A DNA stretch of 64,000 nucleotides. Source: Chitinophaga pendula (GTDB taxonomy: Bacteria; Bacteroidota; Bacteroidia; Chitinophagales; Chitinophagaceae). Shown piece after piece: positions 1 to 64,000 of the stretch; position 1 is the stretch's first letter, and each line of letters begins with the position of its first letter. Both the position numbers and the translations under genes were made by a program. The notes under the pieces are model-generated. The model was given only the letters and a program-made list of their open reading frames with translations, was not told the DNA's origin and searched no databases. The stretch covers positions 868,001-932,000 of the forward strand of contig NZ_CP077769.1 in NCBI RefSeq assembly GCF_020386615.1. Direction: 5' to 3'.

Positions 1-146
1 AGCTTGCGGTAGATAGCGGTTACGGCTGCATTTGCCTGATCTGCATTCTGATAGAAATTGTCGGTAGTGAGTTGTGCCGAAGGAGATTCGTCCAGCTTGC
101 TGCAGGCAGCTAGTAAGACCATCAGTAGTATGATATTTCTTTTCAT
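1..146 (-). CDS. SusD/RagB-like nutrient-binding lipoprotein, N-terminal fragment
   Basis: Only the first 48 codons lie in the window; the gene continues past position 1. The start is the ATG at 146-144. The N-terminus is a lipoprotein signal (MKRNIILLMVLLAAC, lipobox LLAAC) followed by KLDESPSAQLT and an NFYQNADQANAAV segment, typical of the first helices of SusD-family proteins. It begins 30 bases after the SusC gene on the same strand, the usual susC-susD order. In such pairs the SusD lipoprotein forms the lid of the SusC barrel and binds the oligosaccharide or peptide ligand at the cell surface. The ligand cannot be told from this fragment. Confidence 0.8.
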   Translation of the reverse strand, partial: MKRNIILLMVLLAACSKLDESPSAQLTTDNFYQNADQANAAVTAIYRK

Positions 147-176
147 GGAAGAAGGAGCTTGGTAGTGAGTGATGGA

Positions 177-3100
177 TTAGAAGGTGACACGAAGACCACC
201 GCTGACAGTTTTCGAGATCGGATAGATGCCCTGATCAGTACCCGGGGACACGTTACTGCCGGAGGTTACTTCCGGATCGAAACCGGTGTACTTAGTCCAG
301 GTGAGCAGGTGCTGTGCTGATACGAATACGTTGACAGCAGATAGTTTGCCGATCAGGCTTTTTGGCAGCGTATAGCCCAGGGAGATATTACGCACCCGCA
401 GGAAAGAACCATCTTCTATGAAGCGGTCGGAGAAAACGGGAGCGGGGTCCAGTTTGGCGCGGGGGATGGTCTGGCTGGGATGTTCCGGTGTCCACCTGTC
501 CAGCGCACTGGCGGCTGCATTCTGCTGGCCGGTGAAAAGCTCCAGTGTCTGCCGGTTGGCATTGAGTATTTTATTACCATAGGAACCCTGGAGGAAGATA
601 GCCAGGTTGAAACCTTTCCAGCTGAAATTGTTATTGAGCCCGAAGATGAAGTCAGGCTGCGCATTACCGATAATAGCGCGGTCGGCAGCAGTCGTGAAAG
701 TACCATCGCCGTTGATATCCTTGTAAAGCCGGTCGCCGGGTTTGGGAATGGCATTACCCGTATATTTTCCTTTGGTGTTTTCCTCTCCGGTTTGTAAGAT
801 ACCGCTGGTGACGGTGCCATAGAAAGTACCCAGCGGCTGGCCTACCTGTATGATGTAGTTACCGCTGATATACGATGAGGCGCCATTGCCGATAGTCAGT
901 ACTTTATTCCGGTTAAAAGAAATGTTGAGATCTGTCGTCCAGGCAAAATCGCCGGTGAAGTTTTTACTGCTGACAGCCACTTCCAGGCCTTTGTTCTGAA
1001 CAGCGCCGAAGTTCTGCAAGGAAGAGGACTGGCCGGAGGTCCAGGGTATCTCTACATTGAGTAGCAGGTTACTGGTCTTTTTATAATAAGCATCCACAGA
1101 TAGAGTCAAACGATTATGCAGGAAACCGATGTCTACTCCTGCATTGTATTGATGGGTCGTTTCCCAGCCCAGCCTGTCATTGGCGATACGCGACGGTGCG
1201 AAGCCGGTGTTGATATCTTTACCAAATAAATAGCCCAGGCTATAAAGGGCTGCCAGCGATTGGTATTCGCCGATCTCCAGGTTGCCGGTGGTACCGAAAC
1301 TGGCGCGCAGTTTCAAGTCGCTGATAGCGGGTGTCAAGGGTTTGAAGAAAGGTTCACTGCTCACTCTCCAGGAAGCGGCGGCAGAGGGGAAATAGCCCCA
1401 TTTGTTTCCTCTACCGAAACGGCTGGAACCATCCGTTCTGATGCTGGCCGTCAGGTAGTAACGGCTGTCGTAGTTGTAATTTACACGGGCCAGGTAGGAG
1501 TGGAGTACCCAGGCGCTGGCATCCGCAAAAGGACGTACCAACGTAGCACCACCTTGCAGGCTGTTATAAGACAGGGCATCGGACACAAATTTCTCCGCAC
1601 CGGCACGCACGATCTCCATATTATATTCCTGTTGTGTAAAACCCGCCAGCACATCCACATTATGTTTATGAAAGGCGCGTGCATAGGTCACCGTGTTCTC
1701 ATTCAGCCAGGAGTAGGAGTTGAAGGTGCCCCTGGCAGCAATGCCTTTACTTTGTATGCCTTCGTAAATAGTGGCAGGGATATAGCTTTTTTCCGTAGTG
1801 TTATTCACATCAGTGCCGAACAATACTTTCAATGTCAACCCTTCTACTGGGGTGTAAGCGGCATAGGCGCTACCCAGCAAACGGTTGGCGGTAGAGCGGT
1901 TTTGCTGTTCCAGCAAGGTAGCGATGGGATTGGCGAATATGTTCTCAAAAGGATTGCGTAAGGTATAGCTGCCATCCGGTTCATAGATAGTGGCTGTAGG
2001 CGGCATGATGAGTAAAGAGCCAATGATGCCTGTTGGTGCGATATTGGCGTCTGACTTGCTCGCGGTAATATTCGCGCTGACCTTCAGATTGTCATATGGT
2101 TGGGCATCTATATTGGCACGTATGCCTAAACGGGAGAAGTCGGTATGTTTTAAGATACCATCCTGTTGCAGGTAATTGCCCGAAACAAAATAACGGGTTT
2201 TTGCATTGCCGCCGCTGATACTGAGTTGATGACTTTGGAGAGGCGCGTTGCGGGTAGCAGCAGCTTGCCAGTCTGTGCCGGTTCCCAGCCCAGCGATCTT
2301 TTCAGGAGAGAGATACTGGTATTTCCCTTTGGCAGGATTGGCGTCGTACAAGGCATCGTTGCGTAGTATGGCAAAATCATGTGCGTTAAGTACCGCTACC
2401 TTTTTTTGTAGGGACTGTACCCCATAACTTCCTTCGTAGGTCAGGCTGCTTCGGTCTGCCTTTCCTTTTTTAGTGGTGATGATAACAACGCCATTGGCGC
2501 CTCTGGACCCATAGATAGCCGTAGCGGAAGCATCTTTAAGGATGTCGATACTCTCAATATCTGCCGGATTAATACTGGCGAGCGGATTAGCAGGAGTGCC
2601 GCTTAATATGCCTGTGGTGACCGGACTATTATAGATAGGGAAGCCATCGATCACATAGAGTGGTTCACTACCACCTTGTATAGAGCTACCGCCTCTTACA
2701 CGTATACTGACACCACCGCCGGGCTGTCCGGAAGTTTGTGTAACCTGTACACCGGATACGGCGCCTTTCAGCGCCTGATCTACGGAGCTGACGGGTTGTT
2801 TTAATAAAGGTCCGGAGACAGAGGAGATAGCGCCGGTCAGGTCACTTTTTTTCTGTGTGCCATAACCGATTACGACTACATCATTCAGTTGGCTTTGTAC
2901 GGCTGCAAGCAGTATTTTAAGATGTTCGCCGGTAGCGATCACTTCCTGTTTCTTATAGCCGATATAACTGATGATGAGGGTATAAGGAAATTTCTGCCCG
3001 GTGATGAAAGAGAAGCGTCCTGCTGCGTCAGTGGTGACGCCATGTGTAGTGCCTTTGATGTTGATGGCGGCACCAGGGAGTGGCTCTTGCGTGTTGGCAT

Positions 3101-3239
3101 CTACTACTACACCGGTAAGGCGTGAGTTGATCAGTGGTGGGGTATCCTGTGCAGGTAGCAGCAAGGGAATAAGTAACAGCAGCGCTATGCCGGCGTGTGT
3201 CAGCTTCTGGCTAAGTAACGTTCGTTGCATTTTATTCAA
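177..3239 (-). CDS. SusC/RagA-family TonB-linked outer membrane protein
   Basis: This 1020-residue protein has a signal peptide (about residues 1-30). A carboxypeptidase-regulatory-like beta domain follows (about 38-115, with GVVVDANTQEPLPGAAINIKG). Next come a TonB plug (about 120-260, with GTQKKSDLTGAISSVSG, the PLYVIDGFPI signature and GSRGANGVVIITTKKGK) and a 22-strand-type barrel ending in an aromatic residue (GGLRVTF). It imports oligomers across the outer membrane using TonB energy, with the SusD partner encoded just downstream. No sigma/anti-sigma or hybrid two-component gene lies beside it in the window, so its control is probably through the promoter and palindrome near 3600. The substrate is unknown; no glycoside hydrolase is in view on this side. 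It is separated from the biosynthetic genes by 1.2 kb and faces away from them. Confidence 0.93.
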   Translation of the reverse strand: MNKMQRTLLSQKLTHAGIALLLLIPLLLPAQDTPPLINSRLTGVVVDANTQEPLPGAAINIKGTTHGVTTDAAGRFSFITGQKFPYTLIISYIGYKKQEVIATGEHLKILLAAVQSQLNDVVVIGYGTQKKSDLTGAISSVSGPLLKQPVSSVDQALKGAVSGVQVTQTSGQPGGGVSIRVRGGSSIQGGSEPLYVIDGFPIYNSPVTTGILSGTPANPLASINPADIESIDILKDASATAIYGSRGANGVVIITTKKGKADRSSLTYEGSYGVQSLQKKVAVLNAHDFAILRNDALYDANPAKGKYQYLSPEKIAGLGTGTDWQAAATRNAPLQSHQLSISGGNAKTRYFVSGNYLQQDGILKHTDFSRLGIRANIDAQPYDNLKVSANITASKSDANIAPTGIIGSLLIMPPTATIYEPDGSYTLRNPFENIFANPIATLLEQQNRSTANRLLGSAYAAYTPVEGLTLKVLFGTDVNNTTEKSYIPATIYEGIQSKGIAARGTFNSYSWLNENTVTYARAFHKHNVDVLAGFTQQEYNMEIVRAGAEKFVSDALSYNSLQGGATLVRPFADASAWVLHSYLARVNYNYDSRYYLTASIRTDGSSRFGRGNKWGYFPSAAASWRVSSEPFFKPLTPAISDLKLRASFGTTGNLEIGEYQSLAALYSLGYLFGKDINTGFAPSRIANDRLGWETTHQYNAGVDIGFLHNRLTLSVDAYYKKTSNLLLNVEIPWTSGQSSSLQNFGAVQNKGLEVAVSSKNFTGDFAWTTDLNISFNRNKVLTIGNGASSYISGNYIIQVGQPLGTFYGTVTSGILQTGEENTKGKYTGNAIPKPGDRLYKDINGDGTFTTAADRAIIGNAQPDFIFGLNNNFSWKGFNLAIFLQGSYGNKILNANRQTLELFTGQQNAAASALDRWTPEHPSQTIPRAKLDPAPVFSDRFIEDGSFLRVRNISLGYTLPKSLIGKLSAVNVFVSAQHLLTWTKYTGFDPEVTSGSNVSPGTDQGIYPISKTVSGGLRVTF

Positions 3240-3592
3240 TAGTTTTTAAGGACGTCGCCGGAAATGGCGCGTAGCAGGAAAAATGGGAGGATGAAGGCAT
3301 AGTGTGACCTGTCTATCCCCGGATAGATAAATAATAGTCCCCTGTTAGATAATAAATAGAAAGGAGCGGTACTGGAAGGAGATTACTGACAACAACACAC
3401 GAAACAGCACCATGTTCCGTCCTTACGCTGGAAAAAATGAATGGTTGAGCTTTGCATACCTTTTGTTTTAGTTAGCGATGTTATGAACAATTACACTGTG
3501 CCCCTGCATTTTATGTGGTGGTGCTAAAAATGCAGCGGTTGTGATTTTTGACTGTAATGATCGGTTACAATGGAATTCGCACAACAACAGCG

Positions 3593-3623
3593 CAAAAGTA
3601 ATGATTATTTTATTAGTTCACAA
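3593..3623 (-). promoter_or_regulatory. Candidate Bacteroidota promoter for the SusC/SusD pair
   Basis: Read on the minus strand, positions 3600-3593 are TACTTTTG, an exact match to the Bacteroidota -7 element TAnnTTTG. A TTG lies 20 bases upstream (3623-3621) at the -33 distance. This would start transcription near 3586 and give a leader of roughly 350 bases before the ATG at 3239, which is long. The match is by eye and untested. Confidence 0.5.
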
Positions 3624-3645
3624 TATTTGTGGACTAATAAAATAA
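3605..3645. promoter_or_regulatory. 41-bp near-perfect palindrome, probable operator
   Basis: Arms 3605-3623 and 3627-3645 are complementary over 19 bases with one T/G mismatch (3618 against 3632) around a 3-base centre. The palindrome covers the spacer and the -33 element of the candidate SusC promoter, which is where a repressor operator would lie. There is no T-run next to it on either side long enough to suggest a terminator, and it lies upstream of, not after, a gene. The binding protein is not evident. Confidence 0.6.
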
Positions 3646-4482
3646 AAGGTGGCTTTTAGGGTGAATGCCTTTATGGAATGGGGCGTAAGAGTATTCCTTA
3701 TATCATCACTATATTAATATGATAATGGAATAGGATATGGCGGTCATACAACTGACTACTATATAATGAGCGATGGTATATTAACAGATGGTTAATATAT
3801 GTTTAATGACCATGTAAGGAGATGATTGTTGAAAATAGCTGTAGTAAGGGTTTTGCGGCGCATTAGATGATAAATTGACACTTTTGTGGTAGCTTGAAAT
3901 TTTGAAAATTGCTAAATAAGCTGTAGTTTTAACACGATGGAACATCCTGTGGCTCATCAGTTAAAAGATGTAGTCTATCCTTTGAACCCATTGATTTCAG
4001 TCATGTGTAGAAGAAGTTCCAAAGAGCAACCCTCAATGCTTGTATTTGGTTAGAACGTTTGTGGAATGGCAAGTTGAAATGATCTGACAACGCAACTTAT
4101 TGAAGCGCATCCAGCTCTCCCAGTGTAGTAGTGATACTGCTACTATTACCTCGCCTTAGTTTAGAGTATTTTTTGAACGGTAACCATACCGTTGGGCTTG
4201 GCCGTAAAGGTCCGCATATCCATGTGGTATATCGGCTTTTCTGCTCACGGGGCAGGGGAAGTAATTGGCATTACATTAACTGTCGCATGTTGACTATAGT
4301 TACATGACGGAATAGCTATGTCATGAAGTAACGCGATATAACAATACTTTTTAGAACCATATATATTATCAGAAAATAATAGGAATGAAAAGCGCACCAT
4401 ATAATACCGGACGTGGACGATGACAGTTTTGTAGGAACCATGTGTAATGCAGAAAACCGTTAATTCTTGAAAAACTAACCTT
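3646..4482. other. Intergenic region upstream of the PKS/NRPS operon
   Basis: About 840 bases with no convincing gene. A 38-codon open frame at 3937-4053 (starting MEHPVAHQLKD) has no family I recognise. No exact TAnnTTTG occurs on the plus strand. The nearest 7-of-8 match is CAGTTTTG at 4424-4431, some 50 bases before the GTG start, but it has no clear -33 partner. A second 7-of-8 match is CACTTTTG at 3879-3886, with TTTG 23 bases upstream. A short palindrome at 4176-4193 is listed separately. The stretch is AT-richer than the flanking genes and may hold the control region of the cluster. Confidence 0.5.
4176..4193. promoter_or_regulatory. 18-bp palindrome upstream of the biosynthetic operon
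   Basis: AACGGTA, four bases (ACCA), then TACCGTT: seven-base arms that match perfectly. It lies about 290 bases before the first biosynthetic start. A regulator-binding site is possible, but there is no cluster-linked regulator gene to assign to it. Confidence 0.3.
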
Positions 4483-7400
4483 GTGAATACCCTGATAGAT
4501 CTACTATTCGAGCGCGTCGAAAAGTATACAACGACGCTATTGTATAATTATCTGAATGGAGACAATGGTCCCGCAGAAACACGCTGCTACCAGGGGCTGG
4601 CTACGGACGTCAGTACAATGGGTGCATTGCTATCCGGATACCGCCTTAAAGGACAGCGGGTATTACTCTGTTACCCGTCAGGTATCAATTATATCACCGC
4701 ATTCTGGGCCTGCCTGTATGCCGGCGCTATAGCAGTGCCCGTATACCCGCCCAGGAAAAATCAATCCGTAGAAAGACTATTACAGATCATCCGTGATGCC
4801 GGCGCCGCCGCTGTATTAACGTCAGCATCCGTATGGAAAGACGTGAAAGAACGACTGGATCCACAACTGGTCAACAGCCTGGAGTGGATCGTCACCGACC
4901 AGTTGGAAAAAGAACAACCTACCATATGGTCGCCTGCGAAAGTAGATGCATCACACATCGCGTTCCTGCAATATACCTCCGGTTCTACAGGACAACCCAA
5001 AGGGGTGATGATATCACATCGTAATATCCTGCGCAACCAGGAATTGTTGTTCAAAGCATTTGGACAACGGAATAACCCTACCGTAGTAGGATGGCTACCC
5101 CTCTACCACGACATGGGATTGATCGGTAACCTGCTGCATCCATTGTATGCTGGTGGAACACTTCACCTGATGTCACCAGCCGATTTTCTGCAACGTCCCC
5201 TGCGTTGGCTGAAGGCCGTCAGCGATTACCAGGCCGATATCAGCGGTGGACCTAACTTCGCCTACGAACTCTGCCTGCAGCGTATCCCCCCTGAGCAACG
5301 CGCCTCATTGGATCTCCGGCACTGGGAAGTAGCCTTTAATGGCGCCGAAATGGTCAACGCTGCTACCCTGGAAAGTTTCTCACAGGCATTTGCTCCGCAT
5401 GGCTTCCGGAAGAAAGCTTTCTATCCTTGTTATGGGATGGCAGAAGCAACCTTGCTGATCAGTGGTGGCCGCAGGGATGAAAACCCGAGAGTATATCGCG
5501 TAGACCCTTCCCTGTTGGCACAACATAAACTGCAACTCGTCAGCGATGTGGTAGAAGGTGTACCTGTACTACAATTGGTCAGCTGTGGCAGACCTGAAGT
5601 AAGAAGCTTGCGTATCGTCGATCCCATTACCCACAAAGAATTACCGCATGGTATGATAGGAGAAGTGTGGGTGAATGATCCCACCGTAGCAGAGGGATAT
5701 TGGAATCATGAACAACAGCAGGCCTTTGCTGGCATGATAAAAGATGGTCCTACCACGCATTATCTGCGTACAGGAGACCTGGGTTTCTTATTGGATGGAG
5801 AGCTTTGTATCACCGGCCGCCTCAAAGAGCTGATGGTGATACGCGGGCAGAACATATATCCGCAGGATGTGGAGAGAGAGATGGAAAAGGCGCACGAAGC
5901 CTTACAACCCGGCGCCGGATGCGCATGCTCTATTACAACAACAACAGAAGAAAAACTGGTGCTGATACAGGAACTTAAACGTTCGCATTATAGGGATACA
6001 GATACCGAAGCCGTCATGGCTGCGATAAGAACAGCAGTGGTAAAACAGTTCGAATTGCCCGTACATGCGATTTGGTTGATCCGCCCGGGTGCCATGCTCA
6101 AAACATCCAGTGGCAAGATACAGCGTAATGCGTGCAAGCAGGCTTATCTGAATGAACAACCGGAAGCGCTGAAAGTAATCGCTTCCTGGAGTGAAACAGG
6201 AGCAGCTACAACGCGCCGGGAAGAAGGCACAGCAGCAAGGCCGGCTATTCGCCTGGAACAAGTGCAGCTGCAACTACGTACTGTCATCGCCACACATGCA
6301 CGCATCCCACTTGAACAGGTAGACGCTCACGATGCCTTCGACAAATTCGCATTGGACTCACTGGCAGTAGCAGAGATCTCCGATGCACTGGCACATTGGG
6401 CAGGTATGGAGATATCACCGGCACTGCTATACGACTATCCGGATATCCCATCCCTTTCCACCTGGATATATCAGAGTATGGTAAGTAATAATAATAAACC
6501 TACAACTGCAACAGCGCCAGTAGCACCTGTACCGGCAGATATGCATATACCGGTAGCTGTTATCGGCATAGGCTGCCGTTTTCCGGGAGCCGAAGATGTA
6601 TCGGCCTTCTGGCAACTATTACAGGAAGGCAGATCGGCAATACGCACCGTACCCGCTGGCCGATGGTCTTCACTGGATCCGCAATTGTACAAGAAGTACC
6701 CCTATATCACACAGGGTGGATTCCTGGACCAGGTAGATGAATTTGATGCGGCCTTCTTCGGCATCAGCGACCGCGAAGCCGAAAAAATGGACCCGCAGCA
6801 AAGAGCACTGCTAGAGATCACCTGGACCGCCTTTGAAGATGCCGGCATCTCTCCGTCCGCCTGGGCAGGCAGGCAAGTAGGGGTGTTCACCGGTATCAGC
6901 GCCATAGATTACTTAAGGTTACAACAAAATACCGCCTCCCTGGATGCTTATAATGGTACTGGCAATGCTGCCAGTATTGCATCCAATCGCTTGTCCTATT
7001 TCTTTGACTTCAAAGGCCCCAGCCTCTCTGTTGACACAGCCTGCTCTTCTTCGCTGGTCGCAATCATACAGGCGTGCAAGAGCCTGCAACAGCAGGAGTG
7101 CGGATTGGCCATCGCCACCGGCGCCAATATTATGGCAGCCCCCGACCTCTCCCTCATATTTGCCCGCGCAGGCATGTTATCTCCCGACGGCATCTGCAAA
7201 ACATTTGACACTTCCGCCAACGGCTATGTAAGAGGAGAAGGTTATGCCGCCGTACTGTTAAAACGCCTGCCGGACGCCATCCGGGACGGCGATAACATCT
7301 ACGGCGTCATCAAAGGATATGCCATCAACCAGGATGGTCATACCAATGGTCTTACCGCTCCTAATGGCCCTGCCCAGGAAGCCGTGATACAGGCCGCGCT

Positions 7401-10400
7401 AAGGGCCGCAGGAAAATCACCGGCACAGCTTGACTTTGTAGAGGCACATGGCACCGGCACCTCCCTGGGAGATCCCATAGAAGTGAACAGCCTGGCCAAC
7501 GTATTACAACACCAACGAACAGAAAGACCTTGTTACCTGAGTGCAGTCAAAGCAAATATCGGTCACCTGGAAGCGGCTGCCGGCATAGCTGGTTTTATTA
7601 AGACATTACTATGTCTCCAACACCGGCAACTGGTACCTCAGTTACATTTTAAAAACCTTAACCCACAGATAAAACGGCAGCAGCCATCACTGGCCATCCC
7701 TGCACAGGGTATATCCTTGCAAGACCATCCTTTCCCATTGACAGCAGGTATCAGTGCCTTCGGATTTGGTGGCACCAATGCACATATCATCATCGAAGAA
7801 GCGCCAGTGAAAAGAGAGGAACAAGTGCCCGCGACAACACCGGATATCTTTGTGTTGAGTGCTGCTACAGAGATGGCATTATCGGGCGCTTGTATACGCA
7901 CAAAAGAACTCGTAGCCAATACCGCTACCTCCTTGCGTAGCCTGGCAGCTTCCAGCCTGCATAGCCGGGCATCCCTGAAGCATAGGGCGGCCTGGATCAT
8001 CCCCGATCAGGATACTTTATTACATCGCATGGATGACTACGTACGGGACCCTGCAATCCTTCCCGCCAGGTTACAATCACCGCGTTTAGCAATGCTGTTT
8101 ACCGGGCAGGGCGCGCAGTATGCAGGCATGGCACAAGCCTTATACGAACGGCAACGCGTATTCCGCGAATCACTGGATGAATGCAGCAACATCTTACAGT
8201 CACTGACAGGTACTTCTTTGACAGACCTGCTATACGTAAAACGCGATGACCAACAGATCCACCAGACAGCCATCACCCAGCCATTGCTGTTCTCACTGGA
8301 AGTAAGTATGGCAAGGCTCTGGGAGTCCTGGGGGATCAAACCACAGGCTGTAATGGGACATAGCGTTGGCGAAATAGCTGCCGCTTGTATCGCAGGCGTC
8401 TTCAGCTTGCAGGATGGCCTGAAGCTGATCGCAACACGTGCCGCCCTTATGCAGTCACTGCCCGCCGGTGGAGAAATGTGGGCCCTGATGGCAAGCGCAG
8501 AACAGATCGCCCCCCTGTTGAAAGGATATGAAGCACATATCTCCATCGCCAGTATCAACGCTCCTAACCAGGTAGTAATAGCCGGCGCCGCTACACAGCT
8601 GCAACAACTGCTGCCGCTGCTGCAAAGCCGGAAGATCAATAGCAATCCGCTCAAAGTATCTCATGCTTTCCACTCTCCCCTGATGCAACCGATCATCGAT
8701 ACCTTCCGGGAGAAAATACAGGATATCCGCTTCCACTTGCCACAGATACCCTTGCTGTCAAATGTCAGCGGCACCTGGGCTGGACAGGAGGTGACAACTC
8801 CCGAATACTGGGCCGCACATATACTGGCACCGGTAAGATTCTCCGGTAGCATACAAGTGTTGAAACAGGAGGGATACAATATCTTCCTGGAGGTGGGGCC
8901 TCATCCCGTACTCAACAACCTAGCCAGACAAACATTGGGTGTCAGCAACGATATCCTCTTACTACCGAGCATCATCAACAAGTCAGATAACAACACCGAT
9001 ATCCTGCAAAGCCTCGCAACACTGTATATGCAAGGGTTTGATATCAACCCGGCAGGCATCTATCCAACGGGTACCTTCAACAGAGTGAAGTTATCATCCT
9101 ATCCTTTCCTACGTGAACGCCACTGGCTGCCGGCGGAAAACAAACAACAGCTAACAGTACCGTCAGACGATATCTGGCAACAACTTACGGCTGCAACAAC
9201 AGCTGCGGACGCCTTCTCAGAACAGGAACAACAAATATTACCCCGGCTGGTACATAAACTCAAACAAATATTACACCCTGATGCTGGAAATACAGCTAAG
9301 ACCTACGAACAGCATTGGGTAGAGCATGCTGCTACTTCGTCAGTATCTGCGATCACAGGTACGCTGCTGCTGGTCGTATCAGATGCACAGCTGCTAAAAA
9401 CACTGCTGGACAGTAAACAGGTACAACAGTCACGGCTGATCATCCTCTTGCCTTCTAACCTTGGAAATGCATTGCCTGATCTATCCCCCGAACACCAGGT
9501 ATATCATTATACCGACCCTGGCAGTTACCAGGCGGTCTTACAGGGTATCCTGCGGACACCTGAAGAAATGTCTGTCATTTTCCCGGTGTATACACCTCCG
9601 GGAGAAACATTTGATGTAAACCGGCTGGAGGAACAGGGACATCGCTTGCTGATCCTGCTGCAACAATTAGCCAACCTGGCCGTGCAGGGACACGAACTAA
9701 GGTTGACGCTAATATGTGCTACCGCTCAGGAAACCGGCCTGTCCGCTGCCTATGCTGCCGTGTATAGTGCCATGATCAGATGTGCCCGTCTGGAAATACC
9801 CGAACTGAAGCTAAAGACCTTATATACCTCAGATACGGATCTGAGCCACTGGGAACAGCTGCTTGGGCGGGAATTACCGGCTGCCGCATTTGATGAACCG
9901 GATATTACTTATCGACAGGCAAAACGGTATGTATGCCGCCTGCGTGAAAAGAAGCTGGCACCTGCTGCTCCTTTCCGGCTATCCGGTGATGGACTGATCA
10001 TCATTACCGGTGGCAGCAGTGCATTGGCAACCGCCTTATTGCCCTGGATATGGGCAAAAGGGGGGCGCAATGTCTTACTGGTAGCCAGGAATCCCCCTGC
10101 TGAAGTAAAAGAACGTGTGATCCATAAACTGGCGGCACCCACAGATAGCCAATTGCAATGGTGCTTTACAGACATCGCTACCGCCGCATCTACTCCATTG
10201 TTAAAAAAGAAGATAGAGGAGCAGGGTGGTAAGCTGGAAGCGATCTTTCACCTGGCAGGCGTATTAAAGGATAAACACCTGCATCAGCTGGATTGGGAGG
10301 ACATCCATACAGTGTGGGCGCCCAAGATAGCAGGCACCTTACAACTGCATCAACTCAGTACAGCATATGCGGATGCCGCTTTTATTGGTTTTTCATCCGT

Positions 10401-11199
10401 AGCAGCCACCTTGGGTGCTCCCTCACAATTGGGATATGCCTCGGCAAATGCATTCCTGGATGCCTGGATGACCTGGCGTCACGCGAATGGTATGCCGGGT
10501 TGCAGCATCGCATGGGGCCCCTGGGAGGGCGCAGGAATGGCAGAACAGGCCACTTCGCACCTGACAGGTGGTGTGGCACTGATACATAAACTACCGCCAA
10601 TAGCAGCCATAGATAAACTGGAGCAAGTGCTGGACGCCGGCGCAGTAAATACGGTCGTCGCTGCCTGGAATACCGATGTGATATCTTCTGCCTGGCAGCA
10701 ATTACCCCTGCTGTCAGCATTGTCGGACAATACCGCCGTCCGCAAACAAACCAATGACCGATCGGCAGCAATAGCTTTTAAAGAGCAGATACTTACCTTC
10801 CCCCCGGCAGAACAACAACAGCAAATGCAACAGCTGGTCGCACAAACCGCCAGCCGGGTATTAAGCGGCACCGGGATCAAAAAACAGCTTGATCCGGACA
10901 CCCCCTTTGTAGCACTGGGAATGGACTCGATCATGAACGTAGAATTACAACAACGGCTGGAACAGGTACTTGACCTTAACTTCTCTGCCGTTGCTGTATA
11001 TAACCATAACACCGTTGGAACGCTGGCAACATTCCTGCTGAATAAGATACTCAGCACAACCCCCACACAGACTGACACGAAATATCAGCACCACGGCAAT
11101 GGATATAGGGAGCGCAGCGTAGCGATCGATACCATGAACGAAGCTGAAGTAACCGCCTTACTCGAAAAGGTCCTCAGTAATAAAAAATATGCATTATGA
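4483..11199 (+). CDS. Hybrid starter PKS: FAAL-ACP-KS-AT-KR-ACP
   Basis: This 2238-residue protein starts at GTG. A fatty acyl-AMP ligase (about 1-570; TSGSTGQPKGVM, WLPLYHDMGLIG, SSGKIQRNA) loads a fatty acid onto ACP1 (about 592-666, carrier Ser626). The ketosynthase (689-1108) has Cys854 (DTACSSS), His989 and His1028. The acyltransferase (1200-1500) has Ser1294 in GHSVG and HAFH at 1394-1397, the malonyl-type signature. A ketoreductase region (1600-2060) keeps the Ser/Tyr1985/Asn active-site pattern and an LKD motif (B-type-like). Its nucleotide motif reads TGGSSALAT, lacking two of the usual glycines, so its activity is uncertain. ACP2 (2115-2187) carries Ser2149. The C-terminal tail may dock to the next protein. 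The gene overlaps the next by 4 bases (ATGA). It encodes the only intact AT in the cluster. Confidence 0.93.
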   Translation: MNTLIDLLFERVEKYTTTLLYNYLNGDNGPAETRCYQGLATDVSTMGALLSGYRLKGQRVLLCYPSGINYITAFWACLYAGAIAVPVYPPRKNQSVERLLQIIRDAGAAAVLTSASVWKDVKERLDPQLVNSLEWIVTDQLEKEQPTIWSPAKVDASHIAFLQYTSGSTGQPKGVMISHRNILRNQELLFKAFGQRNNPTVVGWLPLYHDMGLIGNLLHPLYAGGTLHLMSPADFLQRPLRWLKAVSDYQADISGGPNFAYELCLQRIPPEQRASLDLRHWEVAFNGAEMVNAATLESFSQAFAPHGFRKKAFYPCYGMAEATLLISGGRRDENPRVYRVDPSLLAQHKLQLVSDVVEGVPVLQLVSCGRPEVRSLRIVDPITHKELPHGMIGEVWVNDPTVAEGYWNHEQQQAFAGMIKDGPTTHYLRTGDLGFLLDGELCITGRLKELMVIRGQNIYPQDVEREMEKAHEALQPGAGCACSITTTTEEKLVLIQELKRSHYRDTDTEAVMAAIRTAVVKQFELPVHAIWLIRPGAMLKTSSGKIQRNACKQAYLNEQPEALKVIASWSETGAATTRREEGTAARPAIRLEQVQLQLRTVIATHARIPLEQVDAHDAFDKFALDSLAVAEISDALAHWAGMEISPALLYDYPDIPSLSTWIYQSMVSNNNKPTTATAPVAPVPADMHIPVAVIGIGCRFPGAEDVSAFWQLLQEGRSAIRTVPAGRWSSLDPQLYKKYPYITQGGFLDQVDEFDAAFFGISDREAEKMDPQQRALLEITWTAFEDAGISPSAWAGRQVGVFTGISAIDYLRLQQNTASLDAYNGTGNAASIASNRLSYFFDFKGPSLSVDTACSSSLVAIIQACKSLQQQECGLAIATGANIMAAPDLSLIFARAGMLSPDGICKTFDTSANGYVRGEGYAAVLLKRLPDAIRDGDNIYGVIKGYAINQDGHTNGLTAPNGPAQEAVIQAALRAAGKSPAQLDFVEAHGTGTSLGDPIEVNSLANVLQHQRTERPCYLSAVKANIGHLEAAAGIAGFIKTLLCLQHRQLVPQLHFKNLNPQIKRQQPSLAIPAQGISLQDHPFPLTAGISAFGFGGTNAHIIIEEAPVKREEQVPATTPDIFVLSAATEMALSGACIRTKELVANTATSLRSLAASSLHSRASLKHRAAWIIPDQDTLLHRMDDYVRDPAILPARLQSPRLAMLFTGQGAQYAGMAQALYERQRVFRESLDECSNILQSLTGTSLTDLLYVKRDDQQIHQTAITQPLLFSLEVSMARLWESWGIKPQAVMGHSVGEIAAACIAGVFSLQDGLKLIATRAALMQSLPAGGEMWALMASAEQIAPLLKGYEAHISIASINAPNQVVIAGAATQLQQLLPLLQSRKINSNPLKVSHAFHSPLMQPIIDTFREKIQDIRFHLPQIPLLSNVSGTWAGQEVTTPEYWAAHILAPVRFSGSIQVLKQEGYNIFLEVGPHPVLNNLARQTLGVSNDILLLPSIINKSDNNTDILQSLATLYMQGFDINPAGIYPTGTFNRVKLSSYPFLRERHWLPAENKQQLTVPSDDIWQQLTAATTAADAFSEQEQQILPRLVHKLKQILHPDAGNTAKTYEQHWVEHAATSSVSAITGTLLLVVSDAQLLKTLLDSKQVQQSRLIILLPSNLGNALPDLSPEHQVYHYTDPGSYQAVLQGILRTPEEMSVIFPVYTPPGETFDVNRLEEQGHRLLILLQQLANLAVQGHELRLTLICATAQETGLSAAYAAVYSAMIRCARLEIPELKLKTLYTSDTDLSHWEQLLGRELPAAAFDEPDITYRQAKRYVCRLREKKLAPAAPFRLSGDGLIIITGGSSALATALLPWIWAKGGRNVLLVARNPPAEVKERVIHKLAAPTDSQLQWCFTDIATAASTPLLKKKIEEQGGKLEAIFHLAGVLKDKHLHQLDWEDIHTVWAPKIAGTLQLHQLSTAYADAAFIGFSSVAATLGAPSQLGYASANAFLDAWMTWRHANGMPGCSIAWGPWEGAGMAEQATSHLTGGVALIHKLPPIAAIDKLEQVLDAGAVNTVVAAWNTDVISSAWQQLPLLSALSDNTAVRKQTNDRSAAIAFKEQILTFPPAEQQQQMQQLVAQTASRVLSGTGIKKQLDPDTPFVALGMDSIMNVELQQRLEQVLDLNFSAVAVYNHNTVGTLATFLLNKILSTTPTQTDTKYQHHGNGYRERSVAIDTMNEAEVTALLEKVLSNKKYAL

Positions 11200-14100
11200 G
11201 TAACAATATCCGGCAGGTGAACACCGCATTGATCAGACATGCTTTAAAGGCGATAGACCTCCTCGAAACAGAAGTGTCCGACCTCAGGGCCGCATCCAAC
11301 GAACCAGTGGCTATTATAGGTATGAATAACCGCTTCCCGGGTGGCGCAGATACACCGGAGGCTTTCTGGGAGCTGTTGCAACATCGTAGAGATGCTATCA
11401 GCGAAACCCCATTGAGCCGCTGGAACAAATCAGCCGTGTATGACCCGGATGTCAACGCACCTGGAAAAATATATAGCACCAAAGGGGGCTTCATCGACAA
11501 CGTAGACCAGTTTGATGCAGGCTTCTTCAATATATCCCCTATCGAGGCCATGATGATGGACCCGCAGCAACGCATCACGCTGGAAGCCTCCTGGCACGCA
11601 CTCGAAAATGCCGGCATACCACCCGATTCCCTGGCAAAGACCAGAACAGGTGTATTCGTTGGGATAGGACAAAATGATTATGCCTTCCTGACAACCCGGC
11701 AACTGGGAGATCATAACGTCAACGCCTATTACGGGCTGGGCAACGGCCATTGCTTTACCCCCGGCCGTATATCCTATCTCCTGGGTTTACATGGCCCTTC
11801 TTTCGCTGTAGATACCGCTTGCTCTTCCGCTTTATTGGCTGTACATATCGCTTGTCAAAGTCTGCGTAACCGGGAATGTGAAATTGCACTGGCAGGTGGC
11901 GTACAGCTCATGTTATCACCGGTAATGGGCATCTACCTCTCCCGTACCCGCGCATTGTCGCCTTCCGGATATTGCCGTTCCTTCAGTGCCGATGCAGATG
12001 GATTTGTCAGGGCGGAAGGGGTAGGTATGATCGTATTAAAACGCCTTCGCGACGCACAACGCGATGGCGACCGTATCCTGTCCGTTATCAAAGGTTCCGT
12101 AGTCAACCACGATGGTAACAGCAGCGGCATCACCGTACCCAACGGGCTGGCCCAGCAACAGCTATTACAGGAAGCACTGTCAGTAGCAGGTATACATCCC
12201 GATCAGCTGGCCTATATAGAAGCCCATGGTACAGGTACCGTACTGGGAGACCCCATAGAACTGGATGCCCTGGATACCATATATGCGGCAACACGCAGTA
12301 CCGACACCCCGTTATGGGTAGGAGCCGTGAAATCAAACATCGGACACCTGGAAGCAGCAGCAGGTATCGCCGGCCTGATAAAAACAACCTTGTCACTGCA
12401 ACATGGCCTGATCCCTGCCAACCTCCATTTTTCAGCTCCTAACCCGCAGTTTGACTGGAACAGCTCCGCTCTGCGCGTACCGGTGGAAAATGTGCCGATA
12501 TCACTGGGTATTACACCGATCGCTGGCGTCAGCTCCTTCGGATTAAGTGGTACCAATGTACATATGTTACTGGAAGCACCGGCAGCCATCACCCCCGCGG
12601 AAAAGATCGCCTTCCCCTTTCATATCATTACACTCAGTGCAAAAGAATTCCCCGCCTTATTGCAAAAGATCAGTGACCTGCGGGAATTTATAAAACACAA
12701 CCCCGAAGTGGCCATAGATGATATCGCATGGACCGCCAATGGAGGTCGCCAACATTTTAACCAGCGCATCGCCTGGATAGTAAAAGATAAAGAAACACTG
12801 CTGGCAGCCCTGACAGCCATCAGTAGTGAATCAGATATAAACACACATACCGAGACGCTGCAGCAACAACCGGTTAGTGAGCGTATAAACAGGTTAATAA
12901 CAGAACAAATACCATTTGCCGGCTGGGCGGGTGAGATGGCCAATGTCGGCTGGGAAACTGCCTTACAGGAGCTGGCGGCTATTTATATCTCCGGTCAGCG
13001 TATCCCCTGGCAACAACTTTATCAGGACTGTAACTATAACAAGATCGTACTGCCACTGATGCCGTTCAATCGTCAGCGTTACTGGGTAGACATGCTGCCG
13101 GGTGTTGAAAAACCAACGGCTGTCATAACAGAAGTACCCATACAACCAGAACGGAAAGATCCCGAGAAAACAGCCTACGACTACAGCTGGCTGCAACAGG
13201 CGTTACCCGCCAGCAAACGCCAGCTGAATGACGGAGAGTGGCTGATATTGATCGATGAGCCGGAAGAAAAAGAACATTGGCAGGAAATATTGGGAGAACA
13301 AACCGTATGGTTTGTACAGTTTGCCGCGAAACGCGAAGCGACCGTTGATGGTTATATCCTAAACCCTGATAAAGAAGACGATTGGCAGTGGCTATCCGCA
13401 GAACTCGCCGCTGCTGAACATCCGCTGCATATTGTTTACGCAGCCACCTTATCCGGCTATGCCGCAAAACAAAAGGGTATATCTGCGCCGGCTTTAGCCG
13501 TAACCGCCACCGCCGTTTTGCTCAAACTGGCGCAACAGTTTGCCCGCACAACCTATAGCCGCCAGACATCACTGTTTATCATCACTAGGGATGCGGTCGC
13601 CGTTACCGCAACAGACACATTGGAAGGATGGCAACAGTCAGGTATCATAGGCTTCAGTAAAAGTCTTTCCCTGGAAATGCCGGCTATGATGAGTGGGGTA
13701 CTGGATATACCCTCTTCGCTGGAACCCGAGACCTGGAAAGCTGTAATCAGTGCCTGGCTATCCGCTGCAGCAGAGCCTTTACAGGCTTATAGGGATAATA
13801 CATGGTGGGTACCCAGGTTAACACCGTTCAAAGGTGCCGAACTACCGGAAGATATCCAGATCGATCCCGAGGGTGCTTACCTGGTAACCGGTGGCACTGG
13901 ATACCTGGGTATCAAAGCCGTAAAATGGCTGTTGTCCAAAGGCGTACAGAAAATATTCGTCACAAGCCGCAGCGGCTGGAGTGGAGATAATAACCCATTC
14001 TTCGATCCGGGCACTACAGATACCAGCGCAGTAAGCTGGATCAAAGCAGATATCAGCGAAGCGGCAGCAGTTGATTTTCTCCTGGAAGAGATCAAAAAGC

Positions 14101-15101
14101 AATCCGATGGAAAACGGTTGGCAGGGATCGTACATGGAGCTGGTAGCGCTGGCTTCGCAGAGGCTACCCATATCAGCCGGGAAGCACTCACTGCCGTGAT
14201 CGCCTCCAAAGTATATGGTACCTGGTGGCTGTACGAAAGACTGCAGGATACACCGTTGGATTTTGTGATCGGTTTCTCCTCCATTTCCGCTGCATGGGGC
14301 TCTCATGGACAAACCCATTACTCTACAGCAAACCAGTTCCTCGATGCCATACTACATTTCTGGAACAGGAAAGGGCAGCGTGCACTGAGTGTACACTGGG
14401 GCCCCTGGTCCGGTGGAGGCATGGCTGGCGTAGAAGATATCGAAATGCTGGGTAAAAGAGGTATCAACGCCTTCCCTCCCGAACAAACAATGGATATACT
14501 CGAACTGTTCCTCCGGCATGGAAATGTACAACCCGTGGTCGTAGACGCTAACTGGGCGGTATTCGCTCCATTACTTGCTATGCTGGGACATGGACACCTG
14601 TTTGAATCCCTGGTAACACAGAATACACCTGGTGGCAGACAACAAGGAACAGTACAGACAGGATTCAGCCAGCTAAGAGCAGACATACAGGCGATGCCGG
14701 TCATCCAGGGTGAACAGGTACTATTGCAATTCCTGAAAGAACAGGTAGGAGAGATACTTGCCTACCAGAACGGACAATTACCGGATTCCCGCCAGGGACT
14801 CTTCGAAATGGGCATGGACTCCATGTCAGTGATACAACTCAAAGAAAGGATAGAAACACAACTGCAGATAGCCGTACAGGTGACAGATATCTTTGAATAC
14901 CGCACCATAGAACAGCTATGTAGCTATCTGCTGGAAATGATCTGTGAAACACAGCAACAACCATCCGTAGCCGCAAACGGTAGTACAAATAATACAACAG
15001 CATTCGATAACTACGGACAACCGGATGGCAGCCTGCCCGTAGATGCACTGCTGGAAAAATTATTTACTCATATCAAAACATTGGAAGAGTATGCAAACTG
15101 A
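11196..15101 (+). CDS. PKS module without acyltransferase: KS-KR-ACP
   Basis: This 1301-residue protein has a short N-terminal docking-like helix (about 1-32), a ketosynthase (38-452; Cys209 in DTACSSA, EAHGTGT, NIGHLEAA), a linker (to about 640), a ketoreductase and an ACP (Ser1209 in GMDSM). The KS is followed by the usual KS-to-AT linker and then directly by the post-AT linker ending FNRQRYW at about 624-630; the 300-residue AT is simply absent. The ketoreductase (about 885-1080) has an intact TGGTGYLG nucleotide motif and Tyr1042 in HYSTAN. It has a Trp in SAAWGS and no LDD motif, a pattern read as A-type. Malonyl units must therefore come from another AT, perhaps that of the preceding protein. 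It overlaps its neighbours at both ends, so translation is probably coupled. Confidence 0.92.
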   Translation: MSNNIRQVNTALIRHALKAIDLLETEVSDLRAASNEPVAIIGMNNRFPGGADTPEAFWELLQHRRDAISETPLSRWNKSAVYDPDVNAPGKIYSTKGGFIDNVDQFDAGFFNISPIEAMMMDPQQRITLEASWHALENAGIPPDSLAKTRTGVFVGIGQNDYAFLTTRQLGDHNVNAYYGLGNGHCFTPGRISYLLGLHGPSFAVDTACSSALLAVHIACQSLRNRECEIALAGGVQLMLSPVMGIYLSRTRALSPSGYCRSFSADADGFVRAEGVGMIVLKRLRDAQRDGDRILSVIKGSVVNHDGNSSGITVPNGLAQQQLLQEALSVAGIHPDQLAYIEAHGTGTVLGDPIELDALDTIYAATRSTDTPLWVGAVKSNIGHLEAAAGIAGLIKTTLSLQHGLIPANLHFSAPNPQFDWNSSALRVPVENVPISLGITPIAGVSSFGLSGTNVHMLLEAPAAITPAEKIAFPFHIITLSAKEFPALLQKISDLREFIKHNPEVAIDDIAWTANGGRQHFNQRIAWIVKDKETLLAALTAISSESDINTHTETLQQQPVSERINRLITEQIPFAGWAGEMANVGWETALQELAAIYISGQRIPWQQLYQDCNYNKIVLPLMPFNRQRYWVDMLPGVEKPTAVITEVPIQPERKDPEKTAYDYSWLQQALPASKRQLNDGEWLILIDEPEEKEHWQEILGEQTVWFVQFAAKREATVDGYILNPDKEDDWQWLSAELAAAEHPLHIVYAATLSGYAAKQKGISAPALAVTATAVLLKLAQQFARTTYSRQTSLFIITRDAVAVTATDTLEGWQQSGIIGFSKSLSLEMPAMMSGVLDIPSSLEPETWKAVISAWLSAAAEPLQAYRDNTWWVPRLTPFKGAELPEDIQIDPEGAYLVTGGTGYLGIKAVKWLLSKGVQKIFVTSRSGWSGDNNPFFDPGTTDTSAVSWIKADISEAAAVDFLLEEIKKQSDGKRLAGIVHGAGSAGFAEATHISREALTAVIASKVYGTWWLYERLQDTPLDFVIGFSSISAAWGSHGQTHYSTANQFLDAILHFWNRKGQRALSVHWGPWSGGGMAGVEDIEMLGKRGINAFPPEQTMDILELFLRHGNVQPVVVDANWAVFAPLLAMLGHGHLFESLVTQNTPGGRQQGTVQTGFSQLRADIQAMPVIQGEQVLLQFLKEQVGEILAYQNGQLPDSRQGLFEMGMDSMSVIQLKERIETQLQIAVQVTDIFEYRTIEQLCSYLLEMICETQQQPSVAANGSTNNTTAFDNYGQPDGSLPVDALLEKLFTHIKTLEEYAN

Positions 15102-17742
15102 GAACGCATTACAAGATGCTTTGTCACTGATGAAGCAATCTTACGATCAATTGAGGGCATATCGTGACAGAGACTATCGTCAACAGGAACCCCTGGCGAT
15201 TGTCGGTATGGCTGGTCGCTTCCCCGGCGAAGGCAGGGATATCAATGCTTTCTGGCAGATGCTGCTCAACGGGGAAGACATCGTAACAGAGATACCTCCC
15301 GAACGATGGGACCTCGAAGAATACTATGATCCCAACCCGGACGTAATAGGCAAAATATACAGCCGTTGGGGCTCTTTCGTGAAAGATATCGATCAGTTTG
15401 ACGCTGCATTCTTTGGTATCTCCCCACAGGAAGCATGGTCCCAGGATCCACAACAGCGCTTGTTACTGGAGTCTTGCTGGAGAGCATTCGAAAATGCCGG
15501 CTACCTGCCGGGGGCAGAACCAGATACCGGCGTATTCGTTGGCGTCTGTACCTCAGAATACCTGGTACGGATCACCCAGACACCTTTGGAAGAGCTGGAT
15601 AAAAGAACCATCCCCTATTTCAGCACAGGCAATGTGTTTAATGCTTTATCCGGCCGCCTCTCCTATGTGTTCGGTTTTCAGGGCCCTTGCGTAGCCATGG
15701 ATACAGCATGTTCCTCTTCCCTTGTCGCTTTACACCTGGCATGCAATGCCATCCGCCGTGGAGAATGTAAACAGGCCGTAGTGGGGGGCGTAAACCTGCA
15801 ACTCATACCGGAAAGTACGATGGCCATTTCTCATGCTCGCATGCTCTCCCCCGATGGCCGTTGTAAAACCTTTGATGCAGATGCCAACGGATATGTGAGA
15901 GGAGAGGGCTGCGCAGTGATCGTCATTAAACGATTGTCAGAAGCCATAAGGGATAACGATCGTATCCATGCCGTGATCAGGGGCAGTGCGGTCAACCAGG
16001 ATGGCGGTGGTAGCGGTTTCACAGTACCCAGCAGCAAAGCACAGGAGAAACTGATGCGTAAAGCCCTGGCCAGCGCAGGACTGGAACCGGGAGAGGTAGA
16101 TTACCTGGAAGCGCATGGTACCGGTACCTCCCTGGGAGACCCAATAGAACTATCCGCCGTACAGGCCGTATATGGCGCTGCCGCACGTCAGCGCCCGTTA
16201 TGGGTAGGCTCTGTAAAAACCAACATCGGCCACCTCGAAGCCGCCGCCGGCATCACCGGCGTAGTAAAAACCGCCATGTCTGTCAAAAACCGGATCATCC
16301 CGGCGCACCTGCACCTTAAAAATCCTAATCACCGCATCCCCTGGAGCAGATATAATATACAAGTGCCGCAGCAACAACAAAAATGGCCGGAGGTCAACAG
16401 GCCCGCAAGAGCTGCCGTAAGCGCCTTCGGATTCAGTGGTACCAACGCCCATGTCATCCTGGAATCAGCTCCGGAAACAAAACAGGATACATATACACCC
16501 GGAAAGATCACGCCGATCGATGGCTATCATTTCTTTTCCCTGTCAGCCCGCTCAGCAGATGCACTGATAGAATATGCAGACAAACACCTCGCGTTCCCTG
16601 ATCAGGACCTGCCCTTAAATATCTTCTGTAAAGCAGTACAGCGCATCAACCCACTTATGCGTTACCGCAAACACTTTATTGTACAGACAATAGAAGACCT
16701 TAAACAACAACTGCAACAGTTCCTGGACCAAGGAACCGATGCACTCGACGAACCAGCTAATGGCCGCGAACAATATGCAACGGCATTTATCTTCAATGAC
16801 AACGCAGACAAAGAAATACCGGCTCTCTATAAATCATTGTATGAACGATTCGCTACCTTCGCCGCATCAGTGGATGAACATGCCGGTTTTATCAGGAAGA
16901 ATAAAGGAACCGATATACTTAAATTATTGGACAACATTACTGCCGGACCTGAATGGACAATACCCGCCGCACATTTCGTATTCCAGTACGCTCTGACAGT
17001 ATTGCTGAAAGAATGGACAGTACTGCCCGACAGGGTACTGGGCTATGGCAGAGGGGAATACCTGGCCGCAACAGCAGCAGGCGTCATGAATGCTGAAGAT
17101 GCATTAAGGCTGCTCATCGCCCGTGAAGAAGGAAAAACAACTACACCGGAGATCGCGGCAGAAATGTTTGCCAACGTACTCGATTATGTAGTATTACGTA
17201 CACCGGTCATCCCTTTCATATCAGGTACAGAAGGCAAAGAGGTCAAGAAAGAATTGGCGACCAGGGAATATTGGCTTGCCCATGCTACCGGCAAGATCAG
17301 CCTGGATGCCGCCGTAGCGCTATTACATACCGTAGGCAGTGATAAAATATGCCTGGAATTCGGGGCAACAACGATCCAGCCTGCAGCTGGCAGCAAACAT
17401 AGATTCCATACAGTAGAACACTACAGGTCACTACTGGAAATATTAGGGGACTTGTACGACTCAGGATTCGAACTGGACTGGAATGCTTTCTATGAACAGG
17501 TACCAGTGCAAGTGATAGATGGATTGCCTGGATATCCGTTCCAGCTTAAACGTTACTGGCCGGATGAAAATATAGGCAACAGTAAAAGAGCCGATCGCCG
17601 TAATAAAAAACAATTGCTTGAATATCTGTACAACACCGCTTCCTGGACAGAAGAAGAACGTGCAATGATCGTAAATGTAGTCAATAGGTTACCCGAATAC
17701 CAGGAAAGCAGACAACCCGCACAACTCAGCATGACGGATTAA
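15091..17742 (+). CDS. PKS ketosynthase with inactive AT remnant, no carrier domain
   Basis: This is an 883-residue protein. I chose the ATG at 15091 (MQTENALQDALSLMKQSYDQ), which gives a docking-type helix and an 11-base overlap with the gene before; an earlier ATG at 15043 is possible. The ketosynthase (about 30-460) looks intact: Cys207 in DTACSSS, EAHGTGT, NIGHLEAA. The following region aligns with an AT that has decayed. The GHSxG elbow reads GYGRGEY, with Gly653 at the Ser position and Tyr at the His before it. The GQG motif and the HAFH segment are missing, yet the post-AT linker (GYPFQLKRYW) remains. No ketoreductase, ACP or thioesterase follows. The module therefore needs a carrier in trans, or passes the chain on without extension to the NRPS encoded next. 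Confidence 0.9.
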   Translation: MQTENALQDALSLMKQSYDQLRAYRDRDYRQQEPLAIVGMAGRFPGEGRDINAFWQMLLNGEDIVTEIPPERWDLEEYYDPNPDVIGKIYSRWGSFVKDIDQFDAAFFGISPQEAWSQDPQQRLLLESCWRAFENAGYLPGAEPDTGVFVGVCTSEYLVRITQTPLEELDKRTIPYFSTGNVFNALSGRLSYVFGFQGPCVAMDTACSSSLVALHLACNAIRRGECKQAVVGGVNLQLIPESTMAISHARMLSPDGRCKTFDADANGYVRGEGCAVIVIKRLSEAIRDNDRIHAVIRGSAVNQDGGGSGFTVPSSKAQEKLMRKALASAGLEPGEVDYLEAHGTGTSLGDPIELSAVQAVYGAAARQRPLWVGSVKTNIGHLEAAAGITGVVKTAMSVKNRIIPAHLHLKNPNHRIPWSRYNIQVPQQQQKWPEVNRPARAAVSAFGFSGTNAHVILESAPETKQDTYTPGKITPIDGYHFFSLSARSADALIEYADKHLAFPDQDLPLNIFCKAVQRINPLMRYRKHFIVQTIEDLKQQLQQFLDQGTDALDEPANGREQYATAFIFNDNADKEIPALYKSLYERFATFAASVDEHAGFIRKNKGTDILKLLDNITAGPEWTIPAAHFVFQYALTVLLKEWTVLPDRVLGYGRGEYLAATAAGVMNAEDALRLLIAREEGKTTTPEIAAEMFANVLDYVVLRTPVIPFISGTEGKEVKKELATREYWLAHATGKISLDAAVALLHTVGSDKICLEFGATTIQPAAGSKHRFHTVEHYRSLLEILGDLYDSGFELDWNAFYEQVPVQVIDGLPGYPFQLKRYWPDENIGNSKRADRRNKKQLLEYLYNTASWTEEERAMIVNVVNRLPEYQESRQPAQLSMTD

Positions 17743-17830
17743 GATCGCACAATTACGTGTAGATCCTTCGTATCCCCATGACTGAGAAGATCGGAAACCA
17801 TATTATTGAACAACTAAGAAAACCACGGTC

Positions 17831-20800
17831 ATGAGCCACTTTGATCACCCTATTTCTCAAGATACAGACATCAGGCACAACCTGAAAAAAGAAACAGGTA
17901 CCGGACAAAATAACCAGGCATGGCCACTCACAGCAGGACAACAATCACTGTGGCTAATGCAAAAAATGCATCCGGAAGATGTTACCTACAATACAGGATT
18001 TGCTATCCATATACCATTTTCACTCGACCCCGTGGTCATCCGCAAAGCCATGCGTAGCATGTGCAGCTGGTATCCCCTCTTCACCGCAATATTCCGCATG
18101 GGAACAACAGAGCCGGAATGCGTTACCGGGAAAACAATGCCCTCCCTCGAAATGGTAGATGCCTCCGGCTGGGAAGATGAAACGCTGCAAAGCAAGATAC
18201 TGGAAAAGCAACTGCTGCCGTTCGACCTTGAGAATGGACCCGTAGCCCGCATGTACATCTTCTCAAAAAATAGTGCAGAACATATCATCTTGTTCGTCGT
18301 CCATCATATCATCTATGACTTTGAATGTAAAGCCTTGATATATGAAGCCTTCATGCGACATTGTCAGGAAGTATACCAGGGTATGTCGCTTACCGGTGAA
18401 TTACCAACACCTAAACCATTCCGGGAGCATGTCATAGCCGAACGGGATCTCCTGGCAGGAGAGATGGGCAAAAAATACAGAGAGTTTTGGCAGCAGCAGG
18501 CTGGGGAATTTCCGGTAATGCGGGAACTGGCGGCCTATAGGCAACTACAAGATGGAGAAATGGACACTACGGCCGCCAGCACCTTTAAAGTAGATATCAC
18601 GCTATATCAACAGCTCAAAGAGCAAACCGGTCGTCAGAATGTCACCACTTTTGCCTGGCTGCAATCCGTATTTCAACTGCTGGTACATAAATATACCGGC
18701 TTGCAGAAAATCGTAACGGGCGTACCCGTATCTAATAGAGATCACAGACTGTTCAAAGATACCCTCGGATATTTTGTCAACCTGTTGCCGGTTACCAGTA
18801 CCTGGTATCCCAGGCATACATTTACAGAACATCTGCGGGACAGCACAAAAAATTTCATCCGGATATTGTCGCATAAACAATACCCCTTCTCCGATATCCT
18901 CGCGTTGGCAGATATCGACAGAGCGCCGGGAAAACATCCGCTGCTGCAGCATGTACTCAATTACCTGGTATTCCCAAAAGCTTCAGGAGGCGCCAAAGCC
19001 GATCAATACGGCAATACCTACTACGATCTGCCACAACAAAGCCCGTTCTCCATTGCCCTGGACGTAGTCGACGACGGCGAACAACTGCATATACAATGTA
19101 AATACAGAACGGCAGCCTACGATGATGCTTTTATAGAAGACCTCTGTCAACAGTATCTGTGGTATCTCCAGCAATCAATAGCCAAACCGGACGTTCCGCT
19201 CGATGAATGGCAATGGACAAGGCCAGCCTGGGAACAACAGCTGGAAGAATGGAATAGCGGTGTGATCGATCATAAGGACAATGAGGTAATACATCGGTTG
19301 TTCGCCACCGTAGCTGCCTTATATGCAGGCCAGGACGCTGTAGTAGCACCAGATACAAGTATCACCTATGGTGATCTTGATACCTACGCCAACCAGCTGG
19401 CACATTTTATACGGGTGTCATACCCTGCCTCAAAAGGCCAGGTAATGGCTTATATGCTGAAACGGTCGACAAGAGTAGTGGTGTCTATATTAGGCATCCT
19501 CAAAGCAGGGGCTGCATATATGCCTGTCGATCCCGACCTCCCGCCGGCTCGCATAAAAGCTATGTTACAAGCCACAGGATGTGAAGTGCTCGTCTGTGAT
19601 GACATCGCTCAGCTGGCATTGCTTGAATTGCCTGCTTACATACGTATAATAGCATTCAATAGTGACGAAGAACACATCCGCCGCATGCAGCAAGAGGAAC
19701 CGGATTGTCTGGTTACAGGAGAAGATACCGCATACGTGATGTTTACTTCCGGCTCTACAGGACACCCCAAACCTGTACAGGTACTACATGCAGGAGTAGT
19801 CAACCTGGTAAAAGATAACAAATGCCTCCCCATCGGTCCGGGTGATAATATGGCGCAGCTGTCGAATTATATTTTTGATGGCAGCACCTTCGAAATATTC
19901 GGCGCATTGCTGAATGGAGCAGGACTACATATCCTGCCGGTTTCAACGGTTTATTCTCGGGAAGCACTGCTGGCATATGTCAATGAACAGAAAGTAAATG
20001 TAGCATTACTACCCACTTCCCTGTTCAACCGTTTTGCCACAGAAGACCCTGCCTTTGTCGCCGCTTTCGACAGGTTATTTTTTGGTGGAGAAGCAGCCTC
20101 CCTGGAATACGTCAGGCAGGTAATGCCGTATTGTAAGCATGCAGGCGTATTGGTAAACGCATATGGCCCTACTGAATGTACCGTTATATCCTTGTATTAC
20201 CCGGTGTATGAACTGTCGGCATATAATGCTGATATACCATTAGGTCGTCCGCTCAATAATGCAAAGGTCTATGTCCTAGATGAACAACACCGCTCTTTAC
20301 CAATGGGCGTAGCCGGAGAACTGTATATAAGTGGTAAAGGTGTTTCAGGGGGCTACTTCAAACGACCCGATCTGAACGAAAGCCGGTTTATAAATGCGCC
20401 GTGGAATGACAACGAACGACTATATGCAACCGGCGACATAGTATGCTACCTGCCATATGGACAACTGCAGTTCGTAGGGCGAAGAGACCAGCAATTTAAA
20501 TTCAGAGGATACAGAATAGAACCAGGAGAGATAGAAACAACAATCTCCACATTCCCGGGTGTCAGCGCAGTATGGATACACAAACATCAGCCGGCTACCG
20601 GCCCCGCAGTGTTGATCGCCTTCGTGGAAACAACCATATCCGAAATAACAGCCGTAGTATTGACGACCTTCCTGTCCGATAAGTTACCACACTACATGAT
20701 CCCGGGTAAATATATACTGTTGAATACCTTCCCGCTCAACAGGCAGGGAAAAGTAGATCACCATGTTTTATTACAGCATATACAACAAGTAGGCGAACAG

Positions 20801-21103
20801 GAATATACTCCTCCGCAGACCTCCGAAGAAAAAACCGTAGCGGCCATCTGGGAAAGAGCCATGCACCTCGAACGGATCAGCATTCACGACAATTTCTTCG
20901 CTATAGGAGGTCATTCCTTACTGGCTGCCAGGATCATGGCAGAGATCACCGCGTACTTCGACGTGGAAGTATCCCTGGGTGCCGTATTCCGCTCACCCAC
21001 CATACATACGATAAGCAATGAGATCATTCGGCGAAAGGCTTCCACAGCGGGCATTACCCCCGAGATCAAACGGGCCGATCGCGGAAAGTTCATCCGACAC
21101 TAA
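17831..21103 (+). CDS. NRPS module: C-A-PCP
   Basis: This 1090-residue protein has a condensation domain (about 35-430; HHIIYD, His158-His159 to Asp163). An adenylation domain follows (about 470-960; TSGSTGHPKPV, AYGPTEC, YATGD, KFRGYRIEPGEIE, GKVD), then a peptidyl carrier domain (about 995-1065; Ser1029 in GGHSLL). Aligning by eye to GrsA PheA, the binding-pocket residues read D-G-F-L-F-G-A-V-I with the invariant Lys, which points to a hydrophobic residue of the Ile/Leu/Val sort; this is weak. As the first NRPS after the PKS proteins, its C domain should join the polyketide chain to this amino acid. There is no epimerase or methyltransferase. It follows the previous gene by 88 bases. An 18-codon open frame (17778-17834) ends on its start in an ATGA overlap. 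Confidence 0.93.
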   Translation: MSHFDHPISQDTDIRHNLKKETGTGQNNQAWPLTAGQQSLWLMQKMHPEDVTYNTGFAIHIPFSLDPVVIRKAMRSMCSWYPLFTAIFRMGTTEPECVTGKTMPSLEMVDASGWEDETLQSKILEKQLLPFDLENGPVARMYIFSKNSAEHIILFVVHHIIYDFECKALIYEAFMRHCQEVYQGMSLTGELPTPKPFREHVIAERDLLAGEMGKKYREFWQQQAGEFPVMRELAAYRQLQDGEMDTTAASTFKVDITLYQQLKEQTGRQNVTTFAWLQSVFQLLVHKYTGLQKIVTGVPVSNRDHRLFKDTLGYFVNLLPVTSTWYPRHTFTEHLRDSTKNFIRILSHKQYPFSDILALADIDRAPGKHPLLQHVLNYLVFPKASGGAKADQYGNTYYDLPQQSPFSIALDVVDDGEQLHIQCKYRTAAYDDAFIEDLCQQYLWYLQQSIAKPDVPLDEWQWTRPAWEQQLEEWNSGVIDHKDNEVIHRLFATVAALYAGQDAVVAPDTSITYGDLDTYANQLAHFIRVSYPASKGQVMAYMLKRSTRVVVSILGILKAGAAYMPVDPDLPPARIKAMLQATGCEVLVCDDIAQLALLELPAYIRIIAFNSDEEHIRRMQQEEPDCLVTGEDTAYVMFTSGSTGHPKPVQVLHAGVVNLVKDNKCLPIGPGDNMAQLSNYIFDGSTFEIFGALLNGAGLHILPVSTVYSREALLAYVNEQKVNVALLPTSLFNRFATEDPAFVAAFDRLFFGGEAASLEYVRQVMPYCKHAGVLVNAYGPTECTVISLYYPVYELSAYNADIPLGRPLNNAKVYVLDEQHRSLPMGVAGELYISGKGVSGGYFKRPDLNESRFINAPWNDNERLYATGDIVCYLPYGQLQFVGRRDQQFKFRGYRIEPGEIETTISTFPGVSAVWIHKHQPATGPAVLIAFVETTISEITAVVLTTFLSDKLPHYMIPGKYILLNTFPLNRQGKVDHHVLLQHIQQVGEQEYTPPQTSEEKTVAAIWERAMHLERISIHDNFFAIGGHSLLAARIMAEITAYFDVEVSLGAVFRSPTIHTISNEIIRRKASTAGITPEIKRADRGKFIRH

Positions 21104-21134
21104 TTATCCTACCATCAAAATATTGATTACCCTT

Positions 21135-24100
21135 ATGGAGCAAAATGTAGCAACCGGAGAGATATTCGCATTCCCCACTTCTGCTGCCCAACGCAGACTC
21201 TGGATATTATCCCGGTTTAAAGGAGCGAATGAAGCATATAATATCATCGGCGCATTAAAGCTGGAAGGTGACTTCCGTCCGGAAATATTCGAACAAAGCC
21301 TGGCATTCGTTACAGAACGACATGAAAGCCTGCGTACCACCTTCGAACCGGATGGTATGAATATACTACAGCTCGTACATCCGCATAAACAGGTATCCCT
21401 GCCGGTAATAACCATACACGATTCCCAGGAAGAAGAGAAGATTAAACAGCTGATCCGAGAAGAAGCCTCCACGCCATTCGACTTGGAGAAAGGCCCCCTC
21501 TATCGTATCCGCATTGCAAAAGGAAAACAAGCCACCTACCTGGTATGTTGCCTGCATCATATTATCGCAGATGGATGGTCCATGGAAGTGTTTATCAGGG
21601 AACTCTCCCTCACCTACAACGCCCTGCTGCATCAACAATCACCGGTCCTGCCTCCGATAGAACTGCAATACAGCGACTATGCAGTATGGCAACACGAACT
21701 GGAAACGAACGGTGGTATGGACACGTCCCTACAGTATTGGACAGAACGTCTCCATGGCGCACCACCCCTACTGGAGCTACCAGTAGATAACCCCCGCCCT
21801 GTCATGCAGACATTCGAAGGGGAAACCTTCGAATACCCATTGGATAAAGAATTGACCAACGCGGTAACTACCGCCTGCCGTCAATACGAAACCACACCGT
21901 TCGTATTGCTGCTGGCAGCATTTAAGGTATTATTATGTCAGTATACAGGAGAAGAAGATATCGTAACGGGAACACCCGTAGCCAACAGGGAACGCAAAGA
22001 ACTGGCCGGCATCATAGGCTTTTTCGTGAACATGGTCCCCATCAGAAGCCGGCTCTCCAACGATACCACCTTCGAAACATTACTGAACAGGCTCAAAATA
22101 ACAATGGCAGAAGACCTGGATCATCAACAGGTACCGTTTGAAAAACTCGTGGAACAATTGCCTTATAAACGAGCCGCCAGTTATCATCCCATATTCCAGG
22201 TACTCTTCGGAATGCAGGCTTTTGAAGAAACAGCGTTTGCGTGGGAAGGTGGTAAAGCAACCTTCTTGCCGGTAGATATCCCTTCCGCCAAATTCGACCT
22301 CTCCCTGACCATCAGGAAAGATGGCCCCGCATTCACCGCCGTTTGGGAATACAACACCGCCCTTTTCGAACAGTCGTCAGTGAAGAAAATGGCAACACAC
22401 TACCAGCAACTACTACGACAGCTGCTGGCACAACCGCAACAGCCAGTCGCCAGTATATCGTTTTTAGATAAAGACGAACGAAAACAATTATTGGTAGACT
22501 GGAATAAAACAGCAATACAAATACCCGTTCCGCATTCTTTTCATGAGTGGTTTGTCAGACAGGCACTATGTGCGCCGGGTAGAACAGCCGTGATAGATGA
22601 TAAACACACACTGAACTATCAGGAATTGAACCGCTGGTCCAACCGCTTGGCACATTATCTCCTGGCACAGGATATCTCAGCCGGACAGCCCGTAGGCGTC
22701 AGCCTCGAAAGGAACAGCGATATGCTGATCGCCTTACTGGCTATTATGAAAGCCGGCGGCGTATATGTCCCCATCGATCCGGCATACCCGGCAGAACGCA
22801 AACAGTATATCCTGCAGGATGCAGGTATTCGCTGCTTACTCACGCACCAGCGCTTGCAGGACCCGGCTGCAGATGGGATAAAAGTGATCTACATGGATGA
22901 AACAGACGCCGCCTGGAAAAATAAAGCGGCAGCACCGGTACAACAGATAGTGGCTGCTGAAGACCCCGTGTATATCATCTATACTTCCGGTTCTACCGGC
23001 CAACCAAAAGGAGTACGTATCCCGCATATCGCCCTCATGAATCTGTTGCATAGTATGCAACGCAAACTGCATGTCACAGCAGATGACCGCCTCCTGGCTG
23101 TCACATCCCTGTCTTTTGACATCGCCGGGTTAGAAGTATACCTGCCCCTCCTGTCAGGAGCAACCGTAGTGATCGCCCCGCGTAATGTGACACAGAATGG
23201 CATCGCACTGGCGAAAATGCTGGAAGAACACGACATCACCATAATGCAGGCTACACCCGCAACATGGATGATGCTCCTTGATGCCGGATGGAAAGGTAAA
23301 CCGGACATGACCGTTATCTGCTGCGGAGAAGCATTCCCACGCGAATTAGCTAATAAACTGCTGGCTGGTAACAAAAGCGTATGGAATGGCTATGGCCCCA
23401 CCGAAACGACCATCTTCAGCGCCATAAGTAAGGTCATGGAAAGTGATCGTTCCAACGTACCCATCGGCCGCCCTGTAGACAATACCTGCTTGTACGTCCT
23501 GGACCAATACCTCCAACCCGTTCCGCCGGGAATGGTGGGCACACTTTATATCGGCGGCCGTGGCTTAGCTATTGACTATTATAACCAACCGGCACTGACT
23601 GCTGGCAAATTTGTCGCAGACCCATTCAGACCGGGAGAACGCATATATAACACCGGCGACCGCGCCAGGTATCTTCCCGATGGCAATATTGAATATTTCG
23701 GAAGAGCCGACTATCAGGTCAAGGTCAACGGCTATCGTATAGAAACAGAGGAAATCTCCTATCACCTGTCCCAACAGGAGGGCGTGGCCAAAGTAGTCGT
23801 GACCGTAAGAAAGGATAACAATGCCATGAACCGGCTGGTAGCATACATCGTACCTGCTACCCCTGGACTCACGCCAGATGTATTACGTAACGCCCTACTG
23901 AAGAAACTACCAGTATACATGATCCCGGCATTTTTTGTCTTCCTCGAAAAATTACCGCTCACTCCCAATGGTAAGATCGATAGGAATGCGTTGCCGGAAC
24001 CAGACCTGTCCCATAGCAACTTTCGCCGTGAATACATTGCCCCGCAAACTAAAGAAGAAAAACTGCTGGTAAATGTATGGCAGGAAATATTGGGCACAGA

Positions 24101-26375
24101 CAGGATAGGCATCCACGATAACTTCTTCGACCTCGGCGGTGCCTCATTACAGAGCATCGGTGTCGTAATGAAAATGGCAGAGCAGGGATATAAAATGTTC
24201 CCCGAAACCTTGTTCGAATTCCAGACCATACACGAACTGGCACCAGCACTGACGCCTTTCAAAGAGGGGGAAGCAGCGGCTGATAAATATCGCTTGCAGA
24301 CATTGTCATTTACCGCAGACATGCTCTATCAGCAAGGACAACCTGCCGCCAATGACAGAGAAGCATTACGCATCAATATCGAAAGTTTCCATGCTTACCT
24401 CCCCGAAAGGATCATGACCTCCAAAGAAGTGCTGAACGGTTGCGTCAATACCGTCCGCTTCCCGATGGAAAAACTCACCGGTGTAAAAGCACGCCATGTG
24501 ACGGCAGAAGATGAATGCACCTTCGGGATGGCCGCCAAAGCAATGGAACGTTGCTTCGCCATGTCCCGCTATACCCCGGCCGATATCGATATCCTTATCA
24601 CCTGTAGCATATTCAGAATGGATGGCCAGGAACGCCTGGTGCTGGAACCTTCTATGGCCGCCCGCCTCGCTGCACAATTCGGTTGCAACAATGCCCTGAC
24701 CTTCGATATCTCCAACGCATGCGCGGGTATTTTCTCCGGCTTATTACTGGCAGATAACTATATCCGCACCGGTAGAGCCGGGCGCATCATGCTCGTCAGC
24801 GGAGAATACCTGACACACCTCACTCAAAATCACTTACCCGAAATAAAAGATTACCTCGACCTGGGAATCGCAGCCCTCACACTGGGCGATAGCGGACTAG
24901 CAATGGTCCTGGAGCCAACCACTACACCGGGCAAAGGTTTTGTCGATATCGACTTGTTCACCATGGGCGCTTACAGCGATCTCTGTGTCGTGAGGTCCAG
25001 CAAACAGGGAGCCGGCTTGTTAGTAAGAGCAGATGCCATCGGCATGATGGACGCCGGACATATGGAAACCGCCCGGCATGCATTGCAGACCATGATAAAA
25101 AACCGCTGGCAACCCGAACAGGTAGATTTCCTGCTCATGCACCAGGCCTCCAGCATCGCTATCGCCAATACCCGTATCGGCATCAATCGTTTCCTGGGCA
25201 AAGAACTGGCACATGCCAGTAATGTGATCGATAACATCTCCCACAGAGGAAATACCGCTACCACCACCCACTGGATAGCCCTGCAGGACCATATCCTGAA
25301 AGGAAATATCCCCTCCTGGCAGAACTTCCTGATGTATATCAGCGGATCTGGCCTCAATATAGGCACCGCCCTCTATGGAATGGACGATCTGCCGGACAGG
25401 GTCCGCCAGTACTGGGAAACCGGTATCCCAACAGAGAAAAAACAGCCGGAAAACATAACGCTGGTTAATACACTGGCCAAACGCACCCGCATAAAAGCCC
25501 GGGCCTTCAGCGCTCCCGTATCCGAAACAGAAGAGGGGCCATCCGCTTTACGCTGGGCCTCAGATGCCGCTGCCGCCTGTCTCGCACAGGTGCCGGAATT
25601 GGATCGCTCCGATATCGGCCTCGTATTCTATACCGGCGTACATCGCGACGATCATATCTACGAGCCGGCCATCGCTACCATGATCTGTGGCAACCTCAAT
25701 CTCAATGCTTACAACGGCCGCTCCCAAGGCGCACCGCTTACCTTTGGCATAGACCTGCTCAATGGCAACCTCGGCTTCCTCCAGGCCTGTTACACCGCTG
25801 GCGTCATGATGGAAACCGGCCGTACCTCCTACACATTGGTATGTACAGGCGAAATGGAAAACAATACCCTCAATCAACAGGCACCGGCAGGCATATACGA
25901 AGGAGGAGCAGCCTGGCTGCTGGAACAGTCAACAACCACTGAAGCGGGAATAGGGGAGTGCCTGTTCGAAAGCCACCCGGATTTACTGGAATATGGTGCC
26001 GCCTGGGTACAATGGACCAATGGAGATCCGCTGGTCAGCATCACCAGCATCGAGGCATATAGCAAAAAAATACTTCCATTGCTGAAACAACTGGCTGACC
26101 GCTTACTGAAAACCGCTGGCCTAAAACCCTCCGACATCAGTTACATCATCCCGCATTTCGCAGATCCGGTTACCGCCGCAGCAATACAGGCCAAACTGGG
26201 CTGGGAAGCCCCCGTTATCCAGCTACCTGAAGGCCCCGGCAACAGGCAGACACTTACATTACCCCTACTGCTCGATGCATGCGAACAGCAATATCAGCCA
26301 CAACAGGCACAAATCACCCTGATATTGAGCGCAGCTGCAGGTGGACAGCTGGGGGCCGCCCTCTACTACCACTGA
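21135..26375 (+). CDS. NRPS C-A-PCP fused to two tandem KASIII-like domains
   Basis: This is a 1746-residue protein, taking the ATG at 21135 (MEQNVATGEIFAFPTSAAQ); a longer frame opens upstream inside the previous gene. The condensation domain (about 15-440) has HHIIADG (His141-His142, Asp146). The adenylation domain (about 470-930) has pocket residues read as D-I-L-Q-I-C-G-I-F, partly like glycine codes beginning DILQ. The carrier has Ser1004 (GGASL). KASIII-like domain 1 (about 1085-1420) has Cys1196 (NACAG), His1336 (MHQAS) and Asn1373 (SHRGNT), a complete Cys-His-Asn triad. KASIII-like domain 2 (about 1440-1746) keeps His1674 and Asn1703, but Asn1545 (LNGNLGF) sits at the Cys position, so it should be inactive or differently active. 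No thioesterase is present, so domain 1 may release the chain by carbon-carbon bond formation. I know of no standard family with this architecture. Confidence 0.92.
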   Translation: MEQNVATGEIFAFPTSAAQRRLWILSRFKGANEAYNIIGALKLEGDFRPEIFEQSLAFVTERHESLRTTFEPDGMNILQLVHPHKQVSLPVITIHDSQEEEKIKQLIREEASTPFDLEKGPLYRIRIAKGKQATYLVCCLHHIIADGWSMEVFIRELSLTYNALLHQQSPVLPPIELQYSDYAVWQHELETNGGMDTSLQYWTERLHGAPPLLELPVDNPRPVMQTFEGETFEYPLDKELTNAVTTACRQYETTPFVLLLAAFKVLLCQYTGEEDIVTGTPVANRERKELAGIIGFFVNMVPIRSRLSNDTTFETLLNRLKITMAEDLDHQQVPFEKLVEQLPYKRAASYHPIFQVLFGMQAFEETAFAWEGGKATFLPVDIPSAKFDLSLTIRKDGPAFTAVWEYNTALFEQSSVKKMATHYQQLLRQLLAQPQQPVASISFLDKDERKQLLVDWNKTAIQIPVPHSFHEWFVRQALCAPGRTAVIDDKHTLNYQELNRWSNRLAHYLLAQDISAGQPVGVSLERNSDMLIALLAIMKAGGVYVPIDPAYPAERKQYILQDAGIRCLLTHQRLQDPAADGIKVIYMDETDAAWKNKAAAPVQQIVAAEDPVYIIYTSGSTGQPKGVRIPHIALMNLLHSMQRKLHVTADDRLLAVTSLSFDIAGLEVYLPLLSGATVVIAPRNVTQNGIALAKMLEEHDITIMQATPATWMMLLDAGWKGKPDMTVICCGEAFPRELANKLLAGNKSVWNGYGPTETTIFSAISKVMESDRSNVPIGRPVDNTCLYVLDQYLQPVPPGMVGTLYIGGRGLAIDYYNQPALTAGKFVADPFRPGERIYNTGDRARYLPDGNIEYFGRADYQVKVNGYRIETEEISYHLSQQEGVAKVVVTVRKDNNAMNRLVAYIVPATPGLTPDVLRNALLKKLPVYMIPAFFVFLEKLPLTPNGKIDRNALPEPDLSHSNFRREYIAPQTKEEKLLVNVWQEILGTDRIGIHDNFFDLGGASLQSIGVVMKMAEQGYKMFPETLFEFQTIHELAPALTPFKEGEAAADKYRLQTLSFTADMLYQQGQPAANDREALRINIESFHAYLPERIMTSKEVLNGCVNTVRFPMEKLTGVKARHVTAEDECTFGMAAKAMERCFAMSRYTPADIDILITCSIFRMDGQERLVLEPSMAARLAAQFGCNNALTFDISNACAGIFSGLLLADNYIRTGRAGRIMLVSGEYLTHLTQNHLPEIKDYLDLGIAALTLGDSGLAMVLEPTTTPGKGFVDIDLFTMGAYSDLCVVRSSKQGAGLLVRADAIGMMDAGHMETARHALQTMIKNRWQPEQVDFLLMHQASSIAIANTRIGINRFLGKELAHASNVIDNISHRGNTATTTHWIALQDHILKGNIPSWQNFLMYISGSGLNIGTALYGMDDLPDRVRQYWETGIPTEKKQPENITLVNTLAKRTRIKARAFSAPVSETEEGPSALRWASDAAAACLAQVPELDRSDIGLVFYTGVHRDDHIYEPAIATMICGNLNLNAYNGRSQGAPLTFGIDLLNGNLGFLQACYTAGVMMETGRTSYTLVCTGEMENNTLNQQAPAGIYEGGAAWLLEQSTTTEAGIGECLFESHPDLLEYGAAWVQWTNGDPLVSITSIEAYSKKILPLLKQLADRLLKTAGLKPSDISYIIPHFADPVTAAAIQAKLGWEAPVIQLPEGPGNRQTLTLPLLLDACEQQYQPQQAQITLILSAAAGGQLGAALYYH

Positions 26376-26416
26376 TCACACTATTCAATTATTATTAACC
26401 TTTAAAAGTATGCTTT

Positions 26417-27634
26417 ATGCTTAAAGACGATAAAGTAGCAGTACCGGCAGTACCGGTGGCGGGTATCGATCCGGCCGTAGCAGTAGCCGGACAAGCCGTC
26501 AACCCGGCCAGGCTATTTTACATTGATTGGGTGAAAGCAGGCTGTATCGCCATATTGATACCATATCATGCGGCGTTGCTGTATTCCTCCTTTCCCTATC
26601 ACATGAAAAGTAAAGAAACATCCATCGCATTAAGTATATTCAACGCCATCGTACTCATCTGGTACGTAGCGGTACTAATGTTCGTGGCCGGATATGGCGC
26701 CCGCATAGCCATGATTAAACGCAACCCGCTGCAATTTATCACCGCCAGACTCAGTCGGCTCGTCATCCCCCTCCTGTTCGGTGTATTCGTGATAGTACCC
26801 CCTCAGATATACCTGGAACACCTCTACAAAGGAGAAATAGATTACAACTACTTCACCTGGTACACACAACACTACTTCACCAACCTCACCCCATATCCCG
26901 CAGGCAACCTCAGCTGGCACCACCTCTGGTACATCGGATACCTGGCAGTAATATCCGCATTGCTGCTACCACTGTGCGTTCGGATCAAGAAAGTCTCCCC
27001 CTTCCAGCGTATGCCAGGACTCAGAACGTTGCTGTCCTCCCGCTACGGTAATATCCTGCTAGTAGTGCCTATCTTAATGATAGAATTTTTCCTGAGGATA
27101 CATATACAGAGCGGAGTACTGGATATCATACACGATAGCCTGAATTTCATTGTCATGTGTTTTTACTACATATATGGATTCATGTTAGCCAGCGATTCCG
27201 CTATCTACAACGGATTCCTGAAAAGTCGCAAAATATGTCTGTCCTTCGCATTAATAAGTGTCTTCATCTACTACGGGGGCGTACTCACCGGTCTCATAGA
27301 TACCGCCCACTTTGACACTCTCACCGTCCAATGGATCAATGCATGGCGGGGGATGGTGGCCTGGTGTTTTACAGCCGCTATTATCGGATATGCATCCCGA
27401 TACCTCAATATCAATAATAAGATACTACGTTATGCCTCCCAGGCATTTCTACCGGTATATATCATACACCAGACGATCCTGTTTATATTGGCTTATTATG
27501 TGCTTGGAAGCGACATCAATCCATTCGCCGGATTCCTGTTACTGACAGTAAGCACATTCATTATCTCCATGCTGGTCTTCGAATTCGGTATCCGTCGATT
27601 TAAGATCACCCGGCTGCTATTCGGTATTTACTAG
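26417..27634 (+). CDS. Membrane acyltransferase, acyltransferase-3 family
   Basis: This 405-residue protein has about ten hydrophobic spans. It begins with a roughly 30-residue soluble tail and then RLFYIDWVKAGCIAILIPYH, which carries the His of the family's first helix. SWHHLWYIGYLAVIS matches the conserved HLWYL region of the acyltransferase-3 family, as in OpgC/MdoC-like and NolL-like proteins. Members move acyl groups, often acetyl or succinyl, onto sugars, lipids or antibiotics at the inner membrane. It lies 41 bases after the NRPS-KASIII gene and before the terminator, so it is probably co-transcribed and may decorate or help export the product. Its acyl donor and target are inference only. 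Confidence 0.85.
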   Translation: MLKDDKVAVPAVPVAGIDPAVAVAGQAVNPARLFYIDWVKAGCIAILIPYHAALLYSSFPYHMKSKETSIALSIFNAIVLIWYVAVLMFVAGYGARIAMIKRNPLQFITARLSRLVIPLLFGVFVIVPPQIYLEHLYKGEIDYNYFTWYTQHYFTNLTPYPAGNLSWHHLWYIGYLAVISALLLPLCVRIKKVSPFQRMPGLRTLLSSRYGNILLVVPILMIEFFLRIHIQSGVLDIIHDSLNFIVMCFYYIYGFMLASDSAIYNGFLKSRKICLSFALISVFIYYGGVLTGLIDTAHFDTLTVQWINAWRGMVAWCFTAAIIGYASRYLNINNKILRYASQAFLPVYIIHQTILFILAYYVLGSDINPFAGFLLLTVSTFIISMLVFEFGIRRFKITRLLFGIY

Positions 27635-27817
27635 CCTTTCTCTCTACTGTTACTAAAGGGAATTTCTCCTGCATACATTGATATGCAGGAGAAATTCCCT
27701 TTTTCGTAAATATTTTTCCTGTTTTCGAAAACCTCCTTTCCTTTTCTTTATGAATTTAGCGGTCCACCTGTAAAAGTATCCGTGTTCAACCTGCCGGGTA
27801 CGCAAACTAACCGTGCG
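27635..27817. other. Intergenic region holding the cluster terminator
   Basis: This gap separates the biosynthetic operon from the TonB receptor genes. It contains the strong terminator at 27655-27704, and the remainder (27705-27817) presumably carries the promoter of the downstream genes. No exact TAnnTTTG was found on the plus strand; TATGAATTTAG near 27749 is only loosely similar. Confidence 0.5.
27655..27704 (+). terminator. Strong intrinsic terminator ending the PKS/NRPS operon
   Basis: A perfect 21-base inverted repeat (27655-27675 and 27682-27702, arm AAAGGGAATTTCTCCTGCATA) with a 6-base loop is followed by a run of T. It lies 20 bases after the acyltransferase stop and marks the end of the operon. 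Confidence 0.92.
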
Positions 27818-27967
27818 ATGAAACAGCTAGTATTTATTCCTTTTATCCTGTACCTGCTCCCTGGCCTTACGGCTGCCTATACGGATGGCAATGAATACTG
27901 CTGCTATGCCGATCTTACGAATCCTTTTCTAAACATATTAAACCTTATTGCGGATGCTGGGCTATAG
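27818..27967 (+). CDS. Possible small secreted peptide, 49 residues
   Basis: This is an ATG-started frame whose first 20 residues (MKQLVFIPFILYLLPGLTAA) look like a signal peptide. A short tail follows with two adjacent Cys (NEYCCYADLTNP). It ends inside the first codons of the TonB receptor gene, overlapping the ATG at 27954 by 14 bases, which would allow coupled translation. It matches no family I know. It may be a real leader or secreted peptide, or simply an open frame in the leader of the next gene. Confidence 0.3.
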   Translation: MKQLVFIPFILYLLPGLTAAYTDGNEYCCYADLTNPFLNILNLIADAGL

Positions 27968-30398
27968 ATGGACTTTTATTTTGACCTTACTGCTGATGAA
28001 TTGTCTGCCACTTTTTACCTCGGCCAGACAATCGCAGCAAACAACGTTCACAGTCACGGGTACACTAAAAGATGATAAACAACAACTGGTAGCTTATGCT
28101 ACATTGGGCGTCATAAAAGAAGATGGAGCACAGGTCGCTGCCGCCTATTCCGGTGAAGATGGCCTGTTCCGTATCAAGATACCCACCGCCGGATCATATA
28201 TACTGGTAATATCCTCTGTCGGATACGACCCGACTCGTATGCCTTTTATCCTAACGACCGGAAAAAGTATCGCCAACCTCGGGAAAATAGAACTGACCAC
28301 TACCACCAGCCAGCTGAAAGAAGTGAATATCGTTTCTCGGAAACAGCTGATAGAACAAAAACCAGGGATGCTTGTATACAATGCCGATAGTGACATCAGC
28401 AACAAAGGAGGAACTGCCGCCGATGTATTACGTAAAGCACCCGCACTGAATGTAGATCCCCAGGGGAATGTCACCATGCGTGGCAGCGGCAACCTCAAGA
28501 TATTGATCAATGGAAAATTCTCCGGGCAGATAGCACGCAGCCCCGCTGATGCGTTGAACATGATGCCGGCAGATATCATCCGTTCCGTAGAGATCATTAC
28601 CAACCCCTCCGCTAAATACGATGCAGAAGGAGCCGCTGGCGTGATTAATATCATCACCAAAAAAGGACAGCAGAACAAGAGCGTCGCCGTAGAGCTCACA
28701 GCCAGCAACTGGCAACAAGCCTTCAACCCCCGGTTTTCGCTGGCCAATGAAAAATGGAATATGAGCTTCCATGGTCACCTGCATCGTATCCGCGATAAAA
28801 GCACTACCGCCCTGGAAAGAACCGCCATCAAAGATGGCAGTCCACAGGTCAGGATCGATCAATACACCGTAAAGGATAATGTTATGCCCCACGGCTCTGC
28901 CGAACTAAACATAGGTTTCACCCCCAACGAATCCAATGAGTTCAGCCTGGGTGTAAATACCTGGCTGGGCAACTGGCCGGAAAACACAGATCAGCGTAGT
29001 ACCCTCACCAATCCTAATGGCGGGATCAGCGACAGATACACCCAGTCCGTTCGTACTAAAGTCACCTTCCGCGGTGCCGACTTCAGCCTGGGATACACCC
29101 GGAAATTCAAAAAGAACGGACAGGAACTGACCTTGCTCACACAGTTCTCCCCTTCATCAGATCGCAACGCATACAATACTCAACAGTCACCGGTTGAGGA
29201 AAAAGTCAGGTATCGCGAAAAGAATGAAGGACGTACACAGAACCAGGAATGGACCTTCCAGGCCGATTATAACCATCCCTTGGATACCAAAGGGAAATAC
29301 CTGCTGGAAAGTGGCGTAAAATCCATCCTCAGAAGTGCACGTAATAACTATACCGTTTGGGTAGGAGAAGCCTCACAACCCGACGTCCTGCAGCTGGTTA
29401 CCGATCGCTCCGACAAATTCACCTATCACCAGGATGTACTGGCAGGATACAGCTTGCTCAAAATGAACCTGTCTAAAGCCTGGTACGTAGAAGCTGGCGC
29501 CCGCGCAGAAGGCACCTGGCTGAATGGTAAATTCAAAAACATCAACACCCGGTTCAGCAATAACTTCGTCAACTTTATACCTACTGCCACCATCACCCGG
29601 AAACTGCCCGCAGATCAAACCCTGACAGTGAGTTATACCAAAAGGATCACCCGGCCCTATATCTGGGACCTCAACCCGAACGCCAATGCCAGCGACCCTA
29701 AAAACATCGTCGTTGGTAACCCGGAACTGCAGCCCGAACTGGTACACCAGGGTGAACTGTCATACGGATGGAACGCACCTGGTGGTATGTTCCTCAACAC
29801 CGCATTGTTCTATAAGAGAACACAGGATGGTATCATCGATTTTACCAGCACCGACAATGAGGGTATCTTCACTACCTCCAAACAGAACCTGGCCGGCAAT
29901 CAGCAATATGGGATGAATTTTAGCGTCTCCTTCAAACTATCTCCACAGTGGAATGTGAACAGCAATGTCAATGCAAACAAACTTCACTTCAACAGTGGTC
30001 CGCTGCTGTCCGTCAATAGCGGCTGGGGCGCAGATGTAAATCTTAATACCATGTATAAACTGCCGGCTGACTTCGCCATCCAGCTGTTCGGCGAATTCAC
30101 CTCCCGCACCGTCACCATACAGGGATATAAAACATCCAGGTACTACTACAGCGCAGCGGTCAAAAAAGAATTTCCGGCAAACAGGTTGACCGTCACGCTC
30201 GCCACCATCAACCCATTCAATCAATACATCAGCCAGGTAGATGTCATGAATACAAATACATTCAGGTCCAGCCTAAATAATCATTATTATTCACAGACCG
30301 TAAAACTTACCTTCAACTGGGAGTTTGGAAAGATGTTCGAACAAAAGACCAAAAAAAAGATCAGTAATGATGATGTCAATAGCCAGCAAAAGGGTTAA
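27954..30398 (+). CDS. TonB-dependent outer membrane receptor
   Basis: This is an 814-residue protein from the ATG at 27954; a TTG two codons earlier is also open. It has a signal peptide (about 1-24) and a carboxypeptidase-regulatory-like domain (about 30-115). The plug follows (about 125-230, with GTAADVLRKAPALNVDPQGN and SAKYDAEGAAGVINIITKKG). The barrel ends LTFNWEFGKMF plus a short charged tail. The pattern, including the LNPNANASDPKNIVVGNPEL segment, is that of the outer-membrane beta-barrel family common beside Bacteroidota signalling or transport genes, not of SusC, and no SusD follows. It is separated from the biosynthetic operon by a terminator, so a link to that product is possible but unsupported. 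The transported substrate is unknown. Confidence 0.88.
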   Translation: MLGYRWTFILTLLLMNCLPLFTSARQSQQTTFTVTGTLKDDKQQLVAYATLGVIKEDGAQVAAAYSGEDGLFRIKIPTAGSYILVISSVGYDPTRMPFILTTGKSIANLGKIELTTTTSQLKEVNIVSRKQLIEQKPGMLVYNADSDISNKGGTAADVLRKAPALNVDPQGNVTMRGSGNLKILINGKFSGQIARSPADALNMMPADIIRSVEIITNPSAKYDAEGAAGVINIITKKGQQNKSVAVELTASNWQQAFNPRFSLANEKWNMSFHGHLHRIRDKSTTALERTAIKDGSPQVRIDQYTVKDNVMPHGSAELNIGFTPNESNEFSLGVNTWLGNWPENTDQRSTLTNPNGGISDRYTQSVRTKVTFRGADFSLGYTRKFKKNGQELTLLTQFSPSSDRNAYNTQQSPVEEKVRYREKNEGRTQNQEWTFQADYNHPLDTKGKYLLESGVKSILRSARNNYTVWVGEASQPDVLQLVTDRSDKFTYHQDVLAGYSLLKMNLSKAWYVEAGARAEGTWLNGKFKNINTRFSNNFVNFIPTATITRKLPADQTLTVSYTKRITRPYIWDLNPNANASDPKNIVVGNPELQPELVHQGELSYGWNAPGGMFLNTALFYKRTQDGIIDFTSTDNEGIFTTSKQNLAGNQQYGMNFSVSFKLSPQWNVNSNVNANKLHFNSGPLLSVNSGWGADVNLNTMYKLPADFAIQLFGEFTSRTVTIQGYKTSRYYYSAAVKKEFPANRLTVTLATINPFNQYISQVDVMNTNTFRSSLNNHYYSQTVKLTFNWEFGKMFEQKTKKKISNDDVNSQQKG

Positions 30399-30491
30399 CA
30401 AGGAACATCGCATCAGGACTGCCTGACCTTCCTCACCGGCGTTATCTGTGCCAGCTTCCCCATCACAGGATTCCTATATCCATTCCATATA

Positions 30492-32351
30492 TCAGGTCTT
30501 CAGCCAATGCCGGCTACTCACGATCAACCGCTTCCGCCGCTGCGAAAGAGAAATGGTCCGTTGATATCGCTCTCCCGACTGCCGGTACCGCGAATAGGCC
30601 GAAAAGATGGAGGAAGGAGTCAACACGCCCAATACCCGGTCCTTCTGCTGCTCATCTACCACCGGCAAATGCTCCAGCCCATACCGGTGCATCAATGCCA
30701 CTGCAAAACCCAATGTACGCTTCGGATACACATATAGTTTAGTCGTGCTGACCAGCGACACCAGCGCCACATCATCCGCCGCCGCATATAATTGCTGCAC
30801 CGAGAGGATACCGGCTACCGCATCGTCCCCGCCTTTAAGTACCAGTGCTGCTGGGGTTGTACGGGCCATTGCCCATTGCGCCTTCACCTGCCCGGCCGTC
30901 GCCATCGCCGCCACCGTGTCAAAAGCGCACTCCATACCCATATCCACATTGACAGACTGCAATACGTCTGGCTCATACACATCCGGCGTACTCACCCCAC
31001 GACGGTGTATCTTCTCCGTCATAATAGTACCGCGCATCAGGAAAAAGGAAATAAAATAGGAAGCCGTACAAGCGCCCAGCAAAGGCAATAACCCGTGTGG
31101 TTGCATCGTTGTCTCCAGCGCAAATACGATAGAGGTAAGCAGTGCCCGCGATGCCCCGGCAAACATCGCCGCCATCCCGATCAGCGCACAGGTAGACAAG
31201 TTGATAGGCGCGTGCGGAAATACCGCCAGCACGATCATTCCCAAAGTGACGCCCGTAGCACCGCCTATCGTCAGCAAAGGCGCCAGCGTACCTCCAGAAG
31301 TGCCGCTACCCAGCGAAATAGACCAGGACAAAAACTTCAGAAAACAAAGACCCAGCACCAGCTGCAGTGGTAAGGTCCCGCTCAGCAGCTCCGAAATATT
31401 ATTGTATCCTACCCCTAAGGTATAAGGCGCAAAATAACCTACCACACCAATCGCAACCGCCCCGATCGCAGGCCACCACATCCAGTGTATCGGCAACCGC
31501 TCAAACACATCCTCTATCAGGTAAATACTTTTGGAAATACCGGCCGCAATAATACCTATCAACACCCCCAGCAACACATACCAGCACAAAGCCTGATAAC
31601 CGGCTTCCGGGATGCCGGGCATCGCAAACACAGGCTCCGTACCAAATAACAGGAAGTGCATCGATGCCCCCGTCGCACAAGCCAACGCCACTGGGATAAT
31701 AGACCGGGGAGAAAATTCAAACAACAATAACTCTATCGCCAGCATCACCGCCGCCAATGGAGTGCCGAAAATAGCCGCCATACCGGCCGTAGCCCCCGCC
31801 GTCAACATGATCTTCCGCTCATTGGGAGAAATATGCATGAGCTGCCCGGCAAATGAACCAAAAGCACCCCCGGTAGAAATAATGGGCCCCTCCGCACCAA
31901 ACGGACCGCCGGTACCAATGGATATAGCAGCAGATAAAGGTTTCAATAACGTAATGATAGGTTTGATACGGCTCTCATTCGTCAACACCTGCTCCATCGC
32001 TTCTGGGATACCGTGCCCCCGGATCGCTGCCGATCCCAGCCTCGCCATCAACCCTATAATAATAGCCCCGATCACCGGTATCACGATCACCAACAATCCC
32101 AGCTGGTGATGCGCCGGCCCTTGCTCCTCAAAAGAAAACTGCCCGTAAAAAGAAATATTGGTGATCAGGTTGATCAACGCTACCAACAACTTGGCTACTC
32201 CGCCGATAATAATAGCATTGATAACCACTTGCACACTCAAATAAAATACGCGTTTGTTCACTGGGCGCGCCGTCTCAATAGCTGGCTCCGCCACCTCCAG
32301 CGAAGAGGAAATAGGTATCCCGCCTTCCGGACCGTCTGGTATTTTGCTCAT
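30492..32351 (-). CDS. ClC-family chloride channel/antiporter with CBS domains
   Basis: This 619-residue protein has a multi-span ClC core (about 30-450) and two C-terminal CBS-type segments (about 470-600). The selectivity motifs are visible: GHGIPEA (GSGIP-like), GAEGP with the gating Glu154, and GSGTSGG followed by PLLTIGG. A gating glutamate at this place is typical of Cl-/H+ antiporters but is also kept in channels. CBS pairs often sense adenine nucleotides. The gene faces a Crp/Fnr regulator across a 112-base AT-rich gap, so the two may be controlled together. It converges with the TonB receptor gene over 93 bases without a clear terminator. Confidence 0.92.
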   Translation of the reverse strand: MSKIPDGPEGGIPISSSLEVAEPAIETARPVNKRVFYLSVQVVINAIIIGGVAKLLVALINLITNISFYGQFSFEEQGPAHHQLGLLVIVIPVIGAIIIGLMARLGSAAIRGHGIPEAMEQVLTNESRIKPIITLLKPLSAAISIGTGGPFGAEGPIISTGGAFGSFAGQLMHISPNERKIMLTAGATAGMAAIFGTPLAAVMLAIELLLFEFSPRSIIPVALACATGASMHFLLFGTEPVFAMPGIPEAGYQALCWYVLLGVLIGIIAAGISKSIYLIEDVFERLPIHWMWWPAIGAVAIGVVGYFAPYTLGVGYNNISELLSGTLPLQLVLGLCFLKFLSWSISLGSGTSGGTLAPLLTIGGATGVTLGMIVLAVFPHAPINLSTCALIGMAAMFAGASRALLTSIVFALETTMQPHGLLPLLGACTASYFISFFLMRGTIMTEKIHRRGVSTPDVYEPDVLQSVNVDMGMECAFDTVAAMATAGQVKAQWAMARTTPAALVLKGGDDAVAGILSVQQLYAAADDVALVSLVSTTKLYVYPKRTLGFAVALMHRYGLEHLPVVDEQQKDRVLGVLTPSSIFSAYSRYRQSGERYQRTISLSQRRKRLIVSSRHWLKT

Positions 32352-32381
32352 AGATTAATATGCTTTTGACTGCTAAATTAT

Positions 32382-32389
32382 TATATTTG
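32382..32389 (+). promoter_or_regulatory. Candidate -7 element of the Crp/Fnr gene
   Basis: TATATTTG is an exact TAnnTTTG match in the gap between the ClC and Crp/Fnr genes, about 75 bases before the ATG. The nearest TTTG upstream is only 13 bases away, so the -33 element is not convincing. Confidence 0.4.
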
Positions 32390-32426
32390 CAATATTATAA
32401 GGTTTTTTTAATATTAAAAACTGAAT

Positions 32427-32450
32427 AAAATATTGTTTTAGCAATATTTT
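32427..32450. promoter_or_regulatory. Inverted repeat before the Crp/Fnr start, possible autoregulatory site
   Basis: AAAATATTG, six bases, CAATATTTT: perfect 9-base arms ending 13 bases before the ATG at 32464. A second GCAATATT copy lies at 32389-32396 overlapping the candidate -7 element. The dyad shape suits a dimeric regulator such as the Crp/Fnr protein encoded next to it, but the sequence is not the classical Fnr site. Confidence 0.4.
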
Positions 32451-32463
32451 AAGAACGTAAGAT

Positions 32464-33132
32464 ATGGAGCATCACCCGAATTGTTTCCTGTGTGAACATA
32501 GTCTACCCGAATGGAAAGATGCCATCCGCTCCCATGCCAGGATCAGGTCCTTCAAAAGAGGTGCTGCCATCTTTAAGGAGGGAGATGCCTTCGAGGGTTG
32601 CTATTTTATCCACAATGGAAAAGTCAAAGTGCATAAACAATGGGGCGACGAAGGAAAAGAGATGATCATGAAATTCGTAGCAGCAGGAGAGGTGCTGGGC
32701 CACCGCGGCATGAGCAGCGCCGCTATTTATCCGGTCTCAGCAACAGCGGTGGAAGAAGTGACCGCTTGCTTTATCTCACCGGAATTTTTCCGCACCACCT
32801 TACTGGTCAATCATGAACTGGCTTATAAAATGGTGCAACTATATGCCGACGAACTGCAGAAGGCAGAACAACATATGCGAAATATTGTGCATCGTAACGT
32901 AAAAGGTCGTATCGCCGATAGCCTCCTCACGCTGGAACGGCTGTTCGGTAAAGATGAAAAGGGGTGCTTATTAGGGAACCTCAGCAAACAGGACATCGCA
33001 TCCTTCGCTTGCACCACCTATGAGACCTTATTCAAAGTCCTCAACGAATGGGCGGAAGCAGGTATCGTCACCACCGCCGGCCGCCAGATCTATATCCCCG
33101 ACAGCCGGCAGCTGCTACCGTTTATTGATTGA
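32464..33132 (+). CDS. Crp/Fnr-family transcriptional regulator
   Basis: This 222-residue protein has an N-terminal cyclic-nucleotide-binding-type beta roll (about 25-120; FKRGAAIFKEGDAFEGCYFIHNGKVKV) and a C-terminal winged helix (about 145-215; LSKQDIASFACTTYETLFKVLNEW). Two Cys near the start (CFLCEH) recall Fnr-like sensors, but the full four-Cys set is not present, so iron-sulfur sensing is not supported. It is divergent from the ClC gene and has a dyad just before its start, suggesting autoregulation. It converges with the GNAT gene, with one base between the stops. Confidence 0.88.
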   Translation: MEHHPNCFLCEHSLPEWKDAIRSHARIRSFKRGAAIFKEGDAFEGCYFIHNGKVKVHKQWGDEGKEMIMKFVAAGEVLGHRGMSSAAIYPVSATAVEEVTACFISPEFFRTTLLVNHELAYKMVQLYADELQKAEQHMRNIVHRNVKGRIADSLLTLERLFGKDEKGCLLGNLSKQDIASFACTTYETLFKVLNEWAEAGIVTTAGRQIYIPDSRQLLPFID

Positions 33133-33133
33133 T

Positions 33134-33880
33134 TTAAAAAGTCACCGGCCGGTAGTTGCGTATCTCAAACAGGTCGTCAAAGCCCATCTTCAGATAAAGC
33201 CCTTTGCCCATCTGCGAAGCTTGTAAAGCGGCATACCGGGCGCCGTCTTCCAATGCCCTATTGATCACAAACTGCATGATCTCTTCCGCAAACCCGCGCC
33301 TGCGCATCTCGGGTATCACACCTATCCCGTGTATGCCGGCAATATCTCCCGTATTGTACAACATCCCCGTACCTACCGGCTCCCCGTCATAACGCGCCAG
33401 GTAAAACTGGATCTGCTCCATCGCCGCCGTAGGTATCTGCTGACCGATTACATATCCGAAACCTTTCGGGTAAATATCCGCCCACAACCGGGCCGCCGCC
33501 GCATCCGTTACCTGCTCAAAATCAAGCTGGAAAGTAGTAGCATAGGCTTTGGTCAATGGCATCGTCATCCCCGCTTGCGCAAATCGCTGCACCAGCCCCG
33601 CCTCCGCCAGCAACAGGTCATGACCCCGCCTTTCAAGGTCCCAGTAAGGAAAAGTCAGGTAACCGGGGAGCTCATTAAATGCGGTAATAGCAGTAGCAAT
33701 ATCATCCGCATTATCCGCACCGGGCTTTAACCAAAACCGGTTCGGCCAGTCAGAATCAGCAACCTGTGTATAGTGGTAAACATCGCCCGTATGATTGGCG
33801 CCAAATGGAGCGCCCGCAGCCTGCCACAAGCTGGTCAGGTTTACTATATTTAATTCAGAGAGTGTGGAATGCGATTTCAT
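33134..33880 (-). CDS. GNAT-family N-acetyltransferase
   Basis: This is a 248-residue protein. The C-terminal half (about 110-240) carries the GNAT fold signature: GIGVIPEMRRRGFAEEIMQF fits the acetyl-CoA loop (V-x-x-x-x-R-x-x-G), followed by ALQASQMGKGLYLKMGFDDL. The N-terminal half is divergent, as in two-part GNAT proteins. It overlaps the end of the YdcZ-like gene by 4 bases and is the last of a three-gene minus-strand operon. The substrate is not predictable from sequence. Confidence 0.85.
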   Translation of the reverse strand: MKSHSTLSELNIVNLTSLWQAAGAPFGANHTGDVYHYTQVADSDWPNRFWLKPGADNADDIATAITAFNELPGYLTFPYWDLERRGHDLLLAEAGLVQRFAQAGMTMPLTKAYATTFQLDFEQVTDAAAARLWADIYPKGFGYVIGQQIPTAAMEQIQFYLARYDGEPVGTGMLYNTGDIAGIHGIGVIPEMRRRGFAEEIMQFVINRALEDGARYAALQASQMGKGLYLKMGFDDLFEIRNYRPVTF

Positions 33881-34326
33881 TTGATATTGATTAATAAGAT
33901 GCCGCCGATAATAGCGACAACACCGATTGTTTTTTTAATAGTAAGCGGTTCCATAGGCAGATGTAACCAGCCAAAGTGACCAGCCACCACCGCAAATATA
34001 AGTTGTCCGCACAGCCCGAGCGAGATCATCGTAGCTACCCCCAGCTTGGGAATAGTATAATAATACAAACTGATTCCCACTACACTGCAAAATCCCCCGG
34101 CAAACCACATATAGACAGGCACCTGCTGTAATACAGCCCGCGAAGGCAACTGCCTGATCTGACCCGCCGCCAGCAATAATGCAAAAAAAGTACTAAAAAA
34201 AAAAGCCACTACCGTCGCTAGCAAAGGATGCCGTAACAACACCCCCAGCTGCGCATTCAGACCGCCTTGTAAAGCGAGGAAAATACCACCGGTGAAGGCT
34301 AATAATAAAAGGATAAGATGTGACAT
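33877..34326 (-). CDS. YdcZ/DUF606-family small DMT transporter
   Basis: This 149-residue protein has about five membrane spans. It contains FLALQGGLNAQLGVLLRHP near the N-terminus and LGLCGQLIFAVVAGHFGW later, the characteristic features of the YdcZ (DUF606) branch of drug/metabolite transporters. Its length equals the usual single-domain size. It lies between a nitroreductase gene (12-base gap) and an acetyltransferase gene (4-base overlap). The cargo is unknown. Confidence 0.88.
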   Translation of the reverse strand: MSHLILLLLAFTGGIFLALQGGLNAQLGVLLRHPLLATVVAFFFSTFFALLLAAGQIRQLPSRAVLQQVPVYMWFAGGFCSVVGISLYYYTIPKLGVATMISLGLCGQLIFAVVAGHFGWLHLPMEPLTIKKTIGVVAIIGGILLINIK

Positions 34327-34338
34327 ATCGTTAACGGA

Positions 34339-34968
34339 CTAACGTAACTCAAACAATTGTTCCAATGGTCTCCTTACCTTGATCGCTTTCGCCGTAACAT
34401 CGTCCCCCGAACGATAACCGATCGTCGCAATCACCGTGGCATGAAGCCCTTGCTCCGTCAATCCCAGTATCCTGTCATATGCCGCAGCGTCAAATCCTTC
34501 CATCGGACATGCATCGATCCGCAACTCCGCACAGGCGGCCAGCAACGTACCTAATGCCAGGTAAGTCTGCCTCGCCGTCCACTGATGTCGCTCCGTGATA
34601 GATTGCCGCGCGATCATATTTTTCATCAGCGTTCCATAATCCGCCAGCAGACCAATGTCCACCGACTGCATCCGCGAAGTCAGTTGCAGGTACTCATCCA
34701 CATGCGTATCATCCACTTGTGTGTAATGACAAAACACGACGAGGTGAGACGCATCCGTAATCTGCGCCTGCCCCCACGATACCGCCCGCAACGCCTCCCG
34801 CAACACAGGGTCCGAGATCAGCAATACCTTATATAATTGTAAACCAAAAGAAGAGGCCGATAACTGAATAGCCTCTTGCAGCTGTTGCAGATCAGCAGCC
34901 GGGATCTTGCTGCTGGGGTCAAACTTTTTAGTAGCATAACGCCATTTCAAATGATCAATAAGTTGCAT
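34339..34968 (-). CDS. NAD(P)H-dependent nitroreductase-family oxidoreductase
   Basis: This is a 209-residue protein. I chose the ATG at 34968-34966 because MQLIDHLKWRYATKKFDPSS matches the NfsB-type N-terminus; a longer open frame upstream lacks similarity. The RYATKKFD segment is the FMN-binding start of the family, and ASSFGLQLYKVLLI and LGTLLAACAELRIDACPMEGF are further hallmarks. Members are FMN homodimers that reduce nitro groups, quinones or flavins. It is the first gene of an operon with YdcZ and GNAT genes and lies downstream of a Crp/Fnr gene on the same strand, which may regulate it. Confidence 0.9.
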   Translation of the reverse strand: MQLIDHLKWRYATKKFDPSSKIPAADLQQLQEAIQLSASSFGLQLYKVLLISDPVLREALRAVSWGQAQITDASHLVVFCHYTQVDDTHVDEYLQLTSRMQSVDIGLLADYGTLMKNMIARQSITERHQWTARQTYLALGTLLAACAELRIDACPMEGFDAAAYDRILGLTEQGLHATVIATIGYRSGDDVTAKAIKVRRPLEQLFELR

Positions 34969-35087
34969 AAAATTGTTTTTGTTTGGACAATAGATGCCCC
35001 GCTGCTGGCCCTGACAATGACCAATCAGACCGGTACCATACCGGAGTACATCCCTTGCCGTAACAGTAAAAATGATAGTAAGTCGCA

Positions 35088-35095
35088 CAAAAGTA
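35088..35095 (-). promoter_or_regulatory. Candidate -7 element of the nitroreductase operon
   Basis: On the minus strand this reads TACTTTTG, an exact TAnnTTTG match in the gap after the Crp/Fnr gene, about 120 bases before the nitroreductase ATG. No clear -33 TTTG was found. Confidence 0.4.
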
Positions 35096-35132
35096 AGAGG
35101 AGCATTACACCCCACCGTTTACATATGTTGAT

Positions 35133-35744
35133 TTACCGGTTTTTTTTCAGCTGGCTCCTGATCCGGCTAAGTTGTGTCGGGGTAACACCCAGATGCGCCG
35201 CTATATGGAATTGATTCACCCGCTTGTCAATGTCCGGGTACTGCTGCAGTAACTTCAGATAACGGGTCGTGGCGTCTTCCATCACCAACGATATCTCCCG
35301 CTGCTCCCGCTCTATCACCCAGTTTTTCTCCAGATACGCAATGTAAAAATCCTTCAGATCATCCCGCGTCTGTATTAGATGCCGGTAAGTACTGAAGTCC
35401 AGGTTAATAAGTATAGCATCCTCCAATACATCAATACTGAATTGAGAAGGAGCCTGCCGCAATAAAGAAGCCTTCGAGGCTGCAAACCGCCCCTCACAGA
35501 ATATATTCTTATTATAAAAATTACCGTTATCATCCGTCAGGTAAGCCCGCAATATCCCCTTACAGATAAAGTGCATCTGTCGCGCTATCTGCCCCTCCCG
35601 TAATAATATTTCCTCCCGCTTCACCTCCTGAAAACGGATCAGCGCTGCCACCGCCAACCAGGTACTCGCACTGATAGGAGTATAACTTTCCAATGTCGTT
35701 CTGAAATGATGTATATATCGTTCCTGGTCAATGGCTGAGATCAT
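35133..35744 (-). CDS. Crp/Fnr-family transcriptional regulator
   Basis: This is a 203-residue protein from the ATG at 35744 (MISAIDQERYIHHFRTTLES); a frame 15 codons longer is open but starts in the promoter. The sensor beta roll spans about 20-125 (KREEILLREGQIARQMHFICKG). The C-terminus (about 150-203) ends in a winged-helix recognition segment (FHIAAHLGVTPTQLSRIRSQL). This ending is typical of Bacteroidota Crp/Fnr proteins found beside small redox or transport genes. It is probably the local regulator of the nitroreductase-YdcZ-GNAT operon that follows on the same strand. It is divergent from the metal efflux operon. Confidence 0.88.
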   Translation of the reverse strand: MISAIDQERYIHHFRTTLESYTPISASTWLAVAALIRFQEVKREEILLREGQIARQMHFICKGILRAYLTDDNGNFYNKNIFCEGRFAASKASLLRQAPSQFSIDVLEDAILINLDFSTYRHLIQTRDDLKDFYIAYLEKNWVIEREQREISLVMEDATTRYLKLLQQYPDIDKRVNQFHIAAHLGVTPTQLSRIRSQLKKNR

Positions 35745-35778
35745 ATCGGTCGGGAAATTTGTCAGGGCCCCGCACAGA

Positions 35779-35786
35779 CAAATATA
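35779..35786 (-). promoter_or_regulatory. Candidate -7 element of the second Crp/Fnr gene
   Basis: On the minus strand this reads TATATTTG, an exact TAnnTTTG match about 35 bases before the ATG at 35744. The -33 element is not clear. Confidence 0.45.
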
Positions 35787-35826
35787 CACCTCATCAAAAA
35801 TAATCGCCCTTTAGATCGGGAATTTC

Positions 35827-35834
35827 TATCTTTG
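35827..35834 (+). promoter_or_regulatory. Candidate -7 element of the metal efflux operon
   Basis: TATCTTTG is an exact TAnnTTTG match. Transcription starting about 7 bases later would begin at or next to the GTG start at 35841, implying a leaderless message for the first gene. No good -33 TTTG is seen. Confidence 0.45.
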
Positions 35835-35840
35835 CCCCGC

Positions 35841-36224
35841 GTGAAAAAAATAGGGGCATACATATTATTCCTAGTGTTTATACTGCACGACAACGGCCTT
35901 AATCAGCTGCTCAAATGTCCCATGCTCTTCGTGCACTATCATGAACACCAACAACGCAATGCCAGCATTGGCGTCATGGAATTCCTCTGTATCCACTACT
36001 GGGGCCATGATATAGATGACAATGATGACGACCGAGATATCAAACTGCCCTACAAAAGTGTAGACGTACATGCCTTCCAGCATTCCTACGTCCCATTGGC
36101 AAGAACCATTACCGTCAAACAACAAACCAACAGCCCGGTCATAATACACTACCCCGTGCTGAAAGATCAATACCTGCCGGAACCTGCACTCTCCTCCCTT
36201 TTCCGCCCTCCCAAAGTAGGATAA
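35841..36224 (+). CDS. Small His-rich secreted or membrane-anchored protein of the metal efflux operon
   Basis: This is a 127-residue protein. I chose the GTG at 35841, which gives a basic start and a hydrophobic stretch (MKKIGAYILFLVFILHDNG); a TTG three codons earlier is less likely. The next part holds CPMLFVHYHEHQQ and further His/Asp groups (HYWGHDIDDNDDDRD) that could bind metal ions. I know no function for it, but similar short ORFs precede CzcA-type pumps in Bacteroidota. It sits 83 bases before the pump gene and is divergent from a Crp/Fnr regulator. A periplasmic metal-binding or sensing role is inference. Confidence 0.65.
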   Translation: MKKIGAYILFLVFILHDNGLNQLLKCPMLFVHYHEHQQRNASIGVMEFLCIHYWGHDIDDNDDDRDIKLPYKSVDVHAFQHSYVPLARTITVKQQTNSPVIIHYPVLKDQYLPEPALSSLFRPPKVG

Positions 36225-36307
36225 CCCTCCCGTAAATTTTATTGCCACCTGCCACCAACCAGGTGTGAACGTGCATTTATCTCCCATCGATTTAATGAAA
36301 GAAAGCC

Positions 36308-39300
36308 ATGTTGAATAAGATCATCAGCTTTTCTGTAAAGAATAAGCTGGTTATAGGACTATTTGTACTGGGATTGATAGGCTGGGGACTCTTCGAAGTA
36401 ACCCGCTTGCCAATCGACGCAGTACCGGATATCACAGACAATCAGGTACAGGTCATCACCGTCTCCCCATCACTGGGAGCCCCCGATGTAGAACGCCTCA
36501 TCACCTTCCCGATAGAACAATCCTGTAGTAACATACCTGGACTGAAACAGATCCGTAGCTTCTCCCGCTTCGGCCTATCCCTCGTCACCATCGTATTCAA
36601 CGACGATACCGACGTCTACTGGGCCAGGCAGCAAATAAGCGAACGCCTCCAACAAGTACAACAGCAAATACCCGCCGGCATCGGCTCCCCCGAAATGGCC
36701 CCGGTCACCACCGGACTTGGCGAGATCTACCAGTATGTCGTACGCCCCAAAGCAGGCTACGAAGGCAAATATGGCCCTATGGAACTGCGTACCCTCCAGG
36801 ACTGGGTCGTACGCAGACAACTACTGGGCACACCGGGCGTAGCCGATGTCAGCAGCTTCGGCGGCCAGCTTAAACAATACGAAATAGCCGTCCGGCCCGG
36901 ACAACTGAAAGCAAACAATATCACCATCGCCGATGTGTTCGATGCCCTCGAAAAAAATAACCAGAATACCGGCGGCGCCTATATAGAAAAAGGCCCCACC
37001 GTACTCTATATCCGCAGCGAAGGCCTCACCAAAAGCATCGAAGACATCGAAAAGATCGTCGTCCGCACTCTCAGCAATGGAATGCCCTTACTCATCCGCG
37101 ACGTAGCCACCGTAAGACTTGGCGCCGCCACCAGGTACGGAGCCATGTGCTTCAATGATAAAGGCGAAGTAGCCGGCGCAGTCGTCATGATGCTCAAAGG
37201 AGAAAACTCCTCCGCCGTCATCAAAAGAGTAAAAGAAAAAGTAGCCGCCATTCAGAAAACATTACCCGAAGGAGTCGTTATAGAACCCTTCCTCGATCGT
37301 ACCAAAATGGTCAACAACGCCATCAGCACCGTAGAGACCAACCTGGTCGAAGGGGCACTCATCGTCGTATTCGTATTGGTATTTTTTCTGGGCAATATCA
37401 GAGCAGGACTTATCGTATCCTCCGTCATACCCTTGTCCATGCTCTTCGCCGTCATACTCATGAACAAATTCGGAGTAGGAGGTAACCTGATGAGCCTCGG
37501 CGCCATCGACTTCGGCCTCATCGTAGATGGTACCGTGATTGTAGTAGAAGCAATCCTACATCGATTCTCCCATTCCAAACACTTCAGACAAATACAGCGC
37601 CTCGACCAGGCCACCATGGACGCAGAAGTAAACGCTTCCACCAGCACCATGATAAAATCTGCCGTATTCAGCCAGATCATCATCCTCATCGTATACATTC
37701 CGATATTGTCACTACAGGGTATAGAAGGAAAGATGTTCAAACCAATGGCCTTCACCGTCGCATTCGCCATCCTCGGAGCTTTCCTGCTCTCTATCACCTA
37801 TGTACCCATGATGAGCGCACTATGCCTGAGCAAAAAGATATCGCACAAACCATCCCTCGCCGATCGCACGATGGCCTGGCTGGAAAGAAGATATCAGCCA
37901 CTGCTGGAAAAAGGATTACGCATCCCTAAAAGCATCATCGCTACCACCGTCTTATTACTCGCCATCGCCGTATGGCTGCTGGCAGTAATGGGAGGAGAGT
38001 TCATCCCCGAATTGGAAGAGGGCGACTTCGCCGTAGAGACCCGGCTGCTCACCGGTAGTAATCTCAATACCACCATCAAAGCCACTCAACAAACAGCCAG
38101 CATCCTCCTGCAAAAGTTTCCGGAAGTAGAAAAAGTAGTCACCAAAATAGGCTCTGCCGAAATACCCACCGACCCCATGCCACTGGAAGCCAGCGATATG
38201 ATGGTCATCCTGAAAGACAAAAAACAATGGACCTCCGCACATTCCTTCGATGAACTGTCAGAGAAAATGAGCAAAGAACTATCCATTGTCCCCGGTGTCA
38301 GTATCGGCTTCCAGTTCCCGGTACAAATGCGCTTTAATGAACTGATGACCGGTGCCCGCCAGGACGTCGTATGTAAAATATTCGGCGAAAACCTCGACTC
38401 CCTGGCACACTATGCCAACCGCCTGGGAGACATCATCAAAACCGTCGATGGCGCTATCAACTTGTATGTGGAAACCGTCACCGGCATGCCCCAGGTAGTC
38501 ATCAACTACGACCGCGATGCCATGGCCAGGTACGGCCTCAACGTCAGCGACATCAACCGCGTGGTCAATACCGCCTTCGCCGGACAAAGCACCGGCCTCG
38601 TATATGAGGGAGAAAAACGCTTCGATATGGTCGTACGCCTCGCCGATGAGGTCCGCCAAAATCTGTCCGATGTCCGTAACCTCCTTATCCCCACCGCAAA
38701 TGGTACACAGATACCATTGGAACAGGTCGCCGCTGTAAACGAAATAGAAGGCCCCAACCAGATACAACGGGAAAACACCCGCCGCAGGATCATCGTCGGA
38801 TTCAACGTCACCGGACGCGATGTACAAAGCATCGTAACAGAACTGCAGCAAAAGGTCGCCACACAACTCAAACTATCACCAGAATACCAGGTGGTATACG
38901 GTGGCGCCTTCGAAAACCTCACCGCAGCTCGCGAACGACTGTCCATCGTAGTACCCATCGCATTACTCATGATATTCCTGCTGCTATACTTCGCCTTCAG
39001 CTCCGTTAAACAAGGCCTCCTGATTTATACCGCCATCCCACTGTCAGCAATAGGTGGCATATTCGCATTGTGGATAAGAGGAATGCCTTTCAGCATATCC
39101 GCCGGCGTTGGTTTTATCGCCCTTTTCGGAGTAGCCGTACTAAATGGCATACTACTGGTATCCGAATTCAACCGCCTAAAAAAAGAAGGATGGGACGACG
39201 TTCGCAAAATAGTCATCCACGCCACCAAGTCAAAACTAAGAGCCGTCCTCATGACCGCATTAGTACCTTCCCTGGGTTTTATCCCCATGGCCGTCAGCAA

Positions 39301-40675
39301 CGGCGCCGGCGCAGAAGTACAAAAACCACTGGCGACCGTCGTAATAGGTGGCCTCATCATCTCCACCTTACTTACACTATTCGTATTACCAGTATTATAC
39401 ATCCTGTTCGAAAAAGGATTCGGCTACTTCAAACCAGCACCCCATATCACCACCGGCATCTTCATATTAGGCTGCCTGACCATCCCGCCCGCCTTGCACG
39501 CACAACAGAGAGTATCACTGCAGGAGGCCGTCAATATAGCCCTGACACAAAACCTCCAGCTGAAAGCAACCCGCACAGGAGAACAATACTATCAGGCCCT
39601 GGGAAAAAGTCACCTCGACTTCGATAAAACCATCCTGGGCGTTGAGTATGGTAAACTCAACAGCGTTGCCAACGACAACAAGTTCTCCATAGCACAAAAC
39701 ATCCAGTTCCCGACAGTATATAAACGGCAGCATGCAATCAACGAAACAAACATCAACATGAGCCGTATCAATACCCGCTGGCGGGAAACAGAACTGAAAG
39801 CCAGCGTTAAGCAACTGTTCTATGGACTGCTGGTACTGGAACAACGTGAACAGCTGCTCATAACCGCCGATAGCCTGTACAAAGGTTTCCTCCAGCGTAC
39901 ATCCCTGCGGTTCAAAACAGGGGATGCCGACGCAATCGAACAAACCACCGCCGTCAACCAACGCGCACAGATCGCCAACCAACTGGAACTCCTGCGTACG
40001 GATTATAGGACCAGCTTACAGCAATTTCATGCATTGCTGAATACTACCGCCGACATCCTGCCCCAGCAGGACAGCCTGGTATATCGCCTCCCGCTATTAC
40101 CGGATACCGCCTTACTGTCCAACACACCGGCAATAGCATGGCAGCAACAAATGGTCAACCGTAGCTGGCAGGAAAGTAAACTGGAAAAAAGTCGCCTCCT
40201 CCCCACACTCAATCTCGGATACACCAACATGAGCATCATCGGCTACCAGCGTATTGGCAGTGAAGAGAAGTACTTCGGAGGAAGTGAACGATTCTCCGGT
40301 GTCAGCGCAGGTATCGGCATCCCCCTGATCACCGTAGGACAGCGCACACGTGCCAAAGCCGCCGGCGTTCAGGCCATTCAGCAACAACAGGAACTGGATG
40401 CCACCCGCCAGCAAATGGCCGTCGCCTTACAAAATGCATTACAGGTATATAGCAGCAACTTAAACCTGCTTCAGACCTATCAATCCCAGCTACTCGACAA
40501 TGCAAAACGTATCATCACCGCCGCAGACAAACGGATGGCAGGAGGAGAAATAGGATACCTCGACTGGGTTATCCTCGTCAATCAATCCCTGCAGGTCAAT
40601 GCCTTCTACTACGAAACGATCAGCCGGGTAAATGAAGCCGCATTCACAGTAGAGAGAATAAGCGGTATCAACTAA
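36308..40675 (+). CDS. CzcA/CusA-family RND metal pump fused to a TolC-like outer membrane channel
   Basis: This 1455-residue protein comprises an RND pump (about 1-1040) followed by a signal-like hydrophobic segment (about 1045-1065, ending ALHAQQ) and a TolC/CusC-type helical channel (about 1066-1455). The RND part has the usual 12 spans and two large periplasmic loops. DFGLIVDG at 401-408 in the fourth span is the heavy-metal-efflux motif of the divalent Zn/Co/Cd class; the Cu/Ag class lacks these acids. GGEFIPELEEGDFAVETR is another family hallmark. Pump and channel genes are separate in Proteobacteria, but the fusion is known from Bacteroidota. The segment between them might be cut to free the channel. 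The adaptor is encoded directly downstream. Confidence 0.93.
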   Translation: MLNKIISFSVKNKLVIGLFVLGLIGWGLFEVTRLPIDAVPDITDNQVQVITVSPSLGAPDVERLITFPIEQSCSNIPGLKQIRSFSRFGLSLVTIVFNDDTDVYWARQQISERLQQVQQQIPAGIGSPEMAPVTTGLGEIYQYVVRPKAGYEGKYGPMELRTLQDWVVRRQLLGTPGVADVSSFGGQLKQYEIAVRPGQLKANNITIADVFDALEKNNQNTGGAYIEKGPTVLYIRSEGLTKSIEDIEKIVVRTLSNGMPLLIRDVATVRLGAATRYGAMCFNDKGEVAGAVVMMLKGENSSAVIKRVKEKVAAIQKTLPEGVVIEPFLDRTKMVNNAISTVETNLVEGALIVVFVLVFFLGNIRAGLIVSSVIPLSMLFAVILMNKFGVGGNLMSLGAIDFGLIVDGTVIVVEAILHRFSHSKHFRQIQRLDQATMDAEVNASTSTMIKSAVFSQIIILIVYIPILSLQGIEGKMFKPMAFTVAFAILGAFLLSITYVPMMSALCLSKKISHKPSLADRTMAWLERRYQPLLEKGLRIPKSIIATTVLLLAIAVWLLAVMGGEFIPELEEGDFAVETRLLTGSNLNTTIKATQQTASILLQKFPEVEKVVTKIGSAEIPTDPMPLEASDMMVILKDKKQWTSAHSFDELSEKMSKELSIVPGVSIGFQFPVQMRFNELMTGARQDVVCKIFGENLDSLAHYANRLGDIIKTVDGAINLYVETVTGMPQVVINYDRDAMARYGLNVSDINRVVNTAFAGQSTGLVYEGEKRFDMVVRLADEVRQNLSDVRNLLIPTANGTQIPLEQVAAVNEIEGPNQIQRENTRRRIIVGFNVTGRDVQSIVTELQQKVATQLKLSPEYQVVYGGAFENLTAARERLSIVVPIALLMIFLLLYFAFSSVKQGLLIYTAIPLSAIGGIFALWIRGMPFSISAGVGFIALFGVAVLNGILLVSEFNRLKKEGWDDVRKIVIHATKSKLRAVLMTALVPSLGFIPMAVSNGAGAEVQKPLATVVIGGLIISTLLTLFVLPVLYILFEKGFGYFKPAPHITTGIFILGCLTIPPALHAQQRVSLQEAVNIALTQNLQLKATRTGEQYYQALGKSHLDFDKTILGVEYGKLNSVANDNKFSIAQNIQFPTVYKRQHAINETNINMSRINTRWRETELKASVKQLFYGLLVLEQREQLLITADSLYKGFLQRTSLRFKTGDADAIEQTTAVNQRAQIANQLELLRTDYRTSLQQFHALLNTTADILPQQDSLVYRLPLLPDTALLSNTPAIAWQQQMVNRSWQESKLEKSRLLPTLNLGYTNMSIIGYQRIGSEEKYFGGSERFSGVSAGIGIPLITVGQRTRAKAAGVQAIQQQQELDATRQQMAVALQNALQVYSSNLNLLQTYQSQLLDNAKRIITAADKRMAGGEIGYLDWVILVNQSLQVNAFYYETISRVNEAAFTVERISGIN

Positions 40676-40691
40676 TTCAAAATCAGAGATC

Positions 40692-41825
40692 ATGCGCAAA
40701 CTAGCATTTATCATATCCAGCTGCGGCCTCCTGATCGCATGCGGACAACAACAACAGGAAAAAAAAGAACAATCCGCCACCGCCGTTCACCCGGATAGTA
40801 ATTCCGTTGCACTAACACCGGAACAGATGAAAACAGCTGGCATAGAACTGAAAACAGCCGAAACCAAAGCCATGCATGCCGTACTAAAGGTCAATGGCAT
40901 AATAGACGTACCTCCGCAGAATATCGTCTCCGTAAGTATGCCCATGGGTGGCTATCTTAAGACCATGCGCTTACTGCCGGGCATGAAGGTCTCCAAAGGT
41001 CAGATACTGGCCACCCTCGAAGATCCTCAGTACATTCAGCTCCAACAGGACTACCTGGTCGCCAGAAGCCGCCTGCACTTCCTGGAAACAGATTTCGCCC
41101 GCCAGAAAGAACTCAACGAATCGAAAACAAACAGCGATAAAGTATTCCAGCAAGTAAGAAGCGAATACGAAAGCCAACGGGCCATCGTCAGCGCACTAAA
41201 AGAAAAACTGCAACTTATCAACATCAACCCGGATAAACTATCCGATGCCTCCATCTCCCGGCAGATCAGCATCTATGCACCTATCAGCGGTTATGTCACC
41301 AAAGTGAATGTCAACACCGGCCGCTATGTAAGTCCTACAGATATCCTGCTGGAACTGATAGACCCGGCCGACTTGCACTTAAGTCTCACCGTCTTCGAAA
41401 AAGACCTGTTCCGCCTCTCACCGGGACAACTCGTTACCTGCTATACCAACGATCAGCCTGACCAGGTATATAAAGCGAAAGTCCATCTCATCACACCTAA
41501 TGTCAACCAGGACCGGTCCGGAGAAGTACACTGCCACTTCGAAACCATGGACAAACGCCTCCTGCCAGGCATGTTCATGAACGCTACCATCGAACTGGGC
41601 AACGGCAACGCAACCGCCGTCCCCGACGATGCCGTCGTGAAATGGAAAAACCAACCCTTCCTGTTCGTCGCCGCCGGTAATGGTCACTTCACCATGACAC
41701 CCGTAGAAACAGGTAATACCATCGATGGCTACACGGAAATAAGAACACCACTCGATCACAAACAGGTAGTAACTAAGAACGCCTACGCGCTCCTGATGAA
41801 AATGAAAAATGGGGGAGAAGAATAA
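40692..41825 (+). CDS. RND efflux periplasmic adaptor lipoprotein, CzcB/CusB-like
   Basis: This 377-residue protein has a lipoprotein signal (MRKLAFIISSCGLLIAC, lipobox LLIAC). A membrane-fusion-protein core follows: barrel-sandwich halves (GGYLKTMRLLPGMKVSKGQILATLEDPQYIQLQQ and ISIYAPISGYVTKVNVNTGRYVSP) around a helical hairpin (about 120-180), then a beta-barrel domain. It joins the inner-membrane pump to the outer-membrane channel. The gene starts 16 bases after the pump gene. I see no extra C-terminal metal-binding domain, consistent with a simple adaptor. Confidence 0.92.
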   Translation: MRKLAFIISSCGLLIACGQQQQEKKEQSATAVHPDSNSVALTPEQMKTAGIELKTAETKAMHAVLKVNGIIDVPPQNIVSVSMPMGGYLKTMRLLPGMKVSKGQILATLEDPQYIQLQQDYLVARSRLHFLETDFARQKELNESKTNSDKVFQQVRSEYESQRAIVSALKEKLQLININPDKLSDASISRQISIYAPISGYVTKVNVNTGRYVSPTDILLELIDPADLHLSLTVFEKDLFRLSPGQLVTCYTNDQPDQVYKAKVHLITPNVNQDRSGEVHCHFETMDKRLLPGMFMNATIELGNGNATAVPDDAVVKWKNQPFLFVAAGNGHFTMTPVETGNTIDGYTEIRTPLDHKQVVTKNAYALLMKMKNGGEE

Positions 41826-41837
41826 TAATAACAATAG

Positions 41838-41865
41838 GTTAGCCAGGTGTTATTGCCTGGCTAAC
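41838..41865 (+). terminator. Hairpin after the metal efflux operon
   Basis: GTTAGCCAGG and CCTGGCTAAC pair perfectly over 10 bases with an 8-base loop, 12 bases after the adaptor stop. There is no T-run after it, so it may be a weak terminator or an RNA-stabilising hairpin. Confidence 0.5.
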
Positions 41866-41964
41866 ATCACCTGTTAATTATAAGATATCACCGGAACACT
41901 AACCAATATCTTACAGTAGCTTAGTTAGCGAACGTAGCATTAATTGACTTGTGTTAACTTTATC

Positions 41965-42003
41965 CAATAAAGTCACTCAATAAAGCCACTCAATAAAGCC
42001 AGG
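41965..42003. repeat. 13-base tandem repeat, three copies
   Basis: CAATAAAGTCACT, CAATAAAGCCACT and CAATAAAGCCAGG follow head to tail. The TAA in the third unit (41994-41996) closes the frame of the possible gene remnant that begins just after it. The rest of the 405-base gap between the efflux operon and the EamA gene holds the hairpin at 41838-41865 and the remnant. Confidence 0.7.
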
Positions 42004-42263
42004 ACAGCGTTGCCTTCCAGGTAAGAACCTCCATACTCACCTTCTCACTGGTCAACGATACCGATGCGACCTACCACTTCGCTTTCAACATCCCTGAAAA
42101 CCAACTGAATGAGGCTATCAAATGGGCAAGAGGAAAAGTCGTATTGCTGCCCGTTACACCTGGTAACAACGTGGCTGAATTTCAGATTGGAAAACAAATG
42201 CCGTATATTTCTATGATAATAATGGTAAACCTAACGCTTAGCCTTCGCAGACCTGGCACTTAG
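41997..42263 (+). pseudogene. Possible remnant of a coding region, no start codon
   Basis: Eighty-eight codons are open with no ATG or GTG near the 5' end. The translation has a protein-like pattern (for example TYHFAFNIPENQLNEAIKWA followed by RGKVVLLPVTPGNN) with alternating polar and hydrophobic residues. It starts in the tandem repeat and runs over the end of the EamA gene, which lies on the other strand. I do not recognise the family. A degraded 3' end of a lost gene is plausible; a chance open frame is the alternative. Confidence 0.35.
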
Positions 42264-43121
42264 CCAGATACCAGCTATCACTAACACACTACCAGCATAC
42301 TGCCAGCCAGTAAAAGTGTCTTTCAGGAAGATAAAAGCAATAACGGCACCTATCACCGGGTTCAGGTTCAGGAAATTACCCACCTGCGCAGCAGGCAGGC
42401 TCTCTAACGCCCGGTTGTACAGAAAATAAGCAAGGGCAGAAGCAAAAAGCCCCAGGTAAGTCATACCTGCCCACGCCCCGGCAGAAATAGTAGGCATCCC
42501 ATGCTGGTAAAGCTCGTAAAAGAACATAGGCAACAAACACAGGGTCCCGAAGAATGTACTCACACTGGTAACCAATATCGTATCCATGTTCTTCAGACTT
42601 CTGGATAATAACGTATAAGCACCCCACAGGCATACCGCCCCTACCATCAACGCACTGCCCAGCAGCCCGTTGTCGGATTTTTGCGCATTACCGACAAAAC
42701 CCACCAGTATAACGCCGATCACCGATAGAACGATTCCCGTAATGGTTTTTGAATAAAGATGCTCCTTGAGTATCAGGGCCGCAGGTATAGCAATCGCTAC
42801 CGGGATCAACCCTTCTATCATCGCACCACTGGATGCTGATATATACCGCATACCCGAATTGAAAAGACAGTAGTAAACCGTAATGCCACTCAACCCCATC
42901 AGCAATAAATGCCCGTAAGGTAATGCGTGCCGAACCTTCCGTCTCCTGGCAAGAAAAAAGGGTAACAATACAGCGCTGGCAATCAGATGACGAAGGGTGG
43001 CCAGCACAAATGGGGAAACCTCCTGCACCACCAGCTTGGTAACAGAAAACGAACTGCCCCATATTAACATCACAAAGATGATGCTGATAAAGCCTTTCGT
43101 ACGTTCATTAACGATGTGCAT
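42231..43121 (-). CDS. EamA-family drug/metabolite exporter
   Basis: This 296-residue protein has about ten membrane spans arranged as two EamA repeats (about 10-140 and 155-290). VMLIWGSSFSVTKLVVQEVSPFVLATLRH is the usual first repeat, and LNPVIGAVIAFIFLKDTFTGWQ closes the second. Members export amino acids, nucleobases or other metabolites; the cargo cannot be predicted. It lies downstream of an amino-acid permease gene on the same strand but is split from it by a terminator hairpin, so it has its own promoter or depends on read-through. Confidence 0.92.
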   Translation of the reverse strand: MHIVNERTKGFISIIFVMLIWGSSFSVTKLVVQEVSPFVLATLRHLIASAVLLPFFLARRRKVRHALPYGHLLLMGLSGITVYYCLFNSGMRYISASSGAMIEGLIPVAIAIPAALILKEHLYSKTITGIVLSVIGVILVGFVGNAQKSDNGLLGSALMVGAVCLWGAYTLLSRSLKNMDTILVTSVSTFFGTLCLLPMFFYELYQHGMPTISAGAWAGMTYLGLFASALAYFLYNRALESLPAAQVGNFLNLNPVIGAVIAFIFLKDTFTGWQYAGSVLVIAGIWLSARSAKAKR

Positions 43122-43152
43122 AATGCCGCGAATATACAGCTTTCAATACACT

Positions 43153-43181
43153 AAAAAAGGCCACTCTTTAGAGTGGCCTTT
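43153..43181 (-). terminator. Intrinsic terminator of the amino-acid permease gene
   Basis: Arms 43156-43166 and 43171-43181 (AAAGGCCACTC / GAGTGGCCTTT) pair perfectly over a 4-base loop. On the minus strand the hairpin is followed by a run of six T, the intrinsic terminator form for the gene at 43202. Confidence 0.85.
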
Positions 43182-43201
43182 ACAGGAATATCTTTTATCC
43201 G

Positions 43202-44692
43202 CTACACCTGCTGCACCTGCCGCCGCTGACGGTTGATCAGCCAGAAACAGATATACAGGAACAATACCCACACCGGGATCAGCTCCACCGGCAATTTCAT
43301 ACCGGTTATCCACATCAGCACCAGGATACCCACCAGGAAGATCAGACAGATATAGTTCGACAACGGGTAGATAAAAGAAGGAAACTTCGTACGTACCTGC
43401 TCCTCCTGCTTTACCTTCCGGAACTTCAAATGCACCACGCTGATCATCAACCAGTTGATAATCAAAGAAGACACCACCAGCGACATCAATACCTCCAAAG
43501 CCTTCTCCGGGATCAGTTTATTCACAATAATGCAGATCGCCGCAAACAACCCCGATACCAGGATCGCATTCACCGGTACATGATTGTTGTTCAGCTTCGA
43601 CAGAAAACGGGGCGCATTACCCTGTTCCGCCAACCCAAACAACATACGGCTGTTACTATATACACAACTGTTATAAACAGACAACGCCGCTGTCAACACG
43701 ATCAGGTTCAATACATTCGCAATCAGGCTGGTGAAATAAATAGTCTTGCCGAAAAGCGAGAACTGGAAACCCTTCAGACTGTCAAACACCATCACAAAGG
43801 GACTACTATCCGTTGTAATACTCTTCCACGGAGACAAGGAGAACAAAATGATCAAAGCACCTACGTAAAAGATCAGGATACGATAGATCACCTGGTTGGT
43901 AGCCTTCGGAATAGTCTTCTCTGGTTTGTCCGCTTCAGCAGCCGTAATACCTATCAGCTCCAATCCCCCAAAGGAGAACATAATCAGCGCAATAGCAGAA
44001 AATAACCCCTGGTAGCCGCCCGACCCATCGTAACCTAGTAACCCTTTAGGGAAAAAGCCACCGTCATTCCAGAGGTTCGCTACCGTAGCCTGTGGACCAC
44101 CACTGCCACTGAACAGCAGATAAATACCAAATACGATCATCGCAATAATAGCGACCACCTTCACAATAGAAAACCAGAATTCCGCTTCTCCGTATACTTT
44201 TACAGAACTGAGATTTAACGCATTTATAGCCACAAAGAAAAAGAGACTGGATGCCCACAACGGCACCTCCGGCCACCAGAAATGTACATACACGCCAATA
44301 GCCGTTAACTCCGACATACTCACCAGGATATATAGTATCCAGTAGTTCCATCCCGATGCAAAACCGGCAAAACTACCCCAGTAACGATACGCAAAATGGC
44401 TGAAACTGCCGGATACCGGTTCTTCCACCACCATCTCCCCCAACTGACGCATAATGAAAAAAGCAATGATCCCGGCCATCGCATAACCCAGGATAACGGA
44501 TGGGCCTGCCAATACAGCAGCTGGACCTATGCCCAGAAATAATCCCGTTCCAATAGCTCCACCCAGCGCGATCAGCTGAATGTGCCTGTTCTGTAAACCC
44601 CGCTTTAACTGCTGTGGGTCCTGATTTTGGTTTGTTGATTCCAATTGTTGACGTTCTAAAGGTATAGTTGCAATATGGGTTAATTTCGGCAA
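43202..44692 (-). CDS. Amino-acid permease, AAT/APC family
   Basis: This 496-residue protein has about 12 membrane spans. LKRGLQNRHIQLIALGGAIGTGLFLG and SVILGYAMAGIIAFFIMRQLGEM are the standard start of AroP/ProY/GabP-type permeases, and FSFGGLELIGITAAEA is the conserved sixth-span region. These are proton-coupled importers of amino acids; the exact substrate is not clear. No ATG precedes the first span in frame: the open frame begins at TTG 44692-44690, with another TTG at codon 17, so a TTG start seems needed. The gene lies 37 bases after the LacI gene on the same strand. Confidence 0.9.
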   Translation of the reverse strand: MPKLTHIATIPLERQQLESTNQNQDPQQLKRGLQNRHIQLIALGGAIGTGLFLGIGPAAVLAGPSVILGYAMAGIIAFFIMRQLGEMVVEEPVSGSFSHFAYRYWGSFAGFASGWNYWILYILVSMSELTAIGVYVHFWWPEVPLWASSLFFFVAINALNLSSVKVYGEAEFWFSIVKVVAIIAMIVFGIYLLFSGSGGPQATVANLWNDGGFFPKGLLGYDGSGGYQGLFSAIALIMFSFGGLELIGITAAEADKPEKTIPKATNQVIYRILIFYVGALIILFSLSPWKSITTDSSPFVMVFDSLKGFQFSLFGKTIYFTSLIANVLNLIVLTAALSVYNSCVYSNSRMLFGLAEQGNAPRFLSKLNNNHVPVNAILVSGLFAAICIIVNKLIPEKALEVLMSLVVSSLIINWLMISVVHLKFRKVKQEEQVRTKFPSFIYPLSNYICLIFLVGILVLMWITGMKLPVELIPVWVLFLYICFWLINRQRRQVQQV

Positions 44693-44729
44693 TTTAGTAA
44701 ACTAATATTTATTTTAGCATAGTATAATA

Positions 44730-45746
44730 TCATCCGCGTCCACTCGACTCCCGCACGATCAACCTCCCTGGCAATACCACCTCCTCCGGCTCAAATCGTT
44801 TCTTCTGTATATGCTTCAGCAATAACTGACAACTGATCTTGCCGATCTCAAAAGCTGGCTCCGCAATCGTACTCAGAGAGGGCGAAACAATCGCCGCAAC
44901 AGGATCATTCGTAAACCCGATCACCCCCACTTCCTTGCCCACCCGTATATCCTTTCTCTTCAATGCTAGAATAGCTCCCACCGCCTTCCGGTCATTCACC
45001 GCAAAGATTGCGTCAGGCGTATCCTCGCATAGCCATAACTGCTCCAGGTCATTTTCCCCGTGATCCTGCGTAAACCCCGAATGAACGATCCACTCCGGCC
45101 GTACCGGCAACTTGTACTGCCGGAGCGCATCCAGGTAACCCTTCAGCCGCCGCTGCGTAAAAGTAAGCCCCTCAGGCCCCGCAATATGCGCAATCTTACG
45201 ATAACCGTTCTGCAACAAATGGGTCGTCGCTTCAAATGCACCGTTATAATCATCCTGCATCACCTTCGACGTAGCAATATGCGCCGCAACACGGTCGAAA
45301 AATACTACGGGTATCCCATTGTCCATCACCTCCTGAAAATGCTGCTCCGAATCCGCCTGCGAAGACACACATACCAACAACCCATCCAAACTGCTGAGCG
45401 ATAAATTACGCACCACATCCACCTCCCGATCCGCATCATTACCCGTCACGAATAAGATCAGATTATACCCAGCAGCATAAGCAACCTCCTGTATCCCCGT
45501 AAATAAAGTGGAAAAATAATAGTTAGTGATCTCCGGCAACAACACTCCCATAGTATGCGTACGGTTACGCACTAACCCGATCGCATTGAAATTCGGCTTG
45601 TAATTCAATTCCGCAGCCTTTTCCAACACGATCTGCCGGGTCTCGGCATTCACATCATAAGTGTCCCTTAACGCCCTGGATACCGTTGACACGGAAATAT
45701 TCAAGGCATGTGCAATGTCTTTGATAGTGGCAAAATGACGACGCAT
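44730..45746 (-). CDS. LacI-family transcriptional regulator of the glycan-use locus
   Basis: This is a 338-residue protein from the ATG at 45746 (MRRHFATIKDIAHALNISVS), which puts the helix-turn-helix at the very start as in the family (ATIKDIAHALNISVSTVSRALRD). A longer frame upstream adds only promoter sequence. The hinge helix and sugar-binding domain follow (about 60-338; TMGVLLPEITNYYFSTLFTGIQE, FAVNDRKAVGAI). It is divergent from the SusC gene at 45940, so it most likely controls that operon in response to a sugar such as N-acetylgalactosamine or an uronate, though the ligand is not readable. It may be co-transcribed with the permease gene downstream. Confidence 0.92.
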   Translation of the reverse strand: MRRHFATIKDIAHALNISVSTVSRALRDTYDVNAETRQIVLEKAAELNYKPNFNAIGLVRNRTHTMGVLLPEITNYYFSTLFTGIQEVAYAAGYNLILFVTGNDADREVDVVRNLSLSSLDGLLVCVSSQADSEQHFQEVMDNGIPVVFFDRVAAHIATSKVMQDDYNGAFEATTHLLQNGYRKIAHIAGPEGLTFTQRRLKGYLDALRQYKLPVRPEWIVHSGFTQDHGENDLEQLWLCEDTPDAIFAVNDRKAVGAILALKRKDIRVGKEVGVIGFTNDPVAAIVSPSLSTIAEPAFEIGKISCQLLLKHIQKKRFEPEEVVLPGRLIVRESSGRG

Positions 45747-45857
45747 CCTTCTTGTTCCCCCAATTGGTAAATACTTAAATATAATCAAAAACAACCGTTC
45801 CGCATAGCTGACATCCGTCATATACCCCGCGTTTTCGGTAACGTTCTCGCTGATTTA

Positions 45858-45888
45858 TTTGATGTTCCTTCCTGTCAATTGTACTTTG
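45858..45888 (+). promoter_or_regulatory. Candidate promoter of the GalNAc/uronate glycan-use operon
   Basis: TTTG (45858-45861) and TACTTTG (45882-45888) are 20 bases apart, close to the Bacteroidota -33/-7 pattern but with the -7 element one base short. Transcription would start near 45895, some 45 bases before the SusC ATG. An imperfect dyad around AACGTT (45837-45848) just upstream is a possible LacI-type operator. Confidence 0.45.
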
Positions 45889-45939
45889 GAGTACTGTAAT
45901 TCACGACCAAAAGGGGATCATTTATAAACTGTTCTTCGT

Positions 45940-48900
45940 ATGAAAAGATGTATGTATCCAACCAACAAATGCTTATATCTCTTGCTGCTGCTGCTCACAC
46001 TCTCCTTGCCCGGACTCGCTCAGGACCAGGGAGCAATAAAAGGTGTCGTACAAGATGCCACAGCAGGTACGCCCCTTCCCGGCGTCAGCGTGAGTATTAA
46101 AGGGACAACAAAAGGGACCGCCACCGACGCTAATGGAAACTTCTCCATCACTGCCTCACCAGATGCCATATTGGTCTTTTCCTTTATGGGTTACGACAAA
46201 AAAGAAGTAAACATCACTGGTAACTCCTCCCTGACGATCAAATTGCAACAAACCACCGCCAACCTCGGAGAAGTAGTCGTAACCGCATTGGGAATAGAAC
46301 GCAAGACACGCTCATTAGGCTATGCCACCCAACAACTCAAAGGTGCCGATCTCGTAGCCGTAAAAGATCCCAATGGCAACATCATGAATAGCCTGAGCGG
46401 AAAAGTCGCAGGTATCGTTACCACTCCCGCCGCTACCGGCCCGGGTAGCGCAGTAAGGGTCGTACTCCGTGGTAACCGCTCCCTCACCGGCAACAACAAC
46501 GCCTTGATCGTCATCGATGGCGTACCAGTAGACAACACCATGTCCACAGAAGCCGGCGGCGGCGGCTCCGTCAATACCATCGCTACTCAGTCCAAAAGCA
46601 CCGGCAGCAGCTACTCCGGCAGCGATGGCGCTTCCAATATCAACCCGCAGGACATAGAATCTATCAACGTACTCAAAGGCCCGGCCGCCGCCGCACTATA
46701 TGGCAGCCGCGCCGCCAACGGTGCCCTGATCATCACCACCAAATCAGGTAAATCAGGCGCCATGTCCGTCAACTATAACGGCGGCTTCGCCATCGATCAA
46801 CCCAACCTCCTCATGAAATTCCAAAATACCTATGGCAGAGGAAATGGCGGAACATACGCCCCCTCCGCCGCAGAAAGCTGGGGCGCCCCGCGTAAAACAT
46901 ACCCGGGCAACGTAAAAAGCTTTTATAATACCGGCACCTCCATCAATAATTCAATAGACATATCAGGGGGCTCAGAAAAACTACGAGGATATGCCTCCTA
47001 TACCAATAATGCCAACACCGGCATCATAGCAGGTAATAACCTCCAACGCCATACCCTTAACCTCCGCCTCAACGCTCAGGTAACACCTCGTCTCACTACA
47101 GATGTGAAAGTGACCTACCTCGATCAGAAGATCAAAAACAAACCACGCCTGGGAGACAACGGCATCGCCAACGAAGCCCTCATCATGCCTCGCGATATGA
47201 GCCCCGACTCACTCAAAATGTATGAACGTTTCGATGCCACCGGCAAACCCATCCCCGTCTACTGGACCAACTCCTCCATCTATGTCAATCCATACTGGGA
47301 TGTCAACCGTACCAGCCTCAATGAAAACCGCAACAGGGTCATCCTCCTCGGAACCGCTAAATATAAACTGACAGACTGGCTCAATATTCAGGGCCGATAC
47401 AGCCTTGACCGCTATGATGATAAAATCACCGGCAGCTACCACGAAGGCACCCTCGCCATGCCCATCGCACCGGGTGGCCGATATATCGAAGGCACCATCA
47501 GCCAGTGGGAACGTAATATGGATGTACTCCTGAGCGGCGCCAACAAGATCGCAGGAGATATCGGCGTCAGCTATAACCTCGGCGCCGCCGTAATGACCCG
47601 CCGTGGCGCCAACAAACAATCGCTGGCCAACGGTCTGGTCGTACCGAATAGATTTCATCTCAACTTCGCCGCCACACCAGCATTCGCAGTCATCGACTTC
47701 GAAAGGGAAATTCAATCCGTTTATGGTAGCGCCTCCTTCGACTTCCGGCAATACCTCTACCTCGATGTCAGCGCCCGCAACGACTGGTCCTCCACCTTGC
47801 CAGCACCACATAGCTACTTTTACCCGTCAGTAGCACTGTCTGCCGTCGTATCAGATATGGTCCACCTGCCTGCCTGGATCACCTACGGGAAAGTACGGGC
47901 AACCTACTCCCAGGTCGGTAATGATGCCGACTCGTACCTCCTCATGCAGGCATACAGCTACTCACAGGGCACCGGCAATGGCTTCATTTCACGGGATAAC
48001 CTGAAATATATCCCCGATCTCAAACCCGAACAGACTAAATCCTATGAAGTAGGCCTCGACTGGCGCTTCCTCAATGATCGTATCGGCGTCGACCTCGCCC
48101 TCTATAAAACCAATACCATCAATCAGCTCATATTCATCGGCGTACCACAGGCAACAGGATTCAACCAGCAATATGTCAATGTAGGTAACATACAGAACCA
48201 GGGTATAGAAATAGTACTGACAGGTACACCTGTCAAACAAAAGAACTTCACCTGGAATACTACGGTCAACTTCGCCCGCAATAAAAATAAAGTGATCTCC
48301 CTCCTCGATGGCATCAACGAAACCAGCCTCTCACCTTCCAACATCCTGGGTAGCCTGCTGATAAGACCTGGCGGCGCATACGGAGATATCTACGACCGCA
48401 CCTGGGCCAAAGATGAGAAAACAGGGCAATACCTGGTGAACAGCGCAGGTCTGCCGGTCATGACCAATACCTTGCAGAAACTGGGCAACTTCAACCCCGA
48501 CTTCACCTTGGGATGGAGCAATCGCTTTCAATACAAACAATTCGATCTGAACGTGCTCGTCGATGGCAGGGTAGGAGGGATATTAGTCTCAGGCACCGAC
48601 GCATTCCTCGCATACTATGGCCTCGGAGACTATACCACCAACCACCGCGATGGCGGCCTGGTATTGCCTGGCGTAGTGGCCGATGGCACTAACAATACCA
48701 CCACTATCAATGCCGAAAAACTATGGACCAACGTATCACAGAGTGGTCGTAACGGTTACGCCCAGTTCTTCGCCTACAGCGCTACCAACTTCAGATTGAG
48801 AGAACTGGCACTGGGATATAATTTTGAACTGAACAATAAATTTGTGAAACAGGCAAGAATATCACTCACCGGCCGTAACCTCTTTTTCTTCTATCGCGGC

Positions 48901-49050
48901 CGCTCCACACTCGATATACCGGGCATAGGCAAACGAAAACTTCCCGTAGATCCGGAAGCAGCCATCGGTACCAGTAACTACCAGGGAATAGAATCCGGAC
49001 TGCTACCCGCCACCCGCAGCTTCGGTGTTAATATCAGCCTTTCCTTCTAA
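45940..49050 (+). CDS. SusC/RagA-family TonB-linked outer membrane protein
   Basis: This is a 1036-residue protein. It has a signal peptide (about 1-27, ending SLPGLAQD), a carboxypeptidase-regulatory-like domain (about 30-110; GVVQDATAGTPLPGVSVSIKG) and a plug (about 115-270; NNALIVIDGVPVDN, GSRAANGALIITTKSGK). A large barrel follows, ending in an aromatic residue (FGVNISLSF). It is the outer-membrane import channel of the locus, working with the SusD protein encoded 20 bases downstream. It is the first gene of an apparent nine-gene operon and is divergent from the LacI gene. The downstream enzymes point to oligosaccharides with N-acetylhexosamine and uronic acid as cargo. Confidence 0.95.
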   Translation: MKRCMYPTNKCLYLLLLLLTLSLPGLAQDQGAIKGVVQDATAGTPLPGVSVSIKGTTKGTATDANGNFSITASPDAILVFSFMGYDKKEVNITGNSSLTIKLQQTTANLGEVVVTALGIERKTRSLGYATQQLKGADLVAVKDPNGNIMNSLSGKVAGIVTTPAATGPGSAVRVVLRGNRSLTGNNNALIVIDGVPVDNTMSTEAGGGGSVNTIATQSKSTGSSYSGSDGASNINPQDIESINVLKGPAAAALYGSRAANGALIITTKSGKSGAMSVNYNGGFAIDQPNLLMKFQNTYGRGNGGTYAPSAAESWGAPRKTYPGNVKSFYNTGTSINNSIDISGGSEKLRGYASYTNNANTGIIAGNNLQRHTLNLRLNAQVTPRLTTDVKVTYLDQKIKNKPRLGDNGIANEALIMPRDMSPDSLKMYERFDATGKPIPVYWTNSSIYVNPYWDVNRTSLNENRNRVILLGTAKYKLTDWLNIQGRYSLDRYDDKITGSYHEGTLAMPIAPGGRYIEGTISQWERNMDVLLSGANKIAGDIGVSYNLGAAVMTRRGANKQSLANGLVVPNRFHLNFAATPAFAVIDFEREIQSVYGSASFDFRQYLYLDVSARNDWSSTLPAPHSYFYPSVALSAVVSDMVHLPAWITYGKVRATYSQVGNDADSYLLMQAYSYSQGTGNGFISRDNLKYIPDLKPEQTKSYEVGLDWRFLNDRIGVDLALYKTNTINQLIFIGVPQATGFNQQYVNVGNIQNQGIEIVLTGTPVKQKNFTWNTTVNFARNKNKVISLLDGINETSLSPSNILGSLLIRPGGAYGDIYDRTWAKDEKTGQYLVNSAGLPVMTNTLQKLGNFNPDFTLGWSNRFQYKQFDLNVLVDGRVGGILVSGTDAFLAYYGLGDYTTNHRDGGLVLPGVVADGTNNTTTINAEKLWTNVSQSGRNGYAQFFAYSATNFRLRELALGYNFELNNKFVKQARISLTGRNLFFFYRGRSTLDIPGIGKRKLPVDPEAAIGTSNYQGIESGLLPATRSFGVNISLSF

Positions 49051-49070
49051 GCCTTCTAAATGTGATAATC

Positions 49071-50618
49071 ATGAAACACCTACTCCGATATATGATCCTG
49101 CCGGCAATAATAGTATCCATGGCTGCCTGCACCAAAAACTTCGAAGACATGAATACCAATCCGGGTAAGATCACAGACATCTCCGCCCGCGAACTGCCCT
49201 TCATGTTCTCAAGGGCTCAGTCGGCCGCCCCCATGAATCAATCATACTATCAGACCGCGCAAAACCTGTACGCAGATCTCTACGCCCAGTATTTTGCACT
49301 CACCACCACCAACTTCCAGACAGACCGCTACGTGATCAACGATGGGTGGCTCCCCCGCCCCGGTATCGTAGCCAACGTACTCACCGCACCTCAGCTCAAA
49401 ACAATCTTCCAATATACCGATCCGGCCTCCGGAGAATATGCCTTAGCCAGCATCATGTGGGTATACACCTTTCATCGCTTCACCGACTACTTCGGGCCAG
49501 TACCGTATTTCCAGGTAGGCGAAGCACAACAGCGTATACCCTACGATCCGCAGGATAAGATCTACGACGACTTCTTCAAACGGCTGGACCTAGCTGTCGC
49601 CAATCTCAAAAAACTATCCGTCGCCAATGTCTTCGGTACCTACGACCTGATATATGGTGGTGATGTACAGCAATGGATCCGTTTCGCCAACACACTACGC
49701 CTTCGGCTGGCCATGCGCATATCACTGGTAGCACCGGAACGTGCCAGGCAGGAAGCTGAAACCGCCATCGCCGCCGGCGTGATGACAGAAAATATCCATA
49801 CCGCCTGGCTCAAAAGATCACTGAAAAACGATGGGAATGGCCTCTCCCAAATTGGCTCCTACAACGAGTTCAGCATGAGCTCCACCATGGCGTCTTACCT
49901 GAAAGGATATAACGATCCCCGCCTCGAAGTATTCTTTCAGCCGTCCGTCGCCGGCAATAAATACAGAGGTCTCCGGAATGGTAGCACCGCTGCAGCTATC
50001 AACTTACCACTCAACCGCCCGGCCCAGACCTCCAATGTAGGAAAACGATGGGCTGCCTGGAATGGCGCCGCCTGGGTACCGCAACTCGAAGCCTCCCAAG
50101 CCGTCATCTACGCAGCAGAAGCCTACTTCCTGAGGGCAGAAGCAGCTTTGAATGGATGGAATGCTGCCGGATCAGCAGCAGACCTCTATGCCAAAGGAAT
50201 AGAGATGAGCCTGCGGCAATGGGGCATTACTGATGCATCCGTTATCAATAACTACATACAGTCCTCCGCAATGCCCACCGCTCCCGGAGATGCAGAAAAC
50301 TCCCCGGCAGTAGCAACCATACCGGTGAAATTCAGCCCCTCCGCAGATATCCAGCGGCAACAGATCGGCACCCAGAAATGGCTGGCCATCTACCCCGATG
50401 GTATAGAAGCTTGGGCTGAATACCGGCGCAGTGGCTATCCGCAAATGTACCCGGTACTACAGTCCGATAATACAGATCTCCCCGCAGGTGTCTTCATTAA
50501 ACGCCTCCCTTATCCGTCCACCGAAGCTACCACCAATAGCGAAGAACTGAAGAAAGGCATACAACTGCTGGGTGGCCCCGATAACGCAGCAACAAAGCTC
50601 TGGTGGGATAAAAATTGA
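49071..50618 (+). CDS. SusD/RagB-family substrate-binding lipoprotein
   Basis: This is a 515-residue protein from the ATG at 49071; a GTG three codons earlier is in frame. It has a lipoprotein signal with lipobox SMAAC, then KNFEDMNTNPGKITDIS and helices of the SusD fold. GEYALASIMWVYTFHRFTDYFGPVPYFQ and the C-terminal WLAIYPDGIEAWAEYRRSGYP segment are typical of the SusD-like branch found with peptide and glycan systems. It caps the SusC barrel and captures ligand at the surface. Confidence 0.93.
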   Translation: MKHLLRYMILPAIIVSMAACTKNFEDMNTNPGKITDISARELPFMFSRAQSAAPMNQSYYQTAQNLYADLYAQYFALTTTNFQTDRYVINDGWLPRPGIVANVLTAPQLKTIFQYTDPASGEYALASIMWVYTFHRFTDYFGPVPYFQVGEAQQRIPYDPQDKIYDDFFKRLDLAVANLKKLSVANVFGTYDLIYGGDVQQWIRFANTLRLRLAMRISLVAPERARQEAETAIAAGVMTENIHTAWLKRSLKNDGNGLSQIGSYNEFSMSSTMASYLKGYNDPRLEVFFQPSVAGNKYRGLRNGSTAAAINLPLNRPAQTSNVGKRWAAWNGAAWVPQLEASQAVIYAAEAYFLRAEAALNGWNAAGSAADLYAKGIEMSLRQWGITDASVINNYIQSSAMPTAPGDAENSPAVATIPVKFSPSADIQRQQIGTQKWLAIYPDGIEAWAEYRRSGYPQMYPVLQSDNTDLPAGVFIKRLPYPSTEATTNSEELKKGIQLLGGPDNAATKLWWDKN

Positions 50619-50621
50619 TGA

Positions 50622-52673
50622 ATGATGAAACACTTCGTAATAATCAGCTGTATATGCAGTATGGTAGTAGTTACAACACCACTATGTGGACAAACAACCA
50701 ATGCCGCTAACCAACCGGAAGACAGGATAGCCGCACAGCTGAGAAAAGAGGCAGCCGCTGCCTTCCGGCATCATAGCACTTCCTTCTCCATGCAACACTG
50801 GCGGGAAACAAAAGAGGCACTGAAACAAAAGATCATCCGCCACACCGGTGTCCGCATCGACCACGACCTGCCATTGCTGTATCGGGAAACAGGACATACC
50901 CAACAGAATGGATATGTCGTAAAGAATATCCTGTTCCAGACACAACCTGGCGTAATGGCGACCGCCAACTTGTACATACCCGATGGAAAAGGCCCCTTTC
51001 CTGCCGTCATCAACAGTCACGGACATTGGAAAGATGCCCGCATGGGAGAAATGGTCCAGTCCCTCGCCCATTCATTGGCTCAGCAGGGATTCGTATGCCT
51101 GAACATAGATGCCTGGGGCGCCGGAGAAAGAACGTCCATACAAGGCGAAGCAGAGTATCACGGGGCTAACCTGGGCGCCTCCCTGATGAACATCGGCACC
51201 TCACTCATGGGCATGCAGCTTACTGACAACATCAGAGGTGTCGACCTCTTATGCACATTGCAGGAAGTAGATAAAACCCGTATAGGTGCCACCGGCGCCA
51301 GCGGCGGCGGCAACCAGACCATGTGGCTCGCAGCACTGGACGAACGTATCAAAGCAGCCGCCCCGGTAGTAAGTGTAGGCACCTTCGAATCCTATATCGT
51401 ACATAGCAACTGCGTATGTGAACTGCTTCCCGATGGACTGACATTTACAGAAGAAGCGGCCGTTTTAGGTCTCATCGCACCGCGCGCACTCAAGATCTGT
51501 AACGCACAACGCGATGCCAGCAAGTCCTTCTCGCCGCAGGAAATGTTACGTACCTACCACCAGCTCTCACCCATATACGCTCAAGAGAAGGCAAAGGATA
51601 AATGCAGCTACGAAATATTCAATACCACACATGGATACTGGCCCGAGATCAGGGCCGCTGTACTGGGGTGGTTTACCTTACAGCTCAAAGGTACCGGCAC
51701 CGGCGCTCCGCAGCAACTAGCGACTGTCGATCTGCTGTCTTTGGAACAATTGGCCGTCTTTCCCCACACCAGCAGGGATACCGCCGTAATGAGTACCGCC
51801 GCCTATTGCCACCGGCAGGGTACATTACGCAGAGAAGCCTATCTGCATACAACCGCGTTTAATCAAGCCCGTAAAAGAAAGGAACTGGCAGAAATCCTGC
51901 GCTTACAGCCCGTACCACCAGCACAACAGGTACAGCATAAAAGCAAAACCGCCGGATGGGAACAGATCGAACTGACAACCGCAGCAGACCAGTTACCCGT
52001 ACTACTGAAACGGCCATCCCAAAAAGGGAAAACTTACACTATCATATTAACGCCCGCAGGAAAAGATAGCATACCCGCAAAACTCATACAAGAACTTACC
52101 GCTACTGGCAATGGGATCGTGTTGGTCGATGGCTGGGGAATAGGCACGCACAACGCACCGGAAGCACGTAAAATAGATGGTAGCCTGCCGCCTTTTCATA
52201 CACTGGCCCGCTCTATGATATGGTTGGGAAAAACGATACAGGGACAATGGGTACAGGAACTGCAACTCCTCACCGCGTTTTTAAGGCAAGAGCTGCAGGC
52301 ATCATCCATAAGTATCCACGCTTCAAAAGAGCTGGCAGTAGCCGCCTTGTGTTTTGCTGCCCTGGATGGTAACATATCTTCGCTGGCACTGAAGCACTGC
52401 CCGGTAAGCTACGTGTTCGATCAGCGCGCTGGCATAGACTATTTCAACATGGCCATTCATATACCAGGAATACTCCCCTGGGGAGATATATCCTTGTTGG
52501 CAGCACTGAGTAACGCAAACATCATACTCCATGAACCGGTTACCATGTCCGGTCATCCGCTGGATAACAACACACTGAAAAGCTATCAGCAGGAATTCAA
52601 CGAAATAAATATAAAGACAGGACGGAAAGGTCAAACCGTGCTTAAAAATGAAAACTTCGATTATGAAAAATAA
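50622..52673 (+). CDS. Secreted alpha/beta hydrolase, acetyl-xylan-esterase-like
   Basis: This 683-residue protein has a signal peptide (about 1-26). The N-terminal half (about 40-370) is an alpha/beta hydrolase with the nucleophile elbow GASGGG (Ser227), NSHGHWKDARMG before it and LNIDAWGAGERT, a pattern shared with AXE1-type acetyl esterases and glucuronoyl-esterase relatives. The C-terminal half (about 440-680) looks like a second, degenerate hydrolase fold without a clear catalytic set. In this locus it probably removes acetyl or other ester groups from the glycan before GH109 acts; the ester is not known. It starts 3 bases after the SusD gene. Confidence 0.75.
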   Translation: MMKHFVIISCICSMVVVTTPLCGQTTNAANQPEDRIAAQLRKEAAAAFRHHSTSFSMQHWRETKEALKQKIIRHTGVRIDHDLPLLYRETGHTQQNGYVVKNILFQTQPGVMATANLYIPDGKGPFPAVINSHGHWKDARMGEMVQSLAHSLAQQGFVCLNIDAWGAGERTSIQGEAEYHGANLGASLMNIGTSLMGMQLTDNIRGVDLLCTLQEVDKTRIGATGASGGGNQTMWLAALDERIKAAAPVVSVGTFESYIVHSNCVCELLPDGLTFTEEAAVLGLIAPRALKICNAQRDASKSFSPQEMLRTYHQLSPIYAQEKAKDKCSYEIFNTTHGYWPEIRAAVLGWFTLQLKGTGTGAPQQLATVDLLSLEQLAVFPHTSRDTAVMSTAAYCHRQGTLRREAYLHTTAFNQARKRKELAEILRLQPVPPAQQVQHKSKTAGWEQIELTTAADQLPVLLKRPSQKGKTYTIILTPAGKDSIPAKLIQELTATGNGIVLVDGWGIGTHNAPEARKIDGSLPPFHTLARSMIWLGKTIQGQWVQELQLLTAFLRQELQASSISIHASKELAVAALCFAALDGNISSLALKHCPVSYVFDQRAGIDYFNMAIHIPGILPWGDISLLAALSNANIILHEPVTMSGHPLDNNTLKSYQQEFNEINIKTGRKGQTVLKNENFDYEK

Positions 52674-54105
52674 CCGCAGAGACTTTCTGAAACTGGCAGG
52701 ACTGGCAGGAGTAGGATGGACCGGCGCCTCATTATTACCTGGAGAGGCCCTGGCACAACAGGCACCTAAAGACCGCCTGCCACAGATACGTAAGCAGGCC
52801 GCCCGTAAATATACCCAGCGCTTTAACATGAGCGGATACGCTGCTCCCGCCATCGAAACAGTACGCATCGGTTACATAGGACTTGGCAACAGGGGCGCCG
52901 CAGCAGTAGAAAGAGGATCCTACCTGGAGGGGGTAGAAATAAAAGCATTGTGCGACATCCGCCCCGGGAAAGCCGCCGAAGCACAACAACGCATACAACG
53001 CCCGGGACATCAGCCCCAATTATACAGCGGTACCGCCGATGCATGGAAACAGGTATGCGAAAGAGAAGATATAGATCTCATCTACATTGCCACCCCCTGG
53101 AGTTTACATACACCTATCGCACTCTATGCCATGAAACATGGCAAACATGTAGCCACCGAAATACCAGCCGCCGTTACCATGGAAGAATGCTGGCAACTGG
53201 TGGAAACCTCAGAAGCAACACGAAAACATTGCGTCATGCTCGAAAACTGCTGCTATGACTTCTTCGAACTGCTAACTCTCAACATGGCCAGGCAGGGATT
53301 CTTCGGAGAAATAATACATGGCGAAGGCGCATATATACACGATATACTCAATAGCCTGTTCGACAAAAATAAACGATACGACCTCTGGCGACTGAAAGAG
53401 AATGCCAAACGAAATGGTAACCTCTATCCCACACATGGACTGGGCCCCATCTGCCAGGTAATGGACATCAACCGCGGAGATAGTATGGACTACCTGGTGT
53501 CAATGTCCGGCAATGACTTTATGATGGCTGCAATGGCCAAAGAAGTGGCCGCAAGGGACGAAACGTTCAGACCCTACGTAGGGAAACCCTTCCGGGGTAA
53601 TATGAATACAACGACCATCCGCACACGTAAAGGTCGTACCATCATGCTCCAGCACGATGTCACCTCCCCACGTCCTTATTCCCGTATCCACCTCGTCAGC
53701 GGCACAAAAGCCGTAGCCCAGAAATACCCGCTGGAACCCCGCATTGCCACCAGTCACGAAGGATGGTTGCCCGATACGGAATTTAAAGCGCTGGAAGAAA
53801 AATTTACACCGCCCATCGTACACAAATTGGGAGAAATGGCCAGGCAGATCGGCGGACATGGGGGTATGGACTTCCTCATGGACTGGCGACTCATCGACTG
53901 CCTGCGCAACGGCCTGCCAATGGACATGGATGTATACGATGCCGCCTCCTGGACCGCCGTCGGCCTGCTCAGTGAATGGTCCGTAGCCAACCGCTCCGCA
54001 TCTATCGACGTACCCGACTTTACCGCAGGTGCCTGGAAACATAATAAGCCAGTAGACATCTCCCTGCAGAAAGGAGGAACTACCGGCGTAAAAGTAAACA
54101 CATAA
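52663..54105 (+). CDS. GH109 alpha-N-acetylgalactosaminidase, Gfo/Idh/MocA fold
   Basis: This is a 480-residue protein from the ATG at 52663 (MKNNRRDFLKLAG), giving a twin-arginine signal; an ATG five codons earlier is also open. A Rossmann domain follows (VRIGYIGLGNRG; YIATPWSLHTP; GKHVATEIPAA). LENCCYDFFELLTLNMARQG, GEGAYIHD and THGLGPICQVMDINRGDSMDYLVS match GH109, which cleaves terminal alpha-GalNAc through an NAD-dependent oxidation-elimination route with the cofactor kept bound. Twin-arginine export of a folded, NAD-loaded enzyme fits this. It overlaps the esterase gene by 11 bases and precedes NagB, so released GalNAc is probably the carbon source. A plain sugar oxidoreductase is the alternative. 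Confidence 0.85.
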   Translation: MKNNRRDFLKLAGLAGVGWTGASLLPGEALAQQAPKDRLPQIRKQAARKYTQRFNMSGYAAPAIETVRIGYIGLGNRGAAAVERGSYLEGVEIKALCDIRPGKAAEAQQRIQRPGHQPQLYSGTADAWKQVCEREDIDLIYIATPWSLHTPIALYAMKHGKHVATEIPAAVTMEECWQLVETSEATRKHCVMLENCCYDFFELLTLNMARQGFFGEIIHGEGAYIHDILNSLFDKNKRYDLWRLKENAKRNGNLYPTHGLGPICQVMDINRGDSMDYLVSMSGNDFMMAAMAKEVAARDETFRPYVGKPFRGNMNTTTIRTRKGRTIMLQHDVTSPRPYSRIHLVSGTKAVAQKYPLEPRIATSHEGWLPDTEFKALEEKFTPPIVHKLGEMARQIGGHGGMDFLMDWRLIDCLRNGLPMDMDVYDAASWTAVGLLSEWSVANRSASIDVPDFTAGAWKHNKPVDISLQKGGTTGVKVNT

Positions 54106-54143
54106 CCATTTTTATAATCACCGAGTTAATAATCTTTTATCCA

Positions 54144-54884
54144 ATGAAAGTTATCCGATCAGCAGATCATCAGCAACTGGGAACCCAGGCAGGAAAAGCC
54201 GCCGCCGAATTGATACGTAATGCCATCACAGCAAAAGGACATGCCAATATCATTCTGGCAACAGGTACCAGCCAGTTCGAAACACTCCGGCAGCTCATAG
54301 AAGAAAATATCGACTGGAGTAAAGTAAACATGTTCCACCTGGATGAGTACATAGACCTGCCGGAACAACATCCTGCAAGCTTTCGCAAATACCTCAAAGA
54401 ACGTTTTCTGCAAAAAGTTACACCGCTCAATAATGCTTTTCTCGTAAATGGAGAAGCAGAACCGGCAGCAGAATGCGTACGACTGGGTAAACTCATTCAG
54501 GATCATCCTATAGATGTAGCTTTAGTAGGAGTAGGGGAGAATGGACACCTCGCGTTTAATGATCCACCGGCAGATTTTAATACCAGGCAACCTTATATCG
54601 TGGTAAATCTAGACACTGACTGCCGCAAACAACAGATGAACGAAGGATGGTTCGCTTCGATCGACGAAGTGCCGGCACAAGCAATCAGCATGTCTGTATA
54701 CCAGATCATGCAGGCCAAGCATATCATCTGCTCCGTACCGGGAAAACGTAAAGCACTGGCAGTAAAGAACAGCCTCGAACAACCCGTGGATAACCGCTAT
54801 CCGGCCAGTATCCTGCAGTCACATGAAAACTGCATATTTTACCTGGACCCCGAGTCCGCAGCCGGATTGTCCGCACATAACTAA
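54144..54884 (+). CDS. nagB: Glucosamine-6-phosphate deaminase
   Basis: This 246-residue protein is close to the NagB length. MFHLDEYIDLPEQHPASFRKYL and VALVGVGENGHLAFNDPPADF are the active-site segments of the family (aldose-ketose isomerase/deaminase). It converts glucosamine-6-phosphate, or galactosamine-6-phosphate in AgaS/AgaI-like relatives, to a ketose phosphate plus ammonia in the cytoplasm. It lies after GH109 and before the sugar transporter and NagA, so it should act after NagA in amino-sugar use. Whether it prefers gluco or galacto sugars cannot be told. Confidence 0.9.
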   Translation: MKVIRSADHQQLGTQAGKAAAELIRNAITAKGHANIILATGTSQFETLRQLIEENIDWSKVNMFHLDEYIDLPEQHPASFRKYLKERFLQKVTPLNNAFLVNGEAEPAAECVRLGKLIQDHPIDVALVGVGENGHLAFNDPPADFNTRQPYIVVNLDTDCRKQQMNEGWFASIDEVPAQAISMSVYQIMQAKHIICSVPGKRKALAVKNSLEQPVDNRYPASILQSHENCIFYLDPESAAGLSAHN

Positions 54885-54908
54885 GCACCGGACCAAACTA
54901 CATAGCAC

Positions 54909-56228
54909 ATGAAGAAAACTACAGCGGCATTGGATGCAAAAGCTTTTAGCAAACGGGACACCATGATCTCCCTGATCATCATCGGGATGCTGTTTTTTAT
55001 CTTCGGATTTGTATCATGGGTCAATGCCATCCTGATTCCTTACTTTAAAGTGGCCTGCGAATTGAACCACTTCCAGTCCTATCTGGTCACATTCGCATTT
55101 TATATCGCTTATTTCGTCATGTCCGTCCCGTCTTCCTATTTGCTCAAAGCCATCGGCTTCAAAAATGGTATCATGTGCGGATTCCTGGTCATGGCAGCAG
55201 GCGCCTTCATTTTCATACCGGCCGCACTTTTTCGCGTGTATGAAGTGTTTTTAGTAGGATTGTTTACGATAGGATTAGGGTTGGCAGTGTTACAAACCGC
55301 TGCCAATCCCTATATCACCATCCTGGGTGAAAAAGAAAGAGCCGCCCAGCGCATCAGCATAATGGGCATCTGTAATAAAGGAGCAGGTATATTAGCACCT
55401 GTACTATTTGCCGCCGTTATTCTCAAAGCTACCGACAATGAACTGTTTGCCAGCCTGGCCAATATGGACGATGGAGAAAAAGCCGCCGCACTGGATACCC
55501 TGATAAGACGCGTAATAATACCGTATGCCATCCTGGGCATTGTACTGATCGGCTTGGGAACGATCGTCCGTATGTCTCCGCTCCCCGAAATCAACACCGA
55601 AGAGGAAAGTGCAGCAATCGCCATGGTCAATGCAGCAAAGAATAACATATTGCAGTTCCCACACCTGGTACTGGGAGCATTGGCCATCTTTTTGCATGTA
55701 GGTACGCAGGTAATCGCAGTAGATACCGTCATCGGATACGCCGGTTCTATGGGTATACAGCTGCTGGAAGCGAAAGTATTTCCTTCCTATACACTGACCG
55801 CCACCATTTGCGGCTACTTCCTGGGTATCCTGCTGATACCCCGCTACCTGAGCCAGCTGCGTGTCCTGCAAATATGCACCGTCATGGGTGCCATATTTAC
55901 CCTATTGATCATTTTCGCGGGTGGAGAAATAAAACTTTTAGGCCATACCGCCGACGTCTCCCTCTGGTTCGTAATAATGTTGGGGCTCGCCAACTCAATG
56001 GTATGGGCCGGCATATGGCCCCTGGCGCTCGATGGCCTGGGACGATTCACCAAACTGGGCGCCTCCGTTATGATAATGGGACTCTGTGGAAATGCTATCA
56101 TGCCATTGCTATATGGACATTTCGCAGATATATACAATGTGAAAGATGCTTATTGGGTCTTATTCCCTTGCTACCTGTATCTCGTATTTTACGCATTCAG
56201 AGGATATAGGTATCGAACATGGCGATAA
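54909..56228 (+). CDS. MFS sugar transporter, GluP/FucP family
   Basis: This 439-residue protein has 12 membrane spans. It contains FFIFGFVSWVNAILIPYFKVACELNHFQSYLV, the FucP/GluP-type first loop, and GLGLAVLQTAANPYITILG, which carries the conserved NPY motif of this branch. It is a proton-linked sugar importer of the inner membrane. Between nagB and nagA it probably carries GalNAc or GlcNAc, as NagP-type members of this family do. It sits 24 bases after nagB. Confidence 0.9.
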   Translation: MKKTTAALDAKAFSKRDTMISLIIIGMLFFIFGFVSWVNAILIPYFKVACELNHFQSYLVTFAFYIAYFVMSVPSSYLLKAIGFKNGIMCGFLVMAAGAFIFIPAALFRVYEVFLVGLFTIGLGLAVLQTAANPYITILGEKERAAQRISIMGICNKGAGILAPVLFAAVILKATDNELFASLANMDDGEKAAALDTLIRRVIIPYAILGIVLIGLGTIVRMSPLPEINTEEESAAIAMVNAAKNNILQFPHLVLGALAIFLHVGTQVIAVDTVIGYAGSMGIQLLEAKVFPSYTLTATICGYFLGILLIPRYLSQLRVLQICTVMGAIFTLLIIFAGGEIKLLGHTADVSLWFVIMLGLANSMVWAGIWPLALDGLGRFTKLGASVMIMGLCGNAIMPLLYGHFADIYNVKDAYWVLFPCYLYLVFYAFRGYRYRTWR

Positions 56229-56245
56229 CCTGAAAATTAAATAAG

Positions 56246-57433
56246 ATGGAACAGCTGATAAAGATTGTCAATGGCCGTGTTATCACCCCGCTCCGGATCA
56301 TAGAAAATGGAACGGTACTGGTACGTAACGGCATAATAGAAGCCATAACAGCAGGAACGCCGGAAACAACCGCTGCCGTCACAATAGATGCAAACGGGCA
56401 ATATATATCGCCTGGCTTTATAGACTTGCATATACATGGTGGAGGTGGGTACGACTTTATGGATGCCACACCGGAAGCCTTCCTGAAAATAGCCGAAATG
56501 CATGCAAAGTATGGCACCACCGCTATGGTGCCTACTACCCTTACAGCCGAAAAGCAAGATCTCCTGCGTACATTGGATAGTTACACCGCGGCACTTGCCG
56601 TCAATACTAACGGAGCAACATTCATGGGCATACACCTCGAAGGGCCCTATTTCGCTATGAGCCAACGGGGCGCGCAACATCCCAAATATATCAGGGAGCC
56701 GGATGAACACGAATACCGGGAAATATTGGAATACAGCCCGCATATCGTCCGCTGGAGCATCGCCCCGGAATTGAAAGGAGCGCCCCAAATGGGCCGCCTC
56801 CTTCGCGAAAAAGGAATATTGCCGGCGATCGCTCATACTGATGCCGTCTATGAAGAAGTCGTAACGGCATTTGAGTCCGGATTCACACTGGCCACACACT
56901 TCTACTCTGCCATGTCCGGCGTTACCCGCCGCAACCTGTTCCGCCATGCGGGCGTAATAGAAAGCGTATACCTGATAGACGAAATAGATGTAGAGGTCAT
57001 CGCCGATGGGGTACACCTGCCCGCAGCATTACTCAAACTGATATATAAAATAAAAGGACCCGATCGTATCGCATTGATTACAGACGCCATGCGCGCCGCC
57101 GGCATGCCGCCGGGCAATAGCATCCTGGGGCCACTCCATGGCGGACTGCACGTCATCGTCGAAGATGGCGTCGCAAAACTACCCGACTACAGCGCATTCG
57201 CCGGAAGCGTCGCAACAGCTGACAGGCTCGTACGCAACATGGTCCGGATGGCCGAAATACCACTCCACGAAGCAGTCAGAATGATGAGCCTGACCCCGGC
57301 ACGTATCATGGGAATACAACATCGCAAAGGCTCCCTGACGCCTGGCAAAGATGCCGATATCCTCATCATGGACAATAACCTGAGCGTGAAATGGACAATG
57401 GTAGCAGGAAAAATAGTACACGACGTTTTGTAA
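56246..57433 (+). CDS. nagA: N-acetylglucosamine-6-phosphate deacetylase
   Basis: This 395-residue protein has an amidohydrolase fold. The metal-binding GFIDLHIHGGGGYDFMD (HxH), the HLEGPY active-site loop, AHTDA, THFYSAMSG (His plus binding loop) and LITDAMRAAGMP (catalytic Asp) are all present. It removes acetate from GlcNAc-6-phosphate; the GalNAc-6-phosphate enzyme AgaA is a close relative, so in a GH109 locus the galacto form is possible. It lies 17 bases after the transporter and feeds NagB. No sugar kinase is seen in the locus, so phosphorylation must be done by an enzyme encoded elsewhere. Confidence 0.93.
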   Translation: MEQLIKIVNGRVITPLRIIENGTVLVRNGIIEAITAGTPETTAAVTIDANGQYISPGFIDLHIHGGGGYDFMDATPEAFLKIAEMHAKYGTTAMVPTTLTAEKQDLLRTLDSYTAALAVNTNGATFMGIHLEGPYFAMSQRGAQHPKYIREPDEHEYREILEYSPHIVRWSIAPELKGAPQMGRLLREKGILPAIAHTDAVYEEVVTAFESGFTLATHFYSAMSGVTRRNLFRHAGVIESVYLIDEIDVEVIADGVHLPAALLKLIYKIKGPDRIALITDAMRAAGMPPGNSILGPLHGGLHVIVEDGVAKLPDYSAFAGSVATADRLVRNMVRMAEIPLHEAVRMMSLTPARIMGIQHRKGSLTPGKDADILIMDNNLSVKWTMVAGKIVHDVL

Positions 57434-57450
57434 CCTCTACAATATATGGT

Positions 57451-58971
57451 ATGAATACCCTGAACTGGCAACAGGTAGCTGCACTGAACGACCCTTCGAT
57501 ACATAAGCCCGCCGCAGATATCCGCCTGCTACCGGAAAAAGTATTGCAATTTGGTACCGGCATCTTGCTAAGAGCTTTGCCGGATTACTTTATTGACAAA
57601 GCCAACCGGCAACAGCTGTTCAATGGCAGGATCGTAGTAGTCAAATCTACGCCCGGCCACATACCGGCCGCCTTCCAGCGGCAGGATCATTTATATACCT
57701 TACTCATACAAGGCAATCAACCACAGGCACTGCCAGGAGAAGAACCTGTCATCTGTGCCGCCATCAGCAGGGTACTCGCCGCTCACGAAGATTGGGACCT
57801 TGTACTGGCCTGCGCCACAGATCCCAACATCCGTATCATCATCTCCAACACGACAGAAGCCGGCATTCGATACGAACCGGAAACTATAACGCAGCATCCA
57901 CCGGCATCATATCCCGCCCGCTTGCTGGCATGGCTCTATCACAGGTTCTGTTACTTTAAAGGCAACGTCACCGCCGGAATGGTGATCATCCCTACAGAAC
58001 TGGTCCCGGAAAATGGTACACTACTAAAAAAGATCTTGCTGGACCTGGCAGCATTCAATAAAATGTCGCCCGCTTTTTTAGACTGGTTACAGGAACATAA
58101 TAATTGCTGCAATTCCCTCGTAGATCGTATCGTACCGGGTACCCCTCACGCTCCAGCAAGACTGTTGTTCGAACAACGCTACGGATATAAGGATGAACTG
58201 GCAGTGATCACAGAACAATACGCACTCTGGGCCATCGAAGGCGATGACAGGATTCGCGAAATACTGAGCTTCCACCGGGCCGACGAACGTATCATTATCA
58301 CACCCGATATAGAAATATACAGGGTGCTGAAACTATACCTGCTCAACGGCACACACATCCTGTGCTGCGGACTGGCATTACTGTCCGGCTTATCCACCGT
58401 ACAGGAAGCCATGGAAGACCCGGTATTCTCACATTACCTGCAGGCATTGATGTACGAAGAAATAATGCCGGCCATCCCATATCAATTAAGGGCGCATGTC
58501 GCTGCGCATTTTATAGAGAATATCCTCCTCCGCTTCCGCAATCCACATATCCGGCACGCCTGGATAGATATCACCCGGCAATACACCCGCAAACTCAGTA
58601 TGCGCGTCGTACCGGTATTACTGCAATACTATAGCCAGTTTAAAACGCCTCCCGCGCGTATCGCATTAGGAATAGCGGCTTGGATAGCATGGATGGGGGT
58701 AACCGAAAAAAAAGAGGGAAGATATATCGGACAATACCAGGGGCTTGACTACGAAATAATGGATGAAAACGCGGAATGGTTTTATAACAACAGGCACAGA
58801 AAAGACATGCCGGAATATATCACCGGGATATTGGCCAATGATAAATGGTGGGGCGCCAATTTATACATATTGCCTGGCTTACCGGAAAAAGTAACACAAT
58901 ACTATTTACACCTCCTCAGGAATGAAGCAGGGGCGCTTCTCCGGGACATAGCTGTTGACCGTGAAAAATAA
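57451..58971 (+). CDS. uxaB: Tagaturonate reductase, mannitol dehydrogenase family
   Basis: This is a 506-residue protein from the ATG at 57451 (MNTLNWQQVAALNDPSIHKP); an open frame continues upstream into nagA but is not similar to anything. KVLQFGTGILLRALPDYFID is the NAD-binding start of the UxaB branch, and ISNTTEAGI, VDRIVPGTP and LNGTHILCCGLALLSG are further family segments. It reduces D-tagaturonate to D-altronate with NADH in galacturonate breakdown. The next gene is altronate dehydratase, which supports UxaB over fructuronate reductase (UxuB). The uronate isomerase is not in the window. Confidence 0.9.
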   Translation: MNTLNWQQVAALNDPSIHKPAADIRLLPEKVLQFGTGILLRALPDYFIDKANRQQLFNGRIVVVKSTPGHIPAAFQRQDHLYTLLIQGNQPQALPGEEPVICAAISRVLAAHEDWDLVLACATDPNIRIIISNTTEAGIRYEPETITQHPPASYPARLLAWLYHRFCYFKGNVTAGMVIIPTELVPENGTLLKKILLDLAAFNKMSPAFLDWLQEHNNCCNSLVDRIVPGTPHAPARLLFEQRYGYKDELAVITEQYALWAIEGDDRIREILSFHRADERIIITPDIEIYRVLKLYLLNGTHILCCGLALLSGLSTVQEAMEDPVFSHYLQALMYEEIMPAIPYQLRAHVAAHFIENILLRFRNPHIRHAWIDITRQYTRKLSMRVVPVLLQYYSQFKTPPARIALGIAAWIAWMGVTEKKEGRYIGQYQGLDYEIMDENAEWFYNNRHRKDMPEYITGILANDKWWGANLYILPGLPEKVTQYYLHLLRNEAGALLRDIAVDREK

Positions 58972-58975
58972 TAAT

Positions 58976-60619
58976 ATGCAGAATAAGATACTCAAAGCTC
59001 ATCCGGCAGATAATGTGCTGATCGCCTTATCCGATATCGATGCTGGTATGGAGCTAAGCTACGACAACGTCAATTATAAGACCATACAACAGATCCCGGC
59101 CAAACATAAATTCGCCGCGATAGATTTTAAAAAGGAAGAAGAAATCACCATGTATGGAGTACTAGTGGGAAAAGCAATAACGGATATCGCTACAGGAGAA
59201 CTACTGACCACTGCCAATGTACGGCATGCCAGTAATACCTATGCACAATACCGCCAGCAAAATACCTGGATACCGCCTGATGTAAGCGCCTGGCGAACAC
59301 GCACATTTATGGGCTATCACCGTAGCGATGGCAGTGTAGGTACTGCCAATTACTGGTTGGTCATCCCCCTTGTTTTCTGCGAAAATGAGAATGTGCAATT
59401 GCTGAAAGATGCCTTGCAGGAGCCACTCGGATATGGGAAAAAAAGATCGTATGCCGCCCTCACCAGGGAACTGATCGCAAAACAGCGGGCCGGGATTGCT
59501 CTTGACCAGAATAGTTACAACGAATGGAGCAGCGCACCGCTGGAGCAGTTAGTCTTCCCTGAAATCACGGGCATCAAATTTCTCACTCACCAGGGTGGCT
59601 GCGGAGGCACCCGCCAGGATGCACAGACCTTATGTGGCCTGTTAGCGGGGTATATCACACATGCCAACGTAGCCGGCGCCACCGTGTTAAGCCTGGGCTG
59701 TCAGAATGCACAACAGCAACTGTTGATGGATGAGATCCGTAAACGTGACCCGCAATTCAGCAAACCATTGGTAGTGCTAGATCAACAGCAATTGGGAACA
59801 GAGCATACACTAATGACAGATGCCATCACATTGACCCTGGAAGGGCTGGCAGCAGCCAATAAAATAACCCGCCAGCCTGCCCCGCTCAGCAAATTATGCA
59901 TAGGGCTGGAGTGCGGCGGGTCCGACGGTTTCTCCGGTATTTCAGCCAATCCCGCCCTGGGACATGCATCAGATCTCTTGGTAGCATTGGGAGGGAGCGT
60001 TATACTGGCTGAATTCCCTGAATTATGCGGGGTAGAGCAGGAACTGATCGATCGCTGTACCACACCGGAAAATGCCCGTCGCTTTGCAGCATTAATGTAT
60101 ACTTATAGCCAGCGCGCAGAGGAAGCCGGCTCCGGTTTCGATATGAACCCCTCCCCGGGTAATATTAAGGATGGACTCATCACCGATGCCATGAAATCCG
60201 CAGGGGCTGCAAAAAAAGGGGGCGCTTCTCCCATAACCGCAGTCCTGGACTACCCGGAGAAAGTCAGCCTGCCAGGACTCAACCTCTTATGTACCCCCGG
60301 CAATGACGTGGAATCCACCACCGCCGAAGTAGGCGCAGGAGCCAACATCGTCGTGTTCACCACCGGCCTCGGTACCCCCACCGGAAATCCAATAGCCCCC
60401 GTAGTAAAAGTAGCAACCAACAATACCTTGCACCGCCGTATGCATGATATCATCGACATCAGCATGGGAGATATCATCGAAGGAAAAGAAACAATACAAC
60501 AGGCGGGCGAACGCCTCCTGGAATATATTATCAGCGTAGCAGAAGGAACCACAACCGTAGCGGCCGTACGCCATGATAAAGATGACTTTATCCCCTGGAA
60601 AAGAGGAATATCACTATAA
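58976..60619 (+). CDS. uxaA: Altronate dehydratase
   Basis: This is a 547-residue protein from the ATG at 58976, four bases after the uxaB stop. An N-terminal SAF-type domain (about 1-90) is followed by the main UxaA domain, starting with GYHRSDGSVGTANYWLVIPLVFCENENV. GGCGGTRQDAQTLCG, GLECGGSDGFSGISANPALG and DMNPSPGNIKDGLI are family hallmarks with metal-binding Cys and His. It dehydrates D-altronate to 2-keto-3-deoxy-gluconate in the cytoplasm. It is the last gene of the operon before the palindrome at 60639. Confidence 0.93.
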   Translation: MQNKILKAHPADNVLIALSDIDAGMELSYDNVNYKTIQQIPAKHKFAAIDFKKEEEITMYGVLVGKAITDIATGELLTTANVRHASNTYAQYRQQNTWIPPDVSAWRTRTFMGYHRSDGSVGTANYWLVIPLVFCENENVQLLKDALQEPLGYGKKRSYAALTRELIAKQRAGIALDQNSYNEWSSAPLEQLVFPEITGIKFLTHQGGCGGTRQDAQTLCGLLAGYITHANVAGATVLSLGCQNAQQQLLMDEIRKRDPQFSKPLVVLDQQQLGTEHTLMTDAITLTLEGLAAANKITRQPAPLSKLCIGLECGGSDGFSGISANPALGHASDLLVALGGSVILAEFPELCGVEQELIDRCTTPENARRFAALMYTYSQRAEEAGSGFDMNPSPGNIKDGLITDAMKSAGAAKKGGASPITAVLDYPEKVSLPGLNLLCTPGNDVESTTAEVGAGANIVVFTTGLGTPTGNPIAPVVKVATNNTLHRRMHDIIDISMGDIIEGKETIQQAGERLLEYIISVAEGTTTVAAVRHDKDDFIPWKRGISL

Positions 60620-60638
60620 AAACATACAGTAATAACAA

Positions 60639-60664
60639 CGGGCGCCAGGTATACCTGGCGCCCG
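60639..60664. terminator. 26-base GC-rich palindrome between convergent genes
   Basis: CGGGCGCCAGGTA followed directly by its complement TACCTGGCGCCCG. It lies 20 bases after uxaA and 26 bases after the ferritin gene end, so it can end transcription from both sides, but neither side has a good T-run. Confidence 0.6.
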
Positions 60665-60689
60665 CTATCAATATAGCAAATATAAAGCG

Positions 60690-61187
60690 CTACTCCTGGT
60701 CCATAGTAAGAACGTCCCTGTCAAACAGGTAAAGACCACTCTTATCATCACCGATCATCTCCAGCTTGTCGTTACACTCCCTGGCCAGACGCTCTTCCTC
60801 CATTTGCTCCATTACATACCACTGCAGGAAGTTATGCGTAGCATAGTCCTTTTCTGTCAAGGCGATCTCTATCAGCTCATTAATGCTCTCACTCACCTTG
60901 ATCTCATGCTTCAACAGCTGCTCAAAAGCACTTTTGAGAGACACAAATGTCATCACCGGTTGCTCCAGCGCCGGCACAATAGCAAATCCACCACGCTCAT
61001 TCACATAATGGATCAGCTTCAACATGTGCATACGCTCCTCATCACTATGACGGAAAAAAAATTTAGTTACACCTTTCAGACCCGGCTGTATCTCTGCCCA
61101 GCTACCCATTGCCAGATAGGCCTGGGAGGATTGCGCTTCCATCAGAATTTGCCTGTTGAGCGCTTCTTTCATGTTTTGTGATAGCAT
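60690..61187 (-). CDS. Ferritin
   Basis: This is a 165-residue protein from the ATG at 61187 (MLSQNMKEALNRQILMEAQS), the usual bacterial FtnA start; 22 upstream codons belong to the promoter. The four-helix bundle has the ferroxidase residues in place: Glu in QILMEAQSSQAYLAM, the ExxH pair in SDEERMHMLKL, Glu in HEIKVSESI, and FLQWYVMEQMEEE. It stores iron as a 24-mer in the cytoplasm. It converges with uxaA and has a well-formed promoter. Confidence 0.93.
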   Translation of the reverse strand: MLSQNMKEALNRQILMEAQSSQAYLAMGSWAEIQPGLKGVTKFFFRHSDEERMHMLKLIHYVNERGGFAIVPALEQPVMTFVSLKSAFEQLLKHEIKVSESINELIEIALTEKDYATHNFLQWYVMEQMEEERLARECNDKLEMIGDDKSGLYLFDRDVLTMDQE

Positions 61188-61220
61188 ATTAGAACGATTT
61201 AGGATGATGTTATTCCGCCA

Positions 61221-61254
61221 CAAATATAATGGCAGATCATTATTACCAGACAAA
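61221..61254 (-). promoter_or_regulatory. Candidate Bacteroidota promoter of the ferritin gene
   Basis: On the minus strand TTTG (61254-61251) and TATATTTG (61228-61221) are 22 bases apart, matching the TTTG/TAnnTTTG pattern. Transcription would start near 61214, about 27 bases before the ATG. Confidence 0.6.
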
Positions 61255-61395
61255 AAATACCAGAACTAATACTATTGACATCCCCGCACTTCCCCCAAAT
61301 CGTATCAACCAGGTATTGTTCATATAGATATTTTTTAAATAAAATAAAAAATAAAATATGATAAAAACGCATCATCTTGTGTCGAAATACTATCT

Positions 61396-62457
61396 ATGAG
61401 AATAACTGTCATGTTGATACTTATCCCATTGCTGATCTGCTGCCAGAAGTCAGATAAAAAAGATAACAATGGAGACGTAAAGACAAATGTACCCGCCTAT
61501 GATGGCTACCAGTTGATCTGGCAGGAAGAATTCAATGGCAATACCCTGGACAACAAAAAATGGAATATCGAAACCGGCACAGGGATCGGTGGAAACTGGG
61601 GCACCGGCCAGCTCGATAGGGCCACCGACCGCCCCGAAAACCTACGTATACAGACAGACATCCCCGACGCCGACGGCGGCACACTGGCTGTCACTACCCG
61701 CAAAGAATCCTTTGTAGATCGCAATTATACCAGCGGCCGTGTCAATACCCAGAACCTCGGGGCCTTCGGACCGGGTACCCGCATAGAAGCGCGCATCTGG
61801 GCCCGGGACGTAAAATACAAAGGCCAGGGATTCGCTTTCTGGATGATGCCGGTCGAAAAACCTGCCGGACAACCCAATATCATGTGGCCACAGGGTGGAG
61901 AAATAGATATCATGGAATATGTCGGTAGTATACCCTATCATAACCTGGGAACTGTCCACTATGCCTGGTTCTGGAAAGATAACCAGTACCTGGACTGGAA
62001 CCATGGTCACCAGGGTGCCTATTACAACTACGCAGAACGACAGGTGCCCGCCGTTAAACCGGAATATGGCGCATGGCCCCCCAAAGACAATGATCCCAAT
62101 ACCGGTAGCGGCGGTTTTCACACTTATCGCATCGACTGGTATAAAGAACGCATCGAATTTAGCATCGATGGCCAAGTGTATCATATGCACTACTTCAATG
62201 ATGGAGATGCATTCGGTCAGGCTCCCGATGGACAGGACGGACAAATAGAAAGAACCATTAATGGAAAACGGGTGCTGGCAACAGAATATTCCCACCATTT
62301 CAATGAATGGAAACCATTCGAACATTCATTTTACCTGATCCTCTCCGCAGGAGTTGGCGGTAATGACAACCAAACCTACGGGGGCCGTATTACGGAGGAT
62401 GCTAAATTCCCCTGCTCCGTCTTCATAGATTGGGTAAGAGTGTATAAACGGCTGTAA
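61396..62457 (+). CDS. GH16-family beta-glucanase lipoprotein
   Basis: This 353-residue protein has a lipoprotein signal (MRITVMLILIPLLICC). A GH16 jelly roll follows (about 35-353). The catalytic motif GGEIDIMEYVG places the nucleophile at Glu169, the assisting Asp at 171 and the acid/base at Glu174. LIWQEEFNGNTLDNKKWNIE and GFHTYRIDWYKERIEFSIDG are typical of laminarinase-like members that cut beta-1,3 or mixed beta-1,3/1,4 glucans; agarases and carrageenases share the fold. It is probably anchored to the outer membrane. It stands alone, 208 bases after the ferritin start and 42 bases before a small secreted-protein gene. Confidence 0.9.
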   Translation: MRITVMLILIPLLICCQKSDKKDNNGDVKTNVPAYDGYQLIWQEEFNGNTLDNKKWNIETGTGIGGNWGTGQLDRATDRPENLRIQTDIPDADGGTLAVTTRKESFVDRNYTSGRVNTQNLGAFGPGTRIEARIWARDVKYKGQGFAFWMMPVEKPAGQPNIMWPQGGEIDIMEYVGSIPYHNLGTVHYAWFWKDNQYLDWNHGHQGAYYNYAERQVPAVKPEYGAWPPKDNDPNTGSGGFHTYRIDWYKERIEFSIDGQVYHMHYFNDGDAFGQAPDGQDGQIERTINGKRVLATEYSHHFNEWKPFEHSFYLILSAGVGGNDNQTYGGRITEDAKFPCSVFIDWVRVYKRL

Positions 62458-62499
62458 AGACCCGGGATTTAACTATATTGAAGCCGCTTAAAATAAAAA

Positions 62500-63078
62500 A
62501 TGATGCACTACCTATTGAATCTATGCCTTGCACTGGTATTGTGTGTACCAGCGCTGGCCCAGAAACCGGCCAACGAACTACACTTTACCAGCAGTATCCA
62601 GCAAATCATCACCGTCTATAAAGGCACCATCTTTGTCAACGGTAAAAAAGCATACCAACTGCAAAACGATATCATCAACTATAAAAGTAAACGTAACCGG
62701 CTCATAGAAGATGGTAAATCCGTATTCCTCTTCCTCGAAGTCGATGCCAGTCCTAAAAAGAACCGCCTGTATGTATTCAATATCGAACATTCCCGGGCTG
62801 ATTCCGTACTCAGCACCATCAGCTCTGATGTAAAAGACTGGGACCGCGACGGGCAGCTGGAATTCGGAGGAAGTGAGGTCGCGCTTCCGCATCCTTCACC
62901 CGACTCTATATACTACCTGCCATCAAAATTCTATGAAATAAAAAAGGGAAAACTTACCTACGATGCAGAACTGACAGAAACGACAGACAAAAAAGTAAAT
63001 GGCGTTTTTCTCACCGAGCCGTTAGATAACAAAGGAAACTGTTGTAAAGCAATTCCTAAAGCAAAAAAGAGAAGCTAG
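62500..63078 (+). CDS. Secreted protein of unknown function
   Basis: This 192-residue protein has a signal peptide (about 1-20, cut near ALAQ). The mature part is mostly predicted beta strand with a Lys-rich C-terminus. DWDRDGQLEFGG (near residues 111-122) resembles an EF-hand or dockerin-type calcium loop (D-x-D-x-D-G-x-x-E), and a CC pair occurs near the end. I do not recognise the family. It follows the GH16 gene by 42 bases and could share its transcript; it ends before a bidirectional terminator. Confidence 0.7.
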   Translation: MMHYLLNLCLALVLCVPALAQKPANELHFTSSIQQIITVYKGTIFVNGKKAYQLQNDIINYKSKRNRLIEDGKSVFLFLEVDASPKKNRLYVFNIEHSRADSVLSTISSDVKDWDRDGQLEFGGSEVALPHPSPDSIYYLPSKFYEIKKGKLTYDAELTETTDKKVNGVFLTEPLDNKGNCCKAIPKAKKRS

Positions 63079-63092
63079 CTGGCATAATTAAC

Positions 63093-63138
63093 AAAAATAA
63101 AAACAGCCTGCACAATTGTGCAGGCTGTTTTTATTTTT
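63093..63138. terminator. Bidirectional intrinsic terminator
   Basis: A perfect 46-base palindrome (core AGCCTGCACAATTGTGCAGGCT) is flanked by A-rich and T-rich sides, so it ends transcription of the secreted-protein gene on the plus strand and of the porin gene on the minus strand. Confidence 0.92.
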
Positions 63139-63152
63139 ATACAGATGGAAAG

Positions 63153-64000
63153 TTAGAAACGTACGATCAGATCCATAGCAGCCGTGAACTGCTCCCTGCG
63201 GGTACCATTGTCGTAAGGCGTAACATCATTTTTCCAGGCTTTCTCATAGCGGACCTCTGGTCTTATCCGCAACAGGTTACTGAAGGAGTGTATCCATCCG
63301 ATTGTATGGCTGGTATACATGGTAGCCGCACCCGTCCGGTTCCCTTGTGGGTCATTCAGCATATCATTTCTGATGGACAGATAGTCCTTTTTGTCAGATA
63401 GTTTGATCTGGAAATAATTGACCGCCCCTACCGCAGATGCCACTCCGGGAATAATATCACCTAACCCGGTGCCCATATACCATTCCTTACCCGGTCCCTC
63501 GATGGCCGTTCCACCAATAGCAGCTTCCCGCTGCCACATATAGTATACCTCCGTATTCATATGTACCCGCTCACTAAACTTATGCCCCCAGGTCGCCACT
63601 GCCATCTGCAGATTATCATGGGCATTCTTGTAGTAACCTCGCCCCAGCGAGTTAATACCTCCATACAGAGAGTTCCGGTTATTAGGCGCTACCCAACGGA
63701 CCATTGCCAGCCCATTTAAACTAGCCGACTTACTCCAGGGCGCCATATCATTACCAGCATGAGCACCGGCCATGATCGTCCAATGTGCATTCAATCTCAA
63801 AGCTGCATGTATACCGGTAAAAGTATAGGGATCTACCGTGAACATCAGCGAATGGGAATACAAGTAGTTATCCGGCGCCCACTGCGCTTCAATATCCGCA
63901 GGGGAAATAAAACGGCCTACTCGGATCAACAGCCCCTGAGCCACTTTGGGGATATAAAGCATACCATATACCTGCGTAGGATCATAACCATACAGCTGGT
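63153..64000 (-). CDS. Beta-barrel porin, OmpL/BBP2-like, C-terminal part
   Basis: The gene runs off the right end of the window, so only about the last 282 codons are present; the frame stays open to the edge (QLYGYDPTQVYG before MLYIPK). RVGRFISPADIEAQWAPDNYLYSHSLMF, DPYTFTGI and the C-terminal strand ending DLIVRF fit the putative beta-barrel porin-2 family common in Bacteroidota. It presumably forms an outer-membrane channel; the substrate is unknown. The start and signal peptide lie outside the window. Confidence 0.8.
   Translation of the reverse strand, partial: QLYGYDPTQVYGMLYIPKVAQGLLIRVGRFISPADIEAQWAPDNYLYSHSLMFTVDPYTFTGIHAALRLNAHWTIMAGAHAGNDMAPWSKSASLNGLAMVRWVAPNNRNSLYGGINSLGRGYYKNAHDNLQMAVATWGHKFSERVHMNTEVYYMWQREAAIGGTAIEGPGKEWYMGTGLGDIIPGVASAVGAVNYFQIKLSDKKDYLSIRNDMLNDPQGNRTGAATMYTSHTIGWIHSFSNLLRIRPEVRYEKAWKNDVTPYDNGTRREQFTAAMDLIVRF

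Follow-up and report, generated by a model that had tools for sequence, protein, structure and literature searches.

Release of an NRPS-bound chain is usually the work of a thioesterase, a reductase or a cyclising condensation domain. Among enzymes of the KASIII fold, OleA is a homodimer that takes acyl-CoA substrates and has both a Cys and a Glu on each chain, PqsBC of Pseudomonas is a heterodimer working with a different nucleophile, and acyltransferases of the CerJ/DpsC/ChlB3 kind carry Cys-His-Asp. Another such couple is LstAB, the lipstatin pair of Streptomyces toxytricini, which consists of two proteins using acyl-CoAs; according to PMC12141560, Cys128 and His271 of LstA and Glu60 of LstB are each required. 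Here, we describe a couple of this kind in a window of 64,000 nucleotides from Chitinophaga pendula (NZ_CP077769.1, positions 868,001 to 932,000). Its two domains, D1 and D2, are on good grounds read as a single-chain KAS-III heterodimer of the LstA/LstB kind, which sits on a terminal NRPS carrier and is predicted to end the chain by a non-decarboxylative Claisen condensation. As a widespread, so far unassigned terminal domain pair that most likely makes a C-C bond without decarboxylation, it would enlarge NRPS release chemistry and aid product prediction for a large set of FAAL-PKS-NRPS clusters.

Domain order and invariant residues of the terminal NRPS

The last NRPS of the locus has the order C-A-PCP followed by two domains of KASIII fold (Table 1). 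The pair lies in a single ORF in the window and in all 80 of the loci kept, the latter figure holding partly by construction. An earlier note on this DNA had proposed two tandem KASIII-like domains after an NRPS carrier, the first with an intact Cys1196-His1336-Asn1373 triad and the second with Asn1545 in place of the Cys, together forming a condensing-enzyme couple in which one partner is active and the other inactive, both on a single polypeptide. This description agrees with the alignment of the family: the D1 triad is present in 88 of 88 aligned rows, and Cys occupies the D2 site in none of the 88. The structure prediction that the note had suggested also gave a thiolase/KASIII fold for both halves, with a pTM of 0.94 for the tandem model. 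In D1, residue 1171 is Glu in 86 rows and Asp in two.

Is D2 then a decaying duplicate of D1? Glu1510, Arg1504 and Pro1511 of D2 are each found in all 88 rows, and this explanation was therefore rejected. His1674 and Asn1703, which the note had listed as retained in D2, were also considered as catalytic remnants of the family and discarded, being found in only 2 and 4 of the 88 rows, respectively.

Table 1. Features of the locus (window positions) and of the Nocardia amamiensis pair (positions on its own contig, L097)
Feature	Position	Strand	Evidence or remark
FAAL-ACP-KS-AT-KR-ACP	4483..11199	+	Pfam/NCBIfam
KS-KR-ACP module	11196..15101	+	profile matches
KS with degenerate tail, no ACP found	15043..17742	+	
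C-A-PCP module	17831..21103	+	code DGFLFGAVI
NRPS C-A-PCP-KASIII(D1)-KASIII*(D2)	21135..26375	+	1746 aa; ORF open from 21018
Condensation domain	21174..22493	+	Pfam PF00668, 375 bits
Adenylation domain	22557..23975	+	PF00501, PF13193; nine-position code DILQICGIF, which we take to be Gly-like
Peptidyl carrier protein	24063..24242	+	PF00550
D1, KASIII, LstA/NltA-type	24348..25445	+	end of range is linker to D2
D1 Glu1171	24645-24647	+	
D1 Cys1196	24720-24722	+	
D1 His1336	25140-25142	+	
D1 Asn1373	25251-25253	+	
D2, Cys-less KASIII, LstB/NltB-type	25446..26372	+	
D2 Arg1504	25644-25646	+	
D2 Glu1510	25662-25664	+	
D2 Asn1545	25767-25769	+	Cys site
Acyl_transf_3 membrane acyltransferase	26417..27634	+	PF01757; next gene
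N. amamiensis A-type gene	L097:4868-5917		separate gene, no NRPS
N. amamiensis B-type gene	L097:5926-6840		separate gene, no NRPS; adjacent to A-type

The FAAL-bearing protein is likely the start of the same assembly line. The missing ACP of the third PKS protein counts against the reading preferred here. A scan of the six ORFs between 4483 and 27634 found neither a thioesterase nor a terminal thioester-reductase domain. Membership of the downstream membrane acyltransferase in the pathway is uncertain, and the 40 kb surrounding the sister cluster in Chitinophaga sp. CF118 contain nothing that matches it.

Relatives of the domain pair

The pair belongs to a conserved family that occurs in six phyla and whose members are either free-standing or joined to NRPSs. 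A search for D2-only proteins gave nine matches, six of them on contigs of 1-7 kb. In a tree of 53 rows, D1 is placed with an A-type protein of Nocardia at support 100/99, and B-type proteins are the partners of D2 (100/98); LstA, LstB, PqsB and PqsC are not among the rows, and the Nocardia pair stands in for LstA/LstB. This pair of Nocardia amamiensis, which is NltA/NltB-like and putatively the nocardiolactone pair, is followed by an OleC-like gene (584.5 bits, over the cut-off) and an OleD-like gene (199 bits, under the cut-off). The B-type Glu57 is present in 120 of the 120 listed proteins, and their Cys site is Ala or Gly. Via this residue and its position, Glu1510 of D2 probably matches the essential Glu60 of LstB.

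Thus, the closest known kind is that of the LstA/LstB and NltA/NltB-like KAS-III pairs. With LstA/LstB, the window pair shares the plan of a KASIII-like condensing couple in which the C-H-N triad is in one partner and the other has a Glu but no Cys; it differs in being one chain on an NRPS carrier domain, so that its substrate is presumably at least in part carrier-bound. With the Nocardia pair, it shares the Glu motif and a B-type partner without Cys, whereas the Nocardia proteins come from separate genes without an NRPS. The earlier note had instead compared the couple with KS/chain-length factor of type II PKS, which is likewise an active/inactive couple but belongs to another ketosynthase family (PF00109/PF02801). 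Neither profile is present in the window protein at E 0.001 and the halves group with the Nocardia KASIIIs, and the analogy was given up.

OleA of Xanthomonas (PDB 4ktm, 5vxd and others) resembles the pair in fold, in its Glu117 motif S-V-x-R-D-x-L-E-P and in the position of Cys143, the motif and Cys143 being aligned with D2 of a relative (L026) rather than with that of the window. The top PDB match of the relative's D2 is OleA, a weak one (E 0.0009) with FabH close behind (E 0.0016), in which its Glu lies opposite OleA residue 117 and its Cys site opposite residue 143; through this match, Glu1510 is aligned with OleA Glu117, a correspondence predicted from sequence. Unlike the window pair, in which the Cys is in D1 and none is in D2, OleA combines the Cys with the Glu on every chain, and has no NRPS.

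Profile scores place neither domain inside the FabH or the OleA-like family. Against TIGR00747 (FabH; cut-off 292 bits), D1 scored 119 and D2 43.6 bits, and against PRK09258 (OleA-like; cut-off 285), D1 scored 94.5 and the Cys-less D2 41.8, compared with 422-447 bits for five OleA-type proteins of other genomes. Fold scores did not tell FabH, PqsD and OleA apart. The best PDB and NCBIfam sequence matches of D1 are of FabH type, not OleA, which was not the top PDB match of the D1 fragment; FabHs ranked first. D1 might thus condense the peptidyl chain decarboxylatively with malonyl-CoA or malonyl-ACP, with D2 as a structural partner; the product would then end at its C terminus in a beta-keto acid or a methyl ketone. 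The C-H-N triad of D1 is that of decarboxylating KASIIIs. Such a reaction is nevertheless improbable: the D1 score lies far under the FabH cut-off, the tree places D1 beside the A-type protein of Nocardia, and a merely structural D2 leaves unexplained both the invariance of Glu1510 and Arg1504 and the linkage to ole genes described below.

No NRPS ending in two KASIII domains appeared in the titles or abstract openings among the literature matches listed, most subscription journals lying outside the search. Fusions of LstA with LstB may have been described before in the LstAB paper, because section 11 of PMC12141560 cites that paper beside 'naturally occurring fusion chimeras'. According to section 5 of the same article, neither LstA nor LstB was obtained in soluble form without the other, and a natural single-chain form would therefore be useful for structures.

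Linkage to ole genes and the predicted condensation

In four Bacteroidota, oleB-, oleC- and oleD-type genes share a contig with the pair, and D1 is the best PRK09258 match in two of the three of these genomes searched. A separate true OleA exists beside the pair in five of seven genomes searched, and therefore the pair is no stand-in for OleA in those five. In the window genome, a search at E 1e-120, with 30 of its 160 candidates scored, found no OleC-family match, and no OleD exceeded the cut-off, the best OleD-family match reaching 83.1 bits against 580; the OleC-/OleD-type partner genes of an LstA/LstB-type pair were thus not found there.

An outline of the predicted reaction is as follows: Cys1196, assisted by His1336 and Asn1373, would be acylated by one thioester. 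D2, which has no active-site Cys, most likely lends its Glu to D1; inserted into the D1 pocket, Glu1510 would take a proton from the alpha-carbon of another acyl thioester, and the resulting enolate would attack the acyl-Cys with no CO2 being lost. Hydrolysis would give a free alpha-branched beta-keto acid, which would become a ketone by CO2 loss unless caught by a reductase. One partner would be the aminoacyl or peptidyl thioester on the adjacent PCP, acting either as electrophile on Cys1196 or as nucleophile, and the pair would therefore end the chain where a thioesterase otherwise does. The activity itself, the second substrate and the direction of the reaction are predictions. We favour a condensation with another acyl thioester, without decarboxylation, because of the invariant OleA/LstB-type Glu in D2 and the ole linkage in four relatives. 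In outline, we still infer a Claisen release of the chain, as the earlier note had suggested for D1, but the note's decarboxylative use of a malonyl carrier does not fit that Glu and that linkage.

Could the chain instead be passed to an oxygen or nitrogen nucleophile, as by the known KASIII-fold acyltransferases? This is very unlikely, as D1 has Asn in 88 of 88 rows where those enzymes have Asp. In addition, the oleC/oleD-type genes linked in four relatives belong to a pathway that needs a beta-keto acid (PMC7064751). The chances are equally slim that D1 acts within one chain, either cyclising an N-acyl-aminoacyl thioester to a tetramate-like product or working as a thioesterase. FabH-like enzymes make tetronates (PMC12304814) and AbyA1 is among the D2 fold matches, but such closure requires neither a second chain nor ole genes, and in two loci (L066, L068) the pair comes after a module of fatty acyl ligase and carrier, in a protein that lacks an amino acid module. 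Least probable is a PqsBC-like reaction, in which the PCP-bound chain acylates the Cys and is then condensed with a nucleophile that is soluble and not a thioester: D1 matches PqsC weakly in sequence (E 5.7e-8) and PqsBC entries occur among the fold matches, but fatty acyl substrates better fit the ole linkage. PqsB by name is absent from the fold matches listed, which carries no weight either way.

A possible ceramide-like product

For the preferred non-decarboxylative condensation, a more specific version is conceivable, although rather unlikely, in which the NRPS-pair would be the carrier-bound equivalent of serine palmitoyltransferase. The A-domain codes beside the pair are Ser-like in 34 of 62 domains (24 of these being one mycobacterial code) and Gly-type in 12, meanings that we assume for these codes. 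The chain upstream of the A domains starts with a fatty acyl ligase, and many loci add a PKS module with KR. The upstream chain would thus leave the PCP carrying an N-(3-hydroxyacyl) amino acid. If this thioester were condensed with another acyl chain without decarboxylation, whichever of the two is the nucleophile, subsequent CO2 loss would give an N-acyl 2-amino-3-ketone (Ser) or an N-acyl amino-methyl ketone (Gly), which correspond in skeleton to 3-keto-ceramide or its 1-deoxymethyl form. A downstream reductase would then turn the ketone into a ceramide-like lipid. If true, this would be a route to ceramide-like lipids independent of PLP chemistry in several phyla.

OleD was weakened as a general partner of the pair by the SDR after a mycobacterial pair (L002), which scored 257.6 bits as HpnA-like against 98.7 bits as OleD-like. 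An extended SDR lies directly 3′ of the pair gene in 23 of 79 loci.

The KASIII pair in its assembly line

The window contains a same-strand gene series, interpreted as a hybrid FAAL-PKS-NRPS line, in which an NRPS protein ends with the KASIII pair, two tandem KASIII-fold domains (D1 and D2). The catalytic-site residues that the earlier note had named for both domains were all found at their numbers: Cys1196-His1336-Asn1373 in D1, and His1674, Asn1703 and, at the Cys site, Asn1545 in D2. A scan of six ORFs of the line at E 0.001 revealed neither a thioesterase nor a terminal thioester-reductase domain, which leaves the pair as the sole visible element for ending the chain. One PKS protein of the line (899 aa) has an intact KS motif and lacks both a GHSxG acyltransferase motif and an ACP, whereas its homologue in Chitinophaga sp. 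CF118 (CF118 below), a genome of the same genus, is a KS-KR-ACP protein of 1385 aa, the KR-ACP tail of which is absent from the window protein. The window's copy of the assembly line may therefore be impaired or make a shorter product.

Coordinates of the features and domain orders of the pair-containing proteins
Feature	Location or frequency	Strand	Remarks
FAAL-PKS-NRPS gene series, window	4483-27634
PKS protein, window	15043-17742
Homologue of PKS protein, CF118	L120:10610-14764
NRPS protein with pair, window	21135-26375	+	Condensation, AMP-binding, PCP, two KASIII-fold domains up to stop codon
Genes following pair, CF118	L121:3385-8694
Bacteroidota ole block	L092:5094-12496
Gene adjoining FAAL-T-pair protein	L068:11977-13158
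Second A-type KASIII, Nocardia amamiensis (L117)	G003:C31:21509-22438
C-A-T-pair	46/80 best loci		one at contig edge
FAAL-C-A-T-pair	2/80 best loci
A-T-pair	4/80 best loci		two at contig edge
T-pair	1/80 best loci		contig edge
FAAL-T-pair	2/80 best loci
Pair alone	25/80 best loci		one at contig edge

The KASIII pair is a family: 87 proteins of a protein collection (7990 scored) match it at E 0.001, and 84 of these have a Condensation domain. In genome contigs, a search pattern matched 509 stretches, 476 of which encode some relative; the best 80 of these 476 were analyzed, and the relatives beyond them may include plain KASIIIs. Proteins of PCP-KASIII-KASIII order, for which the earlier note had proposed a search, do exist, for example those with C-A-T-pair. 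D1 and D2 share a single ORF in all 80 loci, partly by construction as the query was the tandem. These loci come from Mycobacterium, Mycolicibacter and relatives, Nocardia, Ktedonobacteria, another Chloroflexi MAG, Planctomycetes, Bacteroidota, one acidobacterium and Lentisphaeria. Near home, the genus has the pair at E 1e-60 in two genomes out of 79, CF118 and that of the window, and the family in one of 195 sampled, again that of the window; this patchy presence suggests that the pair has spread horizontally.

Conserved residues and likeness to LstAB

In a first alignment of 88 rows (the 87 proteins and the window), Cys, His and Asn of D1 and Arg1504, Glu1510 and Pro1511 of D2 are each invariant, and the column of D1 Glu1171 has Glu in 86 rows and Asp in two. 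The D2 Cys site never has Cys (Ala 49, Ser 18, Gly 8, Asn 6, Asp 4, Pro 2, Thr 1). The D2 His column is Pro in 85 rows and the Asn column is Asp in 77; His1674 and Asn1703 of the window are exceptions within the family. In a second alignment of 65 rows (64 of the best 80 loci and the window), which may share members with the first, the D1 triad, the D1 Glu and the D2 Arg, Glu and Pro are each conserved in 65/65.

When a D2 fragment of L026, a Bacteroidota relative, is compared with the PDB, OleA comes first with a weak match (E 0.0009) and a FabH second (0.0016). By residue numbers counted from printed chain positions, the Glu of this fragment aligns with OleA residue 117 and its Cys site with 143; structures of OleA E117A, E117Q and E117D are present in the PDB. 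In the lipstatin KAS-III heterodimer of Streptomyces toxytricini, LstA has a Cys128-His271-Asn305 triad, and E60A in LstB abolishes LstAB activity (PMC12141560); the most plausible reading is that LstB contributes Glu60 as a catalytic residue to its dimer partner.

A Nocardia A-type/B-type pair was used as a stand-in for LstA and LstB. In a tree of 53 rows (D1 and D2, 17 each, of the window and 16 loci; 6 B-type, one named A-type, 6 OleA-type and 6 FabH-like), D1 groups with the Nocardia A-type (100/99) and D2 with the B-type (100/98). L084, D2 of L040 and L110 are long, unsure rows, L110 being a long branch next to the group of D2 and B-type proteins. Among the best 120 of 337 matches, B-type relatives all have Glu at position 57, with Ala (96) or Gly (24) at the Cys site. 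The Nocardia amamiensis genome encodes an NRPS-pair and a separate adjacent A-type/B-type pair, which we take to be NltA/NltB by name, followed by OleC-like (584.5 bits, above cut-off) and OleD-like (199 bits, below cut-off) proteins. L117, one of the six FabH-like rows, is A-type by placement; it is a second A-type KASIII of N. amamiensis, grouping with its NltA-like protein. The A-type/B-type locus has the composition that a nocardiolactone cluster should have; for this cluster, 36 homologous copies are reported from Nocardia (PMC7413640).

These findings fit best with the pair being a putative carrier-tethered, single-chain LstAB-like synthase. The acyl group would be held on the D1 Cys as acyl-Cys, the D2 Glu would serve as the base, and Claisen condensation without decarboxylation would yield a beta-keto acid or ketone. 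An NRPS fusion to a KASIII pair was not met in the open-access literature among the matches listed; a review cites the LstAB paper beside natural fusions (PMC12141560), and thus the bare fusion may already be known.

The last module of the window has a Gly-like but unassigned adenylation code, DILQICGIF, and that of CF118 reads DILQLGMIW. Among nine-position codes from 62 domains, DILQLG(M/L)(I/V)W, presumably Gly-type, occurs in 12 and D(P/V)WH(F/I/V)SL(I/V)D, which we regard as Ser-like, in 34 (24 with one mycobacterial code); the other 16 domains have other codes, one partial. From these counts, if the codes are read rightly, the carrier adjoining the pair would usually hold N-acylated Gly or Ser. 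In the pair proteins of L066 and L068, a fatty acyl ligase and a carrier precede the pair and an amino acid module is absent, and so the chemistry of the pair is not tied to peptides.

Association with ole genes

Ferruginibacter (L010) and the Bacteroidota MAG L058 have oleB-, oleC- and oleD-type genes immediately upstream of a free-standing pair, separated from it by 1-2 genes; Algoriphagus (L026/L092) and Flavihumibacter (L032/L099) have them on the same contig as the pair, at a distance of about 13-14 kb. In all four, OleC scores 700-710 bits (family cut-off 478); in the three scanned, it also scores 614-634 bits with two models of beta-lactone synthetases, which is below the cut-offs of these models. 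OleD scores 380-417 bits, below the 580 cut-off, in three of the four sets and was called in the fourth by 61% identity to the first. Two oleB-type proteins scanned score 171 and 175 bits with haloalkane dehalogenase models, below cut-off; we take these pair-linked dehalogenase-like proteins to be OleB by name. MAGs L025, L055 and L079 have oleB- and oleC-type genes (two also oleD) with the same neighbors on a contig other than that of the pair. An OleC-type gene was found in 16 of 32 genomes searched, located away from the pair in Planctomycetes, the acidobacterium and Nocardia; none was found for Pontibacter (L051) or Gramella (L072), or among 30 candidates scored in each of the window's genome and CF118.

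D1 itself is the genome's best match to PRK09258, an OleA-like family, in Ferruginibacter (128.5 bits) and Algoriphagus (131.9 bits), both below cut-off; in a third genome, another KASIII (170.7 bits) surpasses D1. Because of this and the linked ole genes, the beta-keto acid that OleD would use in these Bacteroidota most likely comes from the pair. A true OleA (422-447 bits) is also present in five of seven other pair-carrying genomes searched, which counts against the pair generally feeding OleD.

A Bacteroidota block of oleB-, oleC- and oleD-type genes near the pair (L092, L099, L010, L098, L101) includes, in most cases, a DUF6629 gene, a gene for 484-491 aa (the one scanned matches no Pfam family) and a sulfotransferase gene. 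Some blocks have a gene near the pair that, judged from its start, we take to be APS-kinase-like. The product of this pathway is possibly sulfated.

Other genes following the pair

In 79 loci, enough sequence was available to assign the 1.6 kb following the pair to the best match among eight probes. Extended SDRs account for 23 of these loci, with one further case on the opposite strand, and classical SDRs for two; P450s account for 10, thioesterases for five and phosphopantetheinyl transferases for seven (two on the opposite strand); 31, including the window's sister L001, matched none of the eight. The 23 extended and two classical SDRs and the P450s start directly 3′ of the pair, the phosphopantetheinyl transferases further on. 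In CF118, the genes after the pair encode a mutase-like protein with B12-binding, MeaB and MM_CoA_mutase domains, presumably IcmF-like, as well as a FabH and an enoyl-ACP reductase. These may be the source of a special acyl chain; in the window, counterparts of the three were not found next to the pair.

In Planctomycete MAGs L066 and L068, one gene family adjoins the FAAL-T-pair proteins; its L068 member has a weak NoeE match (sulfotransferase-like, 25.9 bits, below cut-off). In Saprospiraceae/Lewinella (L027, L062, L064, L065, L067), the pair lies in another cassette, in which it is followed by a fatty acid hydroxylase-type gene, a weakly matched desaturase-like gene (34 bits, far below cut-off), a gene that we take from its start to be GH3-like and, in four of the five loci, two SDRs.
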